The translations under genes were made by a program, and so were the position numbers. Under the pieces are notes generated by a model. It was not told the DNA's origin. It did not search any database and saw only the letters and a program-made list of their open reading frames with translations. A stretch of DNA of 64,000 nt from Dyadobacter sp. 50-39 (GTDB lineage Bacteria; Bacteroidota; Bacteroidia; Cytophagales; Spirosomataceae), in NCBI GenBank assembly GCA_001898145.1, contig MKSR01000008.1:186001-250000 (forward strand), written 5' to 3'. This document shows, one piece after another, positions 1-64,000 of this stretch. Numbering within the stretch: the stretch's first letter is position 1; every line of letters starts with the position of its first letter.

Positions 1-505
1 AGTACAAAAAGATGAGGTGGTAAAAGAATCCTGGGCGGGAGTAGAAAGCCAGTACCAGCGCCGTGCCGACCTTATCCCCAACCTTGTAAATACGGTGAAA
101 GGTGCGGCAGATTTTGAAAAAAGTACATTGACTGCCGTAATCGAAGCGCGCAGCAAAGCCACGCAAACCACAATCAATGCAGACCAGCTTACGCCTGAAA
201 ACATTGCCAAATTCCAGGCAGCGCAGGATCAGCTGAGCGGTTCGTTGTCTCGCTTGCTCGTGTCTGTGGAGCAATATCCTAATTTGAAAGCCAACCAGAA
301 CTTCCTCGAACTGCAAGCCCAGCTCGAAGGCACGGAAAACCGCATCAGCGTGGAACGCGGCAAGTTCAATACGGTGGTGAAAGACTATAACCAGGAGGTG
401 CGTACCTTCCCGACCAACCTCTTCGCGGGGGTGTTCGGCTTCTCGCAGAAAGGCTACTTTACAGCGGCCCCCGGATCCGAAAAAGCGCCTACCGTACAAT
501 TCTAA
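1..505 (+). CDS. lemA: LemA family protein (5' truncated by window)
   Basis: The reading frame is open from the first base, so the true start lies upstream of the window; the GTG at 17 is only an internal valine. The visible part carries the conserved LemA core, with the block QYQRRADLIPNLVNTVKG near its beginning, followed by long amphipathic helices and the family's C-terminal motif FPTNLFAGVFGF. LemA proteins are membrane-anchored helical proteins of uncertain function; the N-terminal membrane anchor would be off-window. It is followed by two TPM-domain genes, a neighbourhood repeatedly seen for LemA in many bacteria. A strong hairpin terminator follows the stop codon, so the TPM genes may have their own promoter or be read by leak-through. 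Family assignment is firm; cellular role is not. Confidence 0.93.
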   Translation, partial: VQKDEVVKESWAGVESQYQRRADLIPNLVNTVKGAADFEKSTLTAVIEARSKATQTTINADQLTPENIAKFQAAQDQLSGSLSRLLVSVEQYPNLKANQNFLELQAQLEGTENRISVERGKFNTVVKDYNQEVRTFPTNLFAGVFGFSQKGYFTAAPGSEKAPTVQF

Positions 506-510
506 GTTTA

Positions 511-546
511 GCGCCGGGCCAATCGAAAGCCCGGCGCATTGTTTTT
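511..546 (+). terminator. Rho-independent terminator after lemA
   Basis: A perfect 9-bp GC-rich stem (511-519 with 529-537) with a 9-nt loop is followed by ATTGTTTTT. It sits 6 bases after the lemA stop. Confidence 0.85.
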
Positions 547-568
547 AATCAACCCGTATCATCCGGCC

Positions 569-1012
569 ATGGCAACCGAATCCCTATTTTTCACCAACGA
601 GGAGCAACAATATATCGTTGAGGCTATTCAGGAAGCAGAAAAACAGACCTCCGGAGAAGTGAAAGTGCATATCGAGAAGAAATGCCCGACGCCGGACGTC
701 ATGGACCGGGCCAAGGAAGTATTTCTCTTTCTGCAACTTCACGAAACCGCCGAACGCAACGGGGTATTGTTTTACCTCGCCTACGAGGATAGGAAGTTTG
801 CGGTATTGGGCGACAAAGGAATCGACGAAAAGGTCACTACCAGCTTTTGGGATAGTACCAAAGAGCTTTTGCGCAACCATTTCAAAGCCGGTGAGTTTAA
901 AGAAGGGCTTCGCAATGGCATCCTGGAAGCCGGGTTGCAACTGAAAAAACACTTCCCTTACCAGTCCGGCGACATCAATGAACTTCCGGACGATATCTCG
1001 TTCGGCCATTAA
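569..1012 (+). CDS. TPM domain-containing protein (DUF477), cytosolic
   Basis: A 147-aa protein with a TPM_phosphatase/DUF477 fold: an N-terminal helix (EEQQYIVEAIQEAEKQTSGEVKVHI), a beta strand segment with FYLAYEDRKFAVLGDKGID, and a C-terminal helix ending in GILEAGLQLKKHFP. No signal peptide or membrane segment is visible, unlike the next gene. The ATG at 569 is chosen over an in-frame TTG at 539 because the TTG codon lies inside the base of the upstream terminator and the family homology begins after the ATG. The gene is 3 bases from the following TPM gene, so the two are co-transcribed. TPM proteins are linked to membrane-protein and photosystem maintenance in other organisms; the specific role here is unknown. 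Confidence 0.85.
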   Translation: MATESLFFTNEEQQYIVEAIQEAEKQTSGEVKVHIEKKCPTPDVMDRAKEVFLFLQLHETAERNGVLFYLAYEDRKFAVLGDKGIDEKVTTSFWDSTKELLRNHFKAGEFKEGLRNGILEAGLQLKKHFPYQSGDINELPDDISFGH

Positions 1013-1015
1013 ACT

Positions 1016-1795
1016 ATGAAGCAATTCATCATTTACCTATTGCTTGTCATTGCGGCATTCGCCGGTGTGCAAGCGCAGGATATTCCGCCCAAACCCGATC
1101 CGCCAAGGCTCGTGAACGACCTTGCCAACCAGCTTAGCCCCGACCAGCGCGAAACGCTGGAAAGGAAGCTCGTGGCCTATAATGACTCCACATCATCCCA
1201 GATTGTGATCGTGACGGTGCCTACTTTGGGTGACTATCCTATCGCCGATTATGCATTCAAACTTGGTACTGAATGGGGTGTGGGCCAGAAGGGCAAAAAC
1301 AATGGTATAGTGCTCCTATGGGCACCCAAGGAGCGAAAAGTGTTTATTGCTACCGGGTATGGCCTCGAAGGTGCCGTACCCGACGCCATTGCCAAGCGCA
1401 TTGTTTCGCAGGTAATCACGCCGCAGTTCAAAGCAGGGCAGTTTTACCAGGGACTCAGCGACGGCGTCGATATGATTTTCAAATATGCCTCGGGTGAATA
1501 CAAAGCAGATCCCAAGCAGGACAGCGACGACGGCGGGGGCTTCCCTCCGGTGCTGATTGTCGTGATTATATTCATCATCATTCTTGTAATCATCTTCCGT
1601 AACCGAGGTGGCGGGGGCGGCAATCGCGGTTACCGCGGGCTTGGCGTTCCTCCTATCTTCTTTCCTTACGATACGTACTCTGGTCGTGGCGGCTCCTCGG
1701 GCAACTGGGGCGGATTCGGAGGCGGTGACGGCGGGGGCTTCGGAGGGTTCGGAGGCGGCAGCTTCGGAGGCGGCGGTGCAGGCGGCGATTACTAG
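1016..1795 (+). CDS. TPM domain membrane protein with glycine-rich tail (YgcG-like)
   Basis: A 259-aa protein with a cleavable signal peptide (residues 1-20, ending VQAQ), a TPM domain (about 30-155, containing VNDLANQLSPDQRETLE and FIATGYGLEGAVPDA), one C-terminal membrane helix (about 178-195, rich in Ile and Val) and a short cytoplasmic tail made almost entirely of Gly, Ser and Phe (about 197-259). This is the usual architecture of YgcG-type proteins next to lemA. It starts 3 bases after the previous TPM gene. The glycine-rich tail is low complexity and may be disordered. Family placement is secure; molecular function is not established. Confidence 0.88.
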   Translation: MKQFIIYLLLVIAAFAGVQAQDIPPKPDPPRLVNDLANQLSPDQRETLERKLVAYNDSTSSQIVIVTVPTLGDYPIADYAFKLGTEWGVGQKGKNNGIVLLWAPKERKVFIATGYGLEGAVPDAIAKRIVSQVITPQFKAGQFYQGLSDGVDMIFKYASGEYKADPKQDSDDGGGFPPVLIVVIIFIIILVIIFRNRGGGGGNRGYRGLGVPPIFFPYDTYSGRGGSSGNWGGFGGGDGGGFGGFGGGSFGGGGAGGDY

Positions 1796-1816
1796 CCACT
1801 TTAGAAAACAGGTATC

Positions 1817-1851
1817 AAAAGCGGATGGGAGCCAGTCTTCCATCCGCTTTT
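1817..1851 (+). terminator. Bidirectional hairpin terminator
   Basis: A 12-bp perfect stem (1817-1828 with 1840-1851) has A-rich 5' and T-rich 3' flanks, 22 bases after the TPM gene. Confidence 0.8.
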
Positions 1852-1930
1852 GCATAATCAGACGTATAATAGTGGCATGCTTTTTTGTACATAATCCATA
1901 AACTATATCACCAAAACCTAAACGTATATT

Positions 1931-2839
1931 ATGGAAAGAAAAAGCAATACCGGTCTGGTCGTCGGATTGATCCTGATGACCATTCTGGCAGCCGTGTTCG
2001 GATACCTGTATTACAAGGAACACAACATTACTCAAAAGCAGGAAACTGACCTCTCAGCCCGGGTTCAGGAACTGGCAGCCTCCGAAATCAAGCTGGATTC
2101 AATCTCTAAACAGCTCGACGCACGCATTCTGGAAGTACAAAACCTGGGCGGCGATATTGCCGAGCTCCAAAAGGTAAAAGCATCCCTCGAAAGTGACCGT
2201 GCCTCATTACGCAAAGGCAATGCGAACATGGGACGGAAAATTAAGGAATATGAGGAATTTCTCACCAAAAAGGATACCGAGATCGCTCAGCTTCGGGAAG
2301 AGAACCAGCAGCTGATCAGCCAGAACGAGGGCCTTACCCAGGAGAAAAACGAGTTGCAGACCAGCCGTCAGGCAGTACGCGACTCTCTCACAGGTGTTCA
2401 GGCGAAGAATACCGAGCTCGAATCGAAAGTGACCATGGCCGCCGCATTGCGTGCGCGTAATGTGAAAGTGTACGCGGTATCGTCGAAGGGTAAGGTTCGC
2501 GAGGGCGAAAACGTGAAGTCGAAAAGGGTGGATAAGGTACGCGTGGATTTCATCCTGGAAAAGAACCCGCTGACCGCTACCGACGACAAGACCATCTATA
2601 TGCGCATCATCGATCCGAGCGGTGCAACCATTTCCGACACGAAAACCGGTTCCGGTGTCTTCCAGTATAACGGACAGGAACAAGGTTACACGATTAGCAA
2701 GGATATCACGTATTCCAACAACAATCAGGACGTAAGTATCATGTATGACCGCGACGCACCATTCACGTCGGGTAAGTACACAATCGAGCTTTATGCGGAA
2801 GGATTTTCCATAGGCGAAGGATCGTTCTCCGTTAAATAA
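1931..2839 (+). CDS. Membrane-anchored coiled-coil protein of unknown function
   Basis: A 302-aa protein with a short positively charged N terminus, one membrane helix (about residues 8-27, GLVVGLILMTILAAVFGYLYY) and then a long heptad-like coiled coil rich in Glu, Lys, Gln and Leu (about 33-165). The C-terminal 130 residues form a beta-rich globular domain beginning near MAAALRARNVKVYAV. The topology suggests an inner-membrane anchor with the coiled coil and globular domain in the periplasm. I recognise the overall type from other Bacteroidota genomes but know no function. It is monocistronic, lying between two strong hairpin terminators. Confidence 0.75.
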   Translation: MERKSNTGLVVGLILMTILAAVFGYLYYKEHNITQKQETDLSARVQELAASEIKLDSISKQLDARILEVQNLGGDIAELQKVKASLESDRASLRKGNANMGRKIKEYEEFLTKKDTEIAQLREENQQLISQNEGLTQEKNELQTSRQAVRDSLTGVQAKNTELESKVTMAAALRARNVKVYAVSSKGKVREGENVKSKRVDKVRVDFILEKNPLTATDDKTIYMRIIDPSGATISDTKTGSGVFQYNGQEQGYTISKDITYSNNNQDVSIMYDRDAPFTSGKYTIELYAEGFSIGEGSFSVK

Positions 2840-2864
2840 TCGGCATTTTGAAGCGTTTACCCAT

Positions 2865-2903
2865 AGCGGTAGCAGTCGTAACAGCTGCTACCGCTTTTAT
2901 TTT
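2865..2903 (+). terminator. Rho-independent terminator
   Basis: A perfect 11-bp stem (2865-2875 with 2885-2895) is followed by the T-rich tract TTTATTTTTAT, downstream of the coiled-coil protein gene. Confidence 0.9.
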
Positions 2904-2996
2904 TATGATTGATTGATATTTACCCATAATTCCTATCTTGCACGATAAAAACATCTGTATACAACCCCAAAAACCAAATAAAACACTTCTCTTTCT

Positions 2997-4490
2997 ATGT
3001 CTTCACAGATTTCCCAAAAACACCCCAAAGGACTGTATGTCTTGTTCTTTGCCGAAATGTGGGAACGTTTCAGCTATTATGGCATGCGGGCCATCCTTCT
3101 GCTTTTTCTTCTGGATAATATCAAAGGTGGAATGGGAATGAGTGCCGGCGAAGGCACGGCTATTTACGGATTGTATACCGCGTCCGTTTATTTGCTCACA
3201 TTGCCGGGTGGCTGGCTGGCGGACAATATTCTGGGTCAGAAAAAAGCCATATGGTATGGCGGCATCGTCATCATGCTGGGGCACATTATCCTGGCTGTGC
3301 CGGCAGGGCCCGCTATCTTTTTCCTCGGGCTCAGCACCGTTGCCATCGGAACCGGGCTTTTAAAGCCTAATATCAGCTCCATCGTTGGGGAATTGTATCC
3401 CGAAGGCGGTGCACGGCGCGATGCGGCATTCTCTATCTTTTACATGGGTATCAACCTGGGGTCATTCCTGGGTATCGCCATTGTGGGTTACCTGGGCGAA
3501 AAGGTCAACTGGCATATGGGCTTCGGTGCAGCGGCGATCGGCATGCTGCTTGGGCTGATCGTGTTCCGGTATGGTAGCGCCACCCACCTGAAAGGGCTTG
3601 GCGAAGTACCCGCAGCAAGGGAAGCGGGCGACCAAGCTGCCGCACCGACATCCGGTAACAGCAAAATGCTGGGTTACGGGCTGATCGGCCTGTTGGTAGT
3701 GTTCCTGATTGTATTGCAATCCACAGGCGCCATTAATATGACCACCGCGCAGGGCCTGGCCCAGGGTGCCGGTATCATTATCGTGTCTATTTCAGCTGCG
3801 TATTTCCTTTTCATTCTTGTCGCAGGCGGACTTACGCGCGTGGAAAAGTACCGCGTCGGCGTTCTGATCATTCTTTTTCTTGCCATTGCATTGTTCTGGG
3901 CAGGTTACGAGCAAGCGGGAACCTCGTTGCAGATTTTCGCGGAGCGCCATACCGAGCGCATGATCGGCGGATGGGAAGTACCTTCGAGCTGGTTCCAGAA
4001 CTTCCAGCCTACTTTCGTATTGATTTTCGCGCCTGTTCTTGCAAGCCTTTGGATATCGCTGTCTTCCAAAAACCGTAATCCTTCCATTCCCGTCAAATTC
4101 GCGATGGGACTGATATTGCTCGGATTGAGCTTCTTTGTAATGGTAGCAGCTTCGAACATCGCGGTGAAAGGCGAGCTCGCTTCGCCGTTCTTCCTCACAT
4201 TTACCTACTTTCTGCACACAATCGGAGAGCTTTGCGTTAGCCCTGTCGGTCTGAGTTCCTATACCAAACTGGCCCCGAAACGCTATGTAAGCCAGCTGAT
4301 GGGTATCTGGTTCGTGGGGGCGTCGCTTGGTAACCTCATTGCCGGGCTCTTCGCAGGCGGGTTCGACGAATCCAACATCATGCAAATGCCCGCATTGTTT
4401 AATCAGGTAGCCATTATCACCACCATTTTCGGTCTGATCCTGCTTGTGTTCTGGAAACCGATCAGAGGCTGGATGGGCGGCATTCAATAG
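2997..4490 (+). CDS. Peptide MFS transporter (POT/PTR2 family)
   Basis: A 497-aa integral membrane protein of the proton-coupled oligopeptide transporter family. The signature ExxERFxYY is present at E20-Y28 (EMWERFSYYG) and the PTR2 motif FYMGINLGSFLG follows near residue 150; a second conserved block ELCVSPVGLSSYTKLAP lies near 415. Around 12-14 hydrophobic helices can be traced. The family imports di- and tripeptides with protons. The next gene downstream is a secreted-type M13 peptidase, so peptide capture and peptide release may be coupled. The ATG at 2997 gives the normal N terminus and length for the family. Confidence 0.93.
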   Translation: MSSQISQKHPKGLYVLFFAEMWERFSYYGMRAILLLFLLDNIKGGMGMSAGEGTAIYGLYTASVYLLTLPGGWLADNILGQKKAIWYGGIVIMLGHIILAVPAGPAIFFLGLSTVAIGTGLLKPNISSIVGELYPEGGARRDAAFSIFYMGINLGSFLGIAIVGYLGEKVNWHMGFGAAAIGMLLGLIVFRYGSATHLKGLGEVPAAREAGDQAAAPTSGNSKMLGYGLIGLLVVFLIVLQSTGAINMTTAQGLAQGAGIIIVSISAAYFLFILVAGGLTRVEKYRVGVLIILFLAIALFWAGYEQAGTSLQIFAERHTERMIGGWEVPSSWFQNFQPTFVLIFAPVLASLWISLSSKNRNPSIPVKFAMGLILLGLSFFVMVAASNIAVKGELASPFFLTFTYFLHTIGELCVSPVGLSSYTKLAPKRYVSQLMGIWFVGASLGNLIAGLFAGGFDESNIMQMPALFNQVAIITTIFGLILLVFWKPIRGWMGGIQ

Positions 4491-4525
4491 GTCATTTATA
4501 TACTTCAAAAACAAATACTTCAAAA

Positions 4526-6565
4526 ATGAAATCAGCCGCATTCCGTGCTGCCGCGCTGGCTCTTGTCGTGAGCCTGGCAGGATGTAAAAAAGAAAAGGAA
4601 GAAACAGACACCACCAAGGTCCCCGGCTTCGATGTAAGCTCCCTGGATTCAACGGCCAAAGCCTGCGACGACTTCGATGCCTATGCCAATGGCGGTTGGA
4701 AAAAGAATAACCCGATCCCGGGTACAGAAAGCCGCTGGGGCGCTTTCGGGATTCTCGATAAGGAGAATAAGGAAGTGCGCCTGAAAGGCATTATCGAGGA
4801 AATTACGAAAGTCAAGGACCGCAAAAAAGGAACCGAGGAACAGCAGATCGCCGATTACTACCAAAGCTTCCTCGACACGGCGACTGTTGAAAAACGTGCA
4901 TTGGAGCCATTGAAGCCTTACCTCGATAAAATCAATGCGGTAGCGTCGCTGAAAGACCTCGCAGCGGTAGCAGGCGAAATGCAGAAAGTCGGCGTAGAAT
5001 CGGTAACCGGCTTCGGCGTGGAAGGTGATTTGAGAAACAGTAAAATCAATATCCTCTACCAGGGCCAGGATGGGCTGAGCCTCGGCGAGCGCAGCTACTA
5101 CGACCGCACCGATTCCAGCACCGTGAAAGTGCGCGGCGAGTTCGTAAACCACGTCGACAAGATGTTCTCCATGGCAGGCTTCCCCGATGCCAACCCCGGC
5201 AAGACTATCCTCGACTTCGAGACCAAGGTGGCAAAGCTGCAACTCACCAATGTGGAGCTGCGCGACCCGGTGAAGACCTATAACAAAATGGCATTTGCCG
5301 ATTTTGAGAAACTGATCCCGGATTTCGACCAGAAGACATTTGCCGACAAGCAGGATGTCAAAACCGATACCCTCATTGTTCAGAACAAGCCCTATTTACA
5401 AAACCTGAACAAGCTGCTCAAAGCGACTCCGATCGCCACTTTGAAATTGTATACCAAATGGCAGCTGCTCTCCCGTTTCGCGGGCTACCTGCCTAAAAAG
5501 TTCGACCAGGAGGATTTCCGCTTCTTTGCGACCGTTATGCGTGGTACCAAACAGCAGAAAGGCCGCGTGGAACGTGCGATCCGCTCGACCGATGGTTTGC
5601 TCGGAATGCCGCTGGGTAAGTTGTTTGTGAAAAAGTACTTCCCGGAAGAAGATAAGAAGAAGGTTTCCGAAATGATCGAAAACGTGCGCACCGTCTATGG
5701 TGAGCGCATCGACAAGCTGACCTGGATGAGCGATTCCACCAAGGCGAAAGCACACAAGAAGCTCAAAGCATTTACCTACAAAATCGGCTACCCTGATAAG
5801 TGGAAGGATTACTCCTCGATCGAAATTGCGCCGGACAAGCTATTCGAAAACGTGATTGCCGCCTCGCTTTTTGCACACAAGGAGAATGTGGAAAAGATCG
5901 GTAAGGAAGTGGATAAAAAGGAATGGCTGATGACGCCGCAAACGGTGAATGCCTATTACAACCCGTTGAACAACGAGGTGGTGTTCCCGGCCGGCATCCT
6001 GCAACCGCCATTCTATAACCGCAATGCGGACGACGCGATCAACTATGGCGGCATTATCGCCGTGATCGGCCATGAATTCACCCACGGCTTCGACGACCAG
6101 GGCTCGCAGTTCGACGACGAGGGTAACCTCAAAAACTGGTGGACTGCCGCAGACCGTGCCAATTTCGACAAACTGACCAAGCGTTACATCGACTATTTCA
6201 GCGGTATCGAGGCACTACCCGGCTTCAAGATCAATGGTGCATTGACCATCGGCGAAAACGTGGCCGACCTTGGCGGCCTCACATTGGCCTATTATGCATT
6301 GGAAAAATCGTTCAATGGAAAAGAGCCGGAGCCGATCGACGGGTTCACCTGGAAACAGCGGTTCTTCCTGGGCTGGGCGCAGGTATGGCATATGAATACG
6401 ACCGACGAAGCATTGCGCAACCAGGTCCAAACCGACCCGCACTCCCCTGCCCGCGATCGAATTAACGGTCCGCTGCCGCATTTGAAAGAGTTCCAGGCGG
6501 CATGGAGCTGCGGCGCGGGAAGCAAAATGATATTGCCGGATTCATCGCGGATTGTGATCTGGTAA
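4526..6565 (+). CDS. M13 family zinc metallopeptidase, lipoprotein (neprilysin-like)
   Basis: A 679-aa protein with a lipoprotein signal (SLAGC, Cys20), so it is probably tethered to an outer or periplasmic membrane face. The zinc site is complete: HEFTH at residues 516-520 and GENVAD at 576-581, supplying the third ligand Glu577 and the conserved Asp581. The C terminus has the typical M13 ending with an invariant Trp (RIVIW) and the N-terminal domain contains the family block ACDDFDAYANGGW. M13 enzymes cleave short oligopeptides. It lies 35 bases after the POT peptide transporter and is probably co-transcribed with it, which fits peptide hydrolysis feeding uptake. Length is normal for PepO/neprilysin-type bacterial members. 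Confidence 0.94.
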   Translation: MKSAAFRAAALALVVSLAGCKKEKEETDTTKVPGFDVSSLDSTAKACDDFDAYANGGWKKNNPIPGTESRWGAFGILDKENKEVRLKGIIEEITKVKDRKKGTEEQQIADYYQSFLDTATVEKRALEPLKPYLDKINAVASLKDLAAVAGEMQKVGVESVTGFGVEGDLRNSKINILYQGQDGLSLGERSYYDRTDSSTVKVRGEFVNHVDKMFSMAGFPDANPGKTILDFETKVAKLQLTNVELRDPVKTYNKMAFADFEKLIPDFDQKTFADKQDVKTDTLIVQNKPYLQNLNKLLKATPIATLKLYTKWQLLSRFAGYLPKKFDQEDFRFFATVMRGTKQQKGRVERAIRSTDGLLGMPLGKLFVKKYFPEEDKKKVSEMIENVRTVYGERIDKLTWMSDSTKAKAHKKLKAFTYKIGYPDKWKDYSSIEIAPDKLFENVIAASLFAHKENVEKIGKEVDKKEWLMTPQTVNAYYNPLNNEVVFPAGILQPPFYNRNADDAINYGGIIAVIGHEFTHGFDDQGSQFDDEGNLKNWWTAADRANFDKLTKRYIDYFSGIEALPGFKINGALTIGENVADLGGLTLAYYALEKSFNGKEPEPIDGFTWKQRFFLGWAQVWHMNTTDEALRNQVQTDPHSPARDRINGPLPHLKEFQAAWSCGAGSKMILPDSSRIVIW

Positions 6566-6569
6566 TTTT

Positions 6570-6630
6570 GTCAGCCTGAGCGGAGTCGAAGGCCGGTACA
6601 GAAACGGCCTTCGACTCCGCTCAGGCTGAC
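6570..6630. repeat. Perfect 26-bp inverted repeat (REP-like palindrome)
   Basis: Bases 6570-6595 are the exact reverse complement of 6605-6630, with a 9-nt loop. The arms contain CTGAGCGGAGTCGAAGGC. It sits between convergent genes, the M13 peptidase and the minus-strand GlcNAc operon, and can end transcription from both sides. I recall similar sequence recurring in intergenic hairpins of many genomes; this is memory, not a search result. Confidence 0.9.
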
Positions 6631-6697
6631 ACATAAACAGGCTGACACATAAACAGGCTGACACATTAAACAGGCTGACACATTAAACAGGCTGACA
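6623..6697. repeat. Tandem 16-17 bp repeat derived from the palindrome arm
   Basis: Four units begin at 6623, 6639, 6655 and 6672 (AGGCTGACACATAAAC twice, then AGGCTGACACATTAAAC twice), with a partial fifth at 6689. The first unit is the outer end of the preceding palindrome, so the array appears to be an expansion of that arm. Confidence 0.92.
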
Positions 6698-6738
6698 GCA
6701 AGGCAACAGCTTCGTTAAAGTTGATAAGACCTCTTTCT

Positions 6739-7899
6739 TCATTTACCTGCCAAATACTTATTCCGATAAGCACTCGGACTGCATCCCTTGGCCTGCCTGA
6801 ATTGGCGGGCTATATTTTTGCTATCCCCGAGCCCCATGTCCAGCGCGATTTCGAATACCGACATATCAGTGTCAAGCAGCTTTTGCGTGAATTTCTCGAT
6901 GCGCAGGTTGAAAATATATTTGTAAATGGGATAACCCGTGATTTCCAGGAACCGCTTTTCCAATGCCCGTCGCGAGAGCGGTACCTGCTTCACCACCTCA
7001 TCCACATGCAGGTTTTTATCGATATTCTGGTGGATGTATTTCAATGAGGAAGCAATGTGGTCGTCGTTTGTGGCATATATATCCGTGGAATGCCTCGTGA
7101 TCACCTGCGTGGGCTTGACCACCACATCATAATATTCATTGGTGCCGTGCCGGATCATATGGTCGAGCAGCTTTGCAGCATCGTAGCCTCCCTTTTCTAC
7201 ATCCAGCGCAATGCTGGAAAGCGGCGGATCGGAGAGGTCGCAGATCATTTCATCATTATCCACACCCAAAACCGCTACTTCCTCGGGGATGCGAATGCCC
7301 ACGTGCCTGCACGCCTCCGTGATATGCTGGCCCTGGTTGTCGTCGCAGGTCATGAGGCCGATCGGCTTGGGCAGCGATTTCAGCCAGCGGCTCAGTGAAC
7401 TGGGTTTGTAATACCAAAGCTCTGTCGACCGTGCCTTTTTGTGCTCGAAGTAATGCACTTTATGGCCCTTCTTGCGCAAATGCTCTTCGAAGCCTTCCGC
7501 GCGCTCGCGTGACCACACGATGTCGTTGAAACCGTAAAACGCAAAATAGGTGAAGCCTTTTTTGAGAAAGTAGTCGGCACCCATTTGCCCGGCTTCGTGG
7601 TAGGCGCCGGTAATGTTGGGGATTTCGGTAAAGCGTTCCTTGAAGTCCTGCGCGATGACCGGGATACCGGCCCGTACGATCTTGTCGATCTCCTTGTTAT
7701 AGAGCTGCCCCACAATGCCGTCAGCACCCCATTCCAACGCCCATTTCAGGATACCGTCGATCCCGATCGTTTCGCGGTGGAAAAGCGGCATCCGGCAGAA
7801 GATCCAGGGCCCGAACTCTCTAGAATACGCATTGATCCCCTTCATCAGGCTCTTGCTGTATTCTTCGGCAAAATCGAGCAGGAGAATGATTTTATGCAT
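6739..7899 (-). CDS. XylR-type transcriptional regulator (sugar-binding + AraC domain)
   Basis: A 386-aa regulator. Residues about 1-270 form a LacI/periplasmic-binding-protein-like sugar sensor (start MHKIILLLDFAEEYSKSLMKG, later LMTCDDNQGQHI and VAVLGVDNDEMICDLSDPPLSS). Residues about 285-384 form an AraC-type double helix-turn-helix with the pattern VPLSRRALEKRF and GFxD-like GLGDSKNIARQF. This is the XylR architecture of enteric D-xylose regulation, but the operon it closes encodes N-acetylhexosamine functions, so the effector is more likely GlcNAc or a relative than xylose. It is the last gene of a four-gene minus-strand operon, 14 bases after the MFS gene. Specificity is inferred from context only. 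Confidence 0.88.
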   Translation of the reverse strand: MHKIILLLDFAEEYSKSLMKGINAYSREFGPWIFCRMPLFHRETIGIDGILKWALEWGADGIVGQLYNKEIDKIVRAGIPVIAQDFKERFTEIPNITGAYHEAGQMGADYFLKKGFTYFAFYGFNDIVWSRERAEGFEEHLRKKGHKVHYFEHKKARSTELWYYKPSSLSRWLKSLPKPIGLMTCDDNQGQHITEACRHVGIRIPEEVAVLGVDNDEMICDLSDPPLSSIALDVEKGGYDAAKLLDHMIRHGTNEYYDVVVKPTQVITRHSTDIYATNDDHIASSLKYIHQNIDKNLHVDEVVKQVPLSRRALEKRFLEITGYPIYKYIFNLRIEKFTQKLLDTDMSVFEIALDMGLGDSKNIARQFRQAKGCSPSAYRNKYLAGK

Positions 7900-7913
7900 A
7901 AGAATACCGTGTT

Positions 7914-9185
7914 TCAGCCGAGCTTGAACAGTTCCTTCACGCTCGATACCGTTTCATTATTGACCAGCGGTTTGGCCCACATACCAATGCTGAGAATATA
8001 ACCCAACGGAATGAGCAGAAAGAGCATCGCGAAACGCAGCCCTACCAGTTCTCCCAGCCCGCCGACGATCAATGGGACTACCGCTCCGCCTGCAATGCCC
8101 GCGCAAAGAATGCCCGAAAACGTGCCATGATGCTTGGGTACCGAATTTAATGCGAGCGAGAATATCACCGAATACATCACCGAAGCGAAAAAACCGGCCA
8201 TAGGGAAACCGATCAATGCCATTTCCTTCGAACCGAACAAGGCAGTCAGCAAGGATACAATGCCCCCGCAGGTGAAGAACATCAGTACTTTGCGGCTATC
8301 GAAGATTTTCAGCAATATCAAACCCAGGAAACAACCGATGGTAAGCAGGCCCCAGAAATACGAAATCACAGATGCACCGGTAGTCGCGGGGTCTACTTCG
8401 TGGTAAGTTTGAAGGAACTGGGAAATCCAGTTGGCAATGCCCTGCTCAGTACCCACATACGCGAATATGCCCAGGAAGAACAGCCATACCAGCTTGTTCT
8501 TCGCCAATTCGCCAAACGACTTGCCGACATCGATCCGCTCGTCTTCCAGCAGTTCCACTTTCGGAAAGCGTACCAATGCAATCACCACCACCATCGCCAG
8601 GGCAATCACCGCGAAAACCCAGTACAGTGAGACCCATTTCAGGTTTTCGGGTACCAATCCATTCAATATATCAATCAAAAAACCGGGGTTAGCTGAATAG
8701 CCATTCCGGGAATGCACATTTAATACCAGATAACTGTAAAGCATTGGACTCAGAAACGATGCCGCGCCGAAAAACAGCTGCGCCAGCACTGAATAGAATG
8801 CAAACTTCTCCTCCCCGCCGGACACTCTCAGCAACGGGTTAATGACCACCTGCAAGATGGCCATCCCAATGCCGATCAGGAACAGGGAAAACAGTGCAAT
8901 GGAAAAGCCGGGCACCAATGCGAATAGCAATGCACCGCCGAATGCGAGCAGAAAGGCGCCGATCAGCATGACTTTTTCACCGTACTTCTCCACCATTAAT
9001 CCCGCCGGAATGGACATTACCCCATAAGCGACGAAGAAGGCAAATGGCAGGAAACCCGCCAGACCGATACTCAGATCGAAACTCTTGACAATGTCGGGGA
9101 TGATCGGACCGAGGATATTGGTCAGGAAGGAAATGACGAAAAAGATCAGGAAGATCAGTACTACGATGAAAATGTTCCTTTGCAT
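7914..9185 (-). CDS. Sugar MFS transporter (FucP/NagP-like)
   Basis: A 423-aa protein with about 12 membrane helices, in the FHS subfamily of major facilitator proteins: the N terminus FFVISFLTNILGPIIPDIVKSF is followed by FVAYGVMSIPAGLMVEKYGEK, the family's helix 2-loop signature, and by VINPLLRVSGGEEKFAFY. These transporters symport fucose, glucose/galactose or N-acetylglucosamine with protons. It is flanked by a ROK kinase (24 bases upstream) and a XylR-type regulator (14 bases downstream), in the same operon as a beta-hexosaminidase, which makes N-acetylglucosamine the most likely substrate (NagP role). Substrate assignment is by context. Confidence 0.88.
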   Translation of the reverse strand: MQRNIFIVVLIFLIFFVISFLTNILGPIIPDIVKSFDLSIGLAGFLPFAFFVAYGVMSIPAGLMVEKYGEKVMLIGAFLLAFGGALLFALVPGFSIALFSLFLIGIGMAILQVVINPLLRVSGGEEKFAFYSVLAQLFFGAASFLSPMLYSYLVLNVHSRNGYSANPGFLIDILNGLVPENLKWVSLYWVFAVIALAMVVVIALVRFPKVELLEDERIDVGKSFGELAKNKLVWLFFLGIFAYVGTEQGIANWISQFLQTYHEVDPATTGASVISYFWGLLTIGCFLGLILLKIFDSRKVLMFFTCGGIVSLLTALFGSKEMALIGFPMAGFFASVMYSVIFSLALNSVPKHHGTFSGILCAGIAGGAVVPLIVGGLGELVGLRFAMLFLLIPLGYILSIGMWAKPLVNNETVSSVKELFKLG

Positions 9186-9209
9186 TGGAAGGTTTCGGGT
9201 TTGGTTACA

Positions 9210-10040
9210 TCAATCGCCGAGCAACGCCGCGGCGCCGAGTAATGCGATGTTATCGTTTTCGGATAGCAGCAATGTAAGCTTTTTCAACGATTCGGGATAG
9301 GCAAAATCCTGAATGCTTTCCAGCATGCTTTGCTGAAAAAACCGGTTCGCTTTCGCGATTGAGCCGCCCATGACGATCGCCTCAGGATCGTAGGTGTACA
9401 GAATGGCTTTGATGACCGCCCCGAGATGCACCCCGAATTCCTCCCACACTTCAATGGCTTTTTTGCTGCCTTTCAATGCCGCCTCGTGCGCTGCGAATGC
9501 GTCAATGCCCAGGGACTCTTCGAAAAACCGGCTGCATACATAGTTTTCGAGAATAGAATCCTTGTAGGGCAACATCCCGATCTCCCCTGCCCCGCAATTA
9601 CGGCCTGCATACAAATGATTATCGATGATGATGCCCGAGCCCAGGCCCGTCCCGATCGCCATGCCGATCACCGACTGGAACTTTCGCGCCAGGCCGAAAC
9701 GGTGCTCGCCCAGCACGAAACAGTTCACGTCGTTATTCACCGAAACCGGCAAATTGAACTCTTTTTCTACAATGTCGCGCAATGCGACTTCTTCCCAGGA
9801 AGGGATATTCAGCACATTATATACAATGCCTTTGTTCACATCCACCACCGAAGGCACGCCAATGCCGATGCCTTTCACAGGGTAGGCCGTCAGCGGACGG
9901 ATCACGTCCATCAGTTGGTCGAGCGTGGCCGACAGGGAATGTTTATTGGCCAGTAATGTCTGATTTTGCCGGGTAATATGGCCACCCGATTCGATACCGG
10001 CACGAATATTCGTGCCGCCGATATCTACACCAATGTTCAT
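9210..10040 (-). CDS. ROK family sugar kinase, probable N-acetylglucosamine kinase
   Basis: A 276-aa kinase of the ROK family. The ATP-binding phosphate-1 motif DIGGTNIRAGI is at residues 6-16, the catalytic Asp region is in VSVNNDVNCF, and phosphate-2 GTGLGSGIII follows. The usual zinc motif CxCGxxGC and its preceding GH are not present: the equivalent region reads GAGEIGMLPYKDS. This variant looks normal for a Bacteroidota subgroup, but it means standard ROK zinc coordination cannot be assumed. The operon neighbours (hexosaminidase, sugar MFS) point to phosphorylation of GlcNAc released from beta-linked oligomers; glucokinase activity is the alternative. Confidence 0.87.
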   Translation of the reverse strand: MNIGVDIGGTNIRAGIESGGHITRQNQTLLANKHSLSATLDQLMDVIRPLTAYPVKGIGIGVPSVVDVNKGIVYNVLNIPSWEEVALRDIVEKEFNLPVSVNNDVNCFVLGEHRFGLARKFQSVIGMAIGTGLGSGIIIDNHLYAGRNCGAGEIGMLPYKDSILENYVCSRFFEESLGIDAFAAHEAALKGSKKAIEVWEEFGVHLGAVIKAILYTYDPEAIVMGGSIAKANRFFQQSMLESIQDFAYPESLKKLTLLLSENDNIALLGAAALLGD

Positions 10041-10090
10041 CGACGGAGAGGGATTGCGCGATAGGCGCGTAGTTAAACGATCATGTCCGA

Positions 10091-12697
10091 TTAACGGGCT
10101 GTCACTACGCTGCTGCGGCTCGATCGTCCGGCCAGATCGAAGCTTTTCAGCGTAACAGTACCCGAAACTTTCACAGGGTTTTCATAGCGCTGCGAGGTTT
10201 CGGTAGGCTCGGAACCGTCGGTCGTGTAGCGGATCTCCAGGCCTGGCAGTTCCACATTCGCTTTCAGCATTCCGTTTTCTATGATCGCGCCCGGTTGAGG
10301 CAGGCGGTAATTGTAGCCCCCGTTGATATACTTTAGTCTCGGGAGGTGCTTTTGGGCTATCGAGTTTGCAAAAATATTCCAGCCTTCGGCCATCATCGCT
10401 TTTCTGGCGGTATCGTCGGCCACATTTTCCCACTTCCGTTCCGCAGCCCAGGCGCTTTCGGAGAAGCCCAGGAGCTTGGGCAGGATCGAATATTCCATCA
10501 TGTCGCGGCCTTTGATCGTCTCGCTCCATAGTTGCGCCTCTATGCCGTAAACATTTTTGCGGGCTTCGGGCTTCATCAATTGCTTACCTGCAAACTCCTG
10601 CTTCATCGGCTTGCCCATGGCTGTTTCCTCCGTAGTGCGGAACATGTTGAACGGCGCAAATGCCCAGTTATCGCGCGTGTCCACAAACCCGCCCCAATAC
10701 AGGCCGGGCTCTTTAGGGTCGTTGTTATACGACATGTCAAAATAGAAGTTGGTCACATTACAAAGTATCACCGGATAGCCTGCATTGGCCAGCCGGTTAC
10801 CCAAATCGACATCATACACATTGTTCCAAACGTAGGGATACACCTGGCGGCCTACAAACTCCGGGTTGGCCAGGTAAGCGCCTGTTTCCGTTTTGTTCAG
10901 CGCTACCTCTTCCCAGCCATGCACTTTCAGGTTACGTTTTTCAAGCATGGGAAGCAGTTTTCTGAAAAAATACGTCTGCAGATACCGCGGCCCTTTCACC
11001 TCCGGATGCTCCTGCAACAGTTTCGCAGCCATCGGCGACTTCGTCCACACACCATCGGCAACCTCGTCGCCTCCGGTATGGAACGTATCCATTTTCAAAC
11101 CCGCCTGCTCGTACAGTTTCGCGATTTCATCCACTACTTTCACAAAGAAGTTGTAGGTCGATTCCCGCGCCGGGCTCACGACATTGTTCTTATAACCTTG
11201 CGCCGAAATGTAAACAGACTTGTCTTCCGGATCGATCAACCGGTATTCGTTGGCCTCCTTCTCTTTCCCTTCCTTCATCAACCGCTCATACCGTGCCTCC
11301 ATGGATTTGATTGCCGCCAGCGCGTGGCCCGGGAAGTTCAGCTCCGGGATGATTTTGATGTGCCGCTCGTGGGCATATTTGAGTATTTCAATGAAATCGG
11401 CTTTCGTGTAATAGCCGCTTCCGTGCTTGCCTTTTTCATTGGCGACCGGCCCGGATCCGTAACCCGGGTGCAATGCATTCGCATTCATGCCCGATGTGTG
11501 CTGGCGCTGCGCGCCCACCTGCGTAAGCTCAGGCAGGCCGTCGATTTCAATCCGCCAGCCTTCGTCTTCCGTTGTGTAGAGTAATAAATGGTTGACTTTA
11601 TAGCCGGAAAGCAAATCGATGATACGCTTCACCGACTCCTTCGTCTGGAAATTCCGCGCCACATCCAGATGCAAACTGCGGAACTGGAACCGCGGCGCAT
11701 CCTGCACCTGCACGAACCCGAAGCCGACCGAAGCCACCGGCTTCTGATAAGCATCCGTCGGGGCAAGTTGCAACAGGCTCTGAACGCCATAGAACACACC
11801 TGCGGCATCGCTGCCCTCGATGGTAATGCCGGTTTGAGCGATATTCAGGTTATATGCTTCGCTGGAAACACCATTCACCGCTACTTTCCCGGTTTTCAAC
11901 ACGATGGCGGCTTCCTCCGAAGAAGGTTTGCCGGGTAGCCCGGCCTGGATCGGCAGGTCCGTACCGGTTAATGTTTTTAACTTACTGATCAGGTATTTAG
12001 CCTCATTTTCAAGCCCTTCCTGGTAATACACATTGGTTTTACCTGTCAATGTAAATGTACCTGCGGCGGGAACGAGTTTCACCGGGCTGGGGATGATTTT
12101 CAAAAGCTGCTCTTCATCCAGTTTGGTAAACCCTGTATTGGCTTTGTAACGCGTTTCCGCGGTAGGCACTTCTTTAAGATCCATTTTACCACGCAGGATC
12201 TGCTCTTTGGTAGTGAACGGCTCTATGGTGTAGTCGGCCACTTGCACTATATCTTTTTCCTTTCCCTCATTATCGTAAAACACGAAATACAACCCCAGCG
12301 GCGCGTCTGTTTCCTTGATCACGCCTTCGGTACCGGTGTAGCTAATGGTCATCGAATCCTTCGGGCGCATGATAAAGTCCTTCGCGGGCACCATTTGGTA
12401 CCAGTCGCCATTGATATGCTCCACCACCGCCGGCTCCGGTGTTTTGTTCGACTGGATCGGCCGCGGCGACATATTCCAGAACAACTTCCAGTTAGTACCG
12501 TCCAGCGTAAAATCACTCCCGTTGCGGATCGTAAACTGCGCTTTAAACGTACCCTGAGGCTCGGTAAAGTTGCTGACGAGCTTCCAGGAAACTGCGATTT
12601 TCTCGGCCTGTTCCTTGGATATATTACCTGATCTTTTGCAGGCTGTAAAGAGCAGCACGCCAAAAAGGATTAACGAAAGCGGGAGTAGTTTCTTCAT
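10091..12697 (-). CDS. GH20 beta-N-acetylhexosaminidase, lipoprotein
   Basis: An 868-aa exo-enzyme that releases N-acetylhexosamine from glycan ends. A lipobox ends at Cys20 (LLFTAC). Domain order: CHB_HEX-type beta domain (about 25-185), GH20b domain (about 205-340), GH20 TIM barrel starting at RFQFRSLHLDVARNF (about 345-720), and a C-terminal CHB_HEX_C beta domain with the typical IRYTTDGSEPT block. The catalytic pair is Asp544-Glu545 in HTGGDEVADGVW. This four-domain layout is that of chitobiases. It is the first gene of a minus-strand operon with the ROK kinase, the sugar MFS and the regulator, so the cell can cut, import and phosphorylate the sugar from one transcript. Confidence 0.95.
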   Translation of the reverse strand: MKKLLPLSLILFGVLLFTACKRSGNISKEQAEKIAVSWKLVSNFTEPQGTFKAQFTIRNGSDFTLDGTNWKLFWNMSPRPIQSNKTPEPAVVEHINGDWYQMVPAKDFIMRPKDSMTISYTGTEGVIKETDAPLGLYFVFYDNEGKEKDIVQVADYTIEPFTTKEQILRGKMDLKEVPTAETRYKANTGFTKLDEEQLLKIIPSPVKLVPAAGTFTLTGKTNVYYQEGLENEAKYLISKLKTLTGTDLPIQAGLPGKPSSEEAAIVLKTGKVAVNGVSSEAYNLNIAQTGITIEGSDAAGVFYGVQSLLQLAPTDAYQKPVASVGFGFVQVQDAPRFQFRSLHLDVARNFQTKESVKRIIDLLSGYKVNHLLLYTTEDEGWRIEIDGLPELTQVGAQRQHTSGMNANALHPGYGSGPVANEKGKHGSGYYTKADFIEILKYAHERHIKIIPELNFPGHALAAIKSMEARYERLMKEGKEKEANEYRLIDPEDKSVYISAQGYKNNVVSPARESTYNFFVKVVDEIAKLYEQAGLKMDTFHTGGDEVADGVWTKSPMAAKLLQEHPEVKGPRYLQTYFFRKLLPMLEKRNLKVHGWEEVALNKTETGAYLANPEFVGRQVYPYVWNNVYDVDLGNRLANAGYPVILCNVTNFYFDMSYNNDPKEPGLYWGGFVDTRDNWAFAPFNMFRTTEETAMGKPMKQEFAGKQLMKPEARKNVYGIEAQLWSETIKGRDMMEYSILPKLLGFSESAWAAERKWENVADDTARKAMMAEGWNIFANSIAQKHLPRLKYINGGYNYRLPQPGAIIENGMLKANVELPGLEIRYTTDGSEPTETSQRYENPVKVSGTVTLKSFDLAGRSSRSSVVTAR

Positions 12698-12853
12698 AGG
12701 GTCAAAAAAGGCTGGGGATGATTTTCCGGTGTTCAGAATACAACTTCCTAATTACTGACAATTGCGCAAAATATACTAGTGAAGGGTGCAAAAAGCGTCG
12801 TGAATAGCCCATTTACAGACGATCTCCGTACATCATCCTATAAAACGGCTGAT

Positions 12854-13954
12854 ATGGACAACCCTTCGGGCACATCGTCCCGATTACTCTCGCTGGACGC
12901 CATGCGCGGCTTTACCATTGCGGCGATGATCATGGTAAACTTCCCGGGGCATGAGGATTTCGTGTTTCCGACATTACGGCATACCAAATGGAACGGGCTC
13001 ACTTTTACGGACCTTATCGCACCCACGTTCCTTTTTATCGTAGGCGTTTCGATCACATTGGCTTATTCCAAAAAGCTGGATGCCCCGAAGGTGCCGTTGT
13101 ACCGCAAGATCCTCGTCCGTTCCCTGAAAATATTCGCGGTAGGCATGTTCCTGAATATGCTGCCCGACTTCAACTTCTCAGATCTGCGCTACACCGGTAC
13201 CCTCCACCGTATTGCAATCGTATTTTTGGTCTGTGCCGTCATTTTCCTGAATAGCAACTGGAAACAGCAGCTCGGCATCGCCGCCGCCATTCTCGTACTC
13301 TATTGGCTGGCATTGACGACCATCCCCACGCCCGGCACCGGAATGGTGATGCTCGAACCCGGCGTAAACCTCGCCGCATGGGTCGACCAGCAGTATTTGC
13401 CGGGTAAAATGTGGCAGGGCAACTGGGACCCGGAAGGGATTTTGAGTACTTTCCCCTCCATCGCTACCACCATTACGGGCATGCTGGCAGGCCGGTTGAT
13501 GCTCCTGCCGCTTTCTCCCAATGAGAAAAGCAACTTCCTGCTCACCGCCGGATTTGCCACAGCCTCCCTGGGCTATTTCTGGAACCTGATTTTTCCCACC
13601 AACGAAAACCTCTGGACAAGCTCATTTGTACTCGTCACGTCGGGATTCGCAGCCATGCTGCTGGGGGCATTGTATTTTCTCATCGATATTCGCGGGCTTA
13701 CCCGCGGCATTGCGCCGGGTGTCATTTTCGGGGCTAATGCCATCGCGGCATATGTACTGGCCGACATACTTGCTTTGCTGTTCTACATCATGCCCATCGG
13801 TGGTGAATCAGTCAACCAACACGCCGTAGCCGCCCTCTCGCAAACGGGTATGGACCCGCGCCTCGCCAGCATGCTGTTCGCGCTCTTTTTTGTGTGTATC
13901 AATTTCATCCCGGCTTATCTGCTTTACAAAAAACGGATTTTCATCAAGCTCTGA
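12854..13954 (+). CDS. NagX/HGSNAT-like membrane protein (COG4299, DUF5009)
   Basis: A 366-aa polytopic membrane protein beginning MDNPSGTSSRLLSLDAMRG; the block LSLDAMRGFTIAAMIMVN is the N-terminal signature of the heparan-alpha-glucosaminide N-acetyltransferase-like family. About 10 hydrophobic helices follow. In animals HGSNAT acetylates glucosamine ends with cytosolic acetyl-CoA; bacterial members occur in GlcNAc gene clusters and are named NagX. The divergent position from the hexosaminidase operon supports a link to amino-sugar metabolism. An in-frame GTG at 12779 would add 25 residues without homology, so the ATG at 12854 is preferred. The gene ends 3 bases before the next, so they are co-transcribed. 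Confidence 0.85.
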   Translation: MDNPSGTSSRLLSLDAMRGFTIAAMIMVNFPGHEDFVFPTLRHTKWNGLTFTDLIAPTFLFIVGVSITLAYSKKLDAPKVPLYRKILVRSLKIFAVGMFLNMLPDFNFSDLRYTGTLHRIAIVFLVCAVIFLNSNWKQQLGIAAAILVLYWLALTTIPTPGTGMVMLEPGVNLAAWVDQQYLPGKMWQGNWDPEGILSTFPSIATTITGMLAGRLMLLPLSPNEKSNFLLTAGFATASLGYFWNLIFPTNENLWTSSFVLVTSGFAAMLLGALYFLIDIRGLTRGIAPGVIFGANAIAAYVLADILALLFYIMPIGGESVNQHAVAALSQTGMDPRLASMLFALFFVCINFIPAYLLYKKRIFIKL

Positions 13955-13957
13955 CCC

Positions 13958-16378
13958 ATGCGTTACCGAACATATCTACGTTCTTTTATCCTGCTAATCT
14001 TCATGCTCGGGGCTTGCCCGGCCTTTCCCCAATCCCTGGATCTCTCGAAAAGCCAGATTTACAGTCCCAGCGATAAGGCTTATTTGCTCAGAAGCATTGA
14101 GGTATTGCAAAGCGAAGTCGAGAAACGGACGGGAATTAAACTGCCTGTTACGAAAAAGCTCCCGAAATCCAGCCATGTGATACTGGTAGCCCTCGAAAGT
14201 GACCTGGTCAGATTGCCCGGCCAATACAAAAACGCTGTTACTGCATTGGCGGAAACGAAAGCGGAGGGTTTCAAGCTGGCTACGGGACCTGCAAACACGG
14301 TGATCATTGCCGGAAAAGATGCGAGAGGTATATTATACGGCATTGGCAGGTTCCTGCGGAAAGCCGAGATGACGCAGGGCAAACTGCTAGTCGGCGGAGG
14401 GTTGGCGATCAGTACCAGCCCCCGGTACCCGATGCGCGGCCACCAGCTTGGTTACCGGCCCAAAACCAATGCATACGACGCATTCACCGTGGCCGGTTTC
14501 GACCAGTACATCCGCGAACTGGCGTTGTTTGGTGCCAATACCATTGAGATACTCCCTCCACGCACAGACGACGACGCTACCAGCCGCCATATGAAAATGC
14601 CGGCCGCGCAGATGATTGTGGAGCAGTCGCGCATTTGCAAATCCTATGGCCTCGATGTATCGATCTGGTATCCCAATATGGGCAAGAACTACGTCCATCC
14701 CGATTCCATTGCCCGGGAGCTTGCCGAGCGTGCACAGGTATTTGCGAGCTTGCCCCGGCTCGACGGCGTGTTTGTGCCTGCCGGCGATCCGGGCGAGCTG
14801 GAACCGGACATACTGTTCGCATGGCTGGAAAAAGAGGCGACGGTTTTGCAGAAATACCATCCCAAAGCGAAGATCTGGGTTTCACCACAGGTTTTCAGAC
14901 CTACACAGCATTGGTTCGATGCGTTTTTCAGCCATGCCAATAAGGAGTACCCCTGGTTCGGTGGAGTGGTGTTCGGGCCATGGGTAAAAATCCCGGTGCC
15001 CAAAATCAGGGAAATGCTTAAACCGTCTATCCCCATCCGTCACTATCCCGATATTACGCACAATTACTCGGCTCAATACCCCGTCCCGCACTGGGACCTC
15101 GCCTGGGCCATGACGCTCGGGCGCGAGAGCATCAACCCTCGCCCTTTTGACGAAAAGGCCATTCACAATGCACTGGACCAATATGGGATCGGGAGCGTGA
15201 GCTATTCCGAAGGTACTAATGACGACGTGAACAAGTTTGTGTGGAGCGACCAGGATTGGGACCCGGAAATGCCGGTGATGGAAACGCTGCGCGATTATTC
15301 ACGGCTGTTCTTCGGCCCAGGGTACAAGGAAACAGCCGCACAGGCCATTGTCGACCTGGAAAGAAACTGGCGCGGAGAGATCATTACTAACGACGGCATC
15401 GACCTCACCCTGCGCCAATGGCAGGCAATGGAGACCAACGCACCCTTGCAATTGCTCCAAAACCCGCGGTTCCAAATGGGGTTAATCCGCGCCTATTTCG
15501 ACAGTTACACCCGCCAACGGCTCATTTATGAAACAGAACTGGAACAGGAAGCACGCCGCGCACTGGCCGCAGCCGGCACGTCCGGCGCAGTGAAGGCTAT
15601 GCGCAATGCGGAAGCCATTCTGGAAAAAGCCTGGAATGAACGTATTTTGACTCATTATCAGCAAAAATGCGAGGACCTGGCCGACTCACTGTATAAAAGT
15701 ATCGGCGCGCAGCTTACCATGAAGAAGCACGGAGCCATGTCGGGCCGCGGCAATTTCATGGACCTCATCAACATGCCGCTGAACGATGCCCCCTATTTGC
15801 TGGACCAGTTCAAAAGGATAGAAAAACTCACCAGCGAGGCGGAAATGCTGCGTGAAATTGATCAGCTCCTGCATCGTACGGATGCCGGCCCTGGCGGCTT
15901 TTACGATCATTTCGGCGATCCGGAAAGCTGGTACCGGGTGGTTCCCAGCCTGTCCTGGGAAGAAGATCCGGGTAGTTTGCAGTCGCCCCGCATTGGTTTC
16001 GGGGTTGGTCTGGTGGGTGAAGAATGGGTGGACGAGATTCAGGCTACCGGGTTCAAAGGGCAGGTGACGCCGCGGGTGTGGATGAAGCAAGCCAAAACGC
16101 TGTACGACCAGCCCCTGCGGATCCGCTACGAGCACCTCGATCCGGATGCTGCATACCGTATCCGCATTTCCTATACCGGCCGCTTCCGCTCGCGCATGCG
16201 CATGACCACAGACGACGGTCAGACTATCCACGATTTTATCCAGACCGGCGAACAGCCTACATTCGAATTCAATGTTCCCAAAGCAGCTACTGCGGATGGT
16301 AAAGTCATTTTTGAATGGACTTGCGGTGAAGGCGAGCGCGGCTCACAGGTTACGGAGATATGGCTGATGAAACAATAA
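13958..16378 (+). CDS. Secreted glycoside hydrolase-like protein with GH67N-type domain
   Basis: An 806-aa protein with an N-terminal signal peptide (about 1-24, ending CPAFPQ). Residues about 35-150 resemble the alpha/beta N-terminal domain of GH67 alpha-glucuronidases and GH20 enzymes (ILGK-like block TVIIAGKDARGILYGIGRFLR split over this region). A barrel-like region follows from RYPMRGHQLGYRP, with IEILPPRTDDD and a long helical segment; the last 130 residues are a beta domain (SWYRVVPSLSWEEDPG onward). It sits between a NagX-like gene (3 bases) and an HpcH/HpaI aldolase (overlapping or 14 bases). I cannot name the catalytic residues or substrate; an acidic or acetylated glycan is a guess from neighbours. 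Confidence 0.72.
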   Translation: MRYRTYLRSFILLIFMLGACPAFPQSLDLSKSQIYSPSDKAYLLRSIEVLQSEVEKRTGIKLPVTKKLPKSSHVILVALESDLVRLPGQYKNAVTALAETKAEGFKLATGPANTVIIAGKDARGILYGIGRFLRKAEMTQGKLLVGGGLAISTSPRYPMRGHQLGYRPKTNAYDAFTVAGFDQYIRELALFGANTIEILPPRTDDDATSRHMKMPAAQMIVEQSRICKSYGLDVSIWYPNMGKNYVHPDSIARELAERAQVFASLPRLDGVFVPAGDPGELEPDILFAWLEKEATVLQKYHPKAKIWVSPQVFRPTQHWFDAFFSHANKEYPWFGGVVFGPWVKIPVPKIREMLKPSIPIRHYPDITHNYSAQYPVPHWDLAWAMTLGRESINPRPFDEKAIHNALDQYGIGSVSYSEGTNDDVNKFVWSDQDWDPEMPVMETLRDYSRLFFGPGYKETAAQAIVDLERNWRGEIITNDGIDLTLRQWQAMETNAPLQLLQNPRFQMGLIRAYFDSYTRQRLIYETELEQEARRALAAAGTSGAVKAMRNAEAILEKAWNERILTHYQQKCEDLADSLYKSIGAQLTMKKHGAMSGRGNFMDLINMPLNDAPYLLDQFKRIEKLTSEAEMLREIDQLLHRTDAGPGGFYDHFGDPESWYRVVPSLSWEEDPGSLQSPRIGFGVGLVGEEWVDEIQATGFKGQVTPRVWMKQAKTLYDQPLRIRYEHLDPDAAYRIRISYTGRFRSRMRMTTDDGQTIHDFIQTGEQPTFEFNVPKAATADGKVIFEWTCGEGERGSQVTEIWLMKQ

Positions 16379-16392
16379 CCGAAAACAGCGCA

Positions 16393-17205
16393 ATGGACAT
16401 TTCATTACTTGAAAAACTGAAAAACGGGGCCAATGTATATGGTACCTGCATCACCTCCACCGGCCCGATGTGGCCGGCGGCCGTCAGGAAAACGGGGGTA
16501 GATTTTGTATTCATCGATACCGAACATGTACCACTGGGCAGGACAGAAATGGCCACGTTATGCCAGCAATTCGGGCATCTGGGCATTACGCCCGTCGTCC
16601 GCATTCCCTGCCCCGATCCTTACCTGGCGTGCCAGGCCATTGATGCCGGTGCCAAAGGCATTGTTGCGCCCTACCTCGAATCGACAGCCCAAATCACAGA
16701 GCTGGTGGGTGCCACCAAGTACCGGCCGCTCAAAGGCGAAGTACTGCAAAACTACCTCAGCGGCGCCCTGCCGATGCCCGCGCATATGCAGGAGTACGTG
16801 GGCAGGTATAATGCGGGGAATATCTGCATTGCCAACATCGAAAGCGTTCCGGCGATGGATAATCTGGATGCATTGCTGTCGGTGCCGGGGCTGGACGCCG
16901 TTTTTATTGGTCCGCACGATTTGTCCGTAAGCCTCGGCCTGCCGGAACAATATGATCATCCGGAATTTGAAAAGGCCGTCTCATACATCATCCGCACCAC
17001 GCGTGCGAAAGGTCTTGCCATCGGCATTCATTTTTCCCTGGAACCGGAACGACAGATCCAATGGATGAAAGAAGGGGCTAACATCGTTGTCCATAGCTTC
17101 GACGTGGCGCTTTTCGTGCAAAAACTGAATGCGGATCTGAATCAAATAAAAGCGGCGGCAGGAGATGTCCCAGCCGCCGGAAGCGATAGTTCAATGGTGG
17201 TTTAA
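16393..17205 (+). CDS. HpcH/HpaI family aldolase
   Basis: A class II, metal-dependent aldolase of the 2-keto-3-deoxy-sugar-acid/4-hydroxy-2-oxoheptanedioate type, 270 aa from ATG 16393. Visible family blocks are VDFVFIDTEHVPLGR (metal and substrate site), PVVRIPCPDPYLACQAIDAGAKGIVAPYL split over residues around 65-95, and LDAVFIGPHDLSVSLGLP near 175. Members split 2-keto-3-deoxy acids to pyruvate plus an aldehyde, the final step of several sugar-acid pathways. An alternative ATG at 16360 would overlap the upstream hydrolase gene by 19 bases; it adds 11 residues with no homology. The gene stops 4 bases before the convergent nucleoside hydrolase, with no hairpin between. Confidence 0.88.
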   Translation: MDISLLEKLKNGANVYGTCITSTGPMWPAAVRKTGVDFVFIDTEHVPLGRTEMATLCQQFGHLGITPVVRIPCPDPYLACQAIDAGAKGIVAPYLESTAQITELVGATKYRPLKGEVLQNYLSGALPMPAHMQEYVGRYNAGNICIANIESVPAMDNLDALLSVPGLDAVFIGPHDLSVSLGLPEQYDHPEFEKAVSYIIRTTRAKGLAIGIHFSLEPERQIQWMKEGANIVVHSFDVALFVQKLNADLNQIKAAAGDVPAAGSDSSMVV

Positions 17206-17209
17206 TACT

Positions 17210-18199
17210 TTATTTTCCCTGCCACATCATCAACCCTTCGATCAATGCTGCGAGCTGATCGAAGGGCATACTGGGCGTAAGGTAGGCGTGCGGGCCCATG
17301 GGATCGTCCTGCCAGCTGTTATTGCCGCCGTCGGTCACTATTTTCCCACGTTTTACGCCAAAATAAGGTTGGATCCCCCGAATGGCCACCAGCACAGCTG
17401 TTTGGTCCCAGCTCATCCGTCCGTCGGCATCGCCTTTCGACAATGGCATGGCCATGGCAAATACCTCCTTCACCGGACCTTTGAGGCTTTCGTTGGCAAT
17501 AACTCTCTTGCCGGTCTTAATTTCCTTTCCTATTTCCAATCCGCTGAAAAGAATTTCGGTAGGCCATTCCGCAAAAACCTTCGCGGACGCAGCCGAATCT
17601 ACCAGCACATTATATTCCCGGCCTTTGGGAAATTCACCGGCCATGGACACGAGCTGTTTCACCTTTCTGCGCACCAGGCTGGTACCGGACAGCTGAGAAT
17701 GGGCATCCGGCCCCGAGGCCAGCAAATCGGCCAGGTTCGTCAGAAATCCAACAGTAACAATGGTCACACTCTGGTCGGGCTGTCTGGCGAGGATCTTGCG
17801 GTACGTTTCCACCGCATTGGGAGCATCCGAGGTTTTGGCGATCTGATGCGGATATTTCGCGACCAGCATTTCCGGCCATTTTTGTGTGGCCCCAAAACTA
17901 GCGCCGTTGCCTTTGGGCGCGCCGGTAGGCAGTTCAGGCCGGCCAAAATAGGTATTAATGATTTCGATTGTCGGTACTACCAGTTCATTCTTATTGGAAG
18001 CAATCACCGCAAGAGGCTTTACCTCTCCCCTGTCGGCCAATGCGTGCATGACCGCCATAGCGCCTACATCGTCGTAGTCGGGGCCGATGTCGGTATCGAG
18101 GATCAACGAATTGGCCGGTCTGCCGGTTTGAGCGTAAGCATGGGAGAGTGTGAAGAGGCAGAGGATCAGTAAAACTTTGTTCATGACATTCATTTTCAA
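17210..18199 (-). CDS. Secreted nucleoside hydrolase (IUNH family)
   Basis: A 329-aa protein with a signal peptide (about 1-24, ending HAYAQ), so it acts outside the cytoplasm. The calcium-binding signature of inosine-uridine nucleoside hydrolases, DTDIGPDYDDVGAMA, lies at about residues 34-48, and the Asn/Asp active-site region VTIVTVGFLTNLADLLAS follows near 140. Family members cut the N-glycosidic bond of ribonucleosides to base plus ribose. A second in-frame Met (residue 6) is possible as start. Its 3' end is only 4 bases from the convergent aldolase, so transcripts will overlap. It is likely monocistronic or follows the long peptidase gene upstream on the same strand. Confidence 0.9.
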   Translation of the reverse strand: MKMNVMNKVLLILCLFTLSHAYAQTGRPANSLILDTDIGPDYDDVGAMAVMHALADRGEVKPLAVIASNKNELVVPTIEIINTYFGRPELPTGAPKGNGASFGATQKWPEMLVAKYPHQIAKTSDAPNAVETYRKILARQPDQSVTIVTVGFLTNLADLLASGPDAHSQLSGTSLVRRKVKQLVSMAGEFPKGREYNVLVDSAASAKVFAEWPTEILFSGLEIGKEIKTGKRVIANESLKGPVKEVFAMAMPLSKGDADGRMSWDQTAVLVAIRGIQPYFGVKRGKIVTDGGNNSWQDDPMGPHAYLTPSMPFDQLAALIEGLMMWQGK

Positions 18200-18280
18200 A
18201 AAAATGCGGGCTGTTGTAAAACTATTCGCGTTTCCTTCCCGATATGCTGCACGGGAAATATCTTTTTCAGCGGAATTACA

Positions 18281-21200
18281 TCAGTTTTTCAACACCTGGA
18301 ATGCCTGTTTTGTTTCTCCGTTCACCACTTCCAGTACATATATTCCTTCCACAAACTCACGGCCGGAGAGATCGACCTTACGTTTCTGTGTGGGATTCAA
18401 TGCCTCGCCGTCGAACTGCTTCAAAATTCTTCCGTGCAGGTCGTATACATTCACGGACACCGAACGGCTCGCGGGAACGTCGTCGCCCAGGTAGAAGACG
18501 CCTTTTGAAGGATTAGGATAAACAGACCATTCGGGTTGTCCCGCAAAGGCCACCGGACGCACACGGGAATACTGGAAAGTGCTGTCTATATCGACCATTT
18601 TCAATCGGTAGTACAAATTGCCCCACTTGCCCGGAAGCTGATCCAGGTACTCGTATTTCCTGCCGTTTTTCTGGTTACCCTCTCCGAAAACCTGCGCCAG
18701 CCTTATGAATTTCCCCTGGCGATAAGCTTCATCGCCGGAGGCCACCTCAATATCGAAATGATCGAAATTCTCTTCGGAAGCGGTTTCCCATTCCAGTACC
18801 ACGTCTTTGGAACGGCCGTCATCCTGCTTTTTCCGGGCATTGAAACCCACCAATTCCACCGGCAATGCACCCGGATTCCCCACGAACGCTTTGGAAAACC
18901 AGAACTCCGAGAACGATTTCAGCTTCATTTCGGCATAGTACCCCTTATCATATGGAACGATCAGCACCTCCCCGGCCGGGTGGAACGTCCATGTCCCCTC
19001 GGTGCTGTTGACCAGCGAGCCATCCTCTTTGGAAGCACTTGCGGTATTCCGGTATTTGGAAATGCCGAGTTCGAAAGGATTAGCAGGCTTGCCGCAGGTG
19101 CCGCAGCCTGCTCCGCTGATCAGGGCCTGGCTTTCGGTATCGAGGAAATAGAACCGTACAGTCGCCTGGTTTGCCAGTTCGTTATTGCCGGCTTTGATGG
19201 TAAAACTTCTGTCGAGGTAATACTGACCATTGGCGTTTCTCACGCCGGCCGTGTTGAGGTACATCTGCACTTGGGTATTGCCCATATTCTGCCCGTTGGG
19301 GTTAATGGAGGCCATCAGTTTTCCATTGCTCGTAAAATTCACCCAACCTGAGCCGGATACCTGCTTGTTGGCCATTCCGCCGGTGTTATCCAGAATGGAC
19401 GAAACCTTATCGAAAATATGAACATCGTCCAGCGCGATCCCTTCACGGTGTGTAAAACCGTCGGATATCAACACGAAGCGTAATTTGAGGTTAGAAAAAC
19501 CGGTAGGCAACGGAATGCTGGCCACATGCCACCGCAGGTAATCCTGCATCGCCCAGGCACCGTTGCCGGAATAGGTCTTGTTGTACCAGTTGGTACCTTG
19601 TCCTACCGAGCCCAGGCGAGTCCATGCGCCGCCGTTGCCGGAATATTCGACGTACACATAATCACATGGCGTGGGCTCGCATACTTCCAGGTCGATCGCC
19701 GCGCTGAAACTCAGCATAGGGGCAGCCAGGCTGCTTACGTCGAAGCAGGGAGAATACAAATACGACAATTCCTTGTCATTATGACCGCCCGCCAGGTTGG
19801 TTTTCCACACCTTCGTTCCGCTGGCAGCTTTGTTCAGATTGCCCGACGTCGGCGTGCCCCACTTCCAGGAGCTGTTCGTCCCCTTGGCACTCCAGAAGCC
19901 ATCGCCATTTTCGAAATTTTCAAGATACGGGAATGTGCTCAGCACCGGGGCATTGAAAACTTTGACCGAAAGCGTATCATTGTCACGGAAGCTGTCGGTG
20001 GCAAGCCCCGACCATGCTTTGAGGTTTAACGCGCCAATGGCTGAAAGGTCGGCCTTGGGCCCAAAGGCAAAATCGATGGTCGTGCGTTTGGCGAGAGCGG
20101 GAATGGTGTCACGCAGAATTATCCCGTTCGGGAGCGATAATGCGATCGGGAGTTTGGTAAGGTCCCTTGCCGAACTGTTCCTGATCCGGACTGAGATGGT
20201 TTCCGCATTGCTCAATCCGCAGCTTTCCGTGGGCGGTGCCAGCAGTGCCAGCATTTGAATATCGTCCGTAACGGAAACAATGCGGATGTCGTCGAAAGAA
20301 TAGCCTGCGCCATTACTGTAATCGGAAGTGATCATTTTGCCCCACTGCCCCCAGCGTACCTGGAAGCTCGACGAAAAATTTTGTCCATTGGCCGAAAGCA
20401 ATGCGCTTATTTCCAGCGGAGTGGTGGTTTTGTAGCCCTGCGTGGTCAGGTTCTGGTTTGCAAAAAGGTCATAAGCTTCGATCCAGGCGTCGGTATCCCT
20501 GCCTCGGATCCAAACTTTGTTGTTCTCATTCGCTTTCTGTCCGTGATTTTTATAGGAGAATATCAGCCGAAGGTCATCCGTATTAATATTGTTTCCTGCC
20601 AGATTGAAAGTACCCGTCAGGTAGCTCGTATTACCAGCCGAATATGCCCGGTTCGCGTCGAGCGTGAGTGCTTTCTGGCCGGACGCTGCAAAACCTGAAT
20701 TGATGAATGTCCTGATCCTGCCGGCATCGGTAGTGGCACTGAAATCGTAACGGCCGTCCCCTGTAAGCCCCATCTGCGCGGCGGTCACGTTTTGCACCGG
20801 AAGGTTTTCCATATCATCATGAAACGGCAATGCAAGCTGGTCGTTTGGCAGCTGCCTGAAAAGCCTTGCCAGTGTATCGTTGGCTGTCACCTTATCCGCG
20901 TTGCTGTGGATAAACGCTTGGATATTGTAATCCCCGACATTGGCTAAATTGGTACCTGTCTCGAATGTATGATCATAGGTTTTACCTTTTTCGATAAAAG
21001 GCGTGATGGTTTCCACCGACGCCACCACGCCATTCAGCGCGTAACCGACGTCCAGTGACCCGTTGAAATCTGCATCGTCGAGGTTTTTGATCCGCATTTT
21101 AACAAATACCGCACTGCTCAGCTCCGTGGATGTATTTTTCCTGCCCGACGACGCCGGCGTTACGATGGCTTCCACTTTGAGGTCATTGTCCGAGAGGGTG

Positions 21201-23668
21201 CCGGCGCAGGTTCCTGAATCCGGCTTCCGCGAAATGGCCAGCGCCCTGCGTCCGGGCTGCCCGGCCAGCCTGGCCCGCACGGTCATGTAGTAGGTCGAAT
21301 CTTTGGACAGGCCTCCCAATGCATAGGTGGTACCGGTTGTGACGGCCACGGGTAGCATTTCATTTCCTTTTAATATCATCACCTCATAATCTGTCGCGCC
21401 GGTCACGGCCGTCCAGTCCAGGGAAATGTACCCTTCACATTGCAGCGCCGAAAGCGTAACTGTCGGAACGCCGATCACCGTAAAAGGTTCGGAAGTACTT
21501 TGTGCGCCGGTGCTGTTTTGTATCACCCGCACCCGCACTTTGTCCGATCGTAATCCTGCGGGCACAGCCCAGGCGAGCTGGCTCGTACCCGCGGCTACGG
21601 TTGAGATATTCGTCCAGTTACTGCCGTTATTGCCGCTGTATTGGATGGTAAAAGTGCTGGCGCTATTTCCGAACGCGTCCCAGGAAATGTAGATCGGGTC
21701 GCCGTCTTTCAGTCGTTCCCCGCCAATGGGGTTGGTGATTGTGAGCGAATTGGGAATCACATCGTAAACGACGAAGTATTCCTGCGAAGGTGCCTGGCCA
21801 ACGGTGGTGCCCTTCACGGAAATCGCGTAATTGCCTGCGGCAGGATTGTTGATCACCACCTGCTCCATATTATTGCGGTTGTCGACACCCGTGGCAGCGA
21901 CCTTATCCACATTGGCCGACGCAGGGTCGAGGATCCTCGGCAGTACCACATTGGACGAAGGGTTGGTTACCTGAAGGTCCAGATTGTGAACCAGGTTCTG
22001 CGAAGCCAGTGTACTGCCCGCCGGGTCGTTCCAGTAAAGCATTACTTTGAGCTGCGCCGTATTGGCAGGTACATTGACGGAAAAGTTGTTGGTCCCCTGG
22101 TGCGCAACCTGGCCCGTGGTGTAGCTTTGCGATTCGAGCATTTTCACCGAGCGGAGCAGGTTCAGCCATCCGTACCCGAAGCGGTAGTCCGGTCCCTCAT
22201 TGCCCTTGTCGACCGTTCCGTTCACCAGCAGCGCTTTCATCAGACCGTTTTTGGGATTCTGGTTACCATTTAGCTGCCGGTACCGCTCATAAAGAAGCGC
22301 CAACCCTCCCGACACCGCCGGTGTGGCCATGCTGGTTCCGCTTCCGCTGCCGTACAGGTTTACCGGAATGGTAGACATGATCCCGTTCCCCTGCGCCGTG
22401 ATTTCCGGTTTCAAACGGCCATCCTTCACCGGCCCGCGGCTGGAATTTGCCAGCATTGAGCCTGTCTCTCCCGTGGCGCCTACGGTAATGACGTTCTTGG
22501 CCGTCTGGTATCCCCCCAAAACAGTGGCAAAGCCTGCCGCGAAAGGTGCACAAGTGGTGGTACCACTGTTTCCGGCTGCGAAAACATGCTGCAGATACGG
22601 CATCTCGAACGCCTGCTGGTCAAGAATGTAGGAATAAAGGTCATAAGTCCCGTTCGTTTCGCAGGTGATCACGTCCGATCCATAGGAGTTGTTGGTAATA
22701 ACCATTCCAAAATCCTGCACGTACTGCGGCGAATAGGCCAGAATGGACGAATAGCTTTGCGCGAGCACGGTTGCCCTGGGCGCGTAACCGGCATAGCGCT
22801 CATCCATAATGCCTGCGCCCGCCATTGTACCCATGACGTGCAGGCCGTGCGAGCCCGCATCAATAGGCGCCCTGTTGATGATCCGGGTATTGAAATCGAT
22901 ATGCCGCAGCGGATTGGACTCGTCGCCAATCCCCACGACCACCCCCGCTCCCGACAGGTTCCTGGCGCCGGGCAAGGCAGATTTCAGCACATTTGCCCGG
23001 GCATTCGCGGTGCTTTTGTTGTTCATTTGGCGATCCGGCTGGGGCGCTGCCTGTACATACTGGATGAATGGCAGGGCTGCCAGCTTTTTGAGCTCCCTGA
23101 CCGGCACCCGCACGGTCAGTATCTGGTAGTGTTGGAATTTGTCGGAAACAATTTCATAAGATTGGCCCTGCAATGCGGCCGACACCTCTTCATAAGTAAA
23201 AGATTTCGGATAGCTGACCCACAAATCGACGGTTGAGGGGCCGGTAAAGGCATGCGGGGGAATATTGCCACTGGCGAGCCCCGGCTGCATTTTTTGTTCC
23301 GGACCGAGCTCCACAATTGCCCTTCCCCGGGTACGGGCCAATGCCCCTGCGTTGCTGCCCGCGGCTATGGTGGCCGTGTAGGCGTAATTCGGAATGTATT
23401 CGTGCAATTCGATGCCTTCACTCTTCAATTCGCGACGCTCTTGCTCGGTAGGAATGTCGTCGAACTGGATGATGACGAATGTTTTTTGTCCGGCTGTTGA
23501 TAACCTGAATGCCACATTACCGCGACCGGTTGCAGATGACACGTTCCGCTCGGGAAAGAAAGAGCCGCTTTGCAGAAGGATCTGATAATCCGGGCGCTTC
23601 TGGGCTTCAACATTGCTTATCCAAATGAAGGTCAGCAATAGTGTGTAGTAAAGATTTTTCAACTTCAT
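18281..23668 (-). CDS. Giant S8 subtilisin-like peptidase with T9SS type A sorting domain
   Basis: A 1795-aa exported protease. Signal peptide about 1-22. The S8 domain spans about 225-510: catalytic Asp249 (GIGDES), His274 (SHGLHVMGT, where the family norm is HGTHVAGT) and Ser446 (GTSMATPAVSGG). Downstream are beta-sandwich modules: a PPC-like region, a fibronectin type III domain near 740-840 (VTLSALQCEGYISLDW onward), CARDB-like and Ig-like modules, and MAM/lectin-like folds around 1250-1450. The last 80 residues (WSVYPNPSKGVFYLG, IYVLEVVNG, ending KQAFQVLKN) form a T9SS type A sorting domain, sending it across the outer membrane to the surface. No accessory genes are adjacent. Calls for the middle modules are approximate. 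Confidence 0.9.
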   Translation of the reverse strand: MKLKNLYYTLLLTFIWISNVEAQKRPDYQILLQSGSFFPERNVSSATGRGNVAFRLSTAGQKTFVIIQFDDIPTEQERRELKSEGIELHEYIPNYAYTATIAAGSNAGALARTRGRAIVELGPEQKMQPGLASGNIPPHAFTGPSTVDLWVSYPKSFTYEEVSAALQGQSYEIVSDKFQHYQILTVRVPVRELKKLAALPFIQYVQAAPQPDRQMNNKSTANARANVLKSALPGARNLSGAGVVVGIGDESNPLRHIDFNTRIINRAPIDAGSHGLHVMGTMAGAGIMDERYAGYAPRATVLAQSYSSILAYSPQYVQDFGMVITNNSYGSDVITCETNGTYDLYSYILDQQAFEMPYLQHVFAAGNSGTTTCAPFAAGFATVLGGYQTAKNVITVGATGETGSMLANSSRGPVKDGRLKPEITAQGNGIMSTIPVNLYGSGSGTSMATPAVSGGLALLYERYRQLNGNQNPKNGLMKALLVNGTVDKGNEGPDYRFGYGWLNLLRSVKMLESQSYTTGQVAHQGTNNFSVNVPANTAQLKVMLYWNDPAGSTLASQNLVHNLDLQVTNPSSNVVLPRILDPASANVDKVAATGVDNRNNMEQVVINNPAAGNYAISVKGTTVGQAPSQEYFVVYDVIPNSLTITNPIGGERLKDGDPIYISWDAFGNSASTFTIQYSGNNGSNWTNISTVAAGTSQLAWAVPAGLRSDKVRVRVIQNSTGAQSTSEPFTVIGVPTVTLSALQCEGYISLDWTAVTGATDYEVMILKGNEMLPVAVTTGTTYALGGLSKDSTYYMTVRARLAGQPGRRALAISRKPDSGTCAGTLSDNDLKVEAIVTPASSGRKNTSTELSSAVFVKMRIKNLDDADFNGSLDVGYALNGVVASVETITPFIEKGKTYDHTFETGTNLANVGDYNIQAFIHSNADKVTANDTLARLFRQLPNDQLALPFHDDMENLPVQNVTAAQMGLTGDGRYDFSATTDAGRIRTFINSGFAASGQKALTLDANRAYSAGNTSYLTGTFNLAGNNINTDDLRLIFSYKNHGQKANENNKVWIRGRDTDAWIEAYDLFANQNLTTQGYKTTTPLEISALLSANGQNFSSSFQVRWGQWGKMITSDYSNGAGYSFDDIRIVSVTDDIQMLALLAPPTESCGLSNAETISVRIRNSSARDLTKLPIALSLPNGIILRDTIPALAKRTTIDFAFGPKADLSAIGALNLKAWSGLATDSFRDNDTLSVKVFNAPVLSTFPYLENFENGDGFWSAKGTNSSWKWGTPTSGNLNKAASGTKVWKTNLAGGHNDKELSYLYSPCFDVSSLAAPMLSFSAAIDLEVCEPTPCDYVYVEYSGNGGAWTRLGSVGQGTNWYNKTYSGNGAWAMQDYLRWHVASIPLPTGFSNLKLRFVLISDGFTHREGIALDDVHIFDKVSSILDNTGGMANKQVSGSGWVNFTSNGKLMASINPNGQNMGNTQVQMYLNTAGVRNANGQYYLDRSFTIKAGNNELANQATVRFYFLDTESQALISGAGCGTCGKPANPFELGISKYRNTASASKEDGSLVNSTEGTWTFHPAGEVLIVPYDKGYYAEMKLKSFSEFWFSKAFVGNPGALPVELVGFNARKKQDDGRSKDVVLEWETASEENFDHFDIEVASGDEAYRQGKFIRLAQVFGEGNQKNGRKYEYLDQLPGKWGNLYYRLKMVDIDSTFQYSRVRPVAFAGQPEWSVYPNPSKGVFYLGDDVPASRSVSVNVYDLHGRILKQFDGEALNPTQKRKVDLSGREFVEGIYVLEVVNGETKQAFQVLKN

Positions 23669-23923
23669 AATTCTTGGTACAGATAAAGGATAGGTAATTC
23701 TACCCTATTTAACGGTATTATGCAAATTAATTCGGGTATTGTTTAATGTAATTAAACCTACACAGGTAAGTGATTGATTCACAGACAAATGTAACCGCAG
23801 TTAGAGCGAACCATGCATTGTATACGCGAAATTACCGGGTGCCTGTCGGGCGCCCATTTGTAATTAGCTGGTGGCTGGTATAACTTAGCGGCCTCAATTT
23901 TTACTGTCGTCGCAAGCATCCCT

Positions 23924-24697
23924 ATGAACCTATACGGCCTGATCGGACACCCGCTTACCCACTCGTTTTCCAAGCGCTATTTCACCGACAAATTCATCCG
24001 GGAGAAGATCAAGGAGAGCAGCTATGAACTGTTCGAAATGAAGTCGTTGGAGGAATTGCCGGAACTGCTGAAAAAAAAGCACGATCTCCGCGGGCTGAAT
24101 GTGACGATTCCCTACAAGAAAGATGTGATCGCTTACCTCGACGATCTCGACGATGCCTCGGCCGAACGCATTGGCGCGGTCAACACGATCAAGATTTATG
24201 CCGACGGCAGTACCAAAGGCTTCAATACCGACTACTACGGTTTCCAGCAGTCGCTCGTGGAATGGCTGGATAAACGCGGCGAGTCCTGTGCGAACTTCAA
24301 GGCGCTTATTCTAGGCAATGGGGGTGCTGCAAAAGCTGTCCAGGTTGCTTTGAAGGATCTGCAAATGGAGTATCAGCTTGTTTCAAGGCAAAACAGCGAG
24401 GATTGCGTTCCTTACGACGGTCTTACGCAGGAAGTAATGGAAAGCCACCGGCTGATCATCAATACCACACCTTTGGGAACTTTCCCCAAAACAGAAGAAT
24501 GCCCGTTGATCCCCTACGAATGGGTGACCCGAAGCCATTACCTCTACGACCTCGTGTATAACCCGGCCGAAACCTTATTCCTGAAAAAGGGAAGCGAAAA
24601 GGGCGCTGCCACGATGAATGGGTTGAAAATGCTGGAATTACAGGCGGAAAAGGCTTGGGACATCTGGACCACGGAGGATAACCTCTGGAGCATTTAA
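23924..24697 (+). CDS. aroE: Shikimate dehydrogenase
   Basis: A 257-aa cytosolic enzyme that reduces 3-dehydroshikimate to shikimate with NADPH in aromatic amino acid synthesis. The substrate-binding N terminus is clear (MNLYGLIGHPLTHSFSKRYF), with the catalytic Lys in NVTIPYKKDV, the partner Asp in GFNTDYYGF, and an NADP-binding GNGGAAKAV loop near residue 130. The end of the gene overlaps the convergent ribD gene by 4 bases. Slightly short for the family (about 270 usual) but complete at both ends. Confidence 0.95.
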   Translation: MNLYGLIGHPLTHSFSKRYFTDKFIREKIKESSYELFEMKSLEELPELLKKKHDLRGLNVTIPYKKDVIAYLDDLDDASAERIGAVNTIKIYADGSTKGFNTDYYGFQQSLVEWLDKRGESCANFKALILGNGGAAKAVQVALKDLQMEYQLVSRQNSEDCVPYDGLTQEVMESHRLIINTTPLGTFPKTEECPLIPYEWVTRSHYLYDLVYNPAETLFLKKGSEKGAATMNGLKMLELQAEKAWDIWTTEDNLWSI

Positions 24698-25758
24698 ATG
24701 CGGTTATAGTAAGTCCACACGTCATCGCCGATTTGCTCGGAGCCTTTGAACAGGCCCCGGGGCACAGGAGCAGCCACGCCGCTGCCGATCGCCAGTTCCC
24801 CCTGGCACCGGCGGATCTCGTCCCACAAACCGCTTTCTAGGAATGCATTGATAACCGCTGCGCCGCCTTCGACCAGCACTGATTGTATTTTACGCCGGTG
24901 CAGCCCCGCCAGGAGCTGGGCGATCTCGCCATGCTCCCGCTCAATTTTCAGATAAGCCGTCGAAGGCGCTGCATACCGTTCAGGCTCGGCAGGGATTTCG
25001 GTTTCCCGATCATAATTGACCACGATCGTACTTTGTGAATTGTCGAGCAGATGAAGCTGCGCAGGCAATTGCAAATACCGGTCCGTTACCACCCTCACCG
25101 GGTTCGTTCCGGCCCAATGCCGCACATTCAGCCGCGGATTGTCCATTAACGCTGTTTTATAACCCACCATAATCGCATCCTCTTCCGTGCGCCATTGGTG
25201 TACGCGCACACCCGACAACGCGCCGCTGATCTGAACGGGGCTGCCCGCTTCGTGGCCCAGGAAACCGTCGGCCGTTTCGGCCCATTTCAGGATTACATAG
25301 GGCCTTTTGCGCGTCATGGCGGTAAAGAAACGCTTGTTCAATGCAAGGCCCTGCGCTTCGAGCACATGGCATTCCACTTCGACACCCGCTTCGCTAAGCC
25401 GCCGAATGCCCCGTCCGGATACCAGTGGATTGGGATCGCTGTTGCAAACAACTACTTTTTTAAGCTGTCGGCTCACGAGCAGGTCGGCGCAGGGAGGCGT
25501 TTTGCCTGTGTGCGAGCAAGGTTCGAGCGTGACGTAAGCCGTGGCTTGGGGCAGCAAATGCGAATGGCCTTTCGCATCGGCATCTTCAATCGCGCGCACT
25601 TCCGCGTGCGGGCCGCCGTATCCGCGATGCCAGCCTTCTCCGATAATCCGGCCTTCATGGACGATCACGCAGCCTACCATCGGGTTGGGGCTTACCGCGC
25701 CGCGGCCGTGTTCAGCGAGCTGCAAGGCCCGTTCCATCCATTGATTGTGCGTCTCCAT
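24694..25758 (-). CDS. ribD: Bifunctional riboflavin biosynthesis deaminase/reductase RibD
   Basis: A two-domain enzyme of 354 aa from the ATG at 25758. The N-terminal cytidine-deaminase-type domain has its zinc site complete: His51-Ala-Glu53 and Cys81 and Cys90 (PCSHTGKTPPC). The C-terminal reductase domain (about 150-354) contains RPYVILKWAETADG and the pyrimidine-reductase block VLVEGGAAVINAFL. It converts 2,5-diamino-6-ribosylamino-pyrimidinone phosphate to the ribitylamino uracil precursor. An ATG at 25773 would add five residues (MYFCH) and is less likely. No FMN riboswitch is visible upstream. It converges on aroE with a 4-base overlap. Confidence 0.94.
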   Translation of the reverse strand: METHNQWMERALQLAEHGRGAVSPNPMVGCVIVHEGRIIGEGWHRGYGGPHAEVRAIEDADAKGHSHLLPQATAYVTLEPCSHTGKTPPCADLLVSRQLKKVVVCNSDPNPLVSGRGIRRLSEAGVEVECHVLEAQGLALNKRFFTAMTRKRPYVILKWAETADGFLGHEAGSPVQISGALSGVRVHQWRTEEDAIMVGYKTALMDNPRLNVRHWAGTNPVRVVTDRYLQLPAQLHLLDNSQSTIVVNYDRETEIPAEPERYAAPSTAYLKIEREHGEIAQLLAGLHRRKIQSVLVEGGAAVINAFLESGLWDEIRRCQGELAIGSGVAAPVPRGLFKGSEQIGDDVWTYYNRI

Positions 25759-25848
25759 GTGGCAAAAATACAAATGCCCTTTTAAACCCAGCTTTCGGGA
25801 GTTCCCATAATTTGCTAACTTTCCGACATTGGATCAAAATCAGTGAAA

Positions 25849-26709
25849 ATGACTTCTGCACGCCAGCTTTATTTATATATAGTAAAAAACATCACCGTTT
25901 ATCCGCAAAAAGAAGCGCAGGCAATTGCATTCATGCTTTTGGAGCATTACATGCGGCTCCGGAATATCGACGTGCTGGTGGACCGCCCCATTCCCGAAAA
26001 CAGCACACAACCCGACTGGGACGGCATTATCAAACGTCTCAACAACAACGAGCCCGTTCAGCATATCATCGGTTCCACGGAGTTTTGCGGTCTCGAATTC
26101 CGCGTTTCTTCGGCGGTGCTCATTCCACGCCCTGAAACCGAAGAGCTGGTACAAATGGTCACACGAGACTATGCCGAGCCCGACAAGAATATCTCCATTC
26201 TTGACATAGGGACAGGCAGCGGCTGTATTGCCATCGTGCTTGCGCGCTTCCTTCCGCATGTGAGCGTACATGCGTGGGACGTTTCCGACGAAGCTTTGGA
26301 AGTGGCCCGGGAGAATGCCCGCCAGCTCATTGCCGACGTGACGTTCGCGAAACAGGATATGCTCAATGTGACGTTCCCCCTGCCCGGCAACATCGTCCAG
26401 TTCGACTGCCTGGTGAGCAACCCGCCCTACGTGACTTATTCAGAGGCCGAGAGCATGCGCCCGAATGTGCTCCGTTTCGAACCGCACGAGGCGTTGTTTG
26501 TAGAAGACAATGATCCGCTTCTTTTCGATAAAGCCATTGCCGACTTCGGGGTACACCATTTGAAGCAGCACGGCAAATGCTACGTCGAGATCAACGAGCA
26601 TTTCGGTGCGGAAACTAAAAAGGTTTTTGAAGAAAGGAATTACAAAAACGTGGAAATCCTTCGTGATATCAATGGTAAGGACCGCTTCGTGAGAGCTATC
26701 TGGGCCTGA
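25849..26709 (+). CDS. prmC: Release factor glutamine methyltransferase PrmC
   Basis: A 286-aa S-adenosylmethionine methyltransferase (from ATG 25849; a GTG at 25843 would add two residues). It methylates the glutamine of the GGQ motif in peptide chain release factors. The AdoMet-binding motif ILDIGTGSGCIAI lies near residue 117 and the N6/N5-methyltransferase signature NPPY near residue 190 (LVSNPPYVTYSEAE). The N-terminal helical domain (HIIGSTEFCGLEF, PRPETEEL) is typical for HemK/PrmC. It is divergent from ribD and 25 bases ahead of the moxR-type gene. Confidence 0.94.
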   Translation: MTSARQLYLYIVKNITVYPQKEAQAIAFMLLEHYMRLRNIDVLVDRPIPENSTQPDWDGIIKRLNNNEPVQHIIGSTEFCGLEFRVSSAVLIPRPETEELVQMVTRDYAEPDKNISILDIGTGSGCIAIVLARFLPHVSVHAWDVSDEALEVARENARQLIADVTFAKQDMLNVTFPLPGNIVQFDCLVSNPPYVTYSEAESMRPNVLRFEPHEALFVEDNDPLLFDKAIADFGVHHLKQHGKCYVEINEHFGAETKKVFEERNYKNVEILRDINGKDRFVRAIWA

Positions 26710-26734
26710 TCCATTTAAATTTGACCCCATTTTC

Positions 26735-27688
26735 ATGTATATAGAAAAAATCAGGGAAGTACTGGACGAGATGGGAAAAGTAGTCGTGGGACAGGATAAA
26801 CTCCTGAACCGGCTGCTCATCGGCCTCTTCACCGGCGGGCATGTCCTGCTCGAAGGCGTTCCGGGACTCGCCAAAACTTTGACTATCAATGTGATGGCCA
26901 AAGTCCTCCACCTCGAATTCAAGCGCATTCAATTCACGCCCGACCTGCTTCCCGCAGACCTGATCGGGACGATGATTTACAAACCGAAAATCGGGGATTA
27001 CGAGGTTAAAAAAGGACCGATTTTTTCCAATCTCATCCTGGCCGACGAGGTGAACCGCTCTCCGGCGAAGGTACAATCCGCATTGCTGGAAGCGATGCAG
27101 GAAAAACAGGTTACCATCGGCGACGAGACTTTCCTGCTCGACCGGCCGTTTGTAGTGCTCGCTACGCAAAACCCGGTGGAACAGGAAGGTACCTACCCGC
27201 TGCCGGAAGCGCAGATCGACCGCTTTATGATGAAAGTCTACGTCGACTACCTCGACAAGATGAAGGAACTGGAAGTAATGCGCCGGATGTCGGACATTAA
27301 CTATGACTACAAAATCCGGCCTATTCTGAACAAGGAAGAGATTTTCGCGATCCGCGACGAGGTCAATAAAGTCAATATTTCCGACACGCTCGAACGCTAT
27401 ATTATCGAACTGGTGTTCGCTACCCGCCGGCCGCTCGATTACGGGCTTCGTGACGAGGCACGGTACATTCAGTTTGGCGCATCGCCCCGGGCCACTATTT
27501 ACCTCAACCGGGCCGCCAAGGCGCTGGCTTACCTCGAAGGCAGGGATTACGTGTTGCCGGAGGACATTAAAGAGCTGGCCCCCGACATTATGAATCACCG
27601 GATTCTCCTGAATTACGAAGCGGAGGCGGATGGCGTACGCACCATGACCATCATCGACTCCATTCTCCGGAAAGTCGCCATTGGGTAA
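26735..27688 (+). CDS. MoxR family AAA+ ATPase
   Basis: A 317-aa AAA+ ATPase of the MoxR branch. Walker A is GVPGLAKT at residues 41-48, Walker B is NLILADEVNRSPAKVQ near 105, and sensor-region residues follow in VVLATQNPVEQEGTYPLPEAQ-type sequence around 145-160. MoxR proteins act as chaperones for metal-cofactor insertion and complex assembly, usually with a DUF58 and von Willebrand A partner; none is next to it here. It follows prmC by 25 bases and ends 1 base before the convergent yidD. Confidence 0.93.
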   Translation: MYIEKIREVLDEMGKVVVGQDKLLNRLLIGLFTGGHVLLEGVPGLAKTLTINVMAKVLHLEFKRIQFTPDLLPADLIGTMIYKPKIGDYEVKKGPIFSNLILADEVNRSPAKVQSALLEAMQEKQVTIGDETFLLDRPFVVLATQNPVEQEGTYPLPEAQIDRFMMKVYVDYLDKMKELEVMRRMSDINYDYKIRPILNKEEIFAIRDEVNKVNISDTLERYIIELVFATRRPLDYGLRDEARYIQFGASPRATIYLNRAAKALAYLEGRDYVLPEDIKELAPDIMNHRILLNYEAEADGVRTMTIIDSILRKVAIG

Positions 27689-27689
27689 T

Positions 27690-27899
27690 TCACGGTACCG
27701 GGTCATGCCCGTGCCCGCCCCACGGATGGCAGCGCGCAATACGTTTCAGCCCCATCCAACCGCCTTTGAAAGGGCCGTGTTTCTGCACGGCTTCGATCAT
27801 ATATTGCGAACAGGTAGGCGTGTAGCGGCACGAATTGGGTAAATAAGGCGAAAGCGCCGCCTGATAAAACCGCACGAGGGCTATGAGTAAAAATTTCAT
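27690..27899 (-). CDS. yidD: Membrane protein insertion efficiency factor YidD
   Basis: A 69-aa protein, the complete YidD/DUF37 domain: [15 protein letters not shown], then [20 protein letters not shown] with the conserved Cys residues, then the C-terminal [17 protein letters not shown]. YidD aids YidC-dependent insertion of inner-membrane proteins. In most bacteria it lies between rnpA and yidC; here it stands alone, converging on a moxR-type gene with a 1-base gap and divergent from lgt. Confidence 0.95.
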
Positions 27900-27921
27900 T
27901 TCGCGTCTTGTCTCATATTAG

Positions 27922-27929
27922 TATATTTG
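27922..27929 (+). promoter_or_regulatory. Candidate -7 element upstream of lgt
   Basis: TATATTTG matches the Bacteroidota housekeeping -7 consensus TAnnTTTG, 20 bases before the lgt ATG. No clear -33 TTG at ideal spacing is visible, so this is tentative. Confidence 0.4.
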
Positions 27930-27949
27930 ACCATTAACATCACAAACGC

Positions 27950-28780
27950 ATGCTTTCATATATTATGTGGGACGCCAGTCCCGAAATATTTACCATTCCG
28001 GAAATCGCCGGTTTTGGTCCCTTCCCTGTCCGTTGGTATGGTCTTCTGTTCGCTGCCGGTTTCCTCATCGGCCAGCAAATTATGATTCATATTTTCAAGA
28101 AAGAAGGAAAAACGCTGGAAGATATCGACTCGCTCACGCTGTATATGGTGCTTTCGATCGTGATCGGCGCCCGGCTTGGCCACTTTCTTTTCTATGAACC
28201 CGAAGTACTGTTTAAAAATCCCCTGGAAGTGATATTACCTCCCTACGCGGGACTTGCGAGCCACGGGGCGGTGATCGGCACGGTCATCGGGCTGCTGCTG
28301 TACTCGCGCTCGCGGGCCGGTACCGGGCAGACGTTCTTCTGGGTCACCGACCGCCTCACGATCACTTTTGCATTGGGCGGTGCATTCATCCGCTTCGGTA
28401 ACCTGATGAACTCTGAAATCGTCGGAAAACCTTCCGATGTGCCCTGGGCATTCATTTTCAAGCAAAATACCGAGTTTCTCCAGATTCCGCGCCACCCGGC
28501 GCAGCTCTATGAGTCCATTTCCTGCTTCATCCTGACATTTATCCTGATCGCGATCTGGAACAAATACAAGGCAGCCACACCACGCGGCCTCATGGTAGGA
28601 GTGTTTCTCGTATGGGTGTTCACGTTGCGGTTCCTGTATGAGTTCCTGAAAGAAAACCAGGAGGCATTCGAAGCTAACTACGCATTGAATATGGGACAAA
28701 TCCTGAGTATCCCTGCGGTATTGCTCGGCCTGTTTTTCATCATCCGCTCACGCCAGAACCCGACCGAGGTAGCCAGCTGA
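27950..28780 (+). CDS. lgt: Prolipoprotein diacylglyceryl transferase
   Basis: A 276-aa polytopic inner-membrane enzyme that moves diacylglycerol from phosphatidylglycerol to the lipobox cysteine of prolipoproteins, the first step of lipoprotein maturation. Family blocks are present: VRWYGLLFAAGFLIG near residue 27, IGARLGHFLFYEP, the signature YAGLASHGAVIG near 100, GGAFIRFGNLMNSEIVG near 145 and PAQLYESISCF near 185. Many lipoproteins in this window (M13 peptidase, GH20, DUF3748, the 1246-aa protein) depend on this activity. An ATG at 27965 is a possible alternative start. Confidence 0.95.
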   Translation: MLSYIMWDASPEIFTIPEIAGFGPFPVRWYGLLFAAGFLIGQQIMIHIFKKEGKTLEDIDSLTLYMVLSIVIGARLGHFLFYEPEVLFKNPLEVILPPYAGLASHGAVIGTVIGLLLYSRSRAGTGQTFFWVTDRLTITFALGGAFIRFGNLMNSEIVGKPSDVPWAFIFKQNTEFLQIPRHPAQLYESISCFILTFILIAIWNKYKAATPRGLMVGVFLVWVFTLRFLYEFLKENQEAFEANYALNMGQILSIPAVLLGLFFIIRSRQNPTEVAS

Positions 28781-28866
28781 GCCGTCACGAAATGCAGTAG
28801 TCGTGCATCAGTGCGGTGTTTTCATTACATTGTAATTAGTTTGAAACCAACTCTAACAATTGTCAG

Positions 28867-29481
28867 ATGAAAACATCTTTTATAGCCGCATTTCTTTCGT
28901 GCGCCCTGCTTTTAAACGGCTGCGGCAGCAAACAGGAAGAAAAGGAAGCCGAAGAAAAAGCTGCTGCAGACAGCCCGGCCGACGCTCTGCAGGCCATTGC
29001 CGATAAAGCCAAGCAAATGGGCGATCGCGAGGCCGTAGACCCGGTCGATTTCCGAAAGCTGAAAGACCTCCTGCCCGAGTCGCTGGCCGGTTTGAGCCGT
29101 ACCGAAGCGACAGGCGAAAAAACCGGCGCAATGGGTTTTACGGTTTCAACAGCCCAGGCGAAATATAAAGGAAGCTCCGACGAATCGCTCGATGTTGAAA
29201 TTGTGGATACCGGCGGCATTGCCGGCGTCTCGACCATGGCGCTCGCTGCCTGGTCTATCGCAGAAATCGATAAGGAAACCACCACCGGCTACGAGAAAAC
29301 CACGACAATTGAAGGCTACAAGGCTTTTGAGAAGTACAACAACGAAAGTAAATCCGGCGAAATCAATGTACTGGTCGCAGACCGTTACGTAGTGAATGTG
29401 GAAGGCGATCACGTGAGCGTCGACCAGCTGAAAGAGGTGCTGAAAGCCATCGACCTCGGCAAGCTTAAAGACATGAAGTAG
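28867..29481 (+). CDS. Small lipoprotein of unknown function
   Basis: A 204-aa protein with a lipoprotein signal (SCALLLNGC, Cys19), followed by a charged linker rich in Glu, Lys and Ala (about 22-60). The remainder is a mixed alpha/beta domain: FRKLKDLLPESLAGLSRTEA, then YKGSSDESLDVEIVDTGG, then a C-terminal piece VLVADRYVVNVEGDHVSVDQLKE interrupted here only for brevity by its continuation. I do not recognise a named family. The periplasmic position is inferred from the lipobox. It stands alone behind lgt and ahead of a strong terminator. Confidence 0.72.
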   Translation: MKTSFIAAFLSCALLLNGCGSKQEEKEAEEKAAADSPADALQAIADKAKQMGDREAVDPVDFRKLKDLLPESLAGLSRTEATGEKTGAMGFTVSTAQAKYKGSSDESLDVEIVDTGGIAGVSTMALAAWSIAEIDKETTTGYEKTTTIEGYKAFEKYNNESKSGEINVLVADRYVVNVEGDHVSVDQLKEVLKAIDLGKLKDMK

Positions 29482-29490
29482 GCATAAGAA

Positions 29491-29520
29491 AAAAGCAGAA
29501 GCACGGACGCTTCTGCTTTT
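29491..29520. terminator. Bidirectional hairpin terminator
   Basis: A perfect 12-bp stem (29491-29502 with 29509-29520) with A-rich and T-rich flanks lies between the lipoprotein gene and the convergent sigma factor gene. Confidence 0.88.
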
Positions 29521-29559
29521 TAAGGTTTTAGGAATATGTAATGCCGGGCCAACAGCGTA

Positions 29560-30099
29560 TTATATCGTTGCCAGATCCACTTTCTCACGCAGGATCTGCT
29601 TGGCTTTCACTAACTGGTTTTTGACCGTATTCTTGGATATTCTTAAAAACTCCGCTATCTCCTGGTAGGATTTTCCTTCTTCAATATTCAGTTTCAAAAT
29701 CTGTCGCCGCTTGATCGACAGCGATTCAACCGCAGCCTGCACGACGGTCAGCCTTCTTTCGGCCTCCTCCCGCTCCTCCTCCCCCGCAGTGCGGATCGCT
29801 TCCATATAATGCCTGCGTAGCTGCTCGCTTTTTTCCAGTTTCTTGAAGTGATCGAACGCCATGTTCCGCAGGCAGGTGAACAGGTAGGAGTTGAAATTAT
29901 AGTCAGGCTTGATCTGGGTGCGTCTTACCCAGATTTTAATAAACACATCCTGAACCATATTTTCAGCTTCTTCCTCGTCTTTGAGCAATGAAACCGTGAA
30001 CCGCAGTGCAGGCGTTTTGTAGTGGTTATACAATTCTGCAAAGGCCGCTTCGTCGCCTTGCGTGACTCTGATCAGGGTATTTTCATCGGGGTAGGCCAC
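29560..30099 (-). CDS. ECF-type RNA polymerase sigma-70 factor
   Basis: A 179-aa sigma factor of the extracytoplasmic-function type. Region 2 covers about residues 22-90 (AAFAELYNHYKTPALRF, MVQDVFIKIWVRR, SYLFTCLRNMAFDHFKK) and region 4 about 120-170 (LSIKRRQILKLNIEEGKSYQ, ISKNTVKNQLVKAKQ). In Bacteroidota such genes are commonly followed by a FecR-type anti-sigma gene and a SusC/SusD pair; neither is present here, so it is an orphan in this window. Upstream lies a 569-base AT-rich region shared with the divergent kinase-phosphatase operon. Confidence 0.93.
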   Translation of the reverse strand: MAYPDENTLIRVTQGDEAAFAELYNHYKTPALRFTVSLLKDEEEAENMVQDVFIKIWVRRTQIKPDYNFNSYLFTCLRNMAFDHFKKLEKSEQLRRHYMEAIRTAGEEEREEAERRLTVVQAAVESLSIKRRQILKLNIEEGKSYQEIAEFLRISKNTVKNQLVKAKQILREKVDLATI

Positions 30100-30668
30100 A
30101 GTCGTACAGTTTAGCTTATAGAAAAGGGGACTAGGTAAAAAGATTATTGTATTAATTAAAAAACTTTTATTCTTGAATTCATCCTATTTATTAACCGGTG
30201 ATAATTCAAGCTTCTATGAGTTGCTGGTTCGTGTGGTATTAAAATAAAGTTGTTTCCAACATCGCCCCGGCAAAGGAATATTTTGCCATTGAAACAATCC
30301 GCGATGCTTTGTATTGAGTGGCGTATTTGTAATTGTTTGATAAATCTACGCTCACTAATTTAAAATTTGAATCGCAAAATGCGTAAAAATATCTTCAATT
30401 TGCGCAGCATTGTACGATTTAATCATAACATAATAGTAACTTATCATTAATTGCATATTTGCTCATTTCCAGCTAGTTCTTAGTAAAAAATACGTTGAAA
30501 TAACCGGTGGTTTCACAGCCTTTTCCGGACACCGCATTTAACAATTTTGTAACAATTGCCGCAAATCGCGGCAGCACCGATAGCCCTCCTTTCCGCATCG
30601 ATCGTATTACCCCAAAACAGACCAACACCTATATCCATTTTATCCTAAATCCAGACCAACCTTTGCTC
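30100..30668. other. 569-base AT-rich intergenic region
   Basis: This spans divergent genes: the ECF sigma factor on the left and the PfkB-HAD operon on the right. It is visibly AT-rich, with no supported gene. An open frame runs through its last 162 bases into the kinase gene from a GTG at 30507, but it shows no kinase homology before Met at 30669. It probably holds two divergent promoters and may hold an untranslated leader; I could not identify clear -33/-7 elements. Confidence 0.6.
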
Positions 30669-32594
30669 ATGGATCAAAGCCGCATCAATCAGATCTTGGA
30701 GAAAATCTCCGCCGTTCGGGTCGCCGTATATGGCGATTTCTGTCTCGACTCCTACTGGGTCATGGACGATCGCACATCCGAAGTGTCCATCGAAACCGGT
30801 TTGCAGGCGCAGGCTGTCGCCAGCCATTATTACACACCGGGAGGTGCCGGCAATGTGGTGGCCAACCTCGCGGCCCTCCGTCCGGCGGGTATCCGGGTGA
30901 TCGGTGTGGTGGGCGATGATATGCAGGGGCGGGAACTGGCGGCGCAACTCCAACAGCTCGGTGCGGAAACGAGTTCACTCGTGATCCAGAAAGAAAATTT
31001 TAATACATATAGTTATCTCAAACGGCTGGTCGACGGCCAGGAAGAGCCGCGTATTGATTTCGGCGTGTATAATGAAAGGAGCACGGATACCGACCGCCGG
31101 CTCGTGGCCGCGCTTGAAAAGGCATTACAGGAATGCGATGCGCTGATTTTCAACCAGCAGGTGACGGGAAGCATTACCAATACCTCTTTCATCGACGACG
31201 TCAATGCATTGTTCGATCAATATCCCGACAAAATCGTGATGCTGGATTCGCGGCATTTCAATGACAGTTTCCGGAATACCTGCCTGAAATGCAACGACCG
31301 GGAGATCGCCTCATTGAACGGACTGGAAGTAATGCCCGGCGAAAATGTGCCGGTAAGCGATGTGAAAGGCTACGGTACCGAAGTTTTCGGGCGGTACCAT
31401 AAGCCGGTATTCGTTACCTGCGGCGAACGCGGTATTATCGCATTCGACAATGCCGGTTACCACGAGGTACCGGGCATTCAGCTGAAAGGCAAGCTCGACA
31501 CCGTCGGTGCGGGTGATACCGCTATCAGCGCCATTACGCTATGCCTCGCAGCCGGGCTGACACCTGCCGAGGCGGCATTGTTCGGCAACTTTGCGGCGGC
31601 CGTAACGGTGCAGAAACTGTTTACAACCGGTACCGCAACGGGAGAAGAAATCGCACTGGTGGCGAAAGACCCGGACTACATCTACAATGCGGACCTGGCT
31701 GAAAACGAACGCGCGGCTACCTACTACCCGGAAACCGAATTCGAAATCTGTGTTCCCGAAATCCTCGACAAGTTGGGGCATATACGTTATGCCGTGTTTG
31801 ACCACGATGGGACCATCAGCTCGCTCAGGCAGGGATGGGAAGAAATTATGGAGCCTGTGATGATGAAATCCATTCTGGGCGAACACTATGAAACGATCGA
31901 CGCCGGAACATTTCATCGAGTGCAAGCCGAATGCAAGGCATTTATACACAAAACCACCGGCATTCAGACCATTTACCAGATGGAAGGGCTTGTAAACCTG
32001 GTCCGCGAATTCGGTTTTGTACCGGAAGACCAGATCCTCGACAAATTCCAGTACAAGGAGATCTACAACGACGGATTGATGGAAATGGTCAGCAAGCGCA
32101 TGGAAAAGCTGGCCAAAGGAGAACTGGGCCAGGAAGATTATACACTGAAAGGCGCCGTCGAATTCCTGAAACAGTTGAAAGAACGCGGCGTGACCATGTA
32201 CCTCGCGAGCGGCACCGACGTGGACGATGTGAAAAACGAAGCCCAAATGCTCGGCTACGCCGATCTGTTCGACGGCGGCATTTACGGTGCATTGCGCGAC
32301 TATACCAAGTTTTCCAAGAAAATGGTGATCGAAAAGATCATTCGCGACAATAATCTGCAAGGCAAAGAATTGGCTGTCTTCGGGGATGGCCCCGACGAAA
32401 TCCGCGAAGGGCGGCGTGCGGGAGGCATTTCGGTAGGCATTACCAGCAACGAAGTGCAGCGGTTCGGGCATAACCCGGCTAAGCGCCCGCGACTGGTGCG
32501 GGCAGGAGCGCAGCTGCTGATCCCTGATTTTTCACAACACAAAAAATTGATCAGCCTGCTGTTCCAGGAAAGCGAAAATTACGCGGAAGCCTGA
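30669..32594 (+). CDS. PfkB family sugar kinase - HAD phosphatase fusion
   Basis: A 641-aa cytosolic fusion. Residues about 1-330 are a ribokinase/PfkB domain closest in motif to the kinase half of HldE/RfaE (RVAVYGDFCLDSYW, YYTPGGAGNVVANLAAL), with the anion-hole GAGD ending at catalytic Asp283. Residues about 370-615 are a HAD hydrolase: DHDGT at 378-382 holds the nucleophile Asp378 and acid Asp380, and VFGDGPDEIREGRRAGG gives motif IV. One polypeptide thus both phosphorylates and dephosphorylates, possibly at different positions of one sugar. No signal peptide. The ATG at 30669 is chosen because homology starts there. It overlaps the next gene by one base (TGATG), giving translational coupling. 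Confidence 0.88.
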   Translation: MDQSRINQILEKISAVRVAVYGDFCLDSYWVMDDRTSEVSIETGLQAQAVASHYYTPGGAGNVVANLAALRPAGIRVIGVVGDDMQGRELAAQLQQLGAETSSLVIQKENFNTYSYLKRLVDGQEEPRIDFGVYNERSTDTDRRLVAALEKALQECDALIFNQQVTGSITNTSFIDDVNALFDQYPDKIVMLDSRHFNDSFRNTCLKCNDREIASLNGLEVMPGENVPVSDVKGYGTEVFGRYHKPVFVTCGERGIIAFDNAGYHEVPGIQLKGKLDTVGAGDTAISAITLCLAAGLTPAEAALFGNFAAAVTVQKLFTTGTATGEEIALVAKDPDYIYNADLAENERAATYYPETEFEICVPEILDKLGHIRYAVFDHDGTISSLRQGWEEIMEPVMMKSILGEHYETIDAGTFHRVQAECKAFIHKTTGIQTIYQMEGLVNLVREFGFVPEDQILDKFQYKEIYNDGLMEMVSKRMEKLAKGELGQEDYTLKGAVEFLKQLKERGVTMYLASGTDVDDVKNEAQMLGYADLFDGGIYGALRDYTKFSKKMVIEKIIRDNNLQGKELAVFGDGPDEIREGRRAGGISVGITSNEVQRFGHNPAKRPRLVRAGAQLLIPDFSQHKKLISLLFQESENYAEA

Positions 32595-34837
32595 TGCGAC
32601 CATTGCAAAAACAACTGTTTGTATGGCTGCTTGCCGGCTTTACGCCATTGCTCTGGTGTTGCCGGAATGAAAAGACCGTTGCCGACGAGCCATCCTTTTA
32701 CCAGGATCAGCCGTTTGCACAGGAATATCATGAAGCATACCCCATGGAAGGTAACGACGTCAGGGCCGTTCTTCCCGATCGCGACGGTAATGTATGGGCA
32801 GCCACTGCAAAAGGTATTTTTCGCAAAATGAAGGGTTTATCCAACTGGGTAGCAATGCTTGACGGTGAACAGAACGGGCCGTCGTTTTCGGTGGTGCAGG
32901 ATGAATCGGGCATTGTATGGATGGGCAGCTGGGACGGATTATACCAATATCAAAACGGAAAAATTTCGAAAGCGAACGGTCCCGCTGGCCCGATTTCGGC
33001 GATTTGTGCGAATGGCGGCACCATTTATGCGCTCGGCCCGAACGGTTTCTGGAAGGGGAATGCCAATGGCTTTACATTACAAAAAACGGCCATCGCGAAA
33101 TCCGTACGTGATGTAATCAGCGATGGAAAGAGCGGACTTTGGATAGCTTCCGACGTGGGACTTTACCATTGGACACCCACGCAGTTGGAACACACCTATA
33201 AAACCGACGCGTTGATCGCCGCCTACACCAAAGGCCTGGCGTATAACCATGATGGAAAGCTCTGGATTGGTGGTTTGGGTGGCGTTACGGTTCATAATAA
33301 TGGTAAAAAGGAGTCCGAACTGGGCACTGCCGAAGGCATTCCGTCGACTTACGTGACAGCGGTACGCCTAGCACCGGATAGCTCGATGTGGATAGGCACG
33401 CAAACCGGCGTGGTGCGCTTCCGGAAAGACGGCAGCCGCTCACTGCTTTTTTCGAGGAGATGGCTGCTGGATGACCAGGTCAACGACATTGCATTTGACC
33501 AGCAAGACAATGCATGGATCGCAACACCGCAGGGCGTGAGCGCGATCAAAAAGCGGGATATGACACTTGCTTCCAAAAGAGCATTCTTTTACGATGTATT
33601 AATGAAAAGGCATATCCGTGCACCATGGATTGCGGGCCAGGCACATTTGCGCGTTCCCGGAGATACTACAAGCTGGGAGCCGGAAGATGATGACAACGAC
33701 GGCGAATATACCGGTAACTACCTGGCGATGGAAAGCTTTCGCTATGCTGCCACCAAGGAGCCGGCAGCGAGGGAGAATGCAAAAAAGGCATTCGGCTTCC
33801 TGAAACTATTACAGGATGTGACGGGTACCAATGGCTTCTTCGCACGTACGATCATCCCTGCCACGTGGACGCGTATGCACGACGGTAACCGCACCTATTC
33901 CGAACGTGAGCGCGCGGACGAGCTCGTAAAAGAACCCCGGTTCAAACCGGTGGAGACACGCTGGCATTTGTCCGGAGATAAAAAGTGGCTTTGGAAAGGA
34001 GATACGAGCAGCGATGAAATGTGCGGGCATATGTTTGGCTATTACTACTACTACACGCTCGCGGCGAATGCCCAAGAGAAAAAGGTAATCGCTGCGCATG
34101 TGGGCAGAATCGTGGATTACCTCATGCAGCACAACCTCAATTTTGCGGATGTGGACGGCAAGGCTACCCGCTGGTCGGTATGGTCGCCGGACCAGCTCAA
34201 CCGTGACCCGGAATGGTTGCCCGACCGTAACCAGAACTCGATGGAAATGCTCGCATTCCTGAAACTGGCGCATTTCATGACAGGTAATGCCAAATACGAA
34301 AAAGAGTACCTCCGGCTGATTGAAAAAGAGCATTACCTCGATAATATGAAGGAAGTAACCCGGCAAAATCCGGCCTGGTTCATCTATTTCGATGTGGTAC
34401 TTCAAGCCTACCTCTACCCGATCCTGATCCATTGCGAGCAGGACCCGGAACGTTTAAAGTTTTACAAAAACCATCTGGAAGAATGGTTCCTGAAACGCAA
34501 AGGCGACCATAACCCACTGATTAACTTCATTTACAATGAATGCCTGAATAAAAGAGCAGAACTGAAAAACTCCGTGGATTTCCTCATCGACACGCCGCTA
34601 GACCTGATAGACTGGCCGATCGATCACCGGAAACGGGAAGATATTCAGGTAGTACGCACGCCGGTACTCGAAGACGAACAAGTGAATGTATTGCAGCCCG
34701 CTAGCATCAGGCTGACCGTCCGCTGGGATAAAAATCCATGGACACTGGCCGGCGGGAATCCGGAAGTGGAGCGCGAGCCGGTATTCTGGCTGCTGCCCTA
34801 TTGGATGGGCCGGTATTTGGGAATGATTTCAAAATAG
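32594..34837 (+). CDS. Secreted beta-propeller + helical toroid protein, paralog 1
   Basis: A 747-aa protein with a lipoprotein-like or signal sequence (LLWCC around residues 20-24). Residues about 45-330 are repeated blades with the two-component-regulator propeller pattern (DRDGNVWAATAKGIF, DESGIVWMGSWDGLY, DSSMWIGTQTGVVRF). Residues about 350-740 are helical and aromatic-rich, like an alpha/alpha toroid: DNDGEYTGNYLAMESFRYA, then GDTSSDE (Asp470-Glu475), then RWSVWSPDQLNRDPEW. It ends WLLPYWMGRYLGMIS, a block shared with the paralog at 35916. No signal-transduction domain follows the propeller, so this is not a hybrid sensor. Catalysis on a polysaccharide is inferred from fold resemblance and neighbours only. 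Confidence 0.75.
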   Translation: MRPLQKQLFVWLLAGFTPLLWCCRNEKTVADEPSFYQDQPFAQEYHEAYPMEGNDVRAVLPDRDGNVWAATAKGIFRKMKGLSNWVAMLDGEQNGPSFSVVQDESGIVWMGSWDGLYQYQNGKISKANGPAGPISAICANGGTIYALGPNGFWKGNANGFTLQKTAIAKSVRDVISDGKSGLWIASDVGLYHWTPTQLEHTYKTDALIAAYTKGLAYNHDGKLWIGGLGGVTVHNNGKKESELGTAEGIPSTYVTAVRLAPDSSMWIGTQTGVVRFRKDGSRSLLFSRRWLLDDQVNDIAFDQQDNAWIATPQGVSAIKKRDMTLASKRAFFYDVLMKRHIRAPWIAGQAHLRVPGDTTSWEPEDDDNDGEYTGNYLAMESFRYAATKEPAARENAKKAFGFLKLLQDVTGTNGFFARTIIPATWTRMHDGNRTYSERERADELVKEPRFKPVETRWHLSGDKKWLWKGDTSSDEMCGHMFGYYYYYTLAANAQEKKVIAAHVGRIVDYLMQHNLNFADVDGKATRWSVWSPDQLNRDPEWLPDRNQNSMEMLAFLKLAHFMTGNAKYEKEYLRLIEKEHYLDNMKEVTRQNPAWFIYFDVVLQAYLYPILIHCEQDPERLKFYKNHLEEWFLKRKGDHNPLINFIYNECLNKRAELKNSVDFLIDTPLDLIDWPIDHRKREDIQVVRTPVLEDEQVNVLQPASIRLTVRWDKNPWTLAGGNPEVEREPVFWLLPYWMGRYLGMISK

Positions 34838-34852
34838 AAACAAATAGTCGAC

Positions 34853-35902
34853 ATGAAGACCTATCTTTTGTTCACCAACCTGCTATTACTGGTCATGCAA
34901 GAAACGTCCGCACAACAAACCTATGCCGAAAAACTCGGCTGGCCGAAAGGCGCGAAGGTCATCATATTCCACGTCGACGATGCCGGAATGTCTCATTATT
35001 CGAACGAAGGTGCTAAAAAGTCGATACAGAATGGCATTGCCACCTCATGCAGCATTATGATGCCGTGCCCGTGGGCCGCCGGTTTCGCCAAATATGCCCT
35101 TGAAAACCAGGGAATGGATGCCGGACTGCATTTGACGCTCACTTCGGAATGGAAAGAATACCGCTGGCCTCCGCTGAACGGCATCTCGCATTCGGATGGG
35201 CTGGTGGACGATGAGGGCTGTATGTGGCATACCGTGGAAGATGTGATCAGACACGCCAGCCCGGAAGTGGTGGAACAGGAAATACGGGCCCAGCTGAGCC
35301 GCGCATTGAAACTCGGGCTCAAACCCACGCACATGGATTCGCACATGGGCACATTGTTCGCACACATCCCTTATCTGGAGCGGTATATCAAGGTCGGGGC
35401 GGAGTTTGGCATCCCGGTGATGTTCCCCGGGGGAAACAACCAGCTTCTGAAAGAGTGCCTGAACAACCCGCTGGTCAAAAAGCTCAAAGCCGAAGGCAAA
35501 TGGAAAGACGGAATGGAACTTCCCGAGCCCGAAATCACCAAACGCTCCGGAGAATTTGGCCAGAAAATCTGGGCGGCCGGCCTGCCGGTGCTTGACGACC
35601 TGCACACCATCAGCGGCGACTGGAAACCGGAAGGCAATGATGTAACGCCGGCCGAATGGGGCAAATACAAAGCGCGGAAGTTTATCGAAACGATCCGCAA
35701 AATGCAGCCTGGCGTGGCAATGATGATTGTCCACAGCAGCGAGGTCACCGACGATTTCAAATACATCAGCGCCTCGGGTGGGTCGCGCTATGCCGATATG
35801 CTTTCCATGCTCGACCCCGACCTGAAAGCTTTCGTTCAATCGGAAGGCATTATCCTGACCACCTGGAAAGAGCTGATGGAAAGAAGAAAAAAAGTAAAAT
35901 AA
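34853..35902 (+). CDS. YdjC/ChbG-type carbohydrate deacetylase, secreted
   Basis: A 349-aa protein with a signal peptide (about 1-20, ending TSAQQ) and a YdjC domain. The metal-site blocks are visible: HVDDAGMSHYSNEGA (Asp-Asp pair), DAGLHLTLTSEW (His), and HMDSHMGTLFAH (two His). ChbG of this family removes an acetyl group from chitooligosaccharides. Here it is exported and lies between two paralogous propeller-toroid proteins (15 and 13 bases apart), which suggests it trims acetyl groups from the same glycan those proteins handle. Substrate is inferred. Confidence 0.88.
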   Translation: MKTYLLFTNLLLLVMQETSAQQTYAEKLGWPKGAKVIIFHVDDAGMSHYSNEGAKKSIQNGIATSCSIMMPCPWAAGFAKYALENQGMDAGLHLTLTSEWKEYRWPPLNGISHSDGLVDDEGCMWHTVEDVIRHASPEVVEQEIRAQLSRALKLGLKPTHMDSHMGTLFAHIPYLERYIKVGAEFGIPVMFPGGNNQLLKECLNNPLVKKLKAEGKWKDGMELPEPEITKRSGEFGQKIWAAGLPVLDDLHTISGDWKPEGNDVTPAEWGKYKARKFIETIRKMQPGVAMMIVHSSEVTDDFKYISASGGSRYADMLSMLDPDLKAFVQSEGIILTTWKELMERRKKVK

Positions 35903-35915
35903 CCAACTCAATACA

Positions 35916-38135
35916 ATGCAAAAGCGCTTTTTACTCTCCCTCCTGTTGCTGACGGGCGTAACCATCACGCGTGCACAGGTACAGCCCGTGTATAAGGACA
36001 AGCCCTATTTACAAGATCTCAGTATCAAATATTATGCGGATACTACCCAGAGTTCGCTCCGGCAGGTAGCCTCGGACCGAAACGGGATCGTCCAGATGCT
36101 TGCCAAAGAAGGGCTCCGGCACACTTCGGCCGGTCAGTTTCTCTACCCCGGCCAAGTCGTTCCCGACCGTAACTACCGGTATATGAAGGATAAGAACATC
36201 AGCGCACTCATTGCTTACCAGGATCAATTGGTGTACCTCACCGACCAGGTTGTATTCAGCAACGCATGGGCCGGAACGCTGTTTTCAAAACATAATCTTT
36301 CCAAAGCCAATTTACTCGCCGGCGGCAAAGATTTTACGTTCCTGGTTTCTGACGGTGCCGCGCTGGAACTGATCAAGGATTCAAAAAGTCTCTGGAATGG
36401 CAAGCTGCCGGACGACTCCGTGATCGGACTGGCATTTCAGGGTAATGCGAACCAGTTCTGGATTTTGGGTAGCAAATCAGTTTATAAGCTGGCCGTGCAG
36501 GACAAAAAGCTGAGCAAAGTACTGTCAGGCTCGGATTTCACGGCATTTGATGTTACTTCCAAAGAGACCAAAATCATCGTCGGCACACTCAACGGTTATC
36601 TTTCCCTGGATATAGCAACCGGCAAACAAACCGGCAGCATCAACCGCAAACTTCCGGTAACCAAGATCAATACTGTGAAAGAAGTGAATGGTAAAGTGTG
36701 GTTCGGCTCGGATATGGGTGCATTCGCATTGCGTAGCGACGGCAAATTCGATTATTATTTCGGCGAGCGATGGCTTCCGGGGAATGCGGTAACCGATATT
36801 GCCAAGGGACCTAAAAACTCAGTGCTGGTATTGACCACCAGAGGTTTGGGGCAGATCCAGTTCAAATCGATGACACTGGAAGAAAAGGCGAAGCTTTTTG
36901 ACCAGCAGGTAAGGCTGCGCCACATTCGAAACGGGTTCAACTCGCAATTGACCGGACTTACTCACGGGGATTTGGCAACCGGCTATACGGAAGATTCTGA
37001 CAACGACGGGCTTTGGACCTCCATGTACCTCGGCGGACAGATTTTCAGGTACGCCGTCACCAGGGATCCCGACGCATTGCAAAACTGCCGCGAGTCCATG
37101 GACGCGATGGAGCGGCTTTATACCGTGAACCCGGTTGCGGGGTTCCCCGCCCGTTCCTATGAGCGCTCAGGGCATATCAACGAGCTGCACGACATCGAAC
37201 GCTGGCAGCACTCCCCCGAAAAAGAATGGGACTGGAAAGCAACGACCAGCAGCGACGAAGTGATCGGCCATATTTTCGCGTTCGGTGCTGCGGCAGAGCT
37301 GATCGACGATCCGAAAATCAAGAAACAGGCTGTTATGCTCATCGATACGCTCATGTCGCACATTGTGAAAAACAATATGTACCTGATCGACTACGACGGC
37401 AAGCCTACGCAGTGGGGCAAATGGCATCCGGATTATGTGAATTCATTCCCTACCAATGTCGGCGACCGCAAGCTGAACTCTTCGAACATTGTGGCGATGC
37501 TGCAAACTGCCTACCACTTCACGAAAAAGGAGAAATATAAGGCAAAGGCATTTGAGCTGATGAATAAGCATGGCTATTTCGAAAACATGATGCGGTCGAT
37601 GAGCATTATCGGACGCGCACCGGAAAATGCAGATGAACACGCGAAACACATGTCGGACGGCTGGAACCATTCGGACGATGAAATGTACTTTCTAGGCTAT
37701 TGGGGACTGTACCGCTACGCGCTCAACGACACCCTGAAAGCCAATTACAAAAAGCAGATCATCGATCACTGGCAGGCAGAGCGTCCCGAGAAAGAAGGGG
37801 CCTGGAACATTTTCACGGCATTGACCGGCACAAAAGATTTCGATCTGAACGAATCCGCCTGGTATTTGCGGGAACATCCGATGGATCTTATCGACTGGGT
37901 GATCAAAAACAGCCATCGCAAGGACATTGAAATGCTGGAACCCAATTTCCGGAAACAAACCACCAAAGAAGTACTGCCTCCCGACGAGCGCCCTATCCAG
38001 CGTCATAACGGCAACATGTTCAGCCTCGACCGCAACGGCGGCAATGGTTCCGGCGAACACAGTGCCGGCGATATCTGGCTGCTGCCCTACTGGATGGGCC
38101 GCTACCTCGGTATTATCAGCACTCCTCAAAAGTAG
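35916..38135 (+). CDS. Secreted beta-propeller + helical toroid protein, paralog 2
   Basis: A 739-aa protein with a signal peptide (about 1-21, ending TRAQ). The N-terminal half is a propeller with blades less regular than in paralog 1 (VRQVASDRNGIVQML-like start, later KVWFGSDMGAFALRSDGK). The C-terminal half is the same helical toroid: EDSDNDGLWTSMYLGG corresponds to the DNDGEYTGNYL block of paralog 1, ATTSSDEVIGHIF (Ser445-Glu448) to GDTSSDEMCGHMF, and PTQWGKWHPDYVN to the RWSVWSPDQLN block. Both end in WLLPYWMGRYLG. The conserved acidic pair after SS is a candidate functional site. It lies 13 bases after the deacetylase gene. Function unknown. Confidence 0.75.
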   Translation: MQKRFLLSLLLLTGVTITRAQVQPVYKDKPYLQDLSIKYYADTTQSSLRQVASDRNGIVQMLAKEGLRHTSAGQFLYPGQVVPDRNYRYMKDKNISALIAYQDQLVYLTDQVVFSNAWAGTLFSKHNLSKANLLAGGKDFTFLVSDGAALELIKDSKSLWNGKLPDDSVIGLAFQGNANQFWILGSKSVYKLAVQDKKLSKVLSGSDFTAFDVTSKETKIIVGTLNGYLSLDIATGKQTGSINRKLPVTKINTVKEVNGKVWFGSDMGAFALRSDGKFDYYFGERWLPGNAVTDIAKGPKNSVLVLTTRGLGQIQFKSMTLEEKAKLFDQQVRLRHIRNGFNSQLTGLTHGDLATGYTEDSDNDGLWTSMYLGGQIFRYAVTRDPDALQNCRESMDAMERLYTVNPVAGFPARSYERSGHINELHDIERWQHSPEKEWDWKATTSSDEVIGHIFAFGAAAELIDDPKIKKQAVMLIDTLMSHIVKNNMYLIDYDGKPTQWGKWHPDYVNSFPTNVGDRKLNSSNIVAMLQTAYHFTKKEKYKAKAFELMNKHGYFENMMRSMSIIGRAPENADEHAKHMSDGWNHSDDEMYFLGYWGLYRYALNDTLKANYKKQIIDHWQAERPEKEGAWNIFTALTGTKDFDLNESAWYLREHPMDLIDWVIKNSHRKDIEMLEPNFRKQTTKEVLPPDERPIQRHNGNMFSLDRNGGNGSGEHSAGDIWLLPYWMGRYLGIISTPQK

Positions 38136-38143
38136 ATTTTGCC

Positions 38144-39514
38144 ATGAGACTTGTTTCTATCCCGGTTTTAACGTTCCTAACTTTCATAAGCATGCAATCC
38201 TGCCAGACCGACACCGCAGAAAAGCAGATCACTCACGACCTGACCTACCATCACGACCTGGACAACAACGACAACTTTTCGCCGGACGGGCAGTGGCTTG
38301 TGTATGATACCAGGACGGACGAGGGCGGCATCGCGGAATCGGCGCGGATCGAGCGGGTGAACATTGAAACGGGAGAGAAACAAGTTCTCTTTGATATTCC
38401 AAAAAATGCGGTTTGGGGGCCTGGTGCAGGTGCCGTAAGTTATAGTCCGAAGGAAAATGCAGTTGTATTCATCCACGGACTATCAACCAGCACCCACGAA
38501 AACCCTTACCAGCAATGGCGCCGCACCGGCGTGATCATCCACGACGCCCGCCCCAACGTGCCCGTATACATGGACGCTCGCGACGTAACGCCCCCTTATA
38601 CGCCCGGCGCATTGCGGGGAGGCACGCACCGGCACGAGTGGAGCGGCGATGGCCAATGGATCGGATTTACTTACAACGACGCCATCCTGAAAGCCCTGGA
38701 AGATTCCACTGGCCAAAAGCGCAACCTGCGGACGATCGGCGTTTCCAAAAAGATCCGGGCCGTCCACGTGGATCAAAATGCTGAGAATGTATCCGGGGAA
38801 TGGTTTAGTGCATTGGTGGTGCGGGTTGTGCCAAATCCTGCCCCGGGAAGCGACGAGATCAGCCATGCCGCAAGCGACAGCTGGGTAGGAACGAATGGCT
38901 ACATTACGCAAAACGGCAAAACACAGATTGCCCGGGCATTCCTGGGCACTGTGAAAGACGAAAACGGCAACGACGTTCCGGAAGTTTTCATCGTCGACAT
39001 TCCCGATGACATTACCCAGGCCGGTCCGCTTGGGCCACTCGAAGGAACTGCCACGGATTTCCCGATGCCACCCAAAGGAACCGTACAGCGCCGCCTGACG
39101 TTCACAGCCAACAGCCCGCAGCCTGGCTGTACCGGCATTGTCCGCTCTTCACCGGATGGCAGCCAGCTCGCATTTCTGGCCAAAGATGCGAACGGCATCA
39201 GCCAGATCTTCACCATTTCGCCCAATGGCGGCAAACCGTGGCAGGTAACAGAATACACTTCCGACATCACCGGCAACCTCCGGTGGCACCCGGATGGAAA
39301 GCACATCACCTATGTGTATGACGGCAGCATTGTGCTTTGCGAGGTAGGTGAGGCACCGTTTGAAGAAAGAATTCGTGTATTAACCGAGCCCTCCGAATAT
39401 CCCGCAGGCAATCTGGTATGGTCGGCCGATGGCAAGGTACTGGCGTTTAACCGGCTGGTGAAGAATGATGCCGGAAAAGGTGTTCAGCAGGTTTTTGTGT
39501 TGCATACTCATTAA
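38144..39514 (+). CDS. DUF3748 family TolB-like propeller lipoprotein (YidR-like)
   Basis: A 456-aa protein with a lipobox (ISMQSC, Cys22) and a TolB/WD40-like propeller: repeated strands of the type NFSPDGQWLVYDTR, WSGDGQWIGFTYND, SSPDGSQLAFLAKD, WHPDGKHITYVYDG. The block SHAASDSWVGTNGY and the ordering of the repeats match DUF3748, the family of E. coli YidR. No enzymatic motif is seen; a ligand- or glycan-binding role is plausible. It is 8 bases from the second propeller-toroid gene and is the last gene of this operon. Confidence 0.82.
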   Translation: MRLVSIPVLTFLTFISMQSCQTDTAEKQITHDLTYHHDLDNNDNFSPDGQWLVYDTRTDEGGIAESARIERVNIETGEKQVLFDIPKNAVWGPGAGAVSYSPKENAVVFIHGLSTSTHENPYQQWRRTGVIIHDARPNVPVYMDARDVTPPYTPGALRGGTHRHEWSGDGQWIGFTYNDAILKALEDSTGQKRNLRTIGVSKKIRAVHVDQNAENVSGEWFSALVVRVVPNPAPGSDEISHAASDSWVGTNGYITQNGKTQIARAFLGTVKDENGNDVPEVFIVDIPDDITQAGPLGPLEGTATDFPMPPKGTVQRRLTFTANSPQPGCTGIVRSSPDGSQLAFLAKDANGISQIFTISPNGGKPWQVTEYTSDITGNLRWHPDGKHITYVYDGSIVLCEVGEAPFEERIRVLTEPSEYPAGNLVWSADGKVLAFNRLVKNDAGKGVQQVFVLHTH

Positions 39515-39567
39515 GCAGCACGATTGTTCTGCCTTCTAGCCGCTTTGGAAATTGGACTCCGATAAAA

Positions 39568-40122
39568 TTAGAAGTTAACTTTTCTGTAAACCACACTTAG
39601 CGGCAAGTCAGTATTGAAATACGGAAGCTTAATCACGTCATCCATTTTTTCGTAGACCTCAAAGTACCAGCGCTCGCCGTCGCGCATGTGCATTTCCACC
39701 CGGCATTTGGTCTGTTCTATCATCAGGTAGTATTGCAGGGATGGGTCTGACGAATATTCCCGGAGCTTTTCATCCCGATCAGTCCTGGCTGTGCTTTCGG
39801 ATAACACCTCTACGATGAGCAACGGCAAGGTGGTGTATCGAACGGCATCGCCCTTCTCTTCGCAGATCAGGAAATCGGGTATGCGGACAACCCTGCCGTC
39901 TTCCAATCTTAACTTGACTGCATTTTGATAGAGCTCATACGGGCTATTCTGCAAAATACTGCGAAGATAGAAATGAATATTCCCAGCAATCCGATTGGAA
40001 GTAGTTGTTTCTCCAGACATCTCGATGATTTCTCCGTTGACGAATTCGAACCGGCCTTCATGTGTTTCACAAAAGGCGAAGTATTCTTCCAGTGAATAGA
40101 GTCTTTCAGCCACAGCTTCCAT
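39568..40122 (-). CDS. Uma2 family endonuclease (DUF820)
   Basis: A 184-aa PD-(D/E)XK-fold protein of the Uma2/DUF820 family. Visible motifs are the N-terminal YSLEEYFAFCETHEGRFEFVNG with the conserved Glu, then RIPDFLICEE (Asp), LPLLIVEVLSEST (Glu) and the following DRDEKLREY (Lys). These proteins are abundant in cyanobacteria and Bacteroidota with no assigned function; some are transposon-associated. Here it stands alone between two carbohydrate clusters, with no transposase or inverted repeat next to it. Confidence 0.9.
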   Translation of the reverse strand: MEAVAERLYSLEEYFAFCETHEGRFEFVNGEIIEMSGETTTSNRIAGNIHFYLRSILQNSPYELYQNAVKLRLEDGRVVRIPDFLICEEKGDAVRYTTLPLLIVEVLSESTARTDRDEKLREYSSDPSLQYYLMIEQTKCRVEMHMRDGERWYFEVYEKMDDVIKLPYFNTDLPLSVVYRKVNF

Positions 40123-40192
40123 ATTTCTGCTTTATTTTCAAAAATAGTGAATTACAGGGTAATGCAGTTTGGCAAACGTTGTGTAATGCAAT

Positions 40193-41221
40193 TTACGACT
40201 TCTCCAACCGAATCGACGACCTTCTGATAATCAGTTCCGATCGCAGGATAATTGGCTCTGAATGATCGATGGTTTTCGTGCCATTTAGTTGGCCAATCAT
40301 GGTAGTCATCGCCGTTTTGCCCATCTGGTAACCCGGGTAAAAAACAGTGCTCAGTTGGGGTGACACCACCTGTGAAACCGGGTCATTGTTGAATCCTACG
40401 ATAGCAATATCACCGGGCACCGCATAACCCTTTTCTTTCAGCACCTGCATGCAAATCGCCGCGCACAGGTCGTTGGCGATAAACAGCCCGTCCGGCCGCT
40501 CTTCCATTTGATCAATTTGTTCGGCCATGGCCCGCCCGGCCTCCTGGCTGAGATCGGTAGATACAATGAACCGGTTATCCAGCGGCAGCTTCCGCCCGGC
40601 CAACGCACGTTTGTACCCCTCCATCCGATCGGCATATACATTTCGTCGAAGGTCTCCCGTAATGTGCATAATCCTGCGGCAGCCCTGATCCAGCAAATGG
40701 CTTGTAGCGTCATAGCCGGCCTGCTCGTTGTCGATCGTTACAGCGCCGCATTGCGGGTGGTTCATAATGCGATCGAAGAAGAGTACCGGGATGTTCCGGG
40801 TGATGAACGTGGAGAAATGTTCGAACGAATCGGTGTCGTAGGCGACGGACACCAGCAGCCCGTCGACGCGGCTGTTGAACATCGTTTTCGCATTGGCCTG
40901 CTCTTTGAGTTCCGACTCCAACGACTGGCTGATCAGCAGGTTATAACCAAAATTATTAGCAACCTCCTCCATTCCGGCAAGTACGGTCGACATGAAATTA
41001 CTGTTCAGCCTCGGCACGATCACACCCAGCGTATTCGTCTTGCGCGTACGCAGATGGCTCGCGAAAGTGTTGGAGCGATATCCCAGCTCGGCGGCCTTGT
41101 CCGCAATGAGCACCTTCGTTTTTGCGTTAATGGCAGGATGGTCGTTCAGTGCCCTGCTCACCGTCGCCGGCGACAATGCGAGTATTTTTGCGAGGTCGTA
41201 AATGGTAATTTCCTTTTCCAT
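40193..41221 (-). CDS. LacI family transcriptional regulator
   Basis: A 342-aa regulator with an N-terminal LacI helix-turn-helix and hinge (ITIYDLAKILALSPATVSRA, residues 5-24) and a periplasmic-binding-like sensor (about 62-340: TLGVIVPRLNSNFMSTVLAGM, VPVLFFDRIM-type strand, DLCAAICMQVLKEKG, DIAIVGFNNDP). It is divergent from uxuA with 168 bases between, and a LacI-type palindrome lies in that gap. The likely effector is a hexuronate or an intermediate such as mannonate. Repression of the uxuA operon and possibly its own gene is inferred. Confidence 0.92.
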   Translation of the reverse strand: MEKEITIYDLAKILALSPATVSRALNDHPAINAKTKVLIADKAAELGYRSNTFASHLRTRKTNTLGVIVPRLNSNFMSTVLAGMEEVANNFGYNLLISQSLESELKEQANAKTMFNSRVDGLLVSVAYDTDSFEHFSTFITRNIPVLFFDRIMNHPQCGAVTIDNEQAGYDATSHLLDQGCRRIMHITGDLRRNVYADRMEGYKRALAGRKLPLDNRFIVSTDLSQEAGRAMAEQIDQMEERPDGLFIANDLCAAICMQVLKEKGYAVPGDIAIVGFNNDPVSQVVSPQLSTVFYPGYQMGKTAMTTMIGQLNGTKTIDHSEPIILRSELIIRRSSIRLEKS

Positions 41222-41332
41222 TATTCTTTTCTTGTAAGGGATCGCAGGGGCATTCTCCGTCTGGTATTTATGCTTTGAATTTAACTGCTTTTTCGACAGA
41301 AACCCCTGTGTCCGAAATTTACAGCAAATTAA

Positions 41333-41346
41333 TGCAATCGGTTACA
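41333..41346. promoter_or_regulatory. LacI-family operator candidate
   Basis: TGCAATCGGTTACA fits the pseudo-palindrome TGnAAnCGnTTnCA, with the central CG typical of LacI-family operators. It lies in the divergent gap between the LacI gene and uxuA, 44 bases before the uxuA start codon. Confidence 0.65.
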
Positions 41347-41389
41347 ATACAATATTATATTTATATTTTTATAAAAAATTCATACAGTT

Positions 41390-42595
41390 ATGATTCACAC
41401 CATGCGCTGGTTCGGCCCTCATGACCCGGTTTCGCTGATGGATATCCGTCAGGCGGGATGCAGCGGCGTGGTGACGGCCCTGCACCAGGTGCCTGTTGGC
41501 GATATATGGACTAACGAGGCGATCCGGGAGAGAATTTCGCTGGTAGAAGCAGGTAATGAGCAACATACACCGCTAAAATGGCTGGTGGTGGAAAGCCTGC
41601 CGGTGCATGAACATATCAAGAAAGGACTACCGTCACGCGCGCAATACATTGAAAACTACAAGGAGTCTCTCCGAAATCTGGCGGCGGAAGGGATCCGGAC
41701 TGTTTGCTACAACTTCATGCCGGTACTCGACTGGTCCCGCACCGACCTTGCCTACACCTTTCCGGAAGGCCATAAAACGCTGCGGTTTGTGTGGGAGGAC
41801 TTTGCTTTGTTCGACCTTTATATTCTGCAACGGCCAGGCGCCGAGGCAGACTACGATGAGCAGGTTCGGGAGTCGGCCCGGCAGAAGCTCCGGAATATGT
41901 CGCCTGCCGAAGTGCAGATCCTGACCAACACGGTATTGCTGGGCCTGCCAGGCTCGGAGGAGGCATTTGAACTCACTAACTTCCAGGAGCTGCTTAATGC
42001 ATACGCCGAGATCGGCGACAAGGAATTGCGCGACAACCTCTACTACTTCGTCAGCCAGGTGGCACCCGTGGCGCAGGAATTGGGCATAAATCTCTGCATT
42101 CACCCCGACGATCCCCCGTGCCCGCTGCTCGGGTTGCCCCGGGTAGTGAGCACCGAAGCTGATCTGGCCCGGCTCATGCAAGCTTGCGACATCCGCGCCA
42201 ACGGCATTACCTTCTGTACCGGCTCGCTCGGCGTCCGGGCTGACAACGATTTGCCCGGAATTATCCGTCGGCTGGGCGATCGTATCCATTTTGTGCACCT
42301 CCGAACGACCAAAAGAGAAGCCGGGGACAATCGCAACTTCCACGAGGCCCCGCATTTGGATGGCGATGTGGATATGTACGAAGTGGTCAAAGCATTACAC
42401 CACGAAGAGCTGCGCCGAAATGCTGCGAACTATGCCGATCACCTGCTTCCGATGCGCCCCGACCACGGGTTTCAAATGCTCGACGATCTGCATAAAAAAA
42501 CTTACCCCGGCTATTCCATGATCGGCCGACTCAAAGCGCTTGCGGAGCTCCGCGGCCTTGAAATGAGCATTGCCCGATCGGTTCACGAATTATAA
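41390..42595 (+). CDS. uxuA: Mannonate dehydratase
   Basis: A 401-aa cytosolic enzyme that dehydrates D-mannonate to 2-keto-3-deoxy-D-gluconate in hexuronate breakdown. The N terminus MRWFGPHDPVSLMDIRQAG and blocks TVCYNFMPVLDWSRTDL, INLCIHPDDPPCPLLGLPR, TFCTGSLGVRADNDLP and the C-terminal HHEELRRNAANYADHLLPMR are distinctive of UxuA. It is the first gene of a four-gene operon and faces a divergent LacI regulator. No uxaC, uxaB, kduI or kdg kinase is in this window, so the remaining steps are elsewhere. Confidence 0.96.
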   Translation: MIHTMRWFGPHDPVSLMDIRQAGCSGVVTALHQVPVGDIWTNEAIRERISLVEAGNEQHTPLKWLVVESLPVHEHIKKGLPSRAQYIENYKESLRNLAAEGIRTVCYNFMPVLDWSRTDLAYTFPEGHKTLRFVWEDFALFDLYILQRPGAEADYDEQVRESARQKLRNMSPAEVQILTNTVLLGLPGSEEAFELTNFQELLNAYAEIGDKELRDNLYYFVSQVAPVAQELGINLCIHPDDPPCPLLGLPRVVSTEADLARLMQACDIRANGITFCTGSLGVRADNDLPGIIRRLGDRIHFVHLRTTKREAGDNRNFHEAPHLDGDVDMYEVVKALHHEELRRNAANYADHLLPMRPDHGFQMLDDLHKKTYPGYSMIGRLKALAELRGLEMSIARSVHEL

Positions 42596-42620
42596 TCAAG
42601 GTTTTATAGCATTAAAAATA

Positions 42621-43412
42621 ATGTCCGTTAACAGTCAAATCGAAACAGTACCATCCTTGAAAGTCTTTTCGCTGGAAGGCAAAATTGCCCTCGTAACCGG
42701 TGGGGGAAGCGGCATCGGCTTCTACATTGCGCAATGCTTCGCGCAAGCGGGCGCACAGCTGGTGATCACGGGCAGGCGCGAGGAGGTTTTGAAAGAAGCC
42801 TTACCGAAACTTGGCCCGAATGCAAAGTATTTTGTCAATGATATCACCGACCTGAAAACGCTGCCGGCACTAATCGAGGCAATTGAGACGGAAGTCGGCG
42901 AAATCGATATTCTGGTCAACAATGCAGGCATTAATATGAAAAAACACGCGGTGGAAGTTACAGACGAAGATTTCAACCGGGTGGTACAAACCAACCTCCA
43001 CGCAGTTTTCTCGATCACCCGCGAATGCGGCAAGCGTATGGTCGAACGCAGGCGCGGCTCCATTCTCATGGTCACTTCCATGGCTGCATTATATGGTATC
43101 GACCGTGTGGTGGCCTATACGGCGTCGAAGTCGGCTGTCGGAGGGATGGTGAAAGCATTGACCACTGAATTTTCACCTTACAATGTGCGTGTCAACGCCA
43201 TTGCACCCGGTTTTATAGAAACACCGATGATGCTCACCGCGATGAACGGTGACCCGTCACGCCGCGACAAGGCCATGGACCGCACGCCGATGGGTACCTG
43301 GGGCAAACCGGACGATATCGGCTGGGCCGCCGTATTCCTGAGCTCCGAAGCCGCCAAATTCATCACAGGCGTCTCGCTGCCGGTAGATGGGGGGAATTCT
43401 ATTGGATTTTAG
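42621..43412 (+). CDS. SDR family oxidoreductase, probable mannonate/fructuronate or sugar-acid dehydrogenase
   Basis: A 263-aa short-chain dehydrogenase. The NAD(P) loop TGGGSGIG is near residue 33 (VTGGGSGIGFYIAQCFA), NNAGINM near 108, and the catalytic Ser-Tyr-Lys is visible in MVTSMAALYG and AYTASKSAVGG. The C terminus has the typical GVSLPVDGGNSIGF. Sequence style resembles gluconate 5-dehydrogenase-like SDRs. It follows uxuA by 25 bases, taking the place of the long-chain UxuB mannonate oxidoreductase, so it may link fructuronate and mannonate. The ATG at 42621 is chosen over an upstream in-frame codon at 42570 that would overlap uxuA and lacks homology. Confidence 0.9.
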   Translation: MSVNSQIETVPSLKVFSLEGKIALVTGGGSGIGFYIAQCFAQAGAQLVITGRREEVLKEALPKLGPNAKYFVNDITDLKTLPALIEAIETEVGEIDILVNNAGINMKKHAVEVTDEDFNRVVQTNLHAVFSITRECGKRMVERRRGSILMVTSMAALYGIDRVVAYTASKSAVGGMVKALTTEFSPYNVRVNAIAPGFIETPMMLTAMNGDPSRRDKAMDRTPMGTWGKPDDIGWAAVFLSSEAAKFITGVSLPVDGGNSIGF

Positions 43413-43435
43413 TTAAACCTTTTCTTTTCTTATCA

Positions 43436-44293
43436 ATGAAAAAACAAAACATCCTGACAACAACCCTGCTATGCCTGCTGTTTCTCGGGCTGGGGTGGCC
43501 GGTGAGCACACACGCGCAAAAGATTAAATGGAATAAGGTAAAAGTGCTGGTGTATACCAAAAACGGGAAAGGCTACGTACATGACAACATCGCCAATTCC
43601 AAAGTGGCAATTCTTGCACTGGGGAAACAAAATGGCTTTGCGGTAGACACTACATCCGACCCTTCGAAGTTTACGGACGAAAATTTGAAACAATACGATT
43701 GCCTCGTTTTTTCGAATACCAACAACGACGTCTTCGACACTGACGCCCAACGCGTTGCATTAATGCGGTACATTCAGGCAGGCGGCAACTTTGTGGGGCT
43801 GCATTCGGCGTCGGGCACCGAGCGCAAGTGGCGCTGGTTCAAAGACCTGCTGGGCGGTACTTTCTTCTGGCATGAGCCCGGGCAAAGCTTCTCCGTAAAA
43901 GTCCTTGACCCGAAAAACCCTTCCCTTACGCACTTGGGCAAAACCTGGCCCCGTGAGGTGGACGAGTTCTATTTTATCAAAGAATTGGGCGTAAACCTTC
44001 ACGTACTCGCTGTAAACGATCATTCTACGATTCAGAAACCTGCCGGAAAAGCGCTGGATACATTTGGAGATGTGTTTCCGTCGGTCTGGTGGCATGAGTA
44101 CGACGGCGGCCGCGCGTTCTACACGTCGCTCGGGCACCAGAAAGAGGATTACGAAAAAGAAGACCTGCGCAAGCACATCCTGGGTGCCATTGAATGGGCC
44201 ATCGGACCCCAGAAACCCCGAAATTACAGCAAAGCTTATGCAACCAGCCCTCAGGATACTGTGCGCGGAGCCATTCCTGCATTGTCTAAATAA
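43436..44293 (+). CDS. Secreted ThuA domain-containing protein
   Basis: A 285-aa protein with a signal peptide (about 1-28, ending THAQ) followed by a ThuA-like, class I glutamine-amidotransferase-fold domain: KVLVYTKNGKGYVHDNI, YDCLVFSNTNNDVF, GGNFVGLHSASGTER, FFWHEPGQSFSVKV and WWHEYDGGRAFYTSLGHQ. ThuA proteins are linked to trehalose and related sugar use, with no settled reaction. It is 23 bases after the SDR gene and 41 before a Gfo/Idh/MocA gene; the same pair of families recurs at 57.6-63.3 kb. Confidence 0.92.
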   Translation: MKKQNILTTTLLCLLFLGLGWPVSTHAQKIKWNKVKVLVYTKNGKGYVHDNIANSKVAILALGKQNGFAVDTTSDPSKFTDENLKQYDCLVFSNTNNDVFDTDAQRVALMRYIQAGGNFVGLHSASGTERKWRWFKDLLGGTFFWHEPGQSFSVKVLDPKNPSLTHLGKTWPREVDEFYFIKELGVNLHVLAVNDHSTIQKPAGKALDTFGDVFPSVWWHEYDGGRAFYTSLGHQKEDYEKEDLRKHILGAIEWAIGPQKPRNYSKAYATSPQDTVRGAIPALSK

Positions 44294-44334
44294 TCGAGAA
44301 CATATCAGTCATTCATCCTAAATCTGCATACAAA

Positions 44335-45768
44335 ATGAAAGATCAGAAGGAGCAAAATCAAGACAGAAGGTCATTTCTGAAAGCAACCGCCAAGGGTACG
44401 GCAGGCATCATCGCGGCGTCGATGTTTCCTACCATTGTCCCGTCGACGGTATTTGGCAAGAATGCGCCCAGCAATAAGATCAATATCGGCCAGATCGGCT
44501 TTGGCCGGATCGGTTCCACCCACGACTTGCCGGAAGTGATCAAAAATGAAGCCGCTCATGTGATTGCCGTCGCCGACCTCGACAAAAACCGCCTCGCAAA
44601 AGGCAAGGAATGGATCGAACGGAAATACGTGGAGCGTACCGGAAAAGAGAAATACCTCGAAGTAAAAACTTACGACGATTACCATGAGATACTGGGCCGG
44701 AAGGACATCGATGCGGTGATCATCAGTACGCCTGATCACTGGCACGCGCAGCCCGCAATGGAGGCGGCTGTTGCCGGTAAGCACATTTATATGCAAAAAC
44801 CGACTTCCCTGACGATCCGGGAAGGCCGTCAGATGGCTGATATGATCAAGAAAAAGGGGGTTATATTCCAATTGGGCAGCCAGCAGCGGTCGATGAACCC
44901 GTGGCCGCAATTCAAGCGTACGTGTGAGCTCGTGCGTAACGGGCGCATTGGAAAACTCAAAAAAGTATACGTGGGACTTCCGGGTGACCCTGCCGGCGGA
45001 AATACGGCACAAATGCCTGTTCCTTCCAACCTGAACTACGACATGTGGCTCGGGTCGACACCTGAAATTTACTACACCCTGGACCGCGTGCATTCTCAAA
45101 CTGACATTAACGACCGTCCGGGTTGGCTGCGTCTCGAGCAATTCGGTGCGGGAATGATCACGGGATGGGGTTCGCACCACATCGACATCGCGCACTGGGG
45201 CATGGATACCGAGCTCACCGGCCCGATCGAGATCGAAGGCAAGGCCACATTCCCGGCGAAAGGTTCGGGCCTTTGGGATGTGCATGGTAATTTCCTGGTG
45301 AATGCATTGTATGAAAACGGCGTGACGATGGAAATCGGCGGTACCAACCCCAATGGCGTCAAATTCGAAGGCACCGATGGCTGGATCTTCGTTTCGCGCG
45401 GAAATGTGGGCGTTACGGCCTCAGACCCCGTCGCTGCTCAGAATGCGAAGGAGAACAAGGCATTTTATGCCAGCGACCCCAAAATCCTGGGGTCGGTAAT
45501 TGGGGAAAATGAAATCCACTTGTACGAAAGCCCCGAACAGCACCAGAACTGGATCGAAAGCATCCAAAGCGGTAAGCAGACGATCAGCCACGCTGAAATC
45601 GCGCACCGCTCCTGCACCGCGTGCCTTCTCGCCCATACGGCCATGAAGCTGGGGCGCAAAGTGAAATGGGACCCGAAGAAGGAGCAGTTCCTGAATGATA
45701 AAGAGGCAACCGCCATGCTTTCAAGGCCGCAGCGCGGGAAGTATGGAACGAATAATGTAAAAGGTTGA
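44335..45768 (+). CDS. Gfo/Idh/MocA family oxidoreductase with Tat-type signal
   Basis: A 477-aa protein whose N terminus has a twin-arginine signal (DRRSFLKATAKGTAGIIAAS), so it is exported folded with its nucleotide bound. The Rossmann fold starts INIGQIGFGRIGSTHD (about residue 43), the catalytic Lys sits in KHIYMQKPTSLTIREG (QKP in place of the commoner EKP), and GWGSHHIDIAHWGMD supplies the conserved His and Asp. Exported members are widespread in Bacteroidota polysaccharide loci and some act as glycosidases through redox chemistry. It is the last gene of the uxuA operon. Confidence 0.92.
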   Translation: MKDQKEQNQDRRSFLKATAKGTAGIIAASMFPTIVPSTVFGKNAPSNKINIGQIGFGRIGSTHDLPEVIKNEAAHVIAVADLDKNRLAKGKEWIERKYVERTGKEKYLEVKTYDDYHEILGRKDIDAVIISTPDHWHAQPAMEAAVAGKHIYMQKPTSLTIREGRQMADMIKKKGVIFQLGSQQRSMNPWPQFKRTCELVRNGRIGKLKKVYVGLPGDPAGGNTAQMPVPSNLNYDMWLGSTPEIYYTLDRVHSQTDINDRPGWLRLEQFGAGMITGWGSHHIDIAHWGMDTELTGPIEIEGKATFPAKGSGLWDVHGNFLVNALYENGVTMEIGGTNPNGVKFEGTDGWIFVSRGNVGVTASDPVAAQNAKENKAFYASDPKILGSVIGENEIHLYESPEQHQNWIESIQSGKQTISHAEIAHRSCTACLLAHTAMKLGRKVKWDPKKEQFLNDKEATAMLSRPQRGKYGTNNVKG

Positions 45769-45773
45769 CAGAG

Positions 45774-45801
45774 ACGGGCGGCAGACAGTCGCCCGTTTTT
45801 G
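45774..45801 (+). terminator. Rho-independent terminator of uxuA operon
   Basis: A 7-bp GC-rich stem (45774-45780 with 45790-45796) is followed by a T tract (GTTTTTGTTTT). It lies 6 bases after the oxidoreductase stop. Confidence 0.85.
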
Positions 45802-45804
45802 TTT

Positions 45805-46665
45805 TCAATAATTCCCCTTATACTCCCTCGGCGTATGCCCGATGTACTTTTTGAAGTTCCTGTTAAAGTTCGATAACGAGTCGAAACCGCTGTCGTATGC
45901 GATCTGTGCGATGGTCCATTTGTCTTCAAGCAGAAGCTTGCAGGCGTGCCCGATACGGATTTCGTTGACAAAATCGATGAAGGTCTTGTTCGAACGGGCT
46001 TTGAAATAGCGGCAAAATGCAGCCTCGGTCATGCCGGCGAGCGACGCGACATCGCTGAGGCGGATTTCCTGGAAGAAATGTTGCAGCACATAATTATGCA
46101 CCTTTTGCATCCGCTCCGTTTCCGACACCTTGAAGTTGTTGACATAACCATAGCTCGAAATGAACTCGCCCGAGTTGTCGTGCGACAGTTTATCGAGCAG
46201 CGTGAGCAGTTGCAGGATGCCTTTGAAACCTTCTACGGAAGTCAGGGATATGAGTTCGTCGCGAATATGTTCGGAGAGCGCCCCCTTGTAGCAAATCCCG
46301 CGCTTGGAGTCGGCCAGCAACTGGCGAAGTCCCAGCATTTCGGGTTTATCGAGAAAATCTTTCCCTAAAAAATCTTCCTGAAAATAGAGTACGATACCGT
46401 GCGTCATCAGCGGTGAACCGGTCTCGAAATAGGCCGGATCGCTGCGCCACAAGTGCGGGACGTCGGGTCCGAGAAACACCGTATCGCCAGGACCGAACGT
46501 CTGGATGGAGTCACCTATCAACCGTTTGCCAGTTCCCTCCAGAACGGTAAATAATTGGTAATGCGGATGGAAATGCCAGTTGGGGTCGAAATGGGGCTCT
46601 TTCAGCTCGTGCACGGTGACCGTATGTACCTGGCTCTCGATATTTTTATGGATCGGCGCTTTCAT
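45805..46665 (-). CDS. AraC family transcriptional regulator with cupin domain
   Basis: A 286-aa regulator. Residues about 15-150 are an AraC-type cupin sensor (FDPNWHFHPHYQLFTVLEGTG, GDTVFLGPDVPHLWRSD). Residues about 185-283 are the double helix-turn-helix, with FFQEIRLSDVASLAGMTEAAF and WTIAQIAYDSGFDSLSNFNRNF, then the family ending IGHTPREY. It is convergent with the uxuA operon and probably answers to a sugar; its targets are not evident. The 259 bases upstream contain no gene. Confidence 0.92.
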   Translation of the reverse strand: MKAPIHKNIESQVHTVTVHELKEPHFDPNWHFHPHYQLFTVLEGTGKRLIGDSIQTFGPGDTVFLGPDVPHLWRSDPAYFETGSPLMTHGIVLYFQEDFLGKDFLDKPEMLGLRQLLADSKRGICYKGALSEHIRDELISLTSVEGFKGILQLLTLLDKLSHDNSGEFISSYGYVNNFKVSETERMQKVHNYVLQHFFQEIRLSDVASLAGMTEAAFCRYFKARSNKTFIDFVNEIRIGHACKLLLEDKWTIAQIAYDSGFDSLSNFNRNFKKYIGHTPREYKGNY

Positions 46666-46924
46666 ATTCTGTCAGGATTTTACCCAAAAGACTAGCAATA
46701 TTACATTATTACTATCAAAATATGATCATTATGAGATTTTATTCCCAAAAATAGATTGAGCCAACGGTGAAAGATTATCGATTTTCTGGCGTTATAAATT
46801 ATGCCGCCGGTGCTCGGAAGGCTGGCACATTTTTTTATAAATTTAAAGAGCCGCGCAACTTTTTTGCAACCTTTTTTGCGAGTACGATGTCAATCCAAGG
46901 TAGTTCTGAAATTTATTTACACAT

Positions 46925-47353
46925 ATGAAAGGCCTCATCATTCCGACAGCATCCGTGCTGTTTTTTTCGCTGCTTACGGGTTGTGGAAAAACGACCACAA
47001 TCAGCAGCAATCTGGAGTTGACCGGCAAATGGCAATTGGAAAGTATCATTCAGGAAGATGATACCATCAGCAAACCCGCCACCACGAAGGGCGTGATGGA
47101 CATAGGCCTCAACTTTAAAGAGAAAGGCGAGCTGGAAGGCACTACTTCCACCAATCTTCTGACGGGTTTTTATGAAACTGCCCAGCAGAACACGATCCAG
47201 ATCGGCGGCGGCGGCACGGAAAGAGCAGAAACGAGCTGGGGCAACCTGTTCGTGAATGCGTTGCCCAACGTCAATCTGTACGATCTGAAAGCCAACAAGC
47301 TGGTGCTTTACTACGAAAACAACAACCAGCTCATTTTCAGCAGGGTAAATTAA
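46925..47353 (+). CDS. Small lipoprotein, lipocalin/META-like
   Basis: A 142-aa protein with a lipobox (SLLTGC, Cys20) and a mature domain of about 115 residues that is mostly beta: LTGKWQLESIIQEDD, MDIGLNFKEKGELEGTTSTN, TIQIGGGGTERAE, ANKLVLYYENNNQLIFSRV. The opening GKWQLESI and the strand spacing are like META/lipocalin-type domains common in Bacteroidota lipoproteins. Function unknown. It stands alone before a hairpin terminator. Confidence 0.75.
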   Translation: MKGLIIPTASVLFFSLLTGCGKTTTISSNLELTGKWQLESIIQEDDTISKPATTKGVMDIGLNFKEKGELEGTTSTNLLTGFYETAQQNTIQIGGGGTERAETSWGNLFVNALPNVNLYDLKANKLVLYYENNNQLIFSRVN

Positions 47354-47376
47354 ATCAAACAATTTTTAGCTTCATC

Positions 47377-47408
47377 AATGGCGGTTCTCCGAGGAGGGTC
47401 GCCATTTT
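47377..47408 (+). terminator. Hairpin terminator
   Basis: AATGGCG (47377-47383) pairs with CGCCATT (47400-47406), with additional inner pairing, followed by TTT; it lies 24 bases after the small lipoprotein gene. Confidence 0.75.
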
Positions 47409-47599
47409 TGTATCGCGACTATGAGTCGATTTTACCCCGATATTCCTGCATTCATCTGCCACTTTATCAATATCAGCTAAGTACTCGTCAAAACGTGTAT
47501 ATAGAACAGTACTTTTTTACTTTAAGATTGTATACTGAAAAGACACGGGCATTTGCATCCCGCCATATCCATTCGCCAGCGAGATAAATTCAATTTTTG

Positions 47600-48427
47600 A
47601 TGAAGTACAGCATGAACCTCCTTTTGTGGGGAACCCAGATTGACGAAAGCCTATTTCCAACCCTCGAACTCATTAAAGAGATCGGCTTTGATGGCGTCGA
47701 GGTGCCGATTTTCAACACTAATCCCGAGCATTGGTTCAGGTTCCGGCAGAAGCTCGACAGCCTGGGCCTGGCTTGCGAGACGGACACCATCTGTGGGCCG
47801 TCGGAGCATTTGATCAGCGCCGATCCGGCCATGCGCCGCCACACGATAGACCACCTGAAACGCGCGCTGGATTGTTCGCTGGTACTCGGTGCAAGCCGTC
47901 TGATGGGACCATACCATTCCGCATTGGGCGTTTTTACAGGGAAGCCGGCCACAGAAGAAGAGTGGCAGTGGGGCATCGATGGGATCCGCGAAGTGGCCGA
48001 TTATGCCGAATCGCTGGATATAACCCTGGGTTTGGAATACCTGAACCGCTTTGAATTGTATTTAACGAGCTGCGGCGACGAGATCATCCGTTTTGTGGAT
48101 GACGTGAACCACCCGAATGTCAAGATCATGTTCGACACTTTCCACGCGAATATCGAGGAGAAAAATATCGGCGATACCATCCGCAAGGCCGGCGACCGCA
48201 TTTCATTTATCCAGCTTTCCGAAAACGACCGCTCGACGCCCGGCAAAGGGAACGTCGACTGGGAAGGTGTTTTCCAATCGATCCGAGACATCAAATACGA
48301 CGGCTGGATCAGCATCGAGGCATTCAGTCCGAAACTTCCGGTGGCCAACATCTGGCGTAAGATGTTCGATTCGGAAGAGCAGCTGATGCGCGACGGGCTG
48401 TCTTTCATCCAATCAAACCTGGGCTGA
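47600..48427 (+). CDS. Sugar epimerase/isomerase, ketose 3-epimerase-like TIM barrel
   Basis: A 275-aa xylose-isomerase-type TIM barrel, from the ATG at 47600 (an in-frame TTG directly before it is not needed). The metal-binding blocks match D-tagatose/D-psicose 3-epimerases: GLEYLNRFELYLTSC (first Glu), MFDTFHANIEEKNI (Asp, His), and SIEAFSP near the C terminus (last Glu). The N terminus MKYSMNLLLWGTQIDESLFP is also typical. It would interconvert ketoses at C3. It is monocistronic, between two hairpin terminators, with no kinase next to it, so its pathway is not evident. Confidence 0.88.
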   Translation: MKYSMNLLLWGTQIDESLFPTLELIKEIGFDGVEVPIFNTNPEHWFRFRQKLDSLGLACETDTICGPSEHLISADPAMRRHTIDHLKRALDCSLVLGASRLMGPYHSALGVFTGKPATEEEWQWGIDGIREVADYAESLDITLGLEYLNRFELYLTSCGDEIIRFVDDVNHPNVKIMFDTFHANIEEKNIGDTIRKAGDRISFIQLSENDRSTPGKGNVDWEGVFQSIRDIKYDGWISIEAFSPKLPVANIWRKMFDSEEQLMRDGLSFIQSNLG

Positions 48428-48445
48428 TCGCACATAGCTTCCGTT

Positions 48446-48495
48446 TTTATTGCCAACCTGATGCAGCGTTCAGCAATGCCGGGTTGGCAATAAAA
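48446..48495 (+). terminator. Hairpin terminator after epimerase gene
   Basis: TTTATTGCCAACC (48446-48458) pairs with GGTTGGCAATAAA (48482-48494), giving a long stem with a 23-nt loop. The T tract after it is short. Confidence 0.65.
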
Positions 48496-48562
48496 GTTTT
48501 AGCAGAAAAAATTGAACAATTAAAACGAATTAAAAAAGGAGTGCAGATTATCGTTTTCATTA

Positions 48563-48593
48563 TTTGGGATTGGTCTAAATAAGACTACTTTTG
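48563..48593 (+). promoter_or_regulatory. Bacteroidota-type promoter for the TonB receptor
   Basis: TTTG at 48563-48566 (-33) and TACTTTTG at 48586-48593 (-7, consensus TAnnTTTG) are 19 bases apart, the usual spacing. The ATG of the receptor lies 40 bases further. Confidence 0.7.
48573..48585. promoter_or_regulatory. Candidate iron-responsive operator
   Basis: GTCTAAATAAGAC is an interrupted palindrome (GTCT/AGAC) placed exactly between the -33 and -7 elements, where a bound repressor would block polymerase. The gene encodes a siderophore-type receptor, so a Fur- or DtxR-like iron repressor is the natural candidate. This is inference. Confidence 0.5.
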
Positions 48594-48633
48594 CCATCGA
48601 TTTTTGGCACAGCTCGTATTTAACCCCCATATC

Positions 48634-51108
48634 ATGAGGATATTTTGTTTACTCATCCTTTCTCTTTGCTGCTTCACAGCATCTGCGCAAACCGGCCAGA
48701 TTAAGGGCAACATCAAAAACGCCGCGGGCCAGCCGGCCGAGAACATCAACCTGATCCTCAAAGGGACCGGCAAGGGAACGCTAACTGATGCCGACGGCGA
48801 TTTTGAATTCAATTCATTGGCTCCCGGCCATTACCAGCTCGTAGGCACGGGCCTGGGTATCAAGCGCATTAACCGCAATGTGCACGTAAAAGCCGGTGAG
48901 GCAGCAACCCTCGAAATCGTTTCCGAAGAGAGCACGCAGGAACTTCAAACCGTAGAAATTACCGGCCGCCGCGAAACGACCTACAAAAACGACCTTTCGT
49001 TTATTGCCAGCAAGACAGCAACACCCATCAAAGAAGTGCCGCAGGCAATCGCTTACATTACCAAGGAGGTTATGCGCGACCAGGGCACATTTCTCATGGG
49101 GGATGCCGTGAAGAACATGAGCGGGGTGAACCAGTTTACATTTTACGACGATCTCACGATCCGGGGCTTCCGCATGAATGGCGGCAGTACCACCCAGCTG
49201 GTGAACGGCCTTCGTACTTTCTCGGGATTCTGGAAGCAGCCGCCGGTCAATTACCTGGAACGCGTAGAAGTGATCAAAGGCGCAGCATCCGCATTGTACG
49301 GCAATACTTCGCCAGGCGGCACGATCAATCGTGTGACTAAAAAACCGCTCGCCACGCCGCAAAAATCGCTGAGCTTTACCACCGGCAGTTTCAATACCCT
49401 GCGTACCCTGGCGGATTTCACCGGCCCGATGAACGAAAGCAAAACGCTGCTTTACCGCCTAAACCTGGGCTATGTAAATGCGCAGGGCTTCCGGAATATG
49501 CAGTTTGATAAAAATATCATCATTGCGCCGTCGGTATCATTCCTCCCGACCGACAAGACGCGCATTAATTTCGACCTCGTTTTCAACAGGTCCAACAGCC
49601 GCCTCGACCGCGGCCAGTCGGTAAAAGGAAACGACCTCTATTCAAGCTCGATCCGCACTTCACTCAATGCAGTGAATGATTATCTCAATGAAGAAACTTA
49701 CCTGATCACGACTTCATTGAACCACCAGTTTACCCAAAATACCTCCTTCAACGTTGCCTACCTGCGTACCGGTTATTCCGAGGACCTCCTCGAACACCGC
49801 AGCAGCAACACCAATGCAGTAGATTCGGCCGGAAAGGCGATCGAGAATCTGGTAGCACGTCAGGTGTTCGTGCGGAAAACGAAGTCGTTTATGGACAATG
49901 TGTCACTGTTCTTCAACCACAACTTCAATACCGGCATTGCGGAGCATAAGCTGGTTGCGGGTTATGATTTCATCCAGTCGTCTACACCGAAGGGTTCGGG
50001 ACAGCAGACGGCCAATGGTTACCTGCTGAAAGCCGGCGGTGCAGCGGCTTACAATCCCAAAACGCCCGAGAAGTTTGTCTTTTACAACTATACCGAGAAC
50101 GGCGTCACTTACAGCATCCCGAAGCCGAATATTTCACATTACGACCTGACGTTGCAGAATAACAACATGGAAGATCCTTCCAAATACATTTACAACGTAA
50201 CCGCGAATTCGGCAACTACACCGGTACTTTATAAACTCCACGGCCTGTATTTGCAGGAGCAATTGAAAATCAGAAAGTTGCAAATCCTGCTTGGTTTGCG
50301 CTATGATACCTACATCGACAAGAAAGGCTACACCACCAACAATGAGCAGAATGTAACGCAGCACGCATTGCTGCCGCGCATCGGGGCCGTGTATTCGCTT
50401 ACCAACCACATCAATGTGTACGGAACTTACACCAAAGGCTACAACCCGCAGGATCCAGTGGTGCAGAGCAACCCATTGTCCGGCGGACCTTTCGACCCGA
50501 TCCGCAGCAGTCTCTCGGAAGCAGGTTTGAAAACCGAATGGCTTGATGGCAGACTGACCGCGAACGTTTCGGTGTACAACATCACCCAGACCAACACCTT
50601 GTATTCCGCAAACGCCGCCGACAGGCCGGACTTGATGGTCCAGGTTGGCAAAGAAACTGCGAAAGGGGTTGAGTTTGACGTGACAGGGAACATTCTTCCC
50701 AACTGGAACGTGATCATGACTTACAGCTATAATGATGCGAAGATCACCGATGCCGGATCGCGTGCGGCCGATCAGGTGCTGGTCAATTTACAGAAACCCA
50801 ATGCCCCGAAAAATCAGGGGAGTATTTGGACGAAATATACATTTGTCGACAACTTCCTGAGCGGCTTCGGCGTGGGCTTCGGCGGTAACTTCGTCACGGA
50901 ACGTAACCTGTCGCTGAACAACAACCAGACGCTACCGGGCTACACCTTGCTGAACGGGGCTGTTTATTATAAAATCGACAAATTCCAGTTCCAGGTGAAC
51001 CTCAACAACCTCGCCAACAAAACCTATTGGGTAGGCGGCTACGACTACCTCCGCCTGTTCCCCGGAGCACCGCGCAACTTCATGGCGACTATTTCTTACA
51101 CTTTTTAA
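48634..51108 (+). CDS. TonB-dependent siderophore receptor
   Basis: An 824-aa outer-membrane receptor. Signal peptide about 1-19 (ending TASAQ), then a carboxypeptidase-D regulatory-like domain (about 22-105: IKGNIKNAAGQPAENINLIL), then the plug (about 118-250: SFIASKTATPIKEVPQAIAY, VEVIKGAASALYGNTSPGG) and a 22-strand barrel ending in ATISYTF. The plug sequence is the FhuA/FecA siderophore type rather than SusC. It imports ferric siderophores using TonB energy. The ATG at 48634 gives a proper signal peptide; an in-frame codon at 48604 does not. The following gene is a PepSY protein 4 bases away, a common partner in iron uptake. Confidence 0.94.
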   Translation: MRIFCLLILSLCCFTASAQTGQIKGNIKNAAGQPAENINLILKGTGKGTLTDADGDFEFNSLAPGHYQLVGTGLGIKRINRNVHVKAGEAATLEIVSEESTQELQTVEITGRRETTYKNDLSFIASKTATPIKEVPQAIAYITKEVMRDQGTFLMGDAVKNMSGVNQFTFYDDLTIRGFRMNGGSTTQLVNGLRTFSGFWKQPPVNYLERVEVIKGAASALYGNTSPGGTINRVTKKPLATPQKSLSFTTGSFNTLRTLADFTGPMNESKTLLYRLNLGYVNAQGFRNMQFDKNIIIAPSVSFLPTDKTRINFDLVFNRSNSRLDRGQSVKGNDLYSSSIRTSLNAVNDYLNEETYLITTSLNHQFTQNTSFNVAYLRTGYSEDLLEHRSSNTNAVDSAGKAIENLVARQVFVRKTKSFMDNVSLFFNHNFNTGIAEHKLVAGYDFIQSSTPKGSGQQTANGYLLKAGGAAAYNPKTPEKFVFYNYTENGVTYSIPKPNISHYDLTLQNNNMEDPSKYIYNVTANSATTPVLYKLHGLYLQEQLKIRKLQILLGLRYDTYIDKKGYTTNNEQNVTQHALLPRIGAVYSLTNHINVYGTYTKGYNPQDPVVQSNPLSGGPFDPIRSSLSEAGLKTEWLDGRLTANVSVYNITQTNTLYSANAADRPDLMVQVGKETAKGVEFDVTGNILPNWNVIMTYSYNDAKITDAGSRAADQVLVNLQKPNAPKNQGSIWTKYTFVDNFLSGFGVGFGGNFVTERNLSLNNNQTLPGYTLLNGAVYYKIDKFQFQVNLNNLANKTYWVGGYDYLRLFPGAPRNFMATISYTF

Positions 51109-51112
51109 ATGC

Positions 51113-52300
51113 GTGCCATTTCATAAATCTGTGAAAAAGACATTCAAGAAAATCGCATCGCAACTGCATTTATGGCTGGGGGTTTCCTCCGGCCTTGTGG
51201 TTTTTATAGTGGCGCTCACCGGAAGCATCCTGGTTTTCGAAGACGAGCTTGAACCCGTGATTTATCCGGAATTTCACGTCGTGGAAGTTCCGCAAGATCA
51301 GCCGCTGCTTCCGCTCGATAATCTTCGCGACGCCGTCGCGCGTGCCTATCCCCAGCAACGCATTGCCCGCATTGTGATCGAGCCCCGCCCCGATCGTACA
51401 GTGCTATTCGGTTTGGTAAAAGGAAAGAAGGAAAAGGATGTCTTGTCAGTGGCTGTAAATCCGTACACCGCTGAAATCGCCGATACACGCCGGGAAAACG
51501 AATCGTTCTTTCACATTGTGCTCCAACTGCACCGCTACCTGTGCCTGGAAGACACCGGCAAAGCCGTTACCGGCGTTGCTACCGTCATGTTTATTGTGAT
51601 CATGCTCACCGGCCTCGTTCTCTGGTGGCCAAAACGCAAGCAAACCAGGCAGCGCCTGACGGTCAAATGGAATGCCAAATTCAAACGCCTTAATTGGGAT
51701 TTGCACGCCGTTTTCGGTTTCTACGTCCTCCCATTCACCTTCCTGATCGCCCTAACGGGCCTCGTTTGGAGCTACAAATGGGTGAATAGCATGATTTTCC
51801 TGACCTTCGACGGCAAGCCGCAGCAAAAACGCGAGGCGCCCGCGAACCCATCCCTTATAGGCACATCAAAACCCGGTGTGTTAACCCAAATCAATACCGA
51901 AACCAACCGCCTGCTCAGCCATCCCGGCCGCATTCAATTCACACTCCCTGAATCCGACAGTCTTTCCATCACCATATCCAAATCCAACGACGAAGCCTCC
52001 ATCGCCAACGTTGTCGATTTCCTTTACTTCGACCAGCACGATGGCCATTTGATCAGCAAGCGGCTCTACGTTGATGAAACTTCCGGCATGAAAGTCCGGA
52101 GACTTGTTTTTCCCATACACACCGGAAGCATCTGGGGCTGGCCCACGAAGATCCTGGCATTGATTGTGGCACTTATCACCGCCACGCTGCCTGTTACGGG
52201 GGTGATTATTTGGGTGGGAAGGAAGTTTAAGAAGGAGAAGAAGGTTAGAAAAAACGCTGCGCCAAGTCCGACCGCACGGGCCGGAGCGACCGTTAGTTAA
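51113..52300 (+). CDS. PepSY-associated membrane protein (siderophore utilisation)
   Basis: A 395-aa inner-membrane protein of the PepSY_TM family. The first membrane helix follows KKIASQLHLWLGVSSG (about residues 14-42), with further helices near 158-178, 205-222 and 343-365; PepSY periplasmic parts lie between, including EFHVVEVPQDQPLLPLDNLR. The His in HLWLG and in FHIVLQLHRYL are conserved. Such proteins accompany siderophore receptors and are thought to reduce or release iron from siderophores in the periplasm. The start is a GTG at 51113; a GTG at 51131 is an equally good start and gives the more usual N terminus VKKTFKKI. Confidence 0.88.
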   Translation: MPFHKSVKKTFKKIASQLHLWLGVSSGLVVFIVALTGSILVFEDELEPVIYPEFHVVEVPQDQPLLPLDNLRDAVARAYPQQRIARIVIEPRPDRTVLFGLVKGKKEKDVLSVAVNPYTAEIADTRRENESFFHIVLQLHRYLCLEDTGKAVTGVATVMFIVIMLTGLVLWWPKRKQTRQRLTVKWNAKFKRLNWDLHAVFGFYVLPFTFLIALTGLVWSYKWVNSMIFLTFDGKPQQKREAPANPSLIGTSKPGVLTQINTETNRLLSHPGRIQFTLPESDSLSITISKSNDEASIANVVDFLYFDQHDGHLISKRLYVDETSGMKVRRLVFPIHTGSIWGWPTKILALIVALITATLPVTGVIIWVGRKFKKEKKVRKNAAPSPTARAGATVS

Positions 52301-52344
52301 CCAGGTGCCCGGCGAATAAGTTAAAGCGGTTACTTGGTAAAGAG

Positions 52345-52390
52345 ATCCCTGATAAGATTAAGGCTGTCTTAATTTTATCAGGGATTTTTG
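52345..52390 (+). terminator. Rho-independent terminator
   Basis: An 18-bp stem (52345-52362 with 52368-52385, one G-U pair) is followed by TTTTTG. It ends the TonB receptor-PepSY operon. Confidence 0.92.
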
Positions 52391-52410
52391 TTGACACTTC
52401 ATCACACATT

Positions 52411-52518
52411 ATGGTTATATTTAGTTAATCTACTCTTCGTGAATTTTTTCATAAGTATCCTGACGCGAAAGATGCGCTCATCAGCTGGTACAAAATAACA
52501 CAGAAGGCTAGCTTCTCC
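52411..52518 (+). pseudogene. Decayed HigB-type toxin remnant
   Basis: Frame 52411 reads MVIFS, a TAA stop at 52426-52428, then STLREFFHKYPDAKDALISW and YKITQKASFS. The block STLREFF..YPDAKDALISWY is the N terminus of HigB mRNA interferases. After about 36 codons it runs directly into the start of the HigA-like gene in another frame, and the catalytic C-terminal two-thirds of HigB (the VFNIxGNxYRL region) is absent. So the toxin has an in-frame stop and a large 3' deletion. The family match is from recognition, not a search. Confidence 0.7.
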
Positions 52519-52519
52519 T

Positions 52520-52903
52520 ATGGAAAACTTAAAACCGGCTTACAAAGTAACCAACGACGAAGAGCACGCTGCTATGATCGAAAAAGTGGGAGCTTTGATG
52601 GAAAAAGACGAGGCTGACACCACCGCTGAAGAAAATGCCCGCATACGTGCTATGGCAGAGGCCATTATGGCTTATGAGCAAAGTATCTATGATATTCCCG
52701 AGCCGTCGACACTCGAAGGTATTCTCGAACTTCGCAGGTACGACATGATGTGTGAAGGTAAAGACCTTGCCGAAACACTTGGAATTTCGAACGAAATGCT
52801 CCAAACAATCATTGATGGAGATTATTGGCCGGACGTTTCGCTTCTGAAAGTAATTAGAGAGAAACTTGACATTCCCGAGGACATCGTGCTTAATCACGCG
52901 TGA
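52520..52903 (+). CDS. HigA-like antitoxin / helix-turn-helix protein (orphan)
   Basis: A 127-aa protein. The first half (about 1-65) is the acidic helical region of HigA antitoxins (NDEEHAAMIEKVGALMEKDE, then ENARIRAMAEAIMAYEQSIY and PEPSTLEGILELRR). The second half (about 75-125) is a divergent XRE-type helix-turn-helix (LAETLGISNEMLQTIIDGDY). In HigBA loci the toxin gene comes first; here only a broken remnant precedes it, so the antitoxin is left without its partner. It may still regulate or may neutralise a HigB elsewhere. The ATG at 52520 lies at the deletion joint. Confidence 0.78.
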   Translation: MENLKPAYKVTNDEEHAAMIEKVGALMEKDEADTTAEENARIRAMAEAIMAYEQSIYDIPEPSTLEGILELRRYDMMCEGKDLAETLGISNEMLQTIIDGDYWPDVSLLKVIREKLDIPEDIVLNHA

Positions 52904-52955
52904 CACAATTAAGATTGTAATACTTCAAGATTGGTGGATTTTTCCCACAAATCAT

Positions 52956-52963
52956 TAACTTTG
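52956..52963 (+). promoter_or_regulatory. Candidate -7 element before a small gene
   Basis: TAACTTTG matches TAnnTTTG, with a TTG at 52931-52933, 22 bases upstream. It ends only 4 bases before the ATG at 52968, so a transcript from it would be leaderless or start inside the gene. Confidence 0.4.
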
Positions 52964-52967
52964 TTTC

Positions 52968-53180
52968 ATGCAGACTTTCAGCTCTGTGGAGGAAGCGTTC
53001 GAGTGGTGGCTTAAAAACATCTACCCCGCGATCCCCGCAGAAACCAAAGAAGGCAGATACCGAAATGCGTGGCGTGATTACACTTTTAAAAAAGGCATTT
53101 CACAGAAACGCATGAAGGAAATCCTGTCCGAATTTGGTTCAGTTAACGAGAAGACTATCATCACTTTTAAGCTGAAATAA
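52968..53180 (+). CDS. Small protein of unknown function (70 aa)
   Basis: A 70-aa basic protein, MQTFSSVEEAFEWWLKNIYP at its start and ending KTIITFKLK. It has a Trp-rich N-terminal helix (EAFEWWLKNIYP) and a helix-turn-helix-like middle (RYRNAWRDYTFKKGISQKRM), which could bind DNA or nucleic acid, but I do not recognise a family. It lies 64 bases after the HigA-like gene, within an AT-rich accessory stretch. Coding status is supported by the clean open frame, start and context only. Confidence 0.55.
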   Translation: MQTFSSVEEAFEWWLKNIYPAIPAETKEGRYRNAWRDYTFKKGISQKRMKEILSEFGSVNEKTIITFKLK

Positions 53181-53262
53181 AAAATTTACGCGCCACTTGT
53201 GGGAATACTCCACACAAAAGCTCACTTAATGTAATCTTCCATCGAATTAAACTAATCAACCT

Positions 53263-53529
53263 ATGGACACACTTGAAACCCTAAGCAAAAACCCCACTGC
53301 ACTTAACGAAGCGATAAGCCATCAACTGGAAATCGTCAAAGACTTCTTTCAAAAAGATAGCGGCTCCGAAATGGTTGAGTCGCTCAACACATTAATCGAA
53401 GCCTACTTATTTACCGAAAACCTCACACGCGTCACACCCCAAATGCGAGAACACATCGTTAACCAGCTGCGGGTTGCGACATTGATTGCGAAGCTGGATG
53501 CCAGCAACCTGGAAATTACAACTTTGTGA
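53263..53529 (+). CDS. Small helical protein of unknown function (88 aa)
   Basis: An 88-aa protein predicted to be almost wholly helical: LSKNPTALNEAISHQLEIVK, then MVESLNTLIEAYLFTENLTR and MREHIVNQLRVATLIAKLDA. No signal peptide, membrane segment or known motif. It is 82 bases from the preceding small gene and 167 before the Panacea antitoxin gene. The size and acidic helical character would suit a regulator or immunity-type protein, but this is speculation. Confidence 0.5.
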   Translation: MDTLETLSKNPTALNEAISHQLEIVKDFFQKDSGSEMVESLNTLIEAYLFTENLTRVTPQMREHIVNQLRVATLIAKLDASNLEITTL

Positions 53530-53696
53530 AAGTAGCCGGGCAATTAGAACTTGCTATTTACAAAGTCATACCGACCGGAGGATCATTTATAGTGGCTGGT
53601 CGTCCCGGAATGAGATTTACGGCATGGAAAATTTGGCGTAATTCTCTTTTTTTGTGCGGTTAGTCATCGCACTATAATTTATCAACAAGCGCACTT

Positions 53697-54179
53697 ATGG
53701 AAAAGATTAACAGCTACGACTACAAGGCGACCGACATCGCCAACTGGTTTCTCTGCCACATCGACAGGGATGCTGGTGATTCCATTACGCATTTAAAGCT
53801 GCAAAAACTGTTGTACTACGCTCAGGCTTGGTGTATAGTGCTCTCCGGCAAATCCTTGTTTGAAGATGATTTCGAAGCATGGTCGCATGGGCCTGTACTT
53901 CCCGGCATTTACCATGATTATAAACACTTTGGCTTTGAGGCATTGCCCAGCTGTGACTGTATCAACAATATCGAAGAAGAGGTTGAAAACATACTGGATG
54001 AAGTCCGGAGAGTATATGGAGAAAAAAGCGCAAAGTATCTTGAAGAACTAACTCACCATGAAGCGCCGTGGATTGAAGCAAGAAACGGCCTGCCGCTCGA
54101 AGTAAGGTGTTCGAACATCATATCGAAAGAGAATATGCTACGCTTTTATTCCGAAATGCTGCAAGAGAATGAAGGATAA
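53697..54179 (+). CDS. Panacea-domain antitoxin (SocA/DUF4065 family)
   Basis: A 160-aa protein with the Panacea domain: TDIANWFLCHIDRDAGDSIT, then HLKLQKLLYYAQAWCIVLSG with the strongly conserved LKLQKLLYYAQ block, FEAWSHGPVLPGIYHDYK, and the C-terminal HHEAPWIEARNGLP. Panacea proteins are hyper-promiscuous antitoxins paired with unrelated toxins. The next gene overlaps it by 11 bases, the layout expected for a toxin-antitoxin operon with translational coupling. Confidence 0.88.
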   Translation: MEKINSYDYKATDIANWFLCHIDRDAGDSITHLKLQKLLYYAQAWCIVLSGKSLFEDDFEAWSHGPVLPGIYHDYKHFGFEALPSCDCINNIEEEVENILDEVRRVYGEKSAKYLEELTHHEAPWIEARNGLPLEVRCSNIISKENMLRFYSEMLQENEG

Positions 54180-54609
54180 GAAGTCTGGCCGCGGAATACC
54201 TGATTCAGCAAGTTTCAAAAAAGATAAAAAGGGAGGCACATTGCTGACGATCGAGGAATGCAAAATATTTGGTATTCAAACGAATATGCATGACCATCCT
54301 TACGTAAACCTCAAATACTTTGATAGTAGTTATGAATGCTTATCCGCCTGGGAAAAGGACGAGCTAAAACTATTATCCGATTTCATTCAAAAAATCTCCG
54401 ATAGTAACTGGTTCGATATCCAGAAGGCGTGTACCAAGCATAAAGACCGGCGCGTCTTACCCAAAAGTAAGAAAGTAGAAAACGTAAGTCCAGACATCAC
54501 TTTCTTCGAGCTACGAGTAAGCATTAAGGCGCGGGTACATGGCTTCCGTTCGGCAAATGCATTTTTCCTATGCTGGCTGGATCGGAATCATCAAATTTAT
54601 CCCATGTGA
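54169..54609 (+). CDS. Putative toxin partner of the Panacea antitoxin
   Basis: A 146-aa protein overlapping the antitoxin gene by 11 bases. The N terminus is basic (MKDKKSGRGIPDSASFKKDK). The middle has a beta-helix region (GIQTNMHDHPYVNLKYFDSS), and the C terminus FFELRVSIKARVHGFRSANA followed by FFLCWLDRNHQIYPM resembles the last strands of RelE/ParE-like ribonuclease folds, with conserved Arg, His and a closing LDxNHxIYP. I assign toxin function from this resemblance and the coupling to Panacea. Its stop overlaps the convergent bioB gene by 13 bases. Confidence 0.65.
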   Translation: MKDKKSGRGIPDSASFKKDKKGGTLLTIEECKIFGIQTNMHDHPYVNLKYFDSSYECLSAWEKDELKLLSDFIQKISDSNWFDIQKACTKHKDRRVLPKSKKVENVSPDITFFELRVSIKARVHGFRSANAFFLCWLDRNHQIYPM

Positions 54610-55577
54610 AGCGCCGGTTCAAGCGCTTTCAACCCCAGAACCTCCATCATCTCCCGATCCTCCCCCATCCCCGGATTAGGCGTCACCAGCAACTCCCCGT
54701 TCTCATTCGTAAAAATCGAATTCGCACCTGCCAGAAAGCAGAATGCTTGCTCGTATTCACTCATTTCCATGCGGCCGGCGCTGAGGCGGACCATCGCTTT
54801 CGGCATCAGGATGCGGGCGGTGGCGATCATGCGGACCATTTCCCAGGTGTCGATTTTGGGTTTGTCGCCAAGCGGCGTGCCTTGCACGCGGGCGAGGGCG
54901 TTTACCGGCACGGATTCCGGGTGCTCGGGCATGGTCGCGAGTGTGTGAAGCATTTGAATACGGTTTTCACGGGTTTCGCCAAGGCCGATGATGCCTCCAC
55001 AACACACCGAAATGCCCGCCTTCCGCACATGGTCGACGGTGTTCAGGCGGTCGTCGTAGCTGCGGGTGGTGATGATTTGATCGTAGTATTCGGCGGATGT
55101 ATCCAGGTTATGGTTGTAAGCGTATAGGCCGGCGGCTTTGAGCTTTTCGGCCTGAGTTTCGGTGAGCATGCCGAGGGTGCAGCATACTTCGAGGCCCAGC
55201 CCGGCGACTTCGGTTACCATATCGAGCACACGGTCAAAATCACGGTTATCCTTCACCTCCCGCCAGGCAGCAGCCATGCAGAACCGGCTCGAACCTCCAT
55301 CTCGGGCGCGGCGGGCGATGGCCACCACATCGTCCTTTTTCATCAGTGCTTTTACATTAATGTCGGTCTGGTACCGGGCTGCTTGCCCGCAGTAGGCGCA
55401 GTCCTCAGGGCAGCCACCGGTTTTAATCGACAGCAATGTGCATACCTGAATGCGCTCCGGGTCGTGCCATTCCCGGTGAACGGTGGCCGCGGCGTAGATG
55501 AGTTGCAGTAAAGGTCGGTTGTAAATGGCCTCGATCTCTTCGAGCGCCCAATCGTTACGGATGGTTGCGGTTTGCAT
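54597..55577 (-). CDS. bioB: Biotin synthase
   Basis: A 326-aa radical SAM enzyme (from ATG 55577) that inserts sulfur into dethiobiotin, the last step of biotin synthesis. The 4Fe-4S motif is Cys56-x3-Cys60-x2-Cys63 (GGCPEDCAYCGQAARY). Other BioB blocks are CMAAAWREVKDNRDFDRVLD, VCCTLGMLTETQAEKLKAAG, YNHNLDTSAEYYDQIITTRS and ICCGGIIGLGETREN-type sequence. An ATG at 55613 would add 12 residues without homology. No other bio genes are near, so the rest of the pathway is elsewhere. Its 3' end overlaps the convergent toxin gene by 13 bases. Confidence 0.95.
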   Translation of the reverse strand: MQTATIRNDWALEEIEAIYNRPLLQLIYAAATVHREWHDPERIQVCTLLSIKTGGCPEDCAYCGQAARYQTDINVKALMKKDDVVAIARRARDGGSSRFCMAAAWREVKDNRDFDRVLDMVTEVAGLGLEVCCTLGMLTETQAEKLKAAGLYAYNHNLDTSAEYYDQIITTRSYDDRLNTVDHVRKAGISVCCGGIIGLGETRENRIQMLHTLATMPEHPESVPVNALARVQGTPLGDKPKIDTWEMVRMIATARILMPKAMVRLSAGRMEMSEYEQAFCFLAGANSIFTNENGELLVTPNPGMGEDREMMEVLGLKALEPALHMG

Positions 55578-55667
55578 GGTGACATGGTTTTCGAAACAAA
55601 TGTAGGCGGCCAACCGGCGCAGGATTGCGTCCGGTTTTGAAGAAAGCTCATAGTCCGGAGCAACAAA

Positions 55668-55700
55668 AATGCCTCCCGGTTTGTAGTCCGGGAGGCATTT
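55668..55700 (-). terminator. Rho-independent terminator after the GH125 gene
   Basis: A perfect 12-bp stem (55668-55679 with 55689-55700) with a 9-base loop is followed on the minus strand by a T tract (TTTTTG). It lies 25 bases after the GH125 stop. Confidence 0.9.
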
Positions 55701-55724
55701 GAGAATGGTACCCTCGCTTTGGGG

Positions 55725-57155
55725 CTAATATACTTTCGCCAGCAAATGCGGACGCTCTTTTTCGAGTTTCAGGATCAGTTCGCCAAACAGCGTGTTCACC
55801 CAGGCAAACCACTTCCTGGTAAATTTCGAGTCATCGTCTTTATCAAACGACTCGTGCATGAAACCGGTGTGGTTATGCGTTGTTTTGAGCAATTTCAGCT
55901 GCGCCTCGATTTCCTTGTCGTTCGTGGAAGTGATGGCGCGTGCAATGATCCCCATCGGCCAGATCTGGTTCACGAGCGTATGCGGGCTGCCCAGTCCCTC
56001 TCCCGCTTTTCCCTTGAAGAAGTAAGGGTTCGAATCGCTCAGCACATATTTGCGCGTATTGATGTAAATCGGGTCTTTCACTGACACGGCATTCAGGTAA
56101 GGCAGGCTGATCAGCCCCGGGATACCCGCATCGTCCATCATCACATGGTTTCCAAAACCATCCGCCTCGAAAGCATAGATCTTGCCGAATGCGGTGTGCT
56201 CCACAACACCGTGCTTTTTGATGGCCGCTTCCACTTCCGTCGCCAGCGCCCTGAACTCGGCGGCCAGTTTAGCATTCTTCGTGGCGGAAGCTTTTTCCAG
56301 CATTTCAGCCACTTCCCGGAACGAAACCACCGCGAAAAAGTTGGAAGGAATGAAGAACGGGAAAATCGTGGCATCGTCCGACGGTCGGAATGTGCTGGCA
56401 ATGAGCCCTACCGGCTTAATGGGGTTCCCATAGCCGTTGCCGGGCACGGTGTCGGTAGACCATGACGTAACGCGGCCGAAGCGGTACGGGCCGGGACCGT
56501 CCTTGCGCTGCTGCTCCCTGCAGGTTTGCAGCACCAGTTCCATCGCTTTCAACCAATCGGCGTCGAACGGCTGGGTATCGCCGGTCGTTTTCCAGTAGTT
56601 GTATGCCAAACGAATGGTGTAACAAAGCGAATCCAGCTCCCATTTACGCTCGTGGAGCATAGGGTTCATCTTGGTTTGGTCCTTGCTCCATTCGCTTTCC
56701 TTGGGGCGGTCGTAAAATGCGTTCGCATAGGGATCGATCAGGATGCATTTGGTTTGCCGGTTGATCAGTCCGGCAACCATATCTTTCAGTTTCGAATCTT
56801 CTTTCAGCAACGGCAGGTAAGGCCAAACCTGTGCCGTGCTATCGCGCAGCCACATGGCGTCAATGTCGCCGGTGATCACGAAAGTATCGGGCTCGCCGTC
56901 TACCGGACGGTAGTGTACGGTGGTATCGATGGTATTCGGGAAGCAGTTTTCGAAAAGCCATGCCAGCTCGGGGTCTTTGATCACCTTTTTCATGCGGGCA
57001 ATCGTCGCTTCTACGGCTGGACTTGTGAAACTGCGCTTATCGGCTGGTATGCGCACTACGGGAAAATCGGCACTTGTAGCAAACGACCATTTCGGCACGG
57101 CCATACCGGCAACAGCCAGCGCACCCGCTTTGATGAAATCTCTTCTTAAGAACAT
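55725..57155 (-). CDS. GH125 family exo-alpha-1,6-mannosidase, exported
   Basis: A 476-aa metal-independent alpha-mannosidase of family GH125. The N terminus carries a Tat-like signal (MFLRRDFIKAGALAVAGMAV). The alpha/alpha-barrel has the family blocks ELAWLFENCFPNTIDTTVHY, DIDAMWLRDSTAQVWPYLPL, LCYTIRLAYNYWKTTGD, ASTFRPSDDATIFPFFIPSN and GLGSPHTLVNQIWPMGII. Members trim terminal mannose from N-glycan-type or mannan substrates. It is monocistronic in this window with its own terminator. Substrate is a family-level inference. Confidence 0.93.
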   Translation of the reverse strand: MFLRRDFIKAGALAVAGMAVPKWSFATSADFPVVRIPADKRSFTSPAVEATIARMKKVIKDPELAWLFENCFPNTIDTTVHYRPVDGEPDTFVITGDIDAMWLRDSTAQVWPYLPLLKEDSKLKDMVAGLINRQTKCILIDPYANAFYDRPKESEWSKDQTKMNPMLHERKWELDSLCYTIRLAYNYWKTTGDTQPFDADWLKAMELVLQTCREQQRKDGPGPYRFGRVTSWSTDTVPGNGYGNPIKPVGLIASTFRPSDDATIFPFFIPSNFFAVVSFREVAEMLEKASATKNAKLAAEFRALATEVEAAIKKHGVVEHTAFGKIYAFEADGFGNHVMMDDAGIPGLISLPYLNAVSVKDPIYINTRKYVLSDSNPYFFKGKAGEGLGSPHTLVNQIWPMGIIARAITSTNDKEIEAQLKLLKTTHNHTGFMHESFDKDDDSKFTRKWFAWVNTLFGELILKLEKERPHLLAKVY

Positions 57156-57632
57156 GAGGTAGGTTATTAGTGGGTCCTCTTACTTTAAAAAAGGCAATTT
57201 AGATAAATTTGGGACACTGCGAGCTTTGTTGTACCATATGAAAATAACGGTGACCCATAAAGTCCTTTTCCCCAGCGACCTGGAATCTAAATTTTCATAC
57301 AACCGCTTTGCCGGGGCGTTACCCTACCCGAAGACTGAGAATTTTGGTAAAGAAAAAGGCCCAATTACCGCTAAATCGGCGTTTTCGAAGGCTTTTTCTA
57401 GCTATTTTTTGCATCAAAACAGATATTAGCTTAAAAATAGATCAAAATACGCTCAGTACTAATCAAAACCTGAAAAGTTTTTAGCACTATTTTGCTTTAA
57501 AATTGTATTGTCGATTACTATCCACACCAATTCATCTTGAAATACCGGCCGTTCCGGCGGACGGTATGCGCGAAAACGATGCATTTTTTCGCTAAGCTTC
57601 TGATCTACTGAATCATTAACCTGTTAATCAAT
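57156..57632. other. 477-base AT-rich intergenic region
   Basis: This is the shared upstream region of the GH125 gene (minus) and the Gfo/Idh/MocA gene (plus). It is visibly AT-rich in the middle. A 67-codon open frame at 57226-57429 has no recognisable features. A weak hairpin (ATACCG at 57542-57547 with CGGTAT at 57562-57567) is the only structure noted. No clear promoter elements were identified. Confidence 0.55.
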
Positions 57633-58757
57633 ATGTCTAAGAAAATTAATGTTGCCATTATCGGATTAGGCTTCGGCGCCGAGTTTATCCCCATTTACCA
57701 GCAACATCCCAATGCCAATATGTACGCGATCTGCCAGCGTACCGAATCGAAACTGAATGAAGTTGGCGACCAGTACGGCATTGAAGTACGCTATACCGAC
57801 TATGACGAACTGCTCAAAGACCCGAACATCGACGCGGTTCACATCAACTCCCCTATCCCCAACCACGCAGAGCAGACATTGAAAGCCCTCCGCGCAGGCA
57901 AGCACGTGGCTTGTACCGTACCGATGGCAACGAGCGTGGAGGATTGCATCGAGATCGTAAAGGCGACCAAAGAAACGGGCAAAAAATATATGATGATGGA
58001 AACCGTGGTGTATGCGCGGGAATTCCTGTTTGTAAAAGAATTATATGAAAAAGGCGAGCTGGGCAAAGTACAGTTCCTCAAAGCGAGCCACCAGCAGGAT
58101 ATGGAAGGCTGGCCTGATTACTGGCCGGGATTGCCCCCGATGCATTACGCCACGCACTGCGTAGGTCCCGTAGCTGGCTTGCTCAAACTCGAAGCGGAAT
58201 ATGTTTCATGCTTCGGCTCCGGAACGATCTCCGAAGATCTGATCAAAATCCACAACTCGCCATTCGCCGTCGAATCTGCACATATCAAGTTCAAAGACAG
58301 CGACTTGTCGGCCTATGTATACCGCTCACTGTTTGATGTGGCGCGCCAGTACCGCGAGAGCTTCGAGGTTTACGGCAGCAAAAAATCATTCGAATGGCCG
58401 CTGATCGAAGGCGAAGATCCGGTGATCCACACGGCGAAAAAGCCAGAACACGAAATCCCCGAGAAAGTAACGACGCCGGATTATGCACATTATTTGCCGG
58501 AGGAGATCCGTCATTTTACCGGTCACGGCGTTTATAACCTGGATGACAACGCACACTTGTCGTTTGTACAAGGCGGCGGCCACGGGGGCTCGCACCCGCA
58601 TTTGGCACACGAGTTCATCAGCGCATTGATCGAAGACCGCGACCCGTTCCCGAATGCATGGCAGTCGGCCAACTGGACCAGCGTAGGTATCCTCGCGCAC
58701 GAATCGGCATTGCAAGGCGGCGCTATTATCCAGTTGCCGGATTTCAAAAATGTGTAG
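57633..58757 (+). CDS. Gfo/Idh/MocA family protein lacking the EKP lysine
   Basis: A 374-aa protein of the Gfo/Idh/MocA dehydrogenase family, cytosolic (no signal). The Rossmann motif INVAIIGLGFGAEFIPIYQQ is at its start. The catalytic motif normally reading EKP is TVP here (Thr95-Val96-Pro97 in HVACTVPMATSVED), so the lysine that usually transfers the proton is missing. The domain after residue 130 has HYATHCVGPVAGLLKLEAEY and the C-terminal GGGHGGSHPHLAHEFISALI. It may be a subgroup with altered chemistry or a binding protein. A REP array and transposase separate it from the ThuA-propeller gene downstream. Confidence 0.88.
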   Translation: MSKKINVAIIGLGFGAEFIPIYQQHPNANMYAICQRTESKLNEVGDQYGIEVRYTDYDELLKDPNIDAVHINSPIPNHAEQTLKALRAGKHVACTVPMATSVEDCIEIVKATKETGKKYMMMETVVYAREFLFVKELYEKGELGKVQFLKASHQQDMEGWPDYWPGLPPMHYATHCVGPVAGLLKLEAEYVSCFGSGTISEDLIKIHNSPFAVESAHIKFKDSDLSAYVYRSLFDVARQYRESFEVYGSKKSFEWPLIEGEDPVIHTAKKPEHEIPEKVTTPDYAHYLPEEIRHFTGHGVYNLDDNAHLSFVQGGGHGGSHPHLAHEFISALIEDRDPFPNAWQSANWTSVGILAHESALQGGAIIQLPDFKNV

Positions 58758-58788
58758 AAGACGGGGGCAAGAGGGATCTAAATAAAAC

Positions 58789-59027
58789 GATTGCAACATC
58801 AACAAATCTTTCGGTGCTCCGCACGTCTACAAATATTTTAGTGCTCTGCACCGTGCGTTGGAGGTAAAAATATGCAGAGTACCGCAAGATTTGTAGAATA
58901 CGTTGCAATCAACCAAATGCCAAGGTGCAGAGCACCGCAAGATTTGTAGAAAAACACGTTGCAATCAAGGCAAATGTCAAAGGTGCAGAGCACCGCAAGA
59001 TTTGTGAATGCATCGTAAGATTTGTCA
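58789..59027. repeat. REP array flanking the RAYT gene
   Basis: Five imperfect copies of one repeat with core GTGCAGAGCACCGCAAGATT. Two are in inverted orientation (58789-58824 and 58825-58852) and three in direct orientation (58871-58910, 58922-58966, 58980-59027). Inverted and direct groups could fold into large hairpins. The longer copies also share an outer GTTGCAATC block. They lie immediately upstream of a RAYT-type transposase. Confidence 0.85.
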
Positions 59028-59048
59028 CAACAACACACATTATCAAAG

Positions 59049-59522
59049 ATGGCAAATACCTATACACAGCTATACATACATATTGTTTTTTCAGTAAAAG
59101 GCCGTGAAAGCCTGATTAGCAAAGTATGGAAAAACGACTTGTATGCATATATCGGAGGAATAATCCTCAACCATCGCTCAAAGCCTTTGGCGATTAATGG
59201 AATGCCTGATCACATTCATATTCTGATCGGGTATAATCCAGCAACGCCGCTGCCGGTACTGGTTGAAGAAATTAAAACTTCCTCCAACAAATGGATCAAG
59301 GAGCATCACCATGTACCGATGTTCAGCTGGCAAAAGGGTTACGGAGCATTTTCATACAGCCGAGGTAGCATCGACAAAGTGATCCATTACATTGCCTGCC
59401 AGGAGGAACATCATAGAAAAAAGACGTTCCGCGAAGAATATCTTCAAATGTTGCGAGACTTTGAAGTTGAATATAAAAACGAATATCTATTTGATTTCCA
59501 GGAAATTTACGCATGGAGTTGA
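59049..59522 (+). CDS. REP-associated tyrosine transposase (IS200/IS605-like Y1)
   Basis: A 157-aa single-strand-DNA transposase of the Y1_Tnp family (RAYT type). The HUH metal motif is His55-Ile-His57 (PDHIHIL), and the catalytic Tyr114 lies in VIHYIACQEEHH. The start MANTYTQLYIHIVFSVKG is typical. RAYTs move or copy REP palindromes, and a REP array lies directly upstream, so gene and repeats form one unit. An in-frame codon at 59022 would add nine residues inside a repeat copy. No TnpB partner is present. It is inserted between two genes of one likely functional group. Confidence 0.9.
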   Translation: MANTYTQLYIHIVFSVKGRESLISKVWKNDLYAYIGGIILNHRSKPLAINGMPDHIHILIGYNPATPLPVLVEEIKTSSNKWIKEHHHVPMFSWQKGYGAFSYSRGSIDKVIHYIACQEEHHRKKTFREEYLQMLRDFEVEYKNEYLFDFQEIYAWS

Positions 59523-59568
59523 TAGATTTTTACCTAGTCCCAAATACAACAAGAAACAACCAATCTCA

Positions 59569-62500
59569 ATGAAAACCAAAGCGTTATCCTTTATCTTAGG
59601 TATTGTCCTGCTGGGATGTGCCTCTCAGCAAAATTCCCAGAACGCGTCGGTTAAATCTTCCAAAAGCGAGGCGAAAGCGCGCCGGCTGGAAATCCTGTTC
59701 CTGGGCGACAAGGGCCATCACAAGCCCGCCGAGCGTGTTCCGCAGATTATGGCTGCATTGGGTCCCAAAGGCTTCAACTTTACCTACACGGATAACCTCA
59801 ACGACCTGAACCCCGAGACGCTGAACAAGTACGATGCATTGATGCTGTATGCCAACTGGGACTCGATCGCCCCGCAACAGGCGAAGTCGCTGCTCGACTA
59901 TGTGGCCAGCGGAAAGGGTTTTATCCCCATCCACTGCGCTTCCTACTGCTTCCGCAACAATGCAGAGGTGGTGAAACTGATCGGCGGGCAGTTCTGGCGC
60001 CATACCTGGGATACGATCCAGCCGGTATGGACCAAGCCCGACCATCCCGCCATCGCAGGCGTGAAGCCGTTCAAAACGGTGGATGAAACCTATCTGCACA
60101 CATTGCTGCAACCGGACAACATCGTGCTGACCGAGCGCCTGATCCAGAAAGACCAGGAGAAAGACCGCCCGGGACAGCAGAAGGAACCTTACACCTGGGT
60201 GAGAACCCACGGCAAAGGCCGCATCTTCTACACGGCTTATGGCCACGATGAACGTACATGGGGCACGCAAGGCTTCCAGGACCTGATCGAAAAAGGCATT
60301 CTGTGGGCTGTCAACGACGACGCCCGCAAGGCATTGACGGCATTGGCTCCGAAGCCATTCGAATACCGCGAGGCCAAGCTGCCTAACTACGAGCAGCGCC
60401 CTGGTCCGCAAATGCAGCAGTTGCCGCTTTCGCCGGAAGAATCTGTGAAACACATTCAAATCCCGGTGGATTTTACACTGAGCGTTTTCGCACATGAGCC
60501 GGATGTAATGCACCCGATCGCGATGACGTGGGACGAGCGCGGCAGACTGTACGTGCTTATTACCAAGGATTATCCCAACGAACGCAAAGACACAGGCGGC
60601 AGCGACTACATCCTCATCTGCGAGGACACGAACAACGACGGCAAGGCCGACAAATTCACCAAGTTCGCCGACGACCTGAGCATTCCAACGGGTATGGCAT
60701 TTGCCAACGGAGGATTGGTCGTTTCGCAAGCACCCCACATGCTGTTTTTGCAGGATACCAATGGCGATGACAAGGCAGACGTGAAGAAAATCCTGTTCTC
60801 CGGCTTCGGTACCGGCGATACCCACGCGGGACCTTCCAACCTACATTACGGGTTCGACAACTGGGTTTATGGCTCGGTAGGTTACTCCGGCTTCAAAGGA
60901 AAAGTGGGCAAAAGCCAGGATCTGGATTTCGGCCAGGCATTGTTCCGTTTCAAACCGGATGGCTCGGATATGGAAATCGTTGCTAAAACTTCCAACAATA
61001 CCTGGGGCTTGGGCTTCAACGAGGCTGGTGACCTGTTCGGCTCCACTGCCAACAACTCGCACGGCTGGTACAGTGCCATTCCAAACCGCTATTTCGGTCA
61101 GAGCAAAGTAGATAACGGAAGCCGCAGCACGGATACGCACAAGGATATGCAGCCTATCACGCCGAAAGTGCGTCAGGTGGACGTATTCGGTGGGTTTACC
61201 GCCGCAGCAGGTCACAATTTCTACACCGCCCGCGCGTACCCGAAACAGTATTGGAACAAAGTCGCATTCGTTTCCGAGCCTACCGGTCACATTCTGCACC
61301 AGAACATCATGGTTAAGAAAGGTACGGACTATGAAGATCAGCTCGGATTCAACCTCCTCGCAGGTGCCGACGAATGGGTTGCTCCCGTATTCGCGGAAGT
61401 AGGTCCGGACGGCGCCGTGTGGGTAGCCGACTGGTACAGCTACATCATCCAGCACAACCCTACCCCTAAGGGATCAGAAAACGGAAAAGGTAATGCCTAC
61501 GAAACGCCATTGCGTGATTTCACCCATGGCCGCCTCTACCGCATCGGCTGGAAGAATGCACCGAAATACACCCCGATTACGCTGAGCAAATCACGCCCGG
61601 ATGAGCTGGTAGCTACGTTGAAAAACAACAATATGTTCTGGCGCCAGCACGCGCAGCGCCTTTTGGTAGAGCGCGGCAACAAAGATGTGGTTGCCAAACT
61701 GGTTGAACTGGTTAAAGACAAATCCGTAGACGAAATCGGCTTGAATACTGCCGCGATCCACGCATTGTGGACGCTCGAAGGCCTGAATGCGATCGGCGAC
61801 GCGCAAGTGCTGCCGGTAGTGGTGGAAGCATTGAAACACCCATCCAACGACGTACGCAAGACGGCTGTAAAAGTTCTTCCGCGCACGGCCGCGAGCGGCG
61901 AGGCATTGCTTACTGCCGATGCATTGCACGACAAAGAGCCCCTTGTAGTGCTGAACACATTGCTCGCATTCTCCGAGATCCCTTTGACCCCGCAGATCGA
62001 AACGGCTGTGCTTGCATTGCTGGATACTTATTCCAACGCGGAAGACCGCTGGATGCCCGATGCATTTGCAGCGATCCTGAACTCGCACGACGGCGCATTG
62101 CGCAACAAATACATCGCACAGCGCGTGGCAAAAGCAGGTTCGGCAGGTGCTACACAGCAAGCTGCTTCGGCAAGCCATGCAGACCATGCCGCGATGAACC
62201 ACGAAAGTCATGGTGCGAGCAAGGTAACCGTGCAGGGAGCTGCTGATCTGGCCGTGACGAACATTACGATCGAGCCGAAAACGCCTTATGTACGTGAATA
62301 TGCCCGCGTGGTGATCGAAATTACCAACATTGGCTCCGTACCGGTGACAAAAGAGCAGGTACCAACTGTGAATGTGGGTATCCGCAGCCGTTCTCTAAAC
62401 ACCAACTACATCAGCCGCCAATTGACCAACGGCATCGCGCCGGGTGAAACGGTGAAGCTCGTGGAAGGCAACAACGGTCCGTGGAAAACGGCTTTCGGCT

Positions 62501-63309
62501 TTACTTCCGACGAGGCCGGCAAGGTGAATGTAACAGCTACGGTAGACGTGGATAACGTAGTACCTGAAAAGGATGAGAACAAGAACAACACGATGAGCAA
62601 GTCGTTCGAAGTACGCCGTCTCGACCGCCTCTCCGACTTCGCCCTGGAACGTACTGTTCGCGGCTACACTTCCTATGCCAGCGGCGACGACGTGCTGAAA
62701 CTTATCCAGACTTCGCAATCACTCGATCCCCAAGGCCGCAACGCGATGATCAAAGGCATCCTCGGCGCGTGGAACCCGAAACGCAAGGAAACGGCTAACG
62801 ACGAAGGTAAAAAGCTGCTCACAAGCGTTAAAAGTACGATCCCCGACGATCTGAGCAGCCGCTACACCACGCTGCTGGAATCTTACGGCATGAAGGAAGA
62901 CGTCGCTACGGACCCGAATGTACAGGTCGTGACGATCAAAGCCATTCGTGAAGAAATGAAGTTCACTGTTACGGAATTCACCGCGGTAGCTGGTAAAACC
63001 GTTGAGATCGTGTTCGAGAACCCGGATGCGATGCAGCACAACATTGTGGTAGGACGTCCCAAGTCTACCGAGATCATCGGCGCTGCTGCCGACAAAATGA
63101 TCACCGCCAAAGATGGCGCAGAGAAGAATTATGTACCTAATATCCCTCAGGTTTTGGCCGCGACACCGCTCGTAAACCCCGGCCAGACTTACCGCTTGAA
63201 GTTTGTAGTACCGGATCAGGTTGGAGACTATCCGTATGTATGTACGTTCCCTGGCCACTGGCGTCTGATGACCGGGGTCATGAAAGTTGTAAAGGACAAA
63301 GGGTTATAA
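59569..63309 (+). CDS. ThuA - dehydrogenase propeller - HEAT - CARDB - cupredoxin lipoprotein
   Basis: A 1246-aa lipoprotein (LLGC, Cys17). Domains in order: ThuA-like (about 37-255, with GGQFWRHTWDT); membrane-bound-dehydrogenase-type beta-propeller (about 290-665, with AMTWDERGRLYVL and PSNLHYGFDNWVYGSVGY); HEAT-like helical repeats (about 665-860); a His-rich linker (about 866-885, SHADHAAMNHESHG); a CARDB domain (about 889-1014); a helical piece; and a C-terminal blue-copper domain (about 1120-1246). The type 1 copper ligands are all present: His1157 (MQHN), Cys1225 (YVCTFPGHW), His1230 and a Met at 1234 or 1238. No CxxCH heme motif is seen. A periplasmic redox enzyme for sugar-type substrates with copper electron transfer is inferred. 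ATG 59569 gives the lipobox. Confidence 0.87.
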   Translation: MKTKALSFILGIVLLGCASQQNSQNASVKSSKSEAKARRLEILFLGDKGHHKPAERVPQIMAALGPKGFNFTYTDNLNDLNPETLNKYDALMLYANWDSIAPQQAKSLLDYVASGKGFIPIHCASYCFRNNAEVVKLIGGQFWRHTWDTIQPVWTKPDHPAIAGVKPFKTVDETYLHTLLQPDNIVLTERLIQKDQEKDRPGQQKEPYTWVRTHGKGRIFYTAYGHDERTWGTQGFQDLIEKGILWAVNDDARKALTALAPKPFEYREAKLPNYEQRPGPQMQQLPLSPEESVKHIQIPVDFTLSVFAHEPDVMHPIAMTWDERGRLYVLITKDYPNERKDTGGSDYILICEDTNNDGKADKFTKFADDLSIPTGMAFANGGLVVSQAPHMLFLQDTNGDDKADVKKILFSGFGTGDTHAGPSNLHYGFDNWVYGSVGYSGFKGKVGKSQDLDFGQALFRFKPDGSDMEIVAKTSNNTWGLGFNEAGDLFGSTANNSHGWYSAIPNRYFGQSKVDNGSRSTDTHKDMQPITPKVRQVDVFGGFTAAAGHNFYTARAYPKQYWNKVAFVSEPTGHILHQNIMVKKGTDYEDQLGFNLLAGADEWVAPVFAEVGPDGAVWVADWYSYIIQHNPTPKGSENGKGNAYETPLRDFTHGRLYRIGWKNAPKYTPITLSKSRPDELVATLKNNNMFWRQHAQRLLVERGNKDVVAKLVELVKDKSVDEIGLNTAAIHALWTLEGLNAIGDAQVLPVVVEALKHPSNDVRKTAVKVLPRTAASGEALLTADALHDKEPLVVLNTLLAFSEIPLTPQIETAVLALLDTYSNAEDRWMPDAFAAILNSHDGALRNKYIAQRVAKAGSAGATQQAASASHADHAAMNHESHGASKVTVQGAADLAVTNITIEPKTPYVREYARVVIEITNIGSVPVTKEQVPTVNVGIRSRSLNTNYISRQLTNGIAPGETVKLVEGNNGPWKTAFGFTSDEAGKVNVTATVDVDNVVPEKDENKNNTMSKSFEVRRLDRLSDFALERTVRGYTSYASGDDVLKLIQTSQSLDPQGRNAMIKGILGAWNPKRKETANDEGKKLLTSVKSTIPDDLSSRYTTLLESYGMKEDVATDPNVQVVTIKAIREEMKFTVTEFTAVAGKTVEIVFENPDAMQHNIVVGRPKSTEIIGAAADKMITAKDGAEKNYVPNIPQVLAATPLVNPGQTYRLKFVVPDQVGDYPYVCTFPGHWRLMTGVMKVVKDKGL

Positions 63310-63374
63310 TTCTAAACTGCATTAAGCCTATGGTTTCAAAAACAATTCAGGTTTAGCGTATATCAATCAACGTT

Positions 63375-63412
63375 CAGATTCGCAGAGCATTCAAATGCCT
63401 TCTGCGGATCTG
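63375..63412 (+). terminator. Possible hairpin terminator
   Basis: CAGATTCGCAGAGCATT (from 63375) pairs imperfectly with ATGCCTTCTGCGGATCTG (to 63412); a weak T tract (GGTTTTTG) follows a few bases later. It lies after the 1246-aa lipoprotein gene. Confidence 0.55.
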
Positions 63413-63588
63413 GATGATTGGTTTTTGAAACACAATTTCGCGGCGGGTTCTCGTAGCCCGACGGAGGGGATATTTTTTTTACCATTTTTTAAATAGTATT
63501 TATTCAATATTTTTTATTAATAAATAATTAGAATTTCTAATGAGTTTATAATGCTTTAACAACTACTCACATCTAATCCAGGTTAACA

Positions 63589-64000
63589 ATGAACAACCAA
63601 AACAGACGAAACCCCCTCCTGGGGCTTCGCAGGCCTCTTTTTGCCCTTTTGGCAGCAGGATGCCTGACGCCCCAGGGGGTTTGGGCGGAAAGACTCCGCT
63701 TCGAACCGACCGTCAGCTATCGTAAACTGGTCGACAAGACGATCACCGGAAGGGTGGTCGACGAGAAGAACAGCCCGCTTCCCGGCGTGAGTGTGGTCGT
63801 GAAGGGGACCACCACCGGCAGCATTACGGGAGCAGACGGTACCTATTCGCTGACGGTGTCCGAGAATGCTACTACGCTCGCCTTCTCGTTTATCGGCTAC
63901 ACTTCGCAGGAAATCGCGATCGGCAACCAGTCGAACATACAGGTAACATTGCTCCCCAGCAGTGAAGAATTGACAGAAGTGGTGGTAGTAGGTTACGGTA
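63589..64000 (+). CDS. SusC-type TonB-dependent receptor (3' truncated by window)
   Basis: Only the first 137 codons are in the window. The ATG at 63589 begins MNNQNRRNPLLGLRRP, followed by a hydrophobic signal stretch (PLFALLAAGCLTPQGVWA). A carboxypeptidase-D regulatory-like domain follows (about 49-125: ITGRVVDEKNSPLPGVSVVV, GSITGADGTYSLTV, LAFSFIGYTSQEIAI), and the frame runs out at LTEVVVVGYG, the TonB-box of SusC/RagA receptors. Such receptors import oligosaccharides or peptides with a SusD lipoprotein partner, expected just beyond the window. The 279 bases upstream include a strongly AT-rich stretch (63471-63560) that may be the promoter. Confidence 0.9.
   Translation, partial: MNNQNRRNPLLGLRRPLFALLAAGCLTPQGVWAERLRFEPTVSYRKLVDKTITGRVVDEKNSPLPGVSVVVKGTTTGSITGADGTYSLTVSENATTLAFSFIGYTSQEIAIGNQSNIQVTLLPSSEELTEVVVVGYG

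Follow-up and report, generated by a model that had tools for sequence, protein, structure and literature searches.

The 64,000-nt stretch of Dyadobacter DNA analyzed here (the window) carries five plus-strand genes, A to E, that belong to an operon whose gene order is kept across the genus; A, D and E are its constant members, B and the deacetylase gene C its optional ones, and the window lacks a sixth gene, F. We give roughly even chances to the reading that this is a derived polysaccharide-utilization-type operon, which would trim a glycan bearing N-acetylhexosamine and mannose outside the cytoplasm and handle a sugar phosphate inside the cell.

Operon layout and conservation in Dyadobacter

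The source genome comprises 7.72 Mb in 48 contigs, and Dyadobacter contigs matched the full length of D at up to 91%, with neighbors identical in kind. The five ORFs all lie on the plus strand, with junctions of -1, 15, 13 and 8 bases, and a sigma factor gene diverges from them:

29560..30099, minus strand: ECF-type sigma factor gene, divergent from the operon (Sigma70 regions 2 and 4)
30669..32594, plus strand: A, HldA-like PfkB kinase and HAD phosphatase fusion, predicted, 641 aa (Pfam/NCBIfam; 35/35 same-genus regions)
32594..34837, plus strand: B, propeller and helical-domain paralog 1, 747 aa (Pfam repeats, model; 24/35 same-genus regions)
34853..35902, plus strand: C, YdjC/ChbG-type deacetylase, predicted, export judged by eye, 349 aa (Pfam, motifs; 16/35 same-genus regions)
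35916..38135, plus strand: D, propeller and helical-domain paralog 2, 739 aa (model, alignment; 35/35 same-genus regions)
38144..39514, plus strand: E, DUF3748 protein, TolB-like propeller, possible lipoprotein, 456 aa (Pfam; 35/35 same-genus regions)

The ORF positions bear out the strand and junctions given in the initial annotation, which was also right on the anatomy of the genes (families, paralogy and named sequence blocks). The ORF list starts A at a GTG at 30507; the ATG at 30669 yields the N-terminus MDQSRI, as in relatives. By eye, the N-termini of B, C and D point to export and that of E to a lipoprotein. Promoter scans gave 7 sites (shuffle mean 10.1) and terminator scans 12 (shuffle mean 12.8). 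The sigma gene, which may control the operon, adjoined it in 33/35 same-genus regions by ORF calls and in the remaining two by tblastn.

When the helical half of B was used as query, matches were found in 36/36 same-genus relatives and in 1/22 other genomes of the order; regions from 35 of the 36 matching relatives were examined. In all 35 the genes lay on one strand in the order A-[B]-[C]-[F]-D-E (optional genes in brackets), and because this order is conserved throughout, chance clustering was ruled out. The arrangements observed were ABFDE (10 regions), AFDE (8), ABCDE (7; also the order of the window), ABCFDE (6), ACFDE (3) and ABDE (1), with A, D and E present in 35 regions, F in 27, B in 24 and C in 16. 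Intergenic gaps were measured from mechanical ORF starts, so that some ORF overlaps are artefacts; their median was 9 bases (n = 137), and 129 of them were 100 bases or shorter. The unit proposed in the initial annotation is thus conserved in its order, but its description as a five-gene system does not hold given the counts for B, C and F, and the deacetylase, placed there at the center of the operon, is missing from 19/35 regions. The joint pathway also proposed there is looser than was thought, because in Runella aurantiaca A lies with GH92, C and F on one contig and the B-D pair lies on another.

A hidden or broken F in the window was ruled out: tblastn detected no trace of the gene at 1e-3 in positions 28000-46000, and elsewhere in the source genome there were only partial-length matches, at 29-39% identity. 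Same-genus genomes additionally encode, outside the operon, further paralogs with 33 to 50% blastp identity to B or D (L070, 11481-13712; L071, 9914-12127; L072, 360-2522; L073, 10574-12754).

The kinase-phosphatase fusion A

Protein A matched the Pfam families PfkB (9.4e-26) and HAD hydrolase (2.1e-12), and the best NCBIfam model for its kinase half was the HldA kinase (TIGR02198), RfaE domain I, at 135.6 bits against a cut-off of 345. The cytosolic kinase-phosphatase fusion named in the initial annotation was therefore present and could be placed more precisely; from these matches, A is predicted to be a diverged relative of heptose-7-phosphate kinase (HldA/RfaE domain I) fused to an HAD phosphatase. 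Like HldA/HldE, A keeps the GGAGN and GAGD motifs (the latter within DTVGAGD at residue 277, the PfkB GAGD motif), but the PEAPVP stretch of the genome's other HldA reads SIETG in A, and the fusion to an HAD phosphatase and the score below the HldA cut-off further set it apart. The full set of kinase and HAD motifs was found in 18/20 fusions. A is not the sole HldA of its genome, as a separate and far better-scoring HldA reaches 327.4 bits, just below the cut-off, and one HldC and one GmhA, each over its cut-off, are also encoded elsewhere.

The fusion is rarer than the B/D family. At 1e-60, A was matched in 4/395 genomes at the level of the phylum (one with the kinase half only) and in 32/390 at that of the order (23 from this genus), and at 1e-40 in 7/395 at that of the class (four with the kinase half only and one cut). 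The B/D family, itself rare, was matched in 7/395 Bacteroidota genomes at 1e-20, the source genome included, and its helical domain spans five families of that sample. Outside the genus, the neighbors of A point to differing substrates. The arrangement A-GH92-C-F occurs in 6/6 fusion-bearing genomes of g23 (Runella-type) and in a Runella defluvii locus; GH92 is an alpha-mannosidase family. In genome G773 the order is HldC, A, C and then homologs of D and F (36 and 42% identity), and the HldC beside A is the sole copy over the cut-off in that genome. A GmhA-like isomerase gene lies between E and A in Cerina (144.5 bits, under the cut-off of 209.45), an AGE-like gene adjoins the kinase-only relatives of A in G636 and G530 (the G636 copy was scanned and fell below the cut-off), and an alpha-L-rhamnosidase-like gene, below its cut-off, precedes A in G072. 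At the G773 locus (L217, 8482-10983), where HldC is directly upstream of the A homolog, SusC/SusD, symporter and DapA-type genes were observed nearby.

The affinity of A to HldA raises the alternative that the operon serves the remodeling or synthesis of the cell's own envelope glycan, which would be trimmed or rebuilt and not fed upon, with A serving the supply of a nucleotide sugar by converting a sugar 7-phosphate to a 1-phosphate, as HldA and then GmhB do. We regard this as unlikely. Although HldA is the best model for A, the protein reaches just 135.6 of 345 bits, and canonical HldA, HldC and GmhA are encoded at other sites of the same genome. The HldA route runs through a kinase step and then a phosphatase step, consecutively, and the two halves of A match that succession, but its HAD half is, we assume, of the capped HAD_2 type, while the GmhB type is uncapped. 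The operon is without SusC/SusD, the only HldC of G773 over the cut-off lies just upstream of an A homolog, and one D homolog lies near what appear by eye to be lpxD, lpxC and lpxA (L069); set against this, the SusC/SusD, symporter and aldolase neighbors found in relatives suggest uptake. If our preferred reading of the operon is right, the linked HldA-like kinase-phosphatase fusion would constitute a new sugar-phosphate step.

The paralogs B and D

The alignment of B with D covers almost the full length of both proteins (26% identity across 767 columns, E 6.5e-62). Pfam recognized only Reg_prop propeller repeats, over cut-off, in B and no family in D. AlphaFold models of D (pLDDT 93.6, pTM 0.90) and B (pLDDT 89.9, pTM 0.89) both show a beta-propeller with a helical domain behind it, which agrees with the N-terminal propeller and C-terminal helical half first read from the letters. 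The sequence blocks noted at that stage proved real and could be located in the B-D alignment: DNDG lies within B 365-370 and D 360-365, TSSDE at B471 and D444, and the identical ending WLLPYWMGRYLG at B732 and D721. In a FastTree phylogeny of 34 helical halves, seven B-type (support 1.0) and 23 D-type sequences (0.989) formed separate groups, with four others beside them, and the duplication is therefore old.

The second half of the D model contains twelve helices of at least ten residues, and by this helix count, not by a fold match, the helical half is likely to be a closed six-hairpin toroid. Across the 34 aligned relatives, 41 of its polar or aromatic columns are conserved in 31 sequences or more. 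D364, D447, D492, D587, D657, D670, W440, W500, Y371 and Y725 were kept in 34/34 and D517 in 32/34, so the conserved acidic residues anticipated in the paralogs are indeed there; D364, D447, D517 and D587 (34, 34, 32 and 34 of 34) each stand at one of the first three positions of a helix, four helices in all. No histidine was kept in all 34 helical halves, the best being H336 (33/34). Since the helical half is rich in conserved Asp and poor in His, its residues suggest a hydrolase more than a classical lyase.

No Pfam, NCBIfam or PDB family matched the helical half. The best Pfam hit had an E value of 0.011 in 1/34 members, and the best PDB hit by sequence had an E value of 0.43, with no relative of known structure or activity; a PHROGs search with B and D also gave no match. 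AGE, GH92 and GH125, the three families compared by hhalign, were rejected as kin (probabilities of 14.1%, 0.8% and 0.3%). Foldseek searches with the whole models against PDB returned propellers as nearest, namely the sensor domains BT4673 and BT4663, and among the best 50 matches listed from PDB and viral models, which propellers led, no fold match of the helical half was isolated. The toroid family of B and D looks new.

The most likely role for B and D is that, once exported, they would cut a glycan within the toroid cleft, while the propeller would bind or position it. They could instead be binding or scaffold proteins that capture a surface glycan, and the sensor domains nearest to the propellers, together with the failure of either half to match an enzyme family, are in keeping with this; we nevertheless find it improbable, as the 41 near-invariant polar or aromatic columns, with acidic residues placed where helices begin, are what an active site typically shows, and tandem D copies stand beside hydrolases in several loci (among the best 80 of 549). 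Should the enzymatic reading be right, a helical-domain family of ~420 residues, unmatched in Pfam, NCBIfam and PDB, would be in need of an assigned activity, for which its conserved Asp set offers a direct test.

Accessory genes, related loci and candidate substrate

C belongs to Pfam YdjC (1.4e-54; 186.2 bits against a cut-off of 29.7) and matched PDB 8jqe at 4.6e-43. The ChbG-type site motifs were kept in 27/27 of its relatives, and in C the residues DD 42-43, H93, H160/H164 and H294, paired by motif and by alignment to TTHB029, are in line with the ChbG site (D10, D11, H61, H125 and H206) described in PMC9402603. C, a predicted deacetylase, resembles the ChbG/YdjC deacetylases (PMC9402603; PDB 8jqe, 2e67, 2i5i and 7vi8) in domain and site motifs, but it is ~100 aa longer than bacterial ChbG, has a signal sequence by eye and falls below every cut-off of the NCBIfam deacetylase models. 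A second YdjC protein of the source genome, 51% identical to C, is encoded on another contig (L221, 9236-10234), three ORFs from another HldA gene. E matched Pfam DUF3748 (1.9e-40), a family named in PMC7606416. In the relatives, F matched BNR_2 at 2.5e-51 and PDB sialidases at 2.6e-6 or weaker. Canonical sialidases carry a RIP motif near the N-terminus, and this motif was absent from the first 120 residues of all F proteins (0/31), which rules out a canonical sialidase; F shares the fold family of BNR_2 and sialidase-fold proteins but is without their RIP motif, and the operon of the window is without F.

A scan of named genomes took the best 80 of 549 confirmed candidates, 17 from Dyadobacter and 63 from other genera, and its counts therefore lean to close relatives. 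D was present in all 63 loci from other genera, accompanied by SusC or SusD in 29, F in 22 (4 weaker), C in 16, a purple-acid-phosphatase type in 15, B in 13 (10 weaker), a sigma gene in 13, GH92 in 12, E in 9 (5 weaker) and A in 3; in 13 of the 63, D occurred without the other five genes of A-F. Further exported hydrolases lay near D in loci outside the genus, and tandem D copies adjoined hydrolases in several loci among the best 80. The order B-C-F-D-E was found in three Emticicia loci and A-B-F-D-E in Telluribacter, and in several Spirosoma, Larkinella and Runella loci of this set the sigma gene lay between SusC/SusD and B or D. In L069 (6407-13811), a D homolog lies just downstream of genes resembling lpxD, lpxC and lpxA by eye, with symporter and DapA-type genes further beyond it.

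Behind the operon, positions 40193-45768 of the window hold UxuA, SDR, ThuA and Gfo/Idh genes and a LacI gene on the opposite strand, as in most Dyadobacter regions, and these seem to form a unit of their own for a sugar acid or glycoside. A single uronic-acid pathway uniting them with the operon was rejected, the genes being placed behind the opposite-strand LacI; UxuA and ThuA were absent from the 63 non-Dyadobacter loci (among the best 80 of 549), in which two SDR and several distant Gfo matches occurred. The window also carries genes for a GH20 hexosaminidase (10091-12697) and a GH125 alpha-mannosidase (55725-57155). Relatives of the former (48 to 63% identity) lay near D in 4/138 partly redundant regions, all four from other genera; the latter was found in 0/138.

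In the reading that we prefer, exported C would take acetyl groups off an N-acetylhexosamine, the sialidase-fold F of most relatives, lost in the window operon, would take off a further terminal residue, and E would act as an accessory propeller protein. The released sugar would then reach the cell interior, where the HldA-like half of A would phosphorylate it (or its phosphate) and the HAD half would remove a phosphate. Our best guess for the substrate is a glycan of the N-glycan or glycoprotein type bearing N-acetylhexosamine and alpha-mannose, favored because GH92, C and GH20 are among the neighbors. A glycan with phosphate and ulosonic acid or heptose is in turn favored by the phosphatases, the aldolases and the HldC case of G773, and was ranked below it. 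The glycan role assigned from the outset fits the SusC/SusD, GH92, sialidase-fold F and sometimes GH20 near the relatives' genes. Some observations run against our reading: an N-glycan would leave unaccounted for the phosphatases, aldolases and ceramidase-like proteins that lie near D in other genera, and is thereby rejected as the only substrate; B, C and F are dispensable in the genus; no SusC/SusD stands beside the operon; the helical half matched no protein of known activity or structure, and propellers led the fold searches; in Runella aurantiaca, A sits on another contig than the B-D pair; the GH125 gene of the window has no counterpart in the 138 regions; and no GH92 cluster member was found in the 17 Dyadobacter loci (among the best 80 of 549). 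Should the substrate prove an ordinary one, proteins that go unnamed in Pfam, NCBIfam and PDB would still gain a function.

Several of these neighbors would be accounted for if the operon scavenged glycans with heptose and ulosonic acid from the envelopes of other bacteria, but we hold this to be very unlikely. An F-type protein would remove the ulosonic acid, aldolases would split it, A and a GmhA-like isomerase would handle the heptose, and phosphatases and amidase-like proteins would strip the remainder. A is HldA-like and its homolog adjoins HldC in G773, yet its heptose-phosphate substrate is putative; DapA-type (5/80) and HpcH-type (6/80) aldolases occur among the best 80 of 549 loci, yet those scanned fell under every specific NCBIfam cut-off; and the sodium symporter family (4/80 loci), the purple acid phosphatase type (15/63) and the isomerase beside E and A in Cerina (144.5 bits, cut-off 209.45) belong to a set that is spread across genera and complete nowhere, the window holding only A. 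It is just as doubtful that B and D form a new carbohydrate-active enzyme family within an undescribed route of this kind, with A as a fused heptose-phosphate kinase-phosphatase.

No description of the operon or its proteins was found in the open-licence literature, including the accessible parts of PMC4691232 and PMC9402603, and this weakly supports the initial annotation's statement that no described system has this composition. The type of operon is already known. Because D loci outside the genus often include SusC/SusD, F, GH92 and exported hydrolases, the Dyadobacter operon would be a derived polysaccharide-utilization-type locus, and SusC/SusD may have been lost from the ancestral locus in Dyadobacter. 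As in the polysaccharide utilization loci of Bacteroidota, genes for putatively exported, hydrolase-like proteins are linked to one another and to a divergent ECF sigma factor gene, and SusC or SusD accompanies 29/63 of the related loci (among the best 80 of 549). The window operon differs in that SusC/SusD was found neither within it, nor among the five genes behind it, nor in ten further large ORFs of the window that were scanned (a TonB receptor gene at 48604 adjoins a PepSY protein). It differs also in that B and D, linked to the YdjC-type C, fall outside the Pfam enzyme families, and in beginning with a predicted cytosolic kinase-phosphatase.
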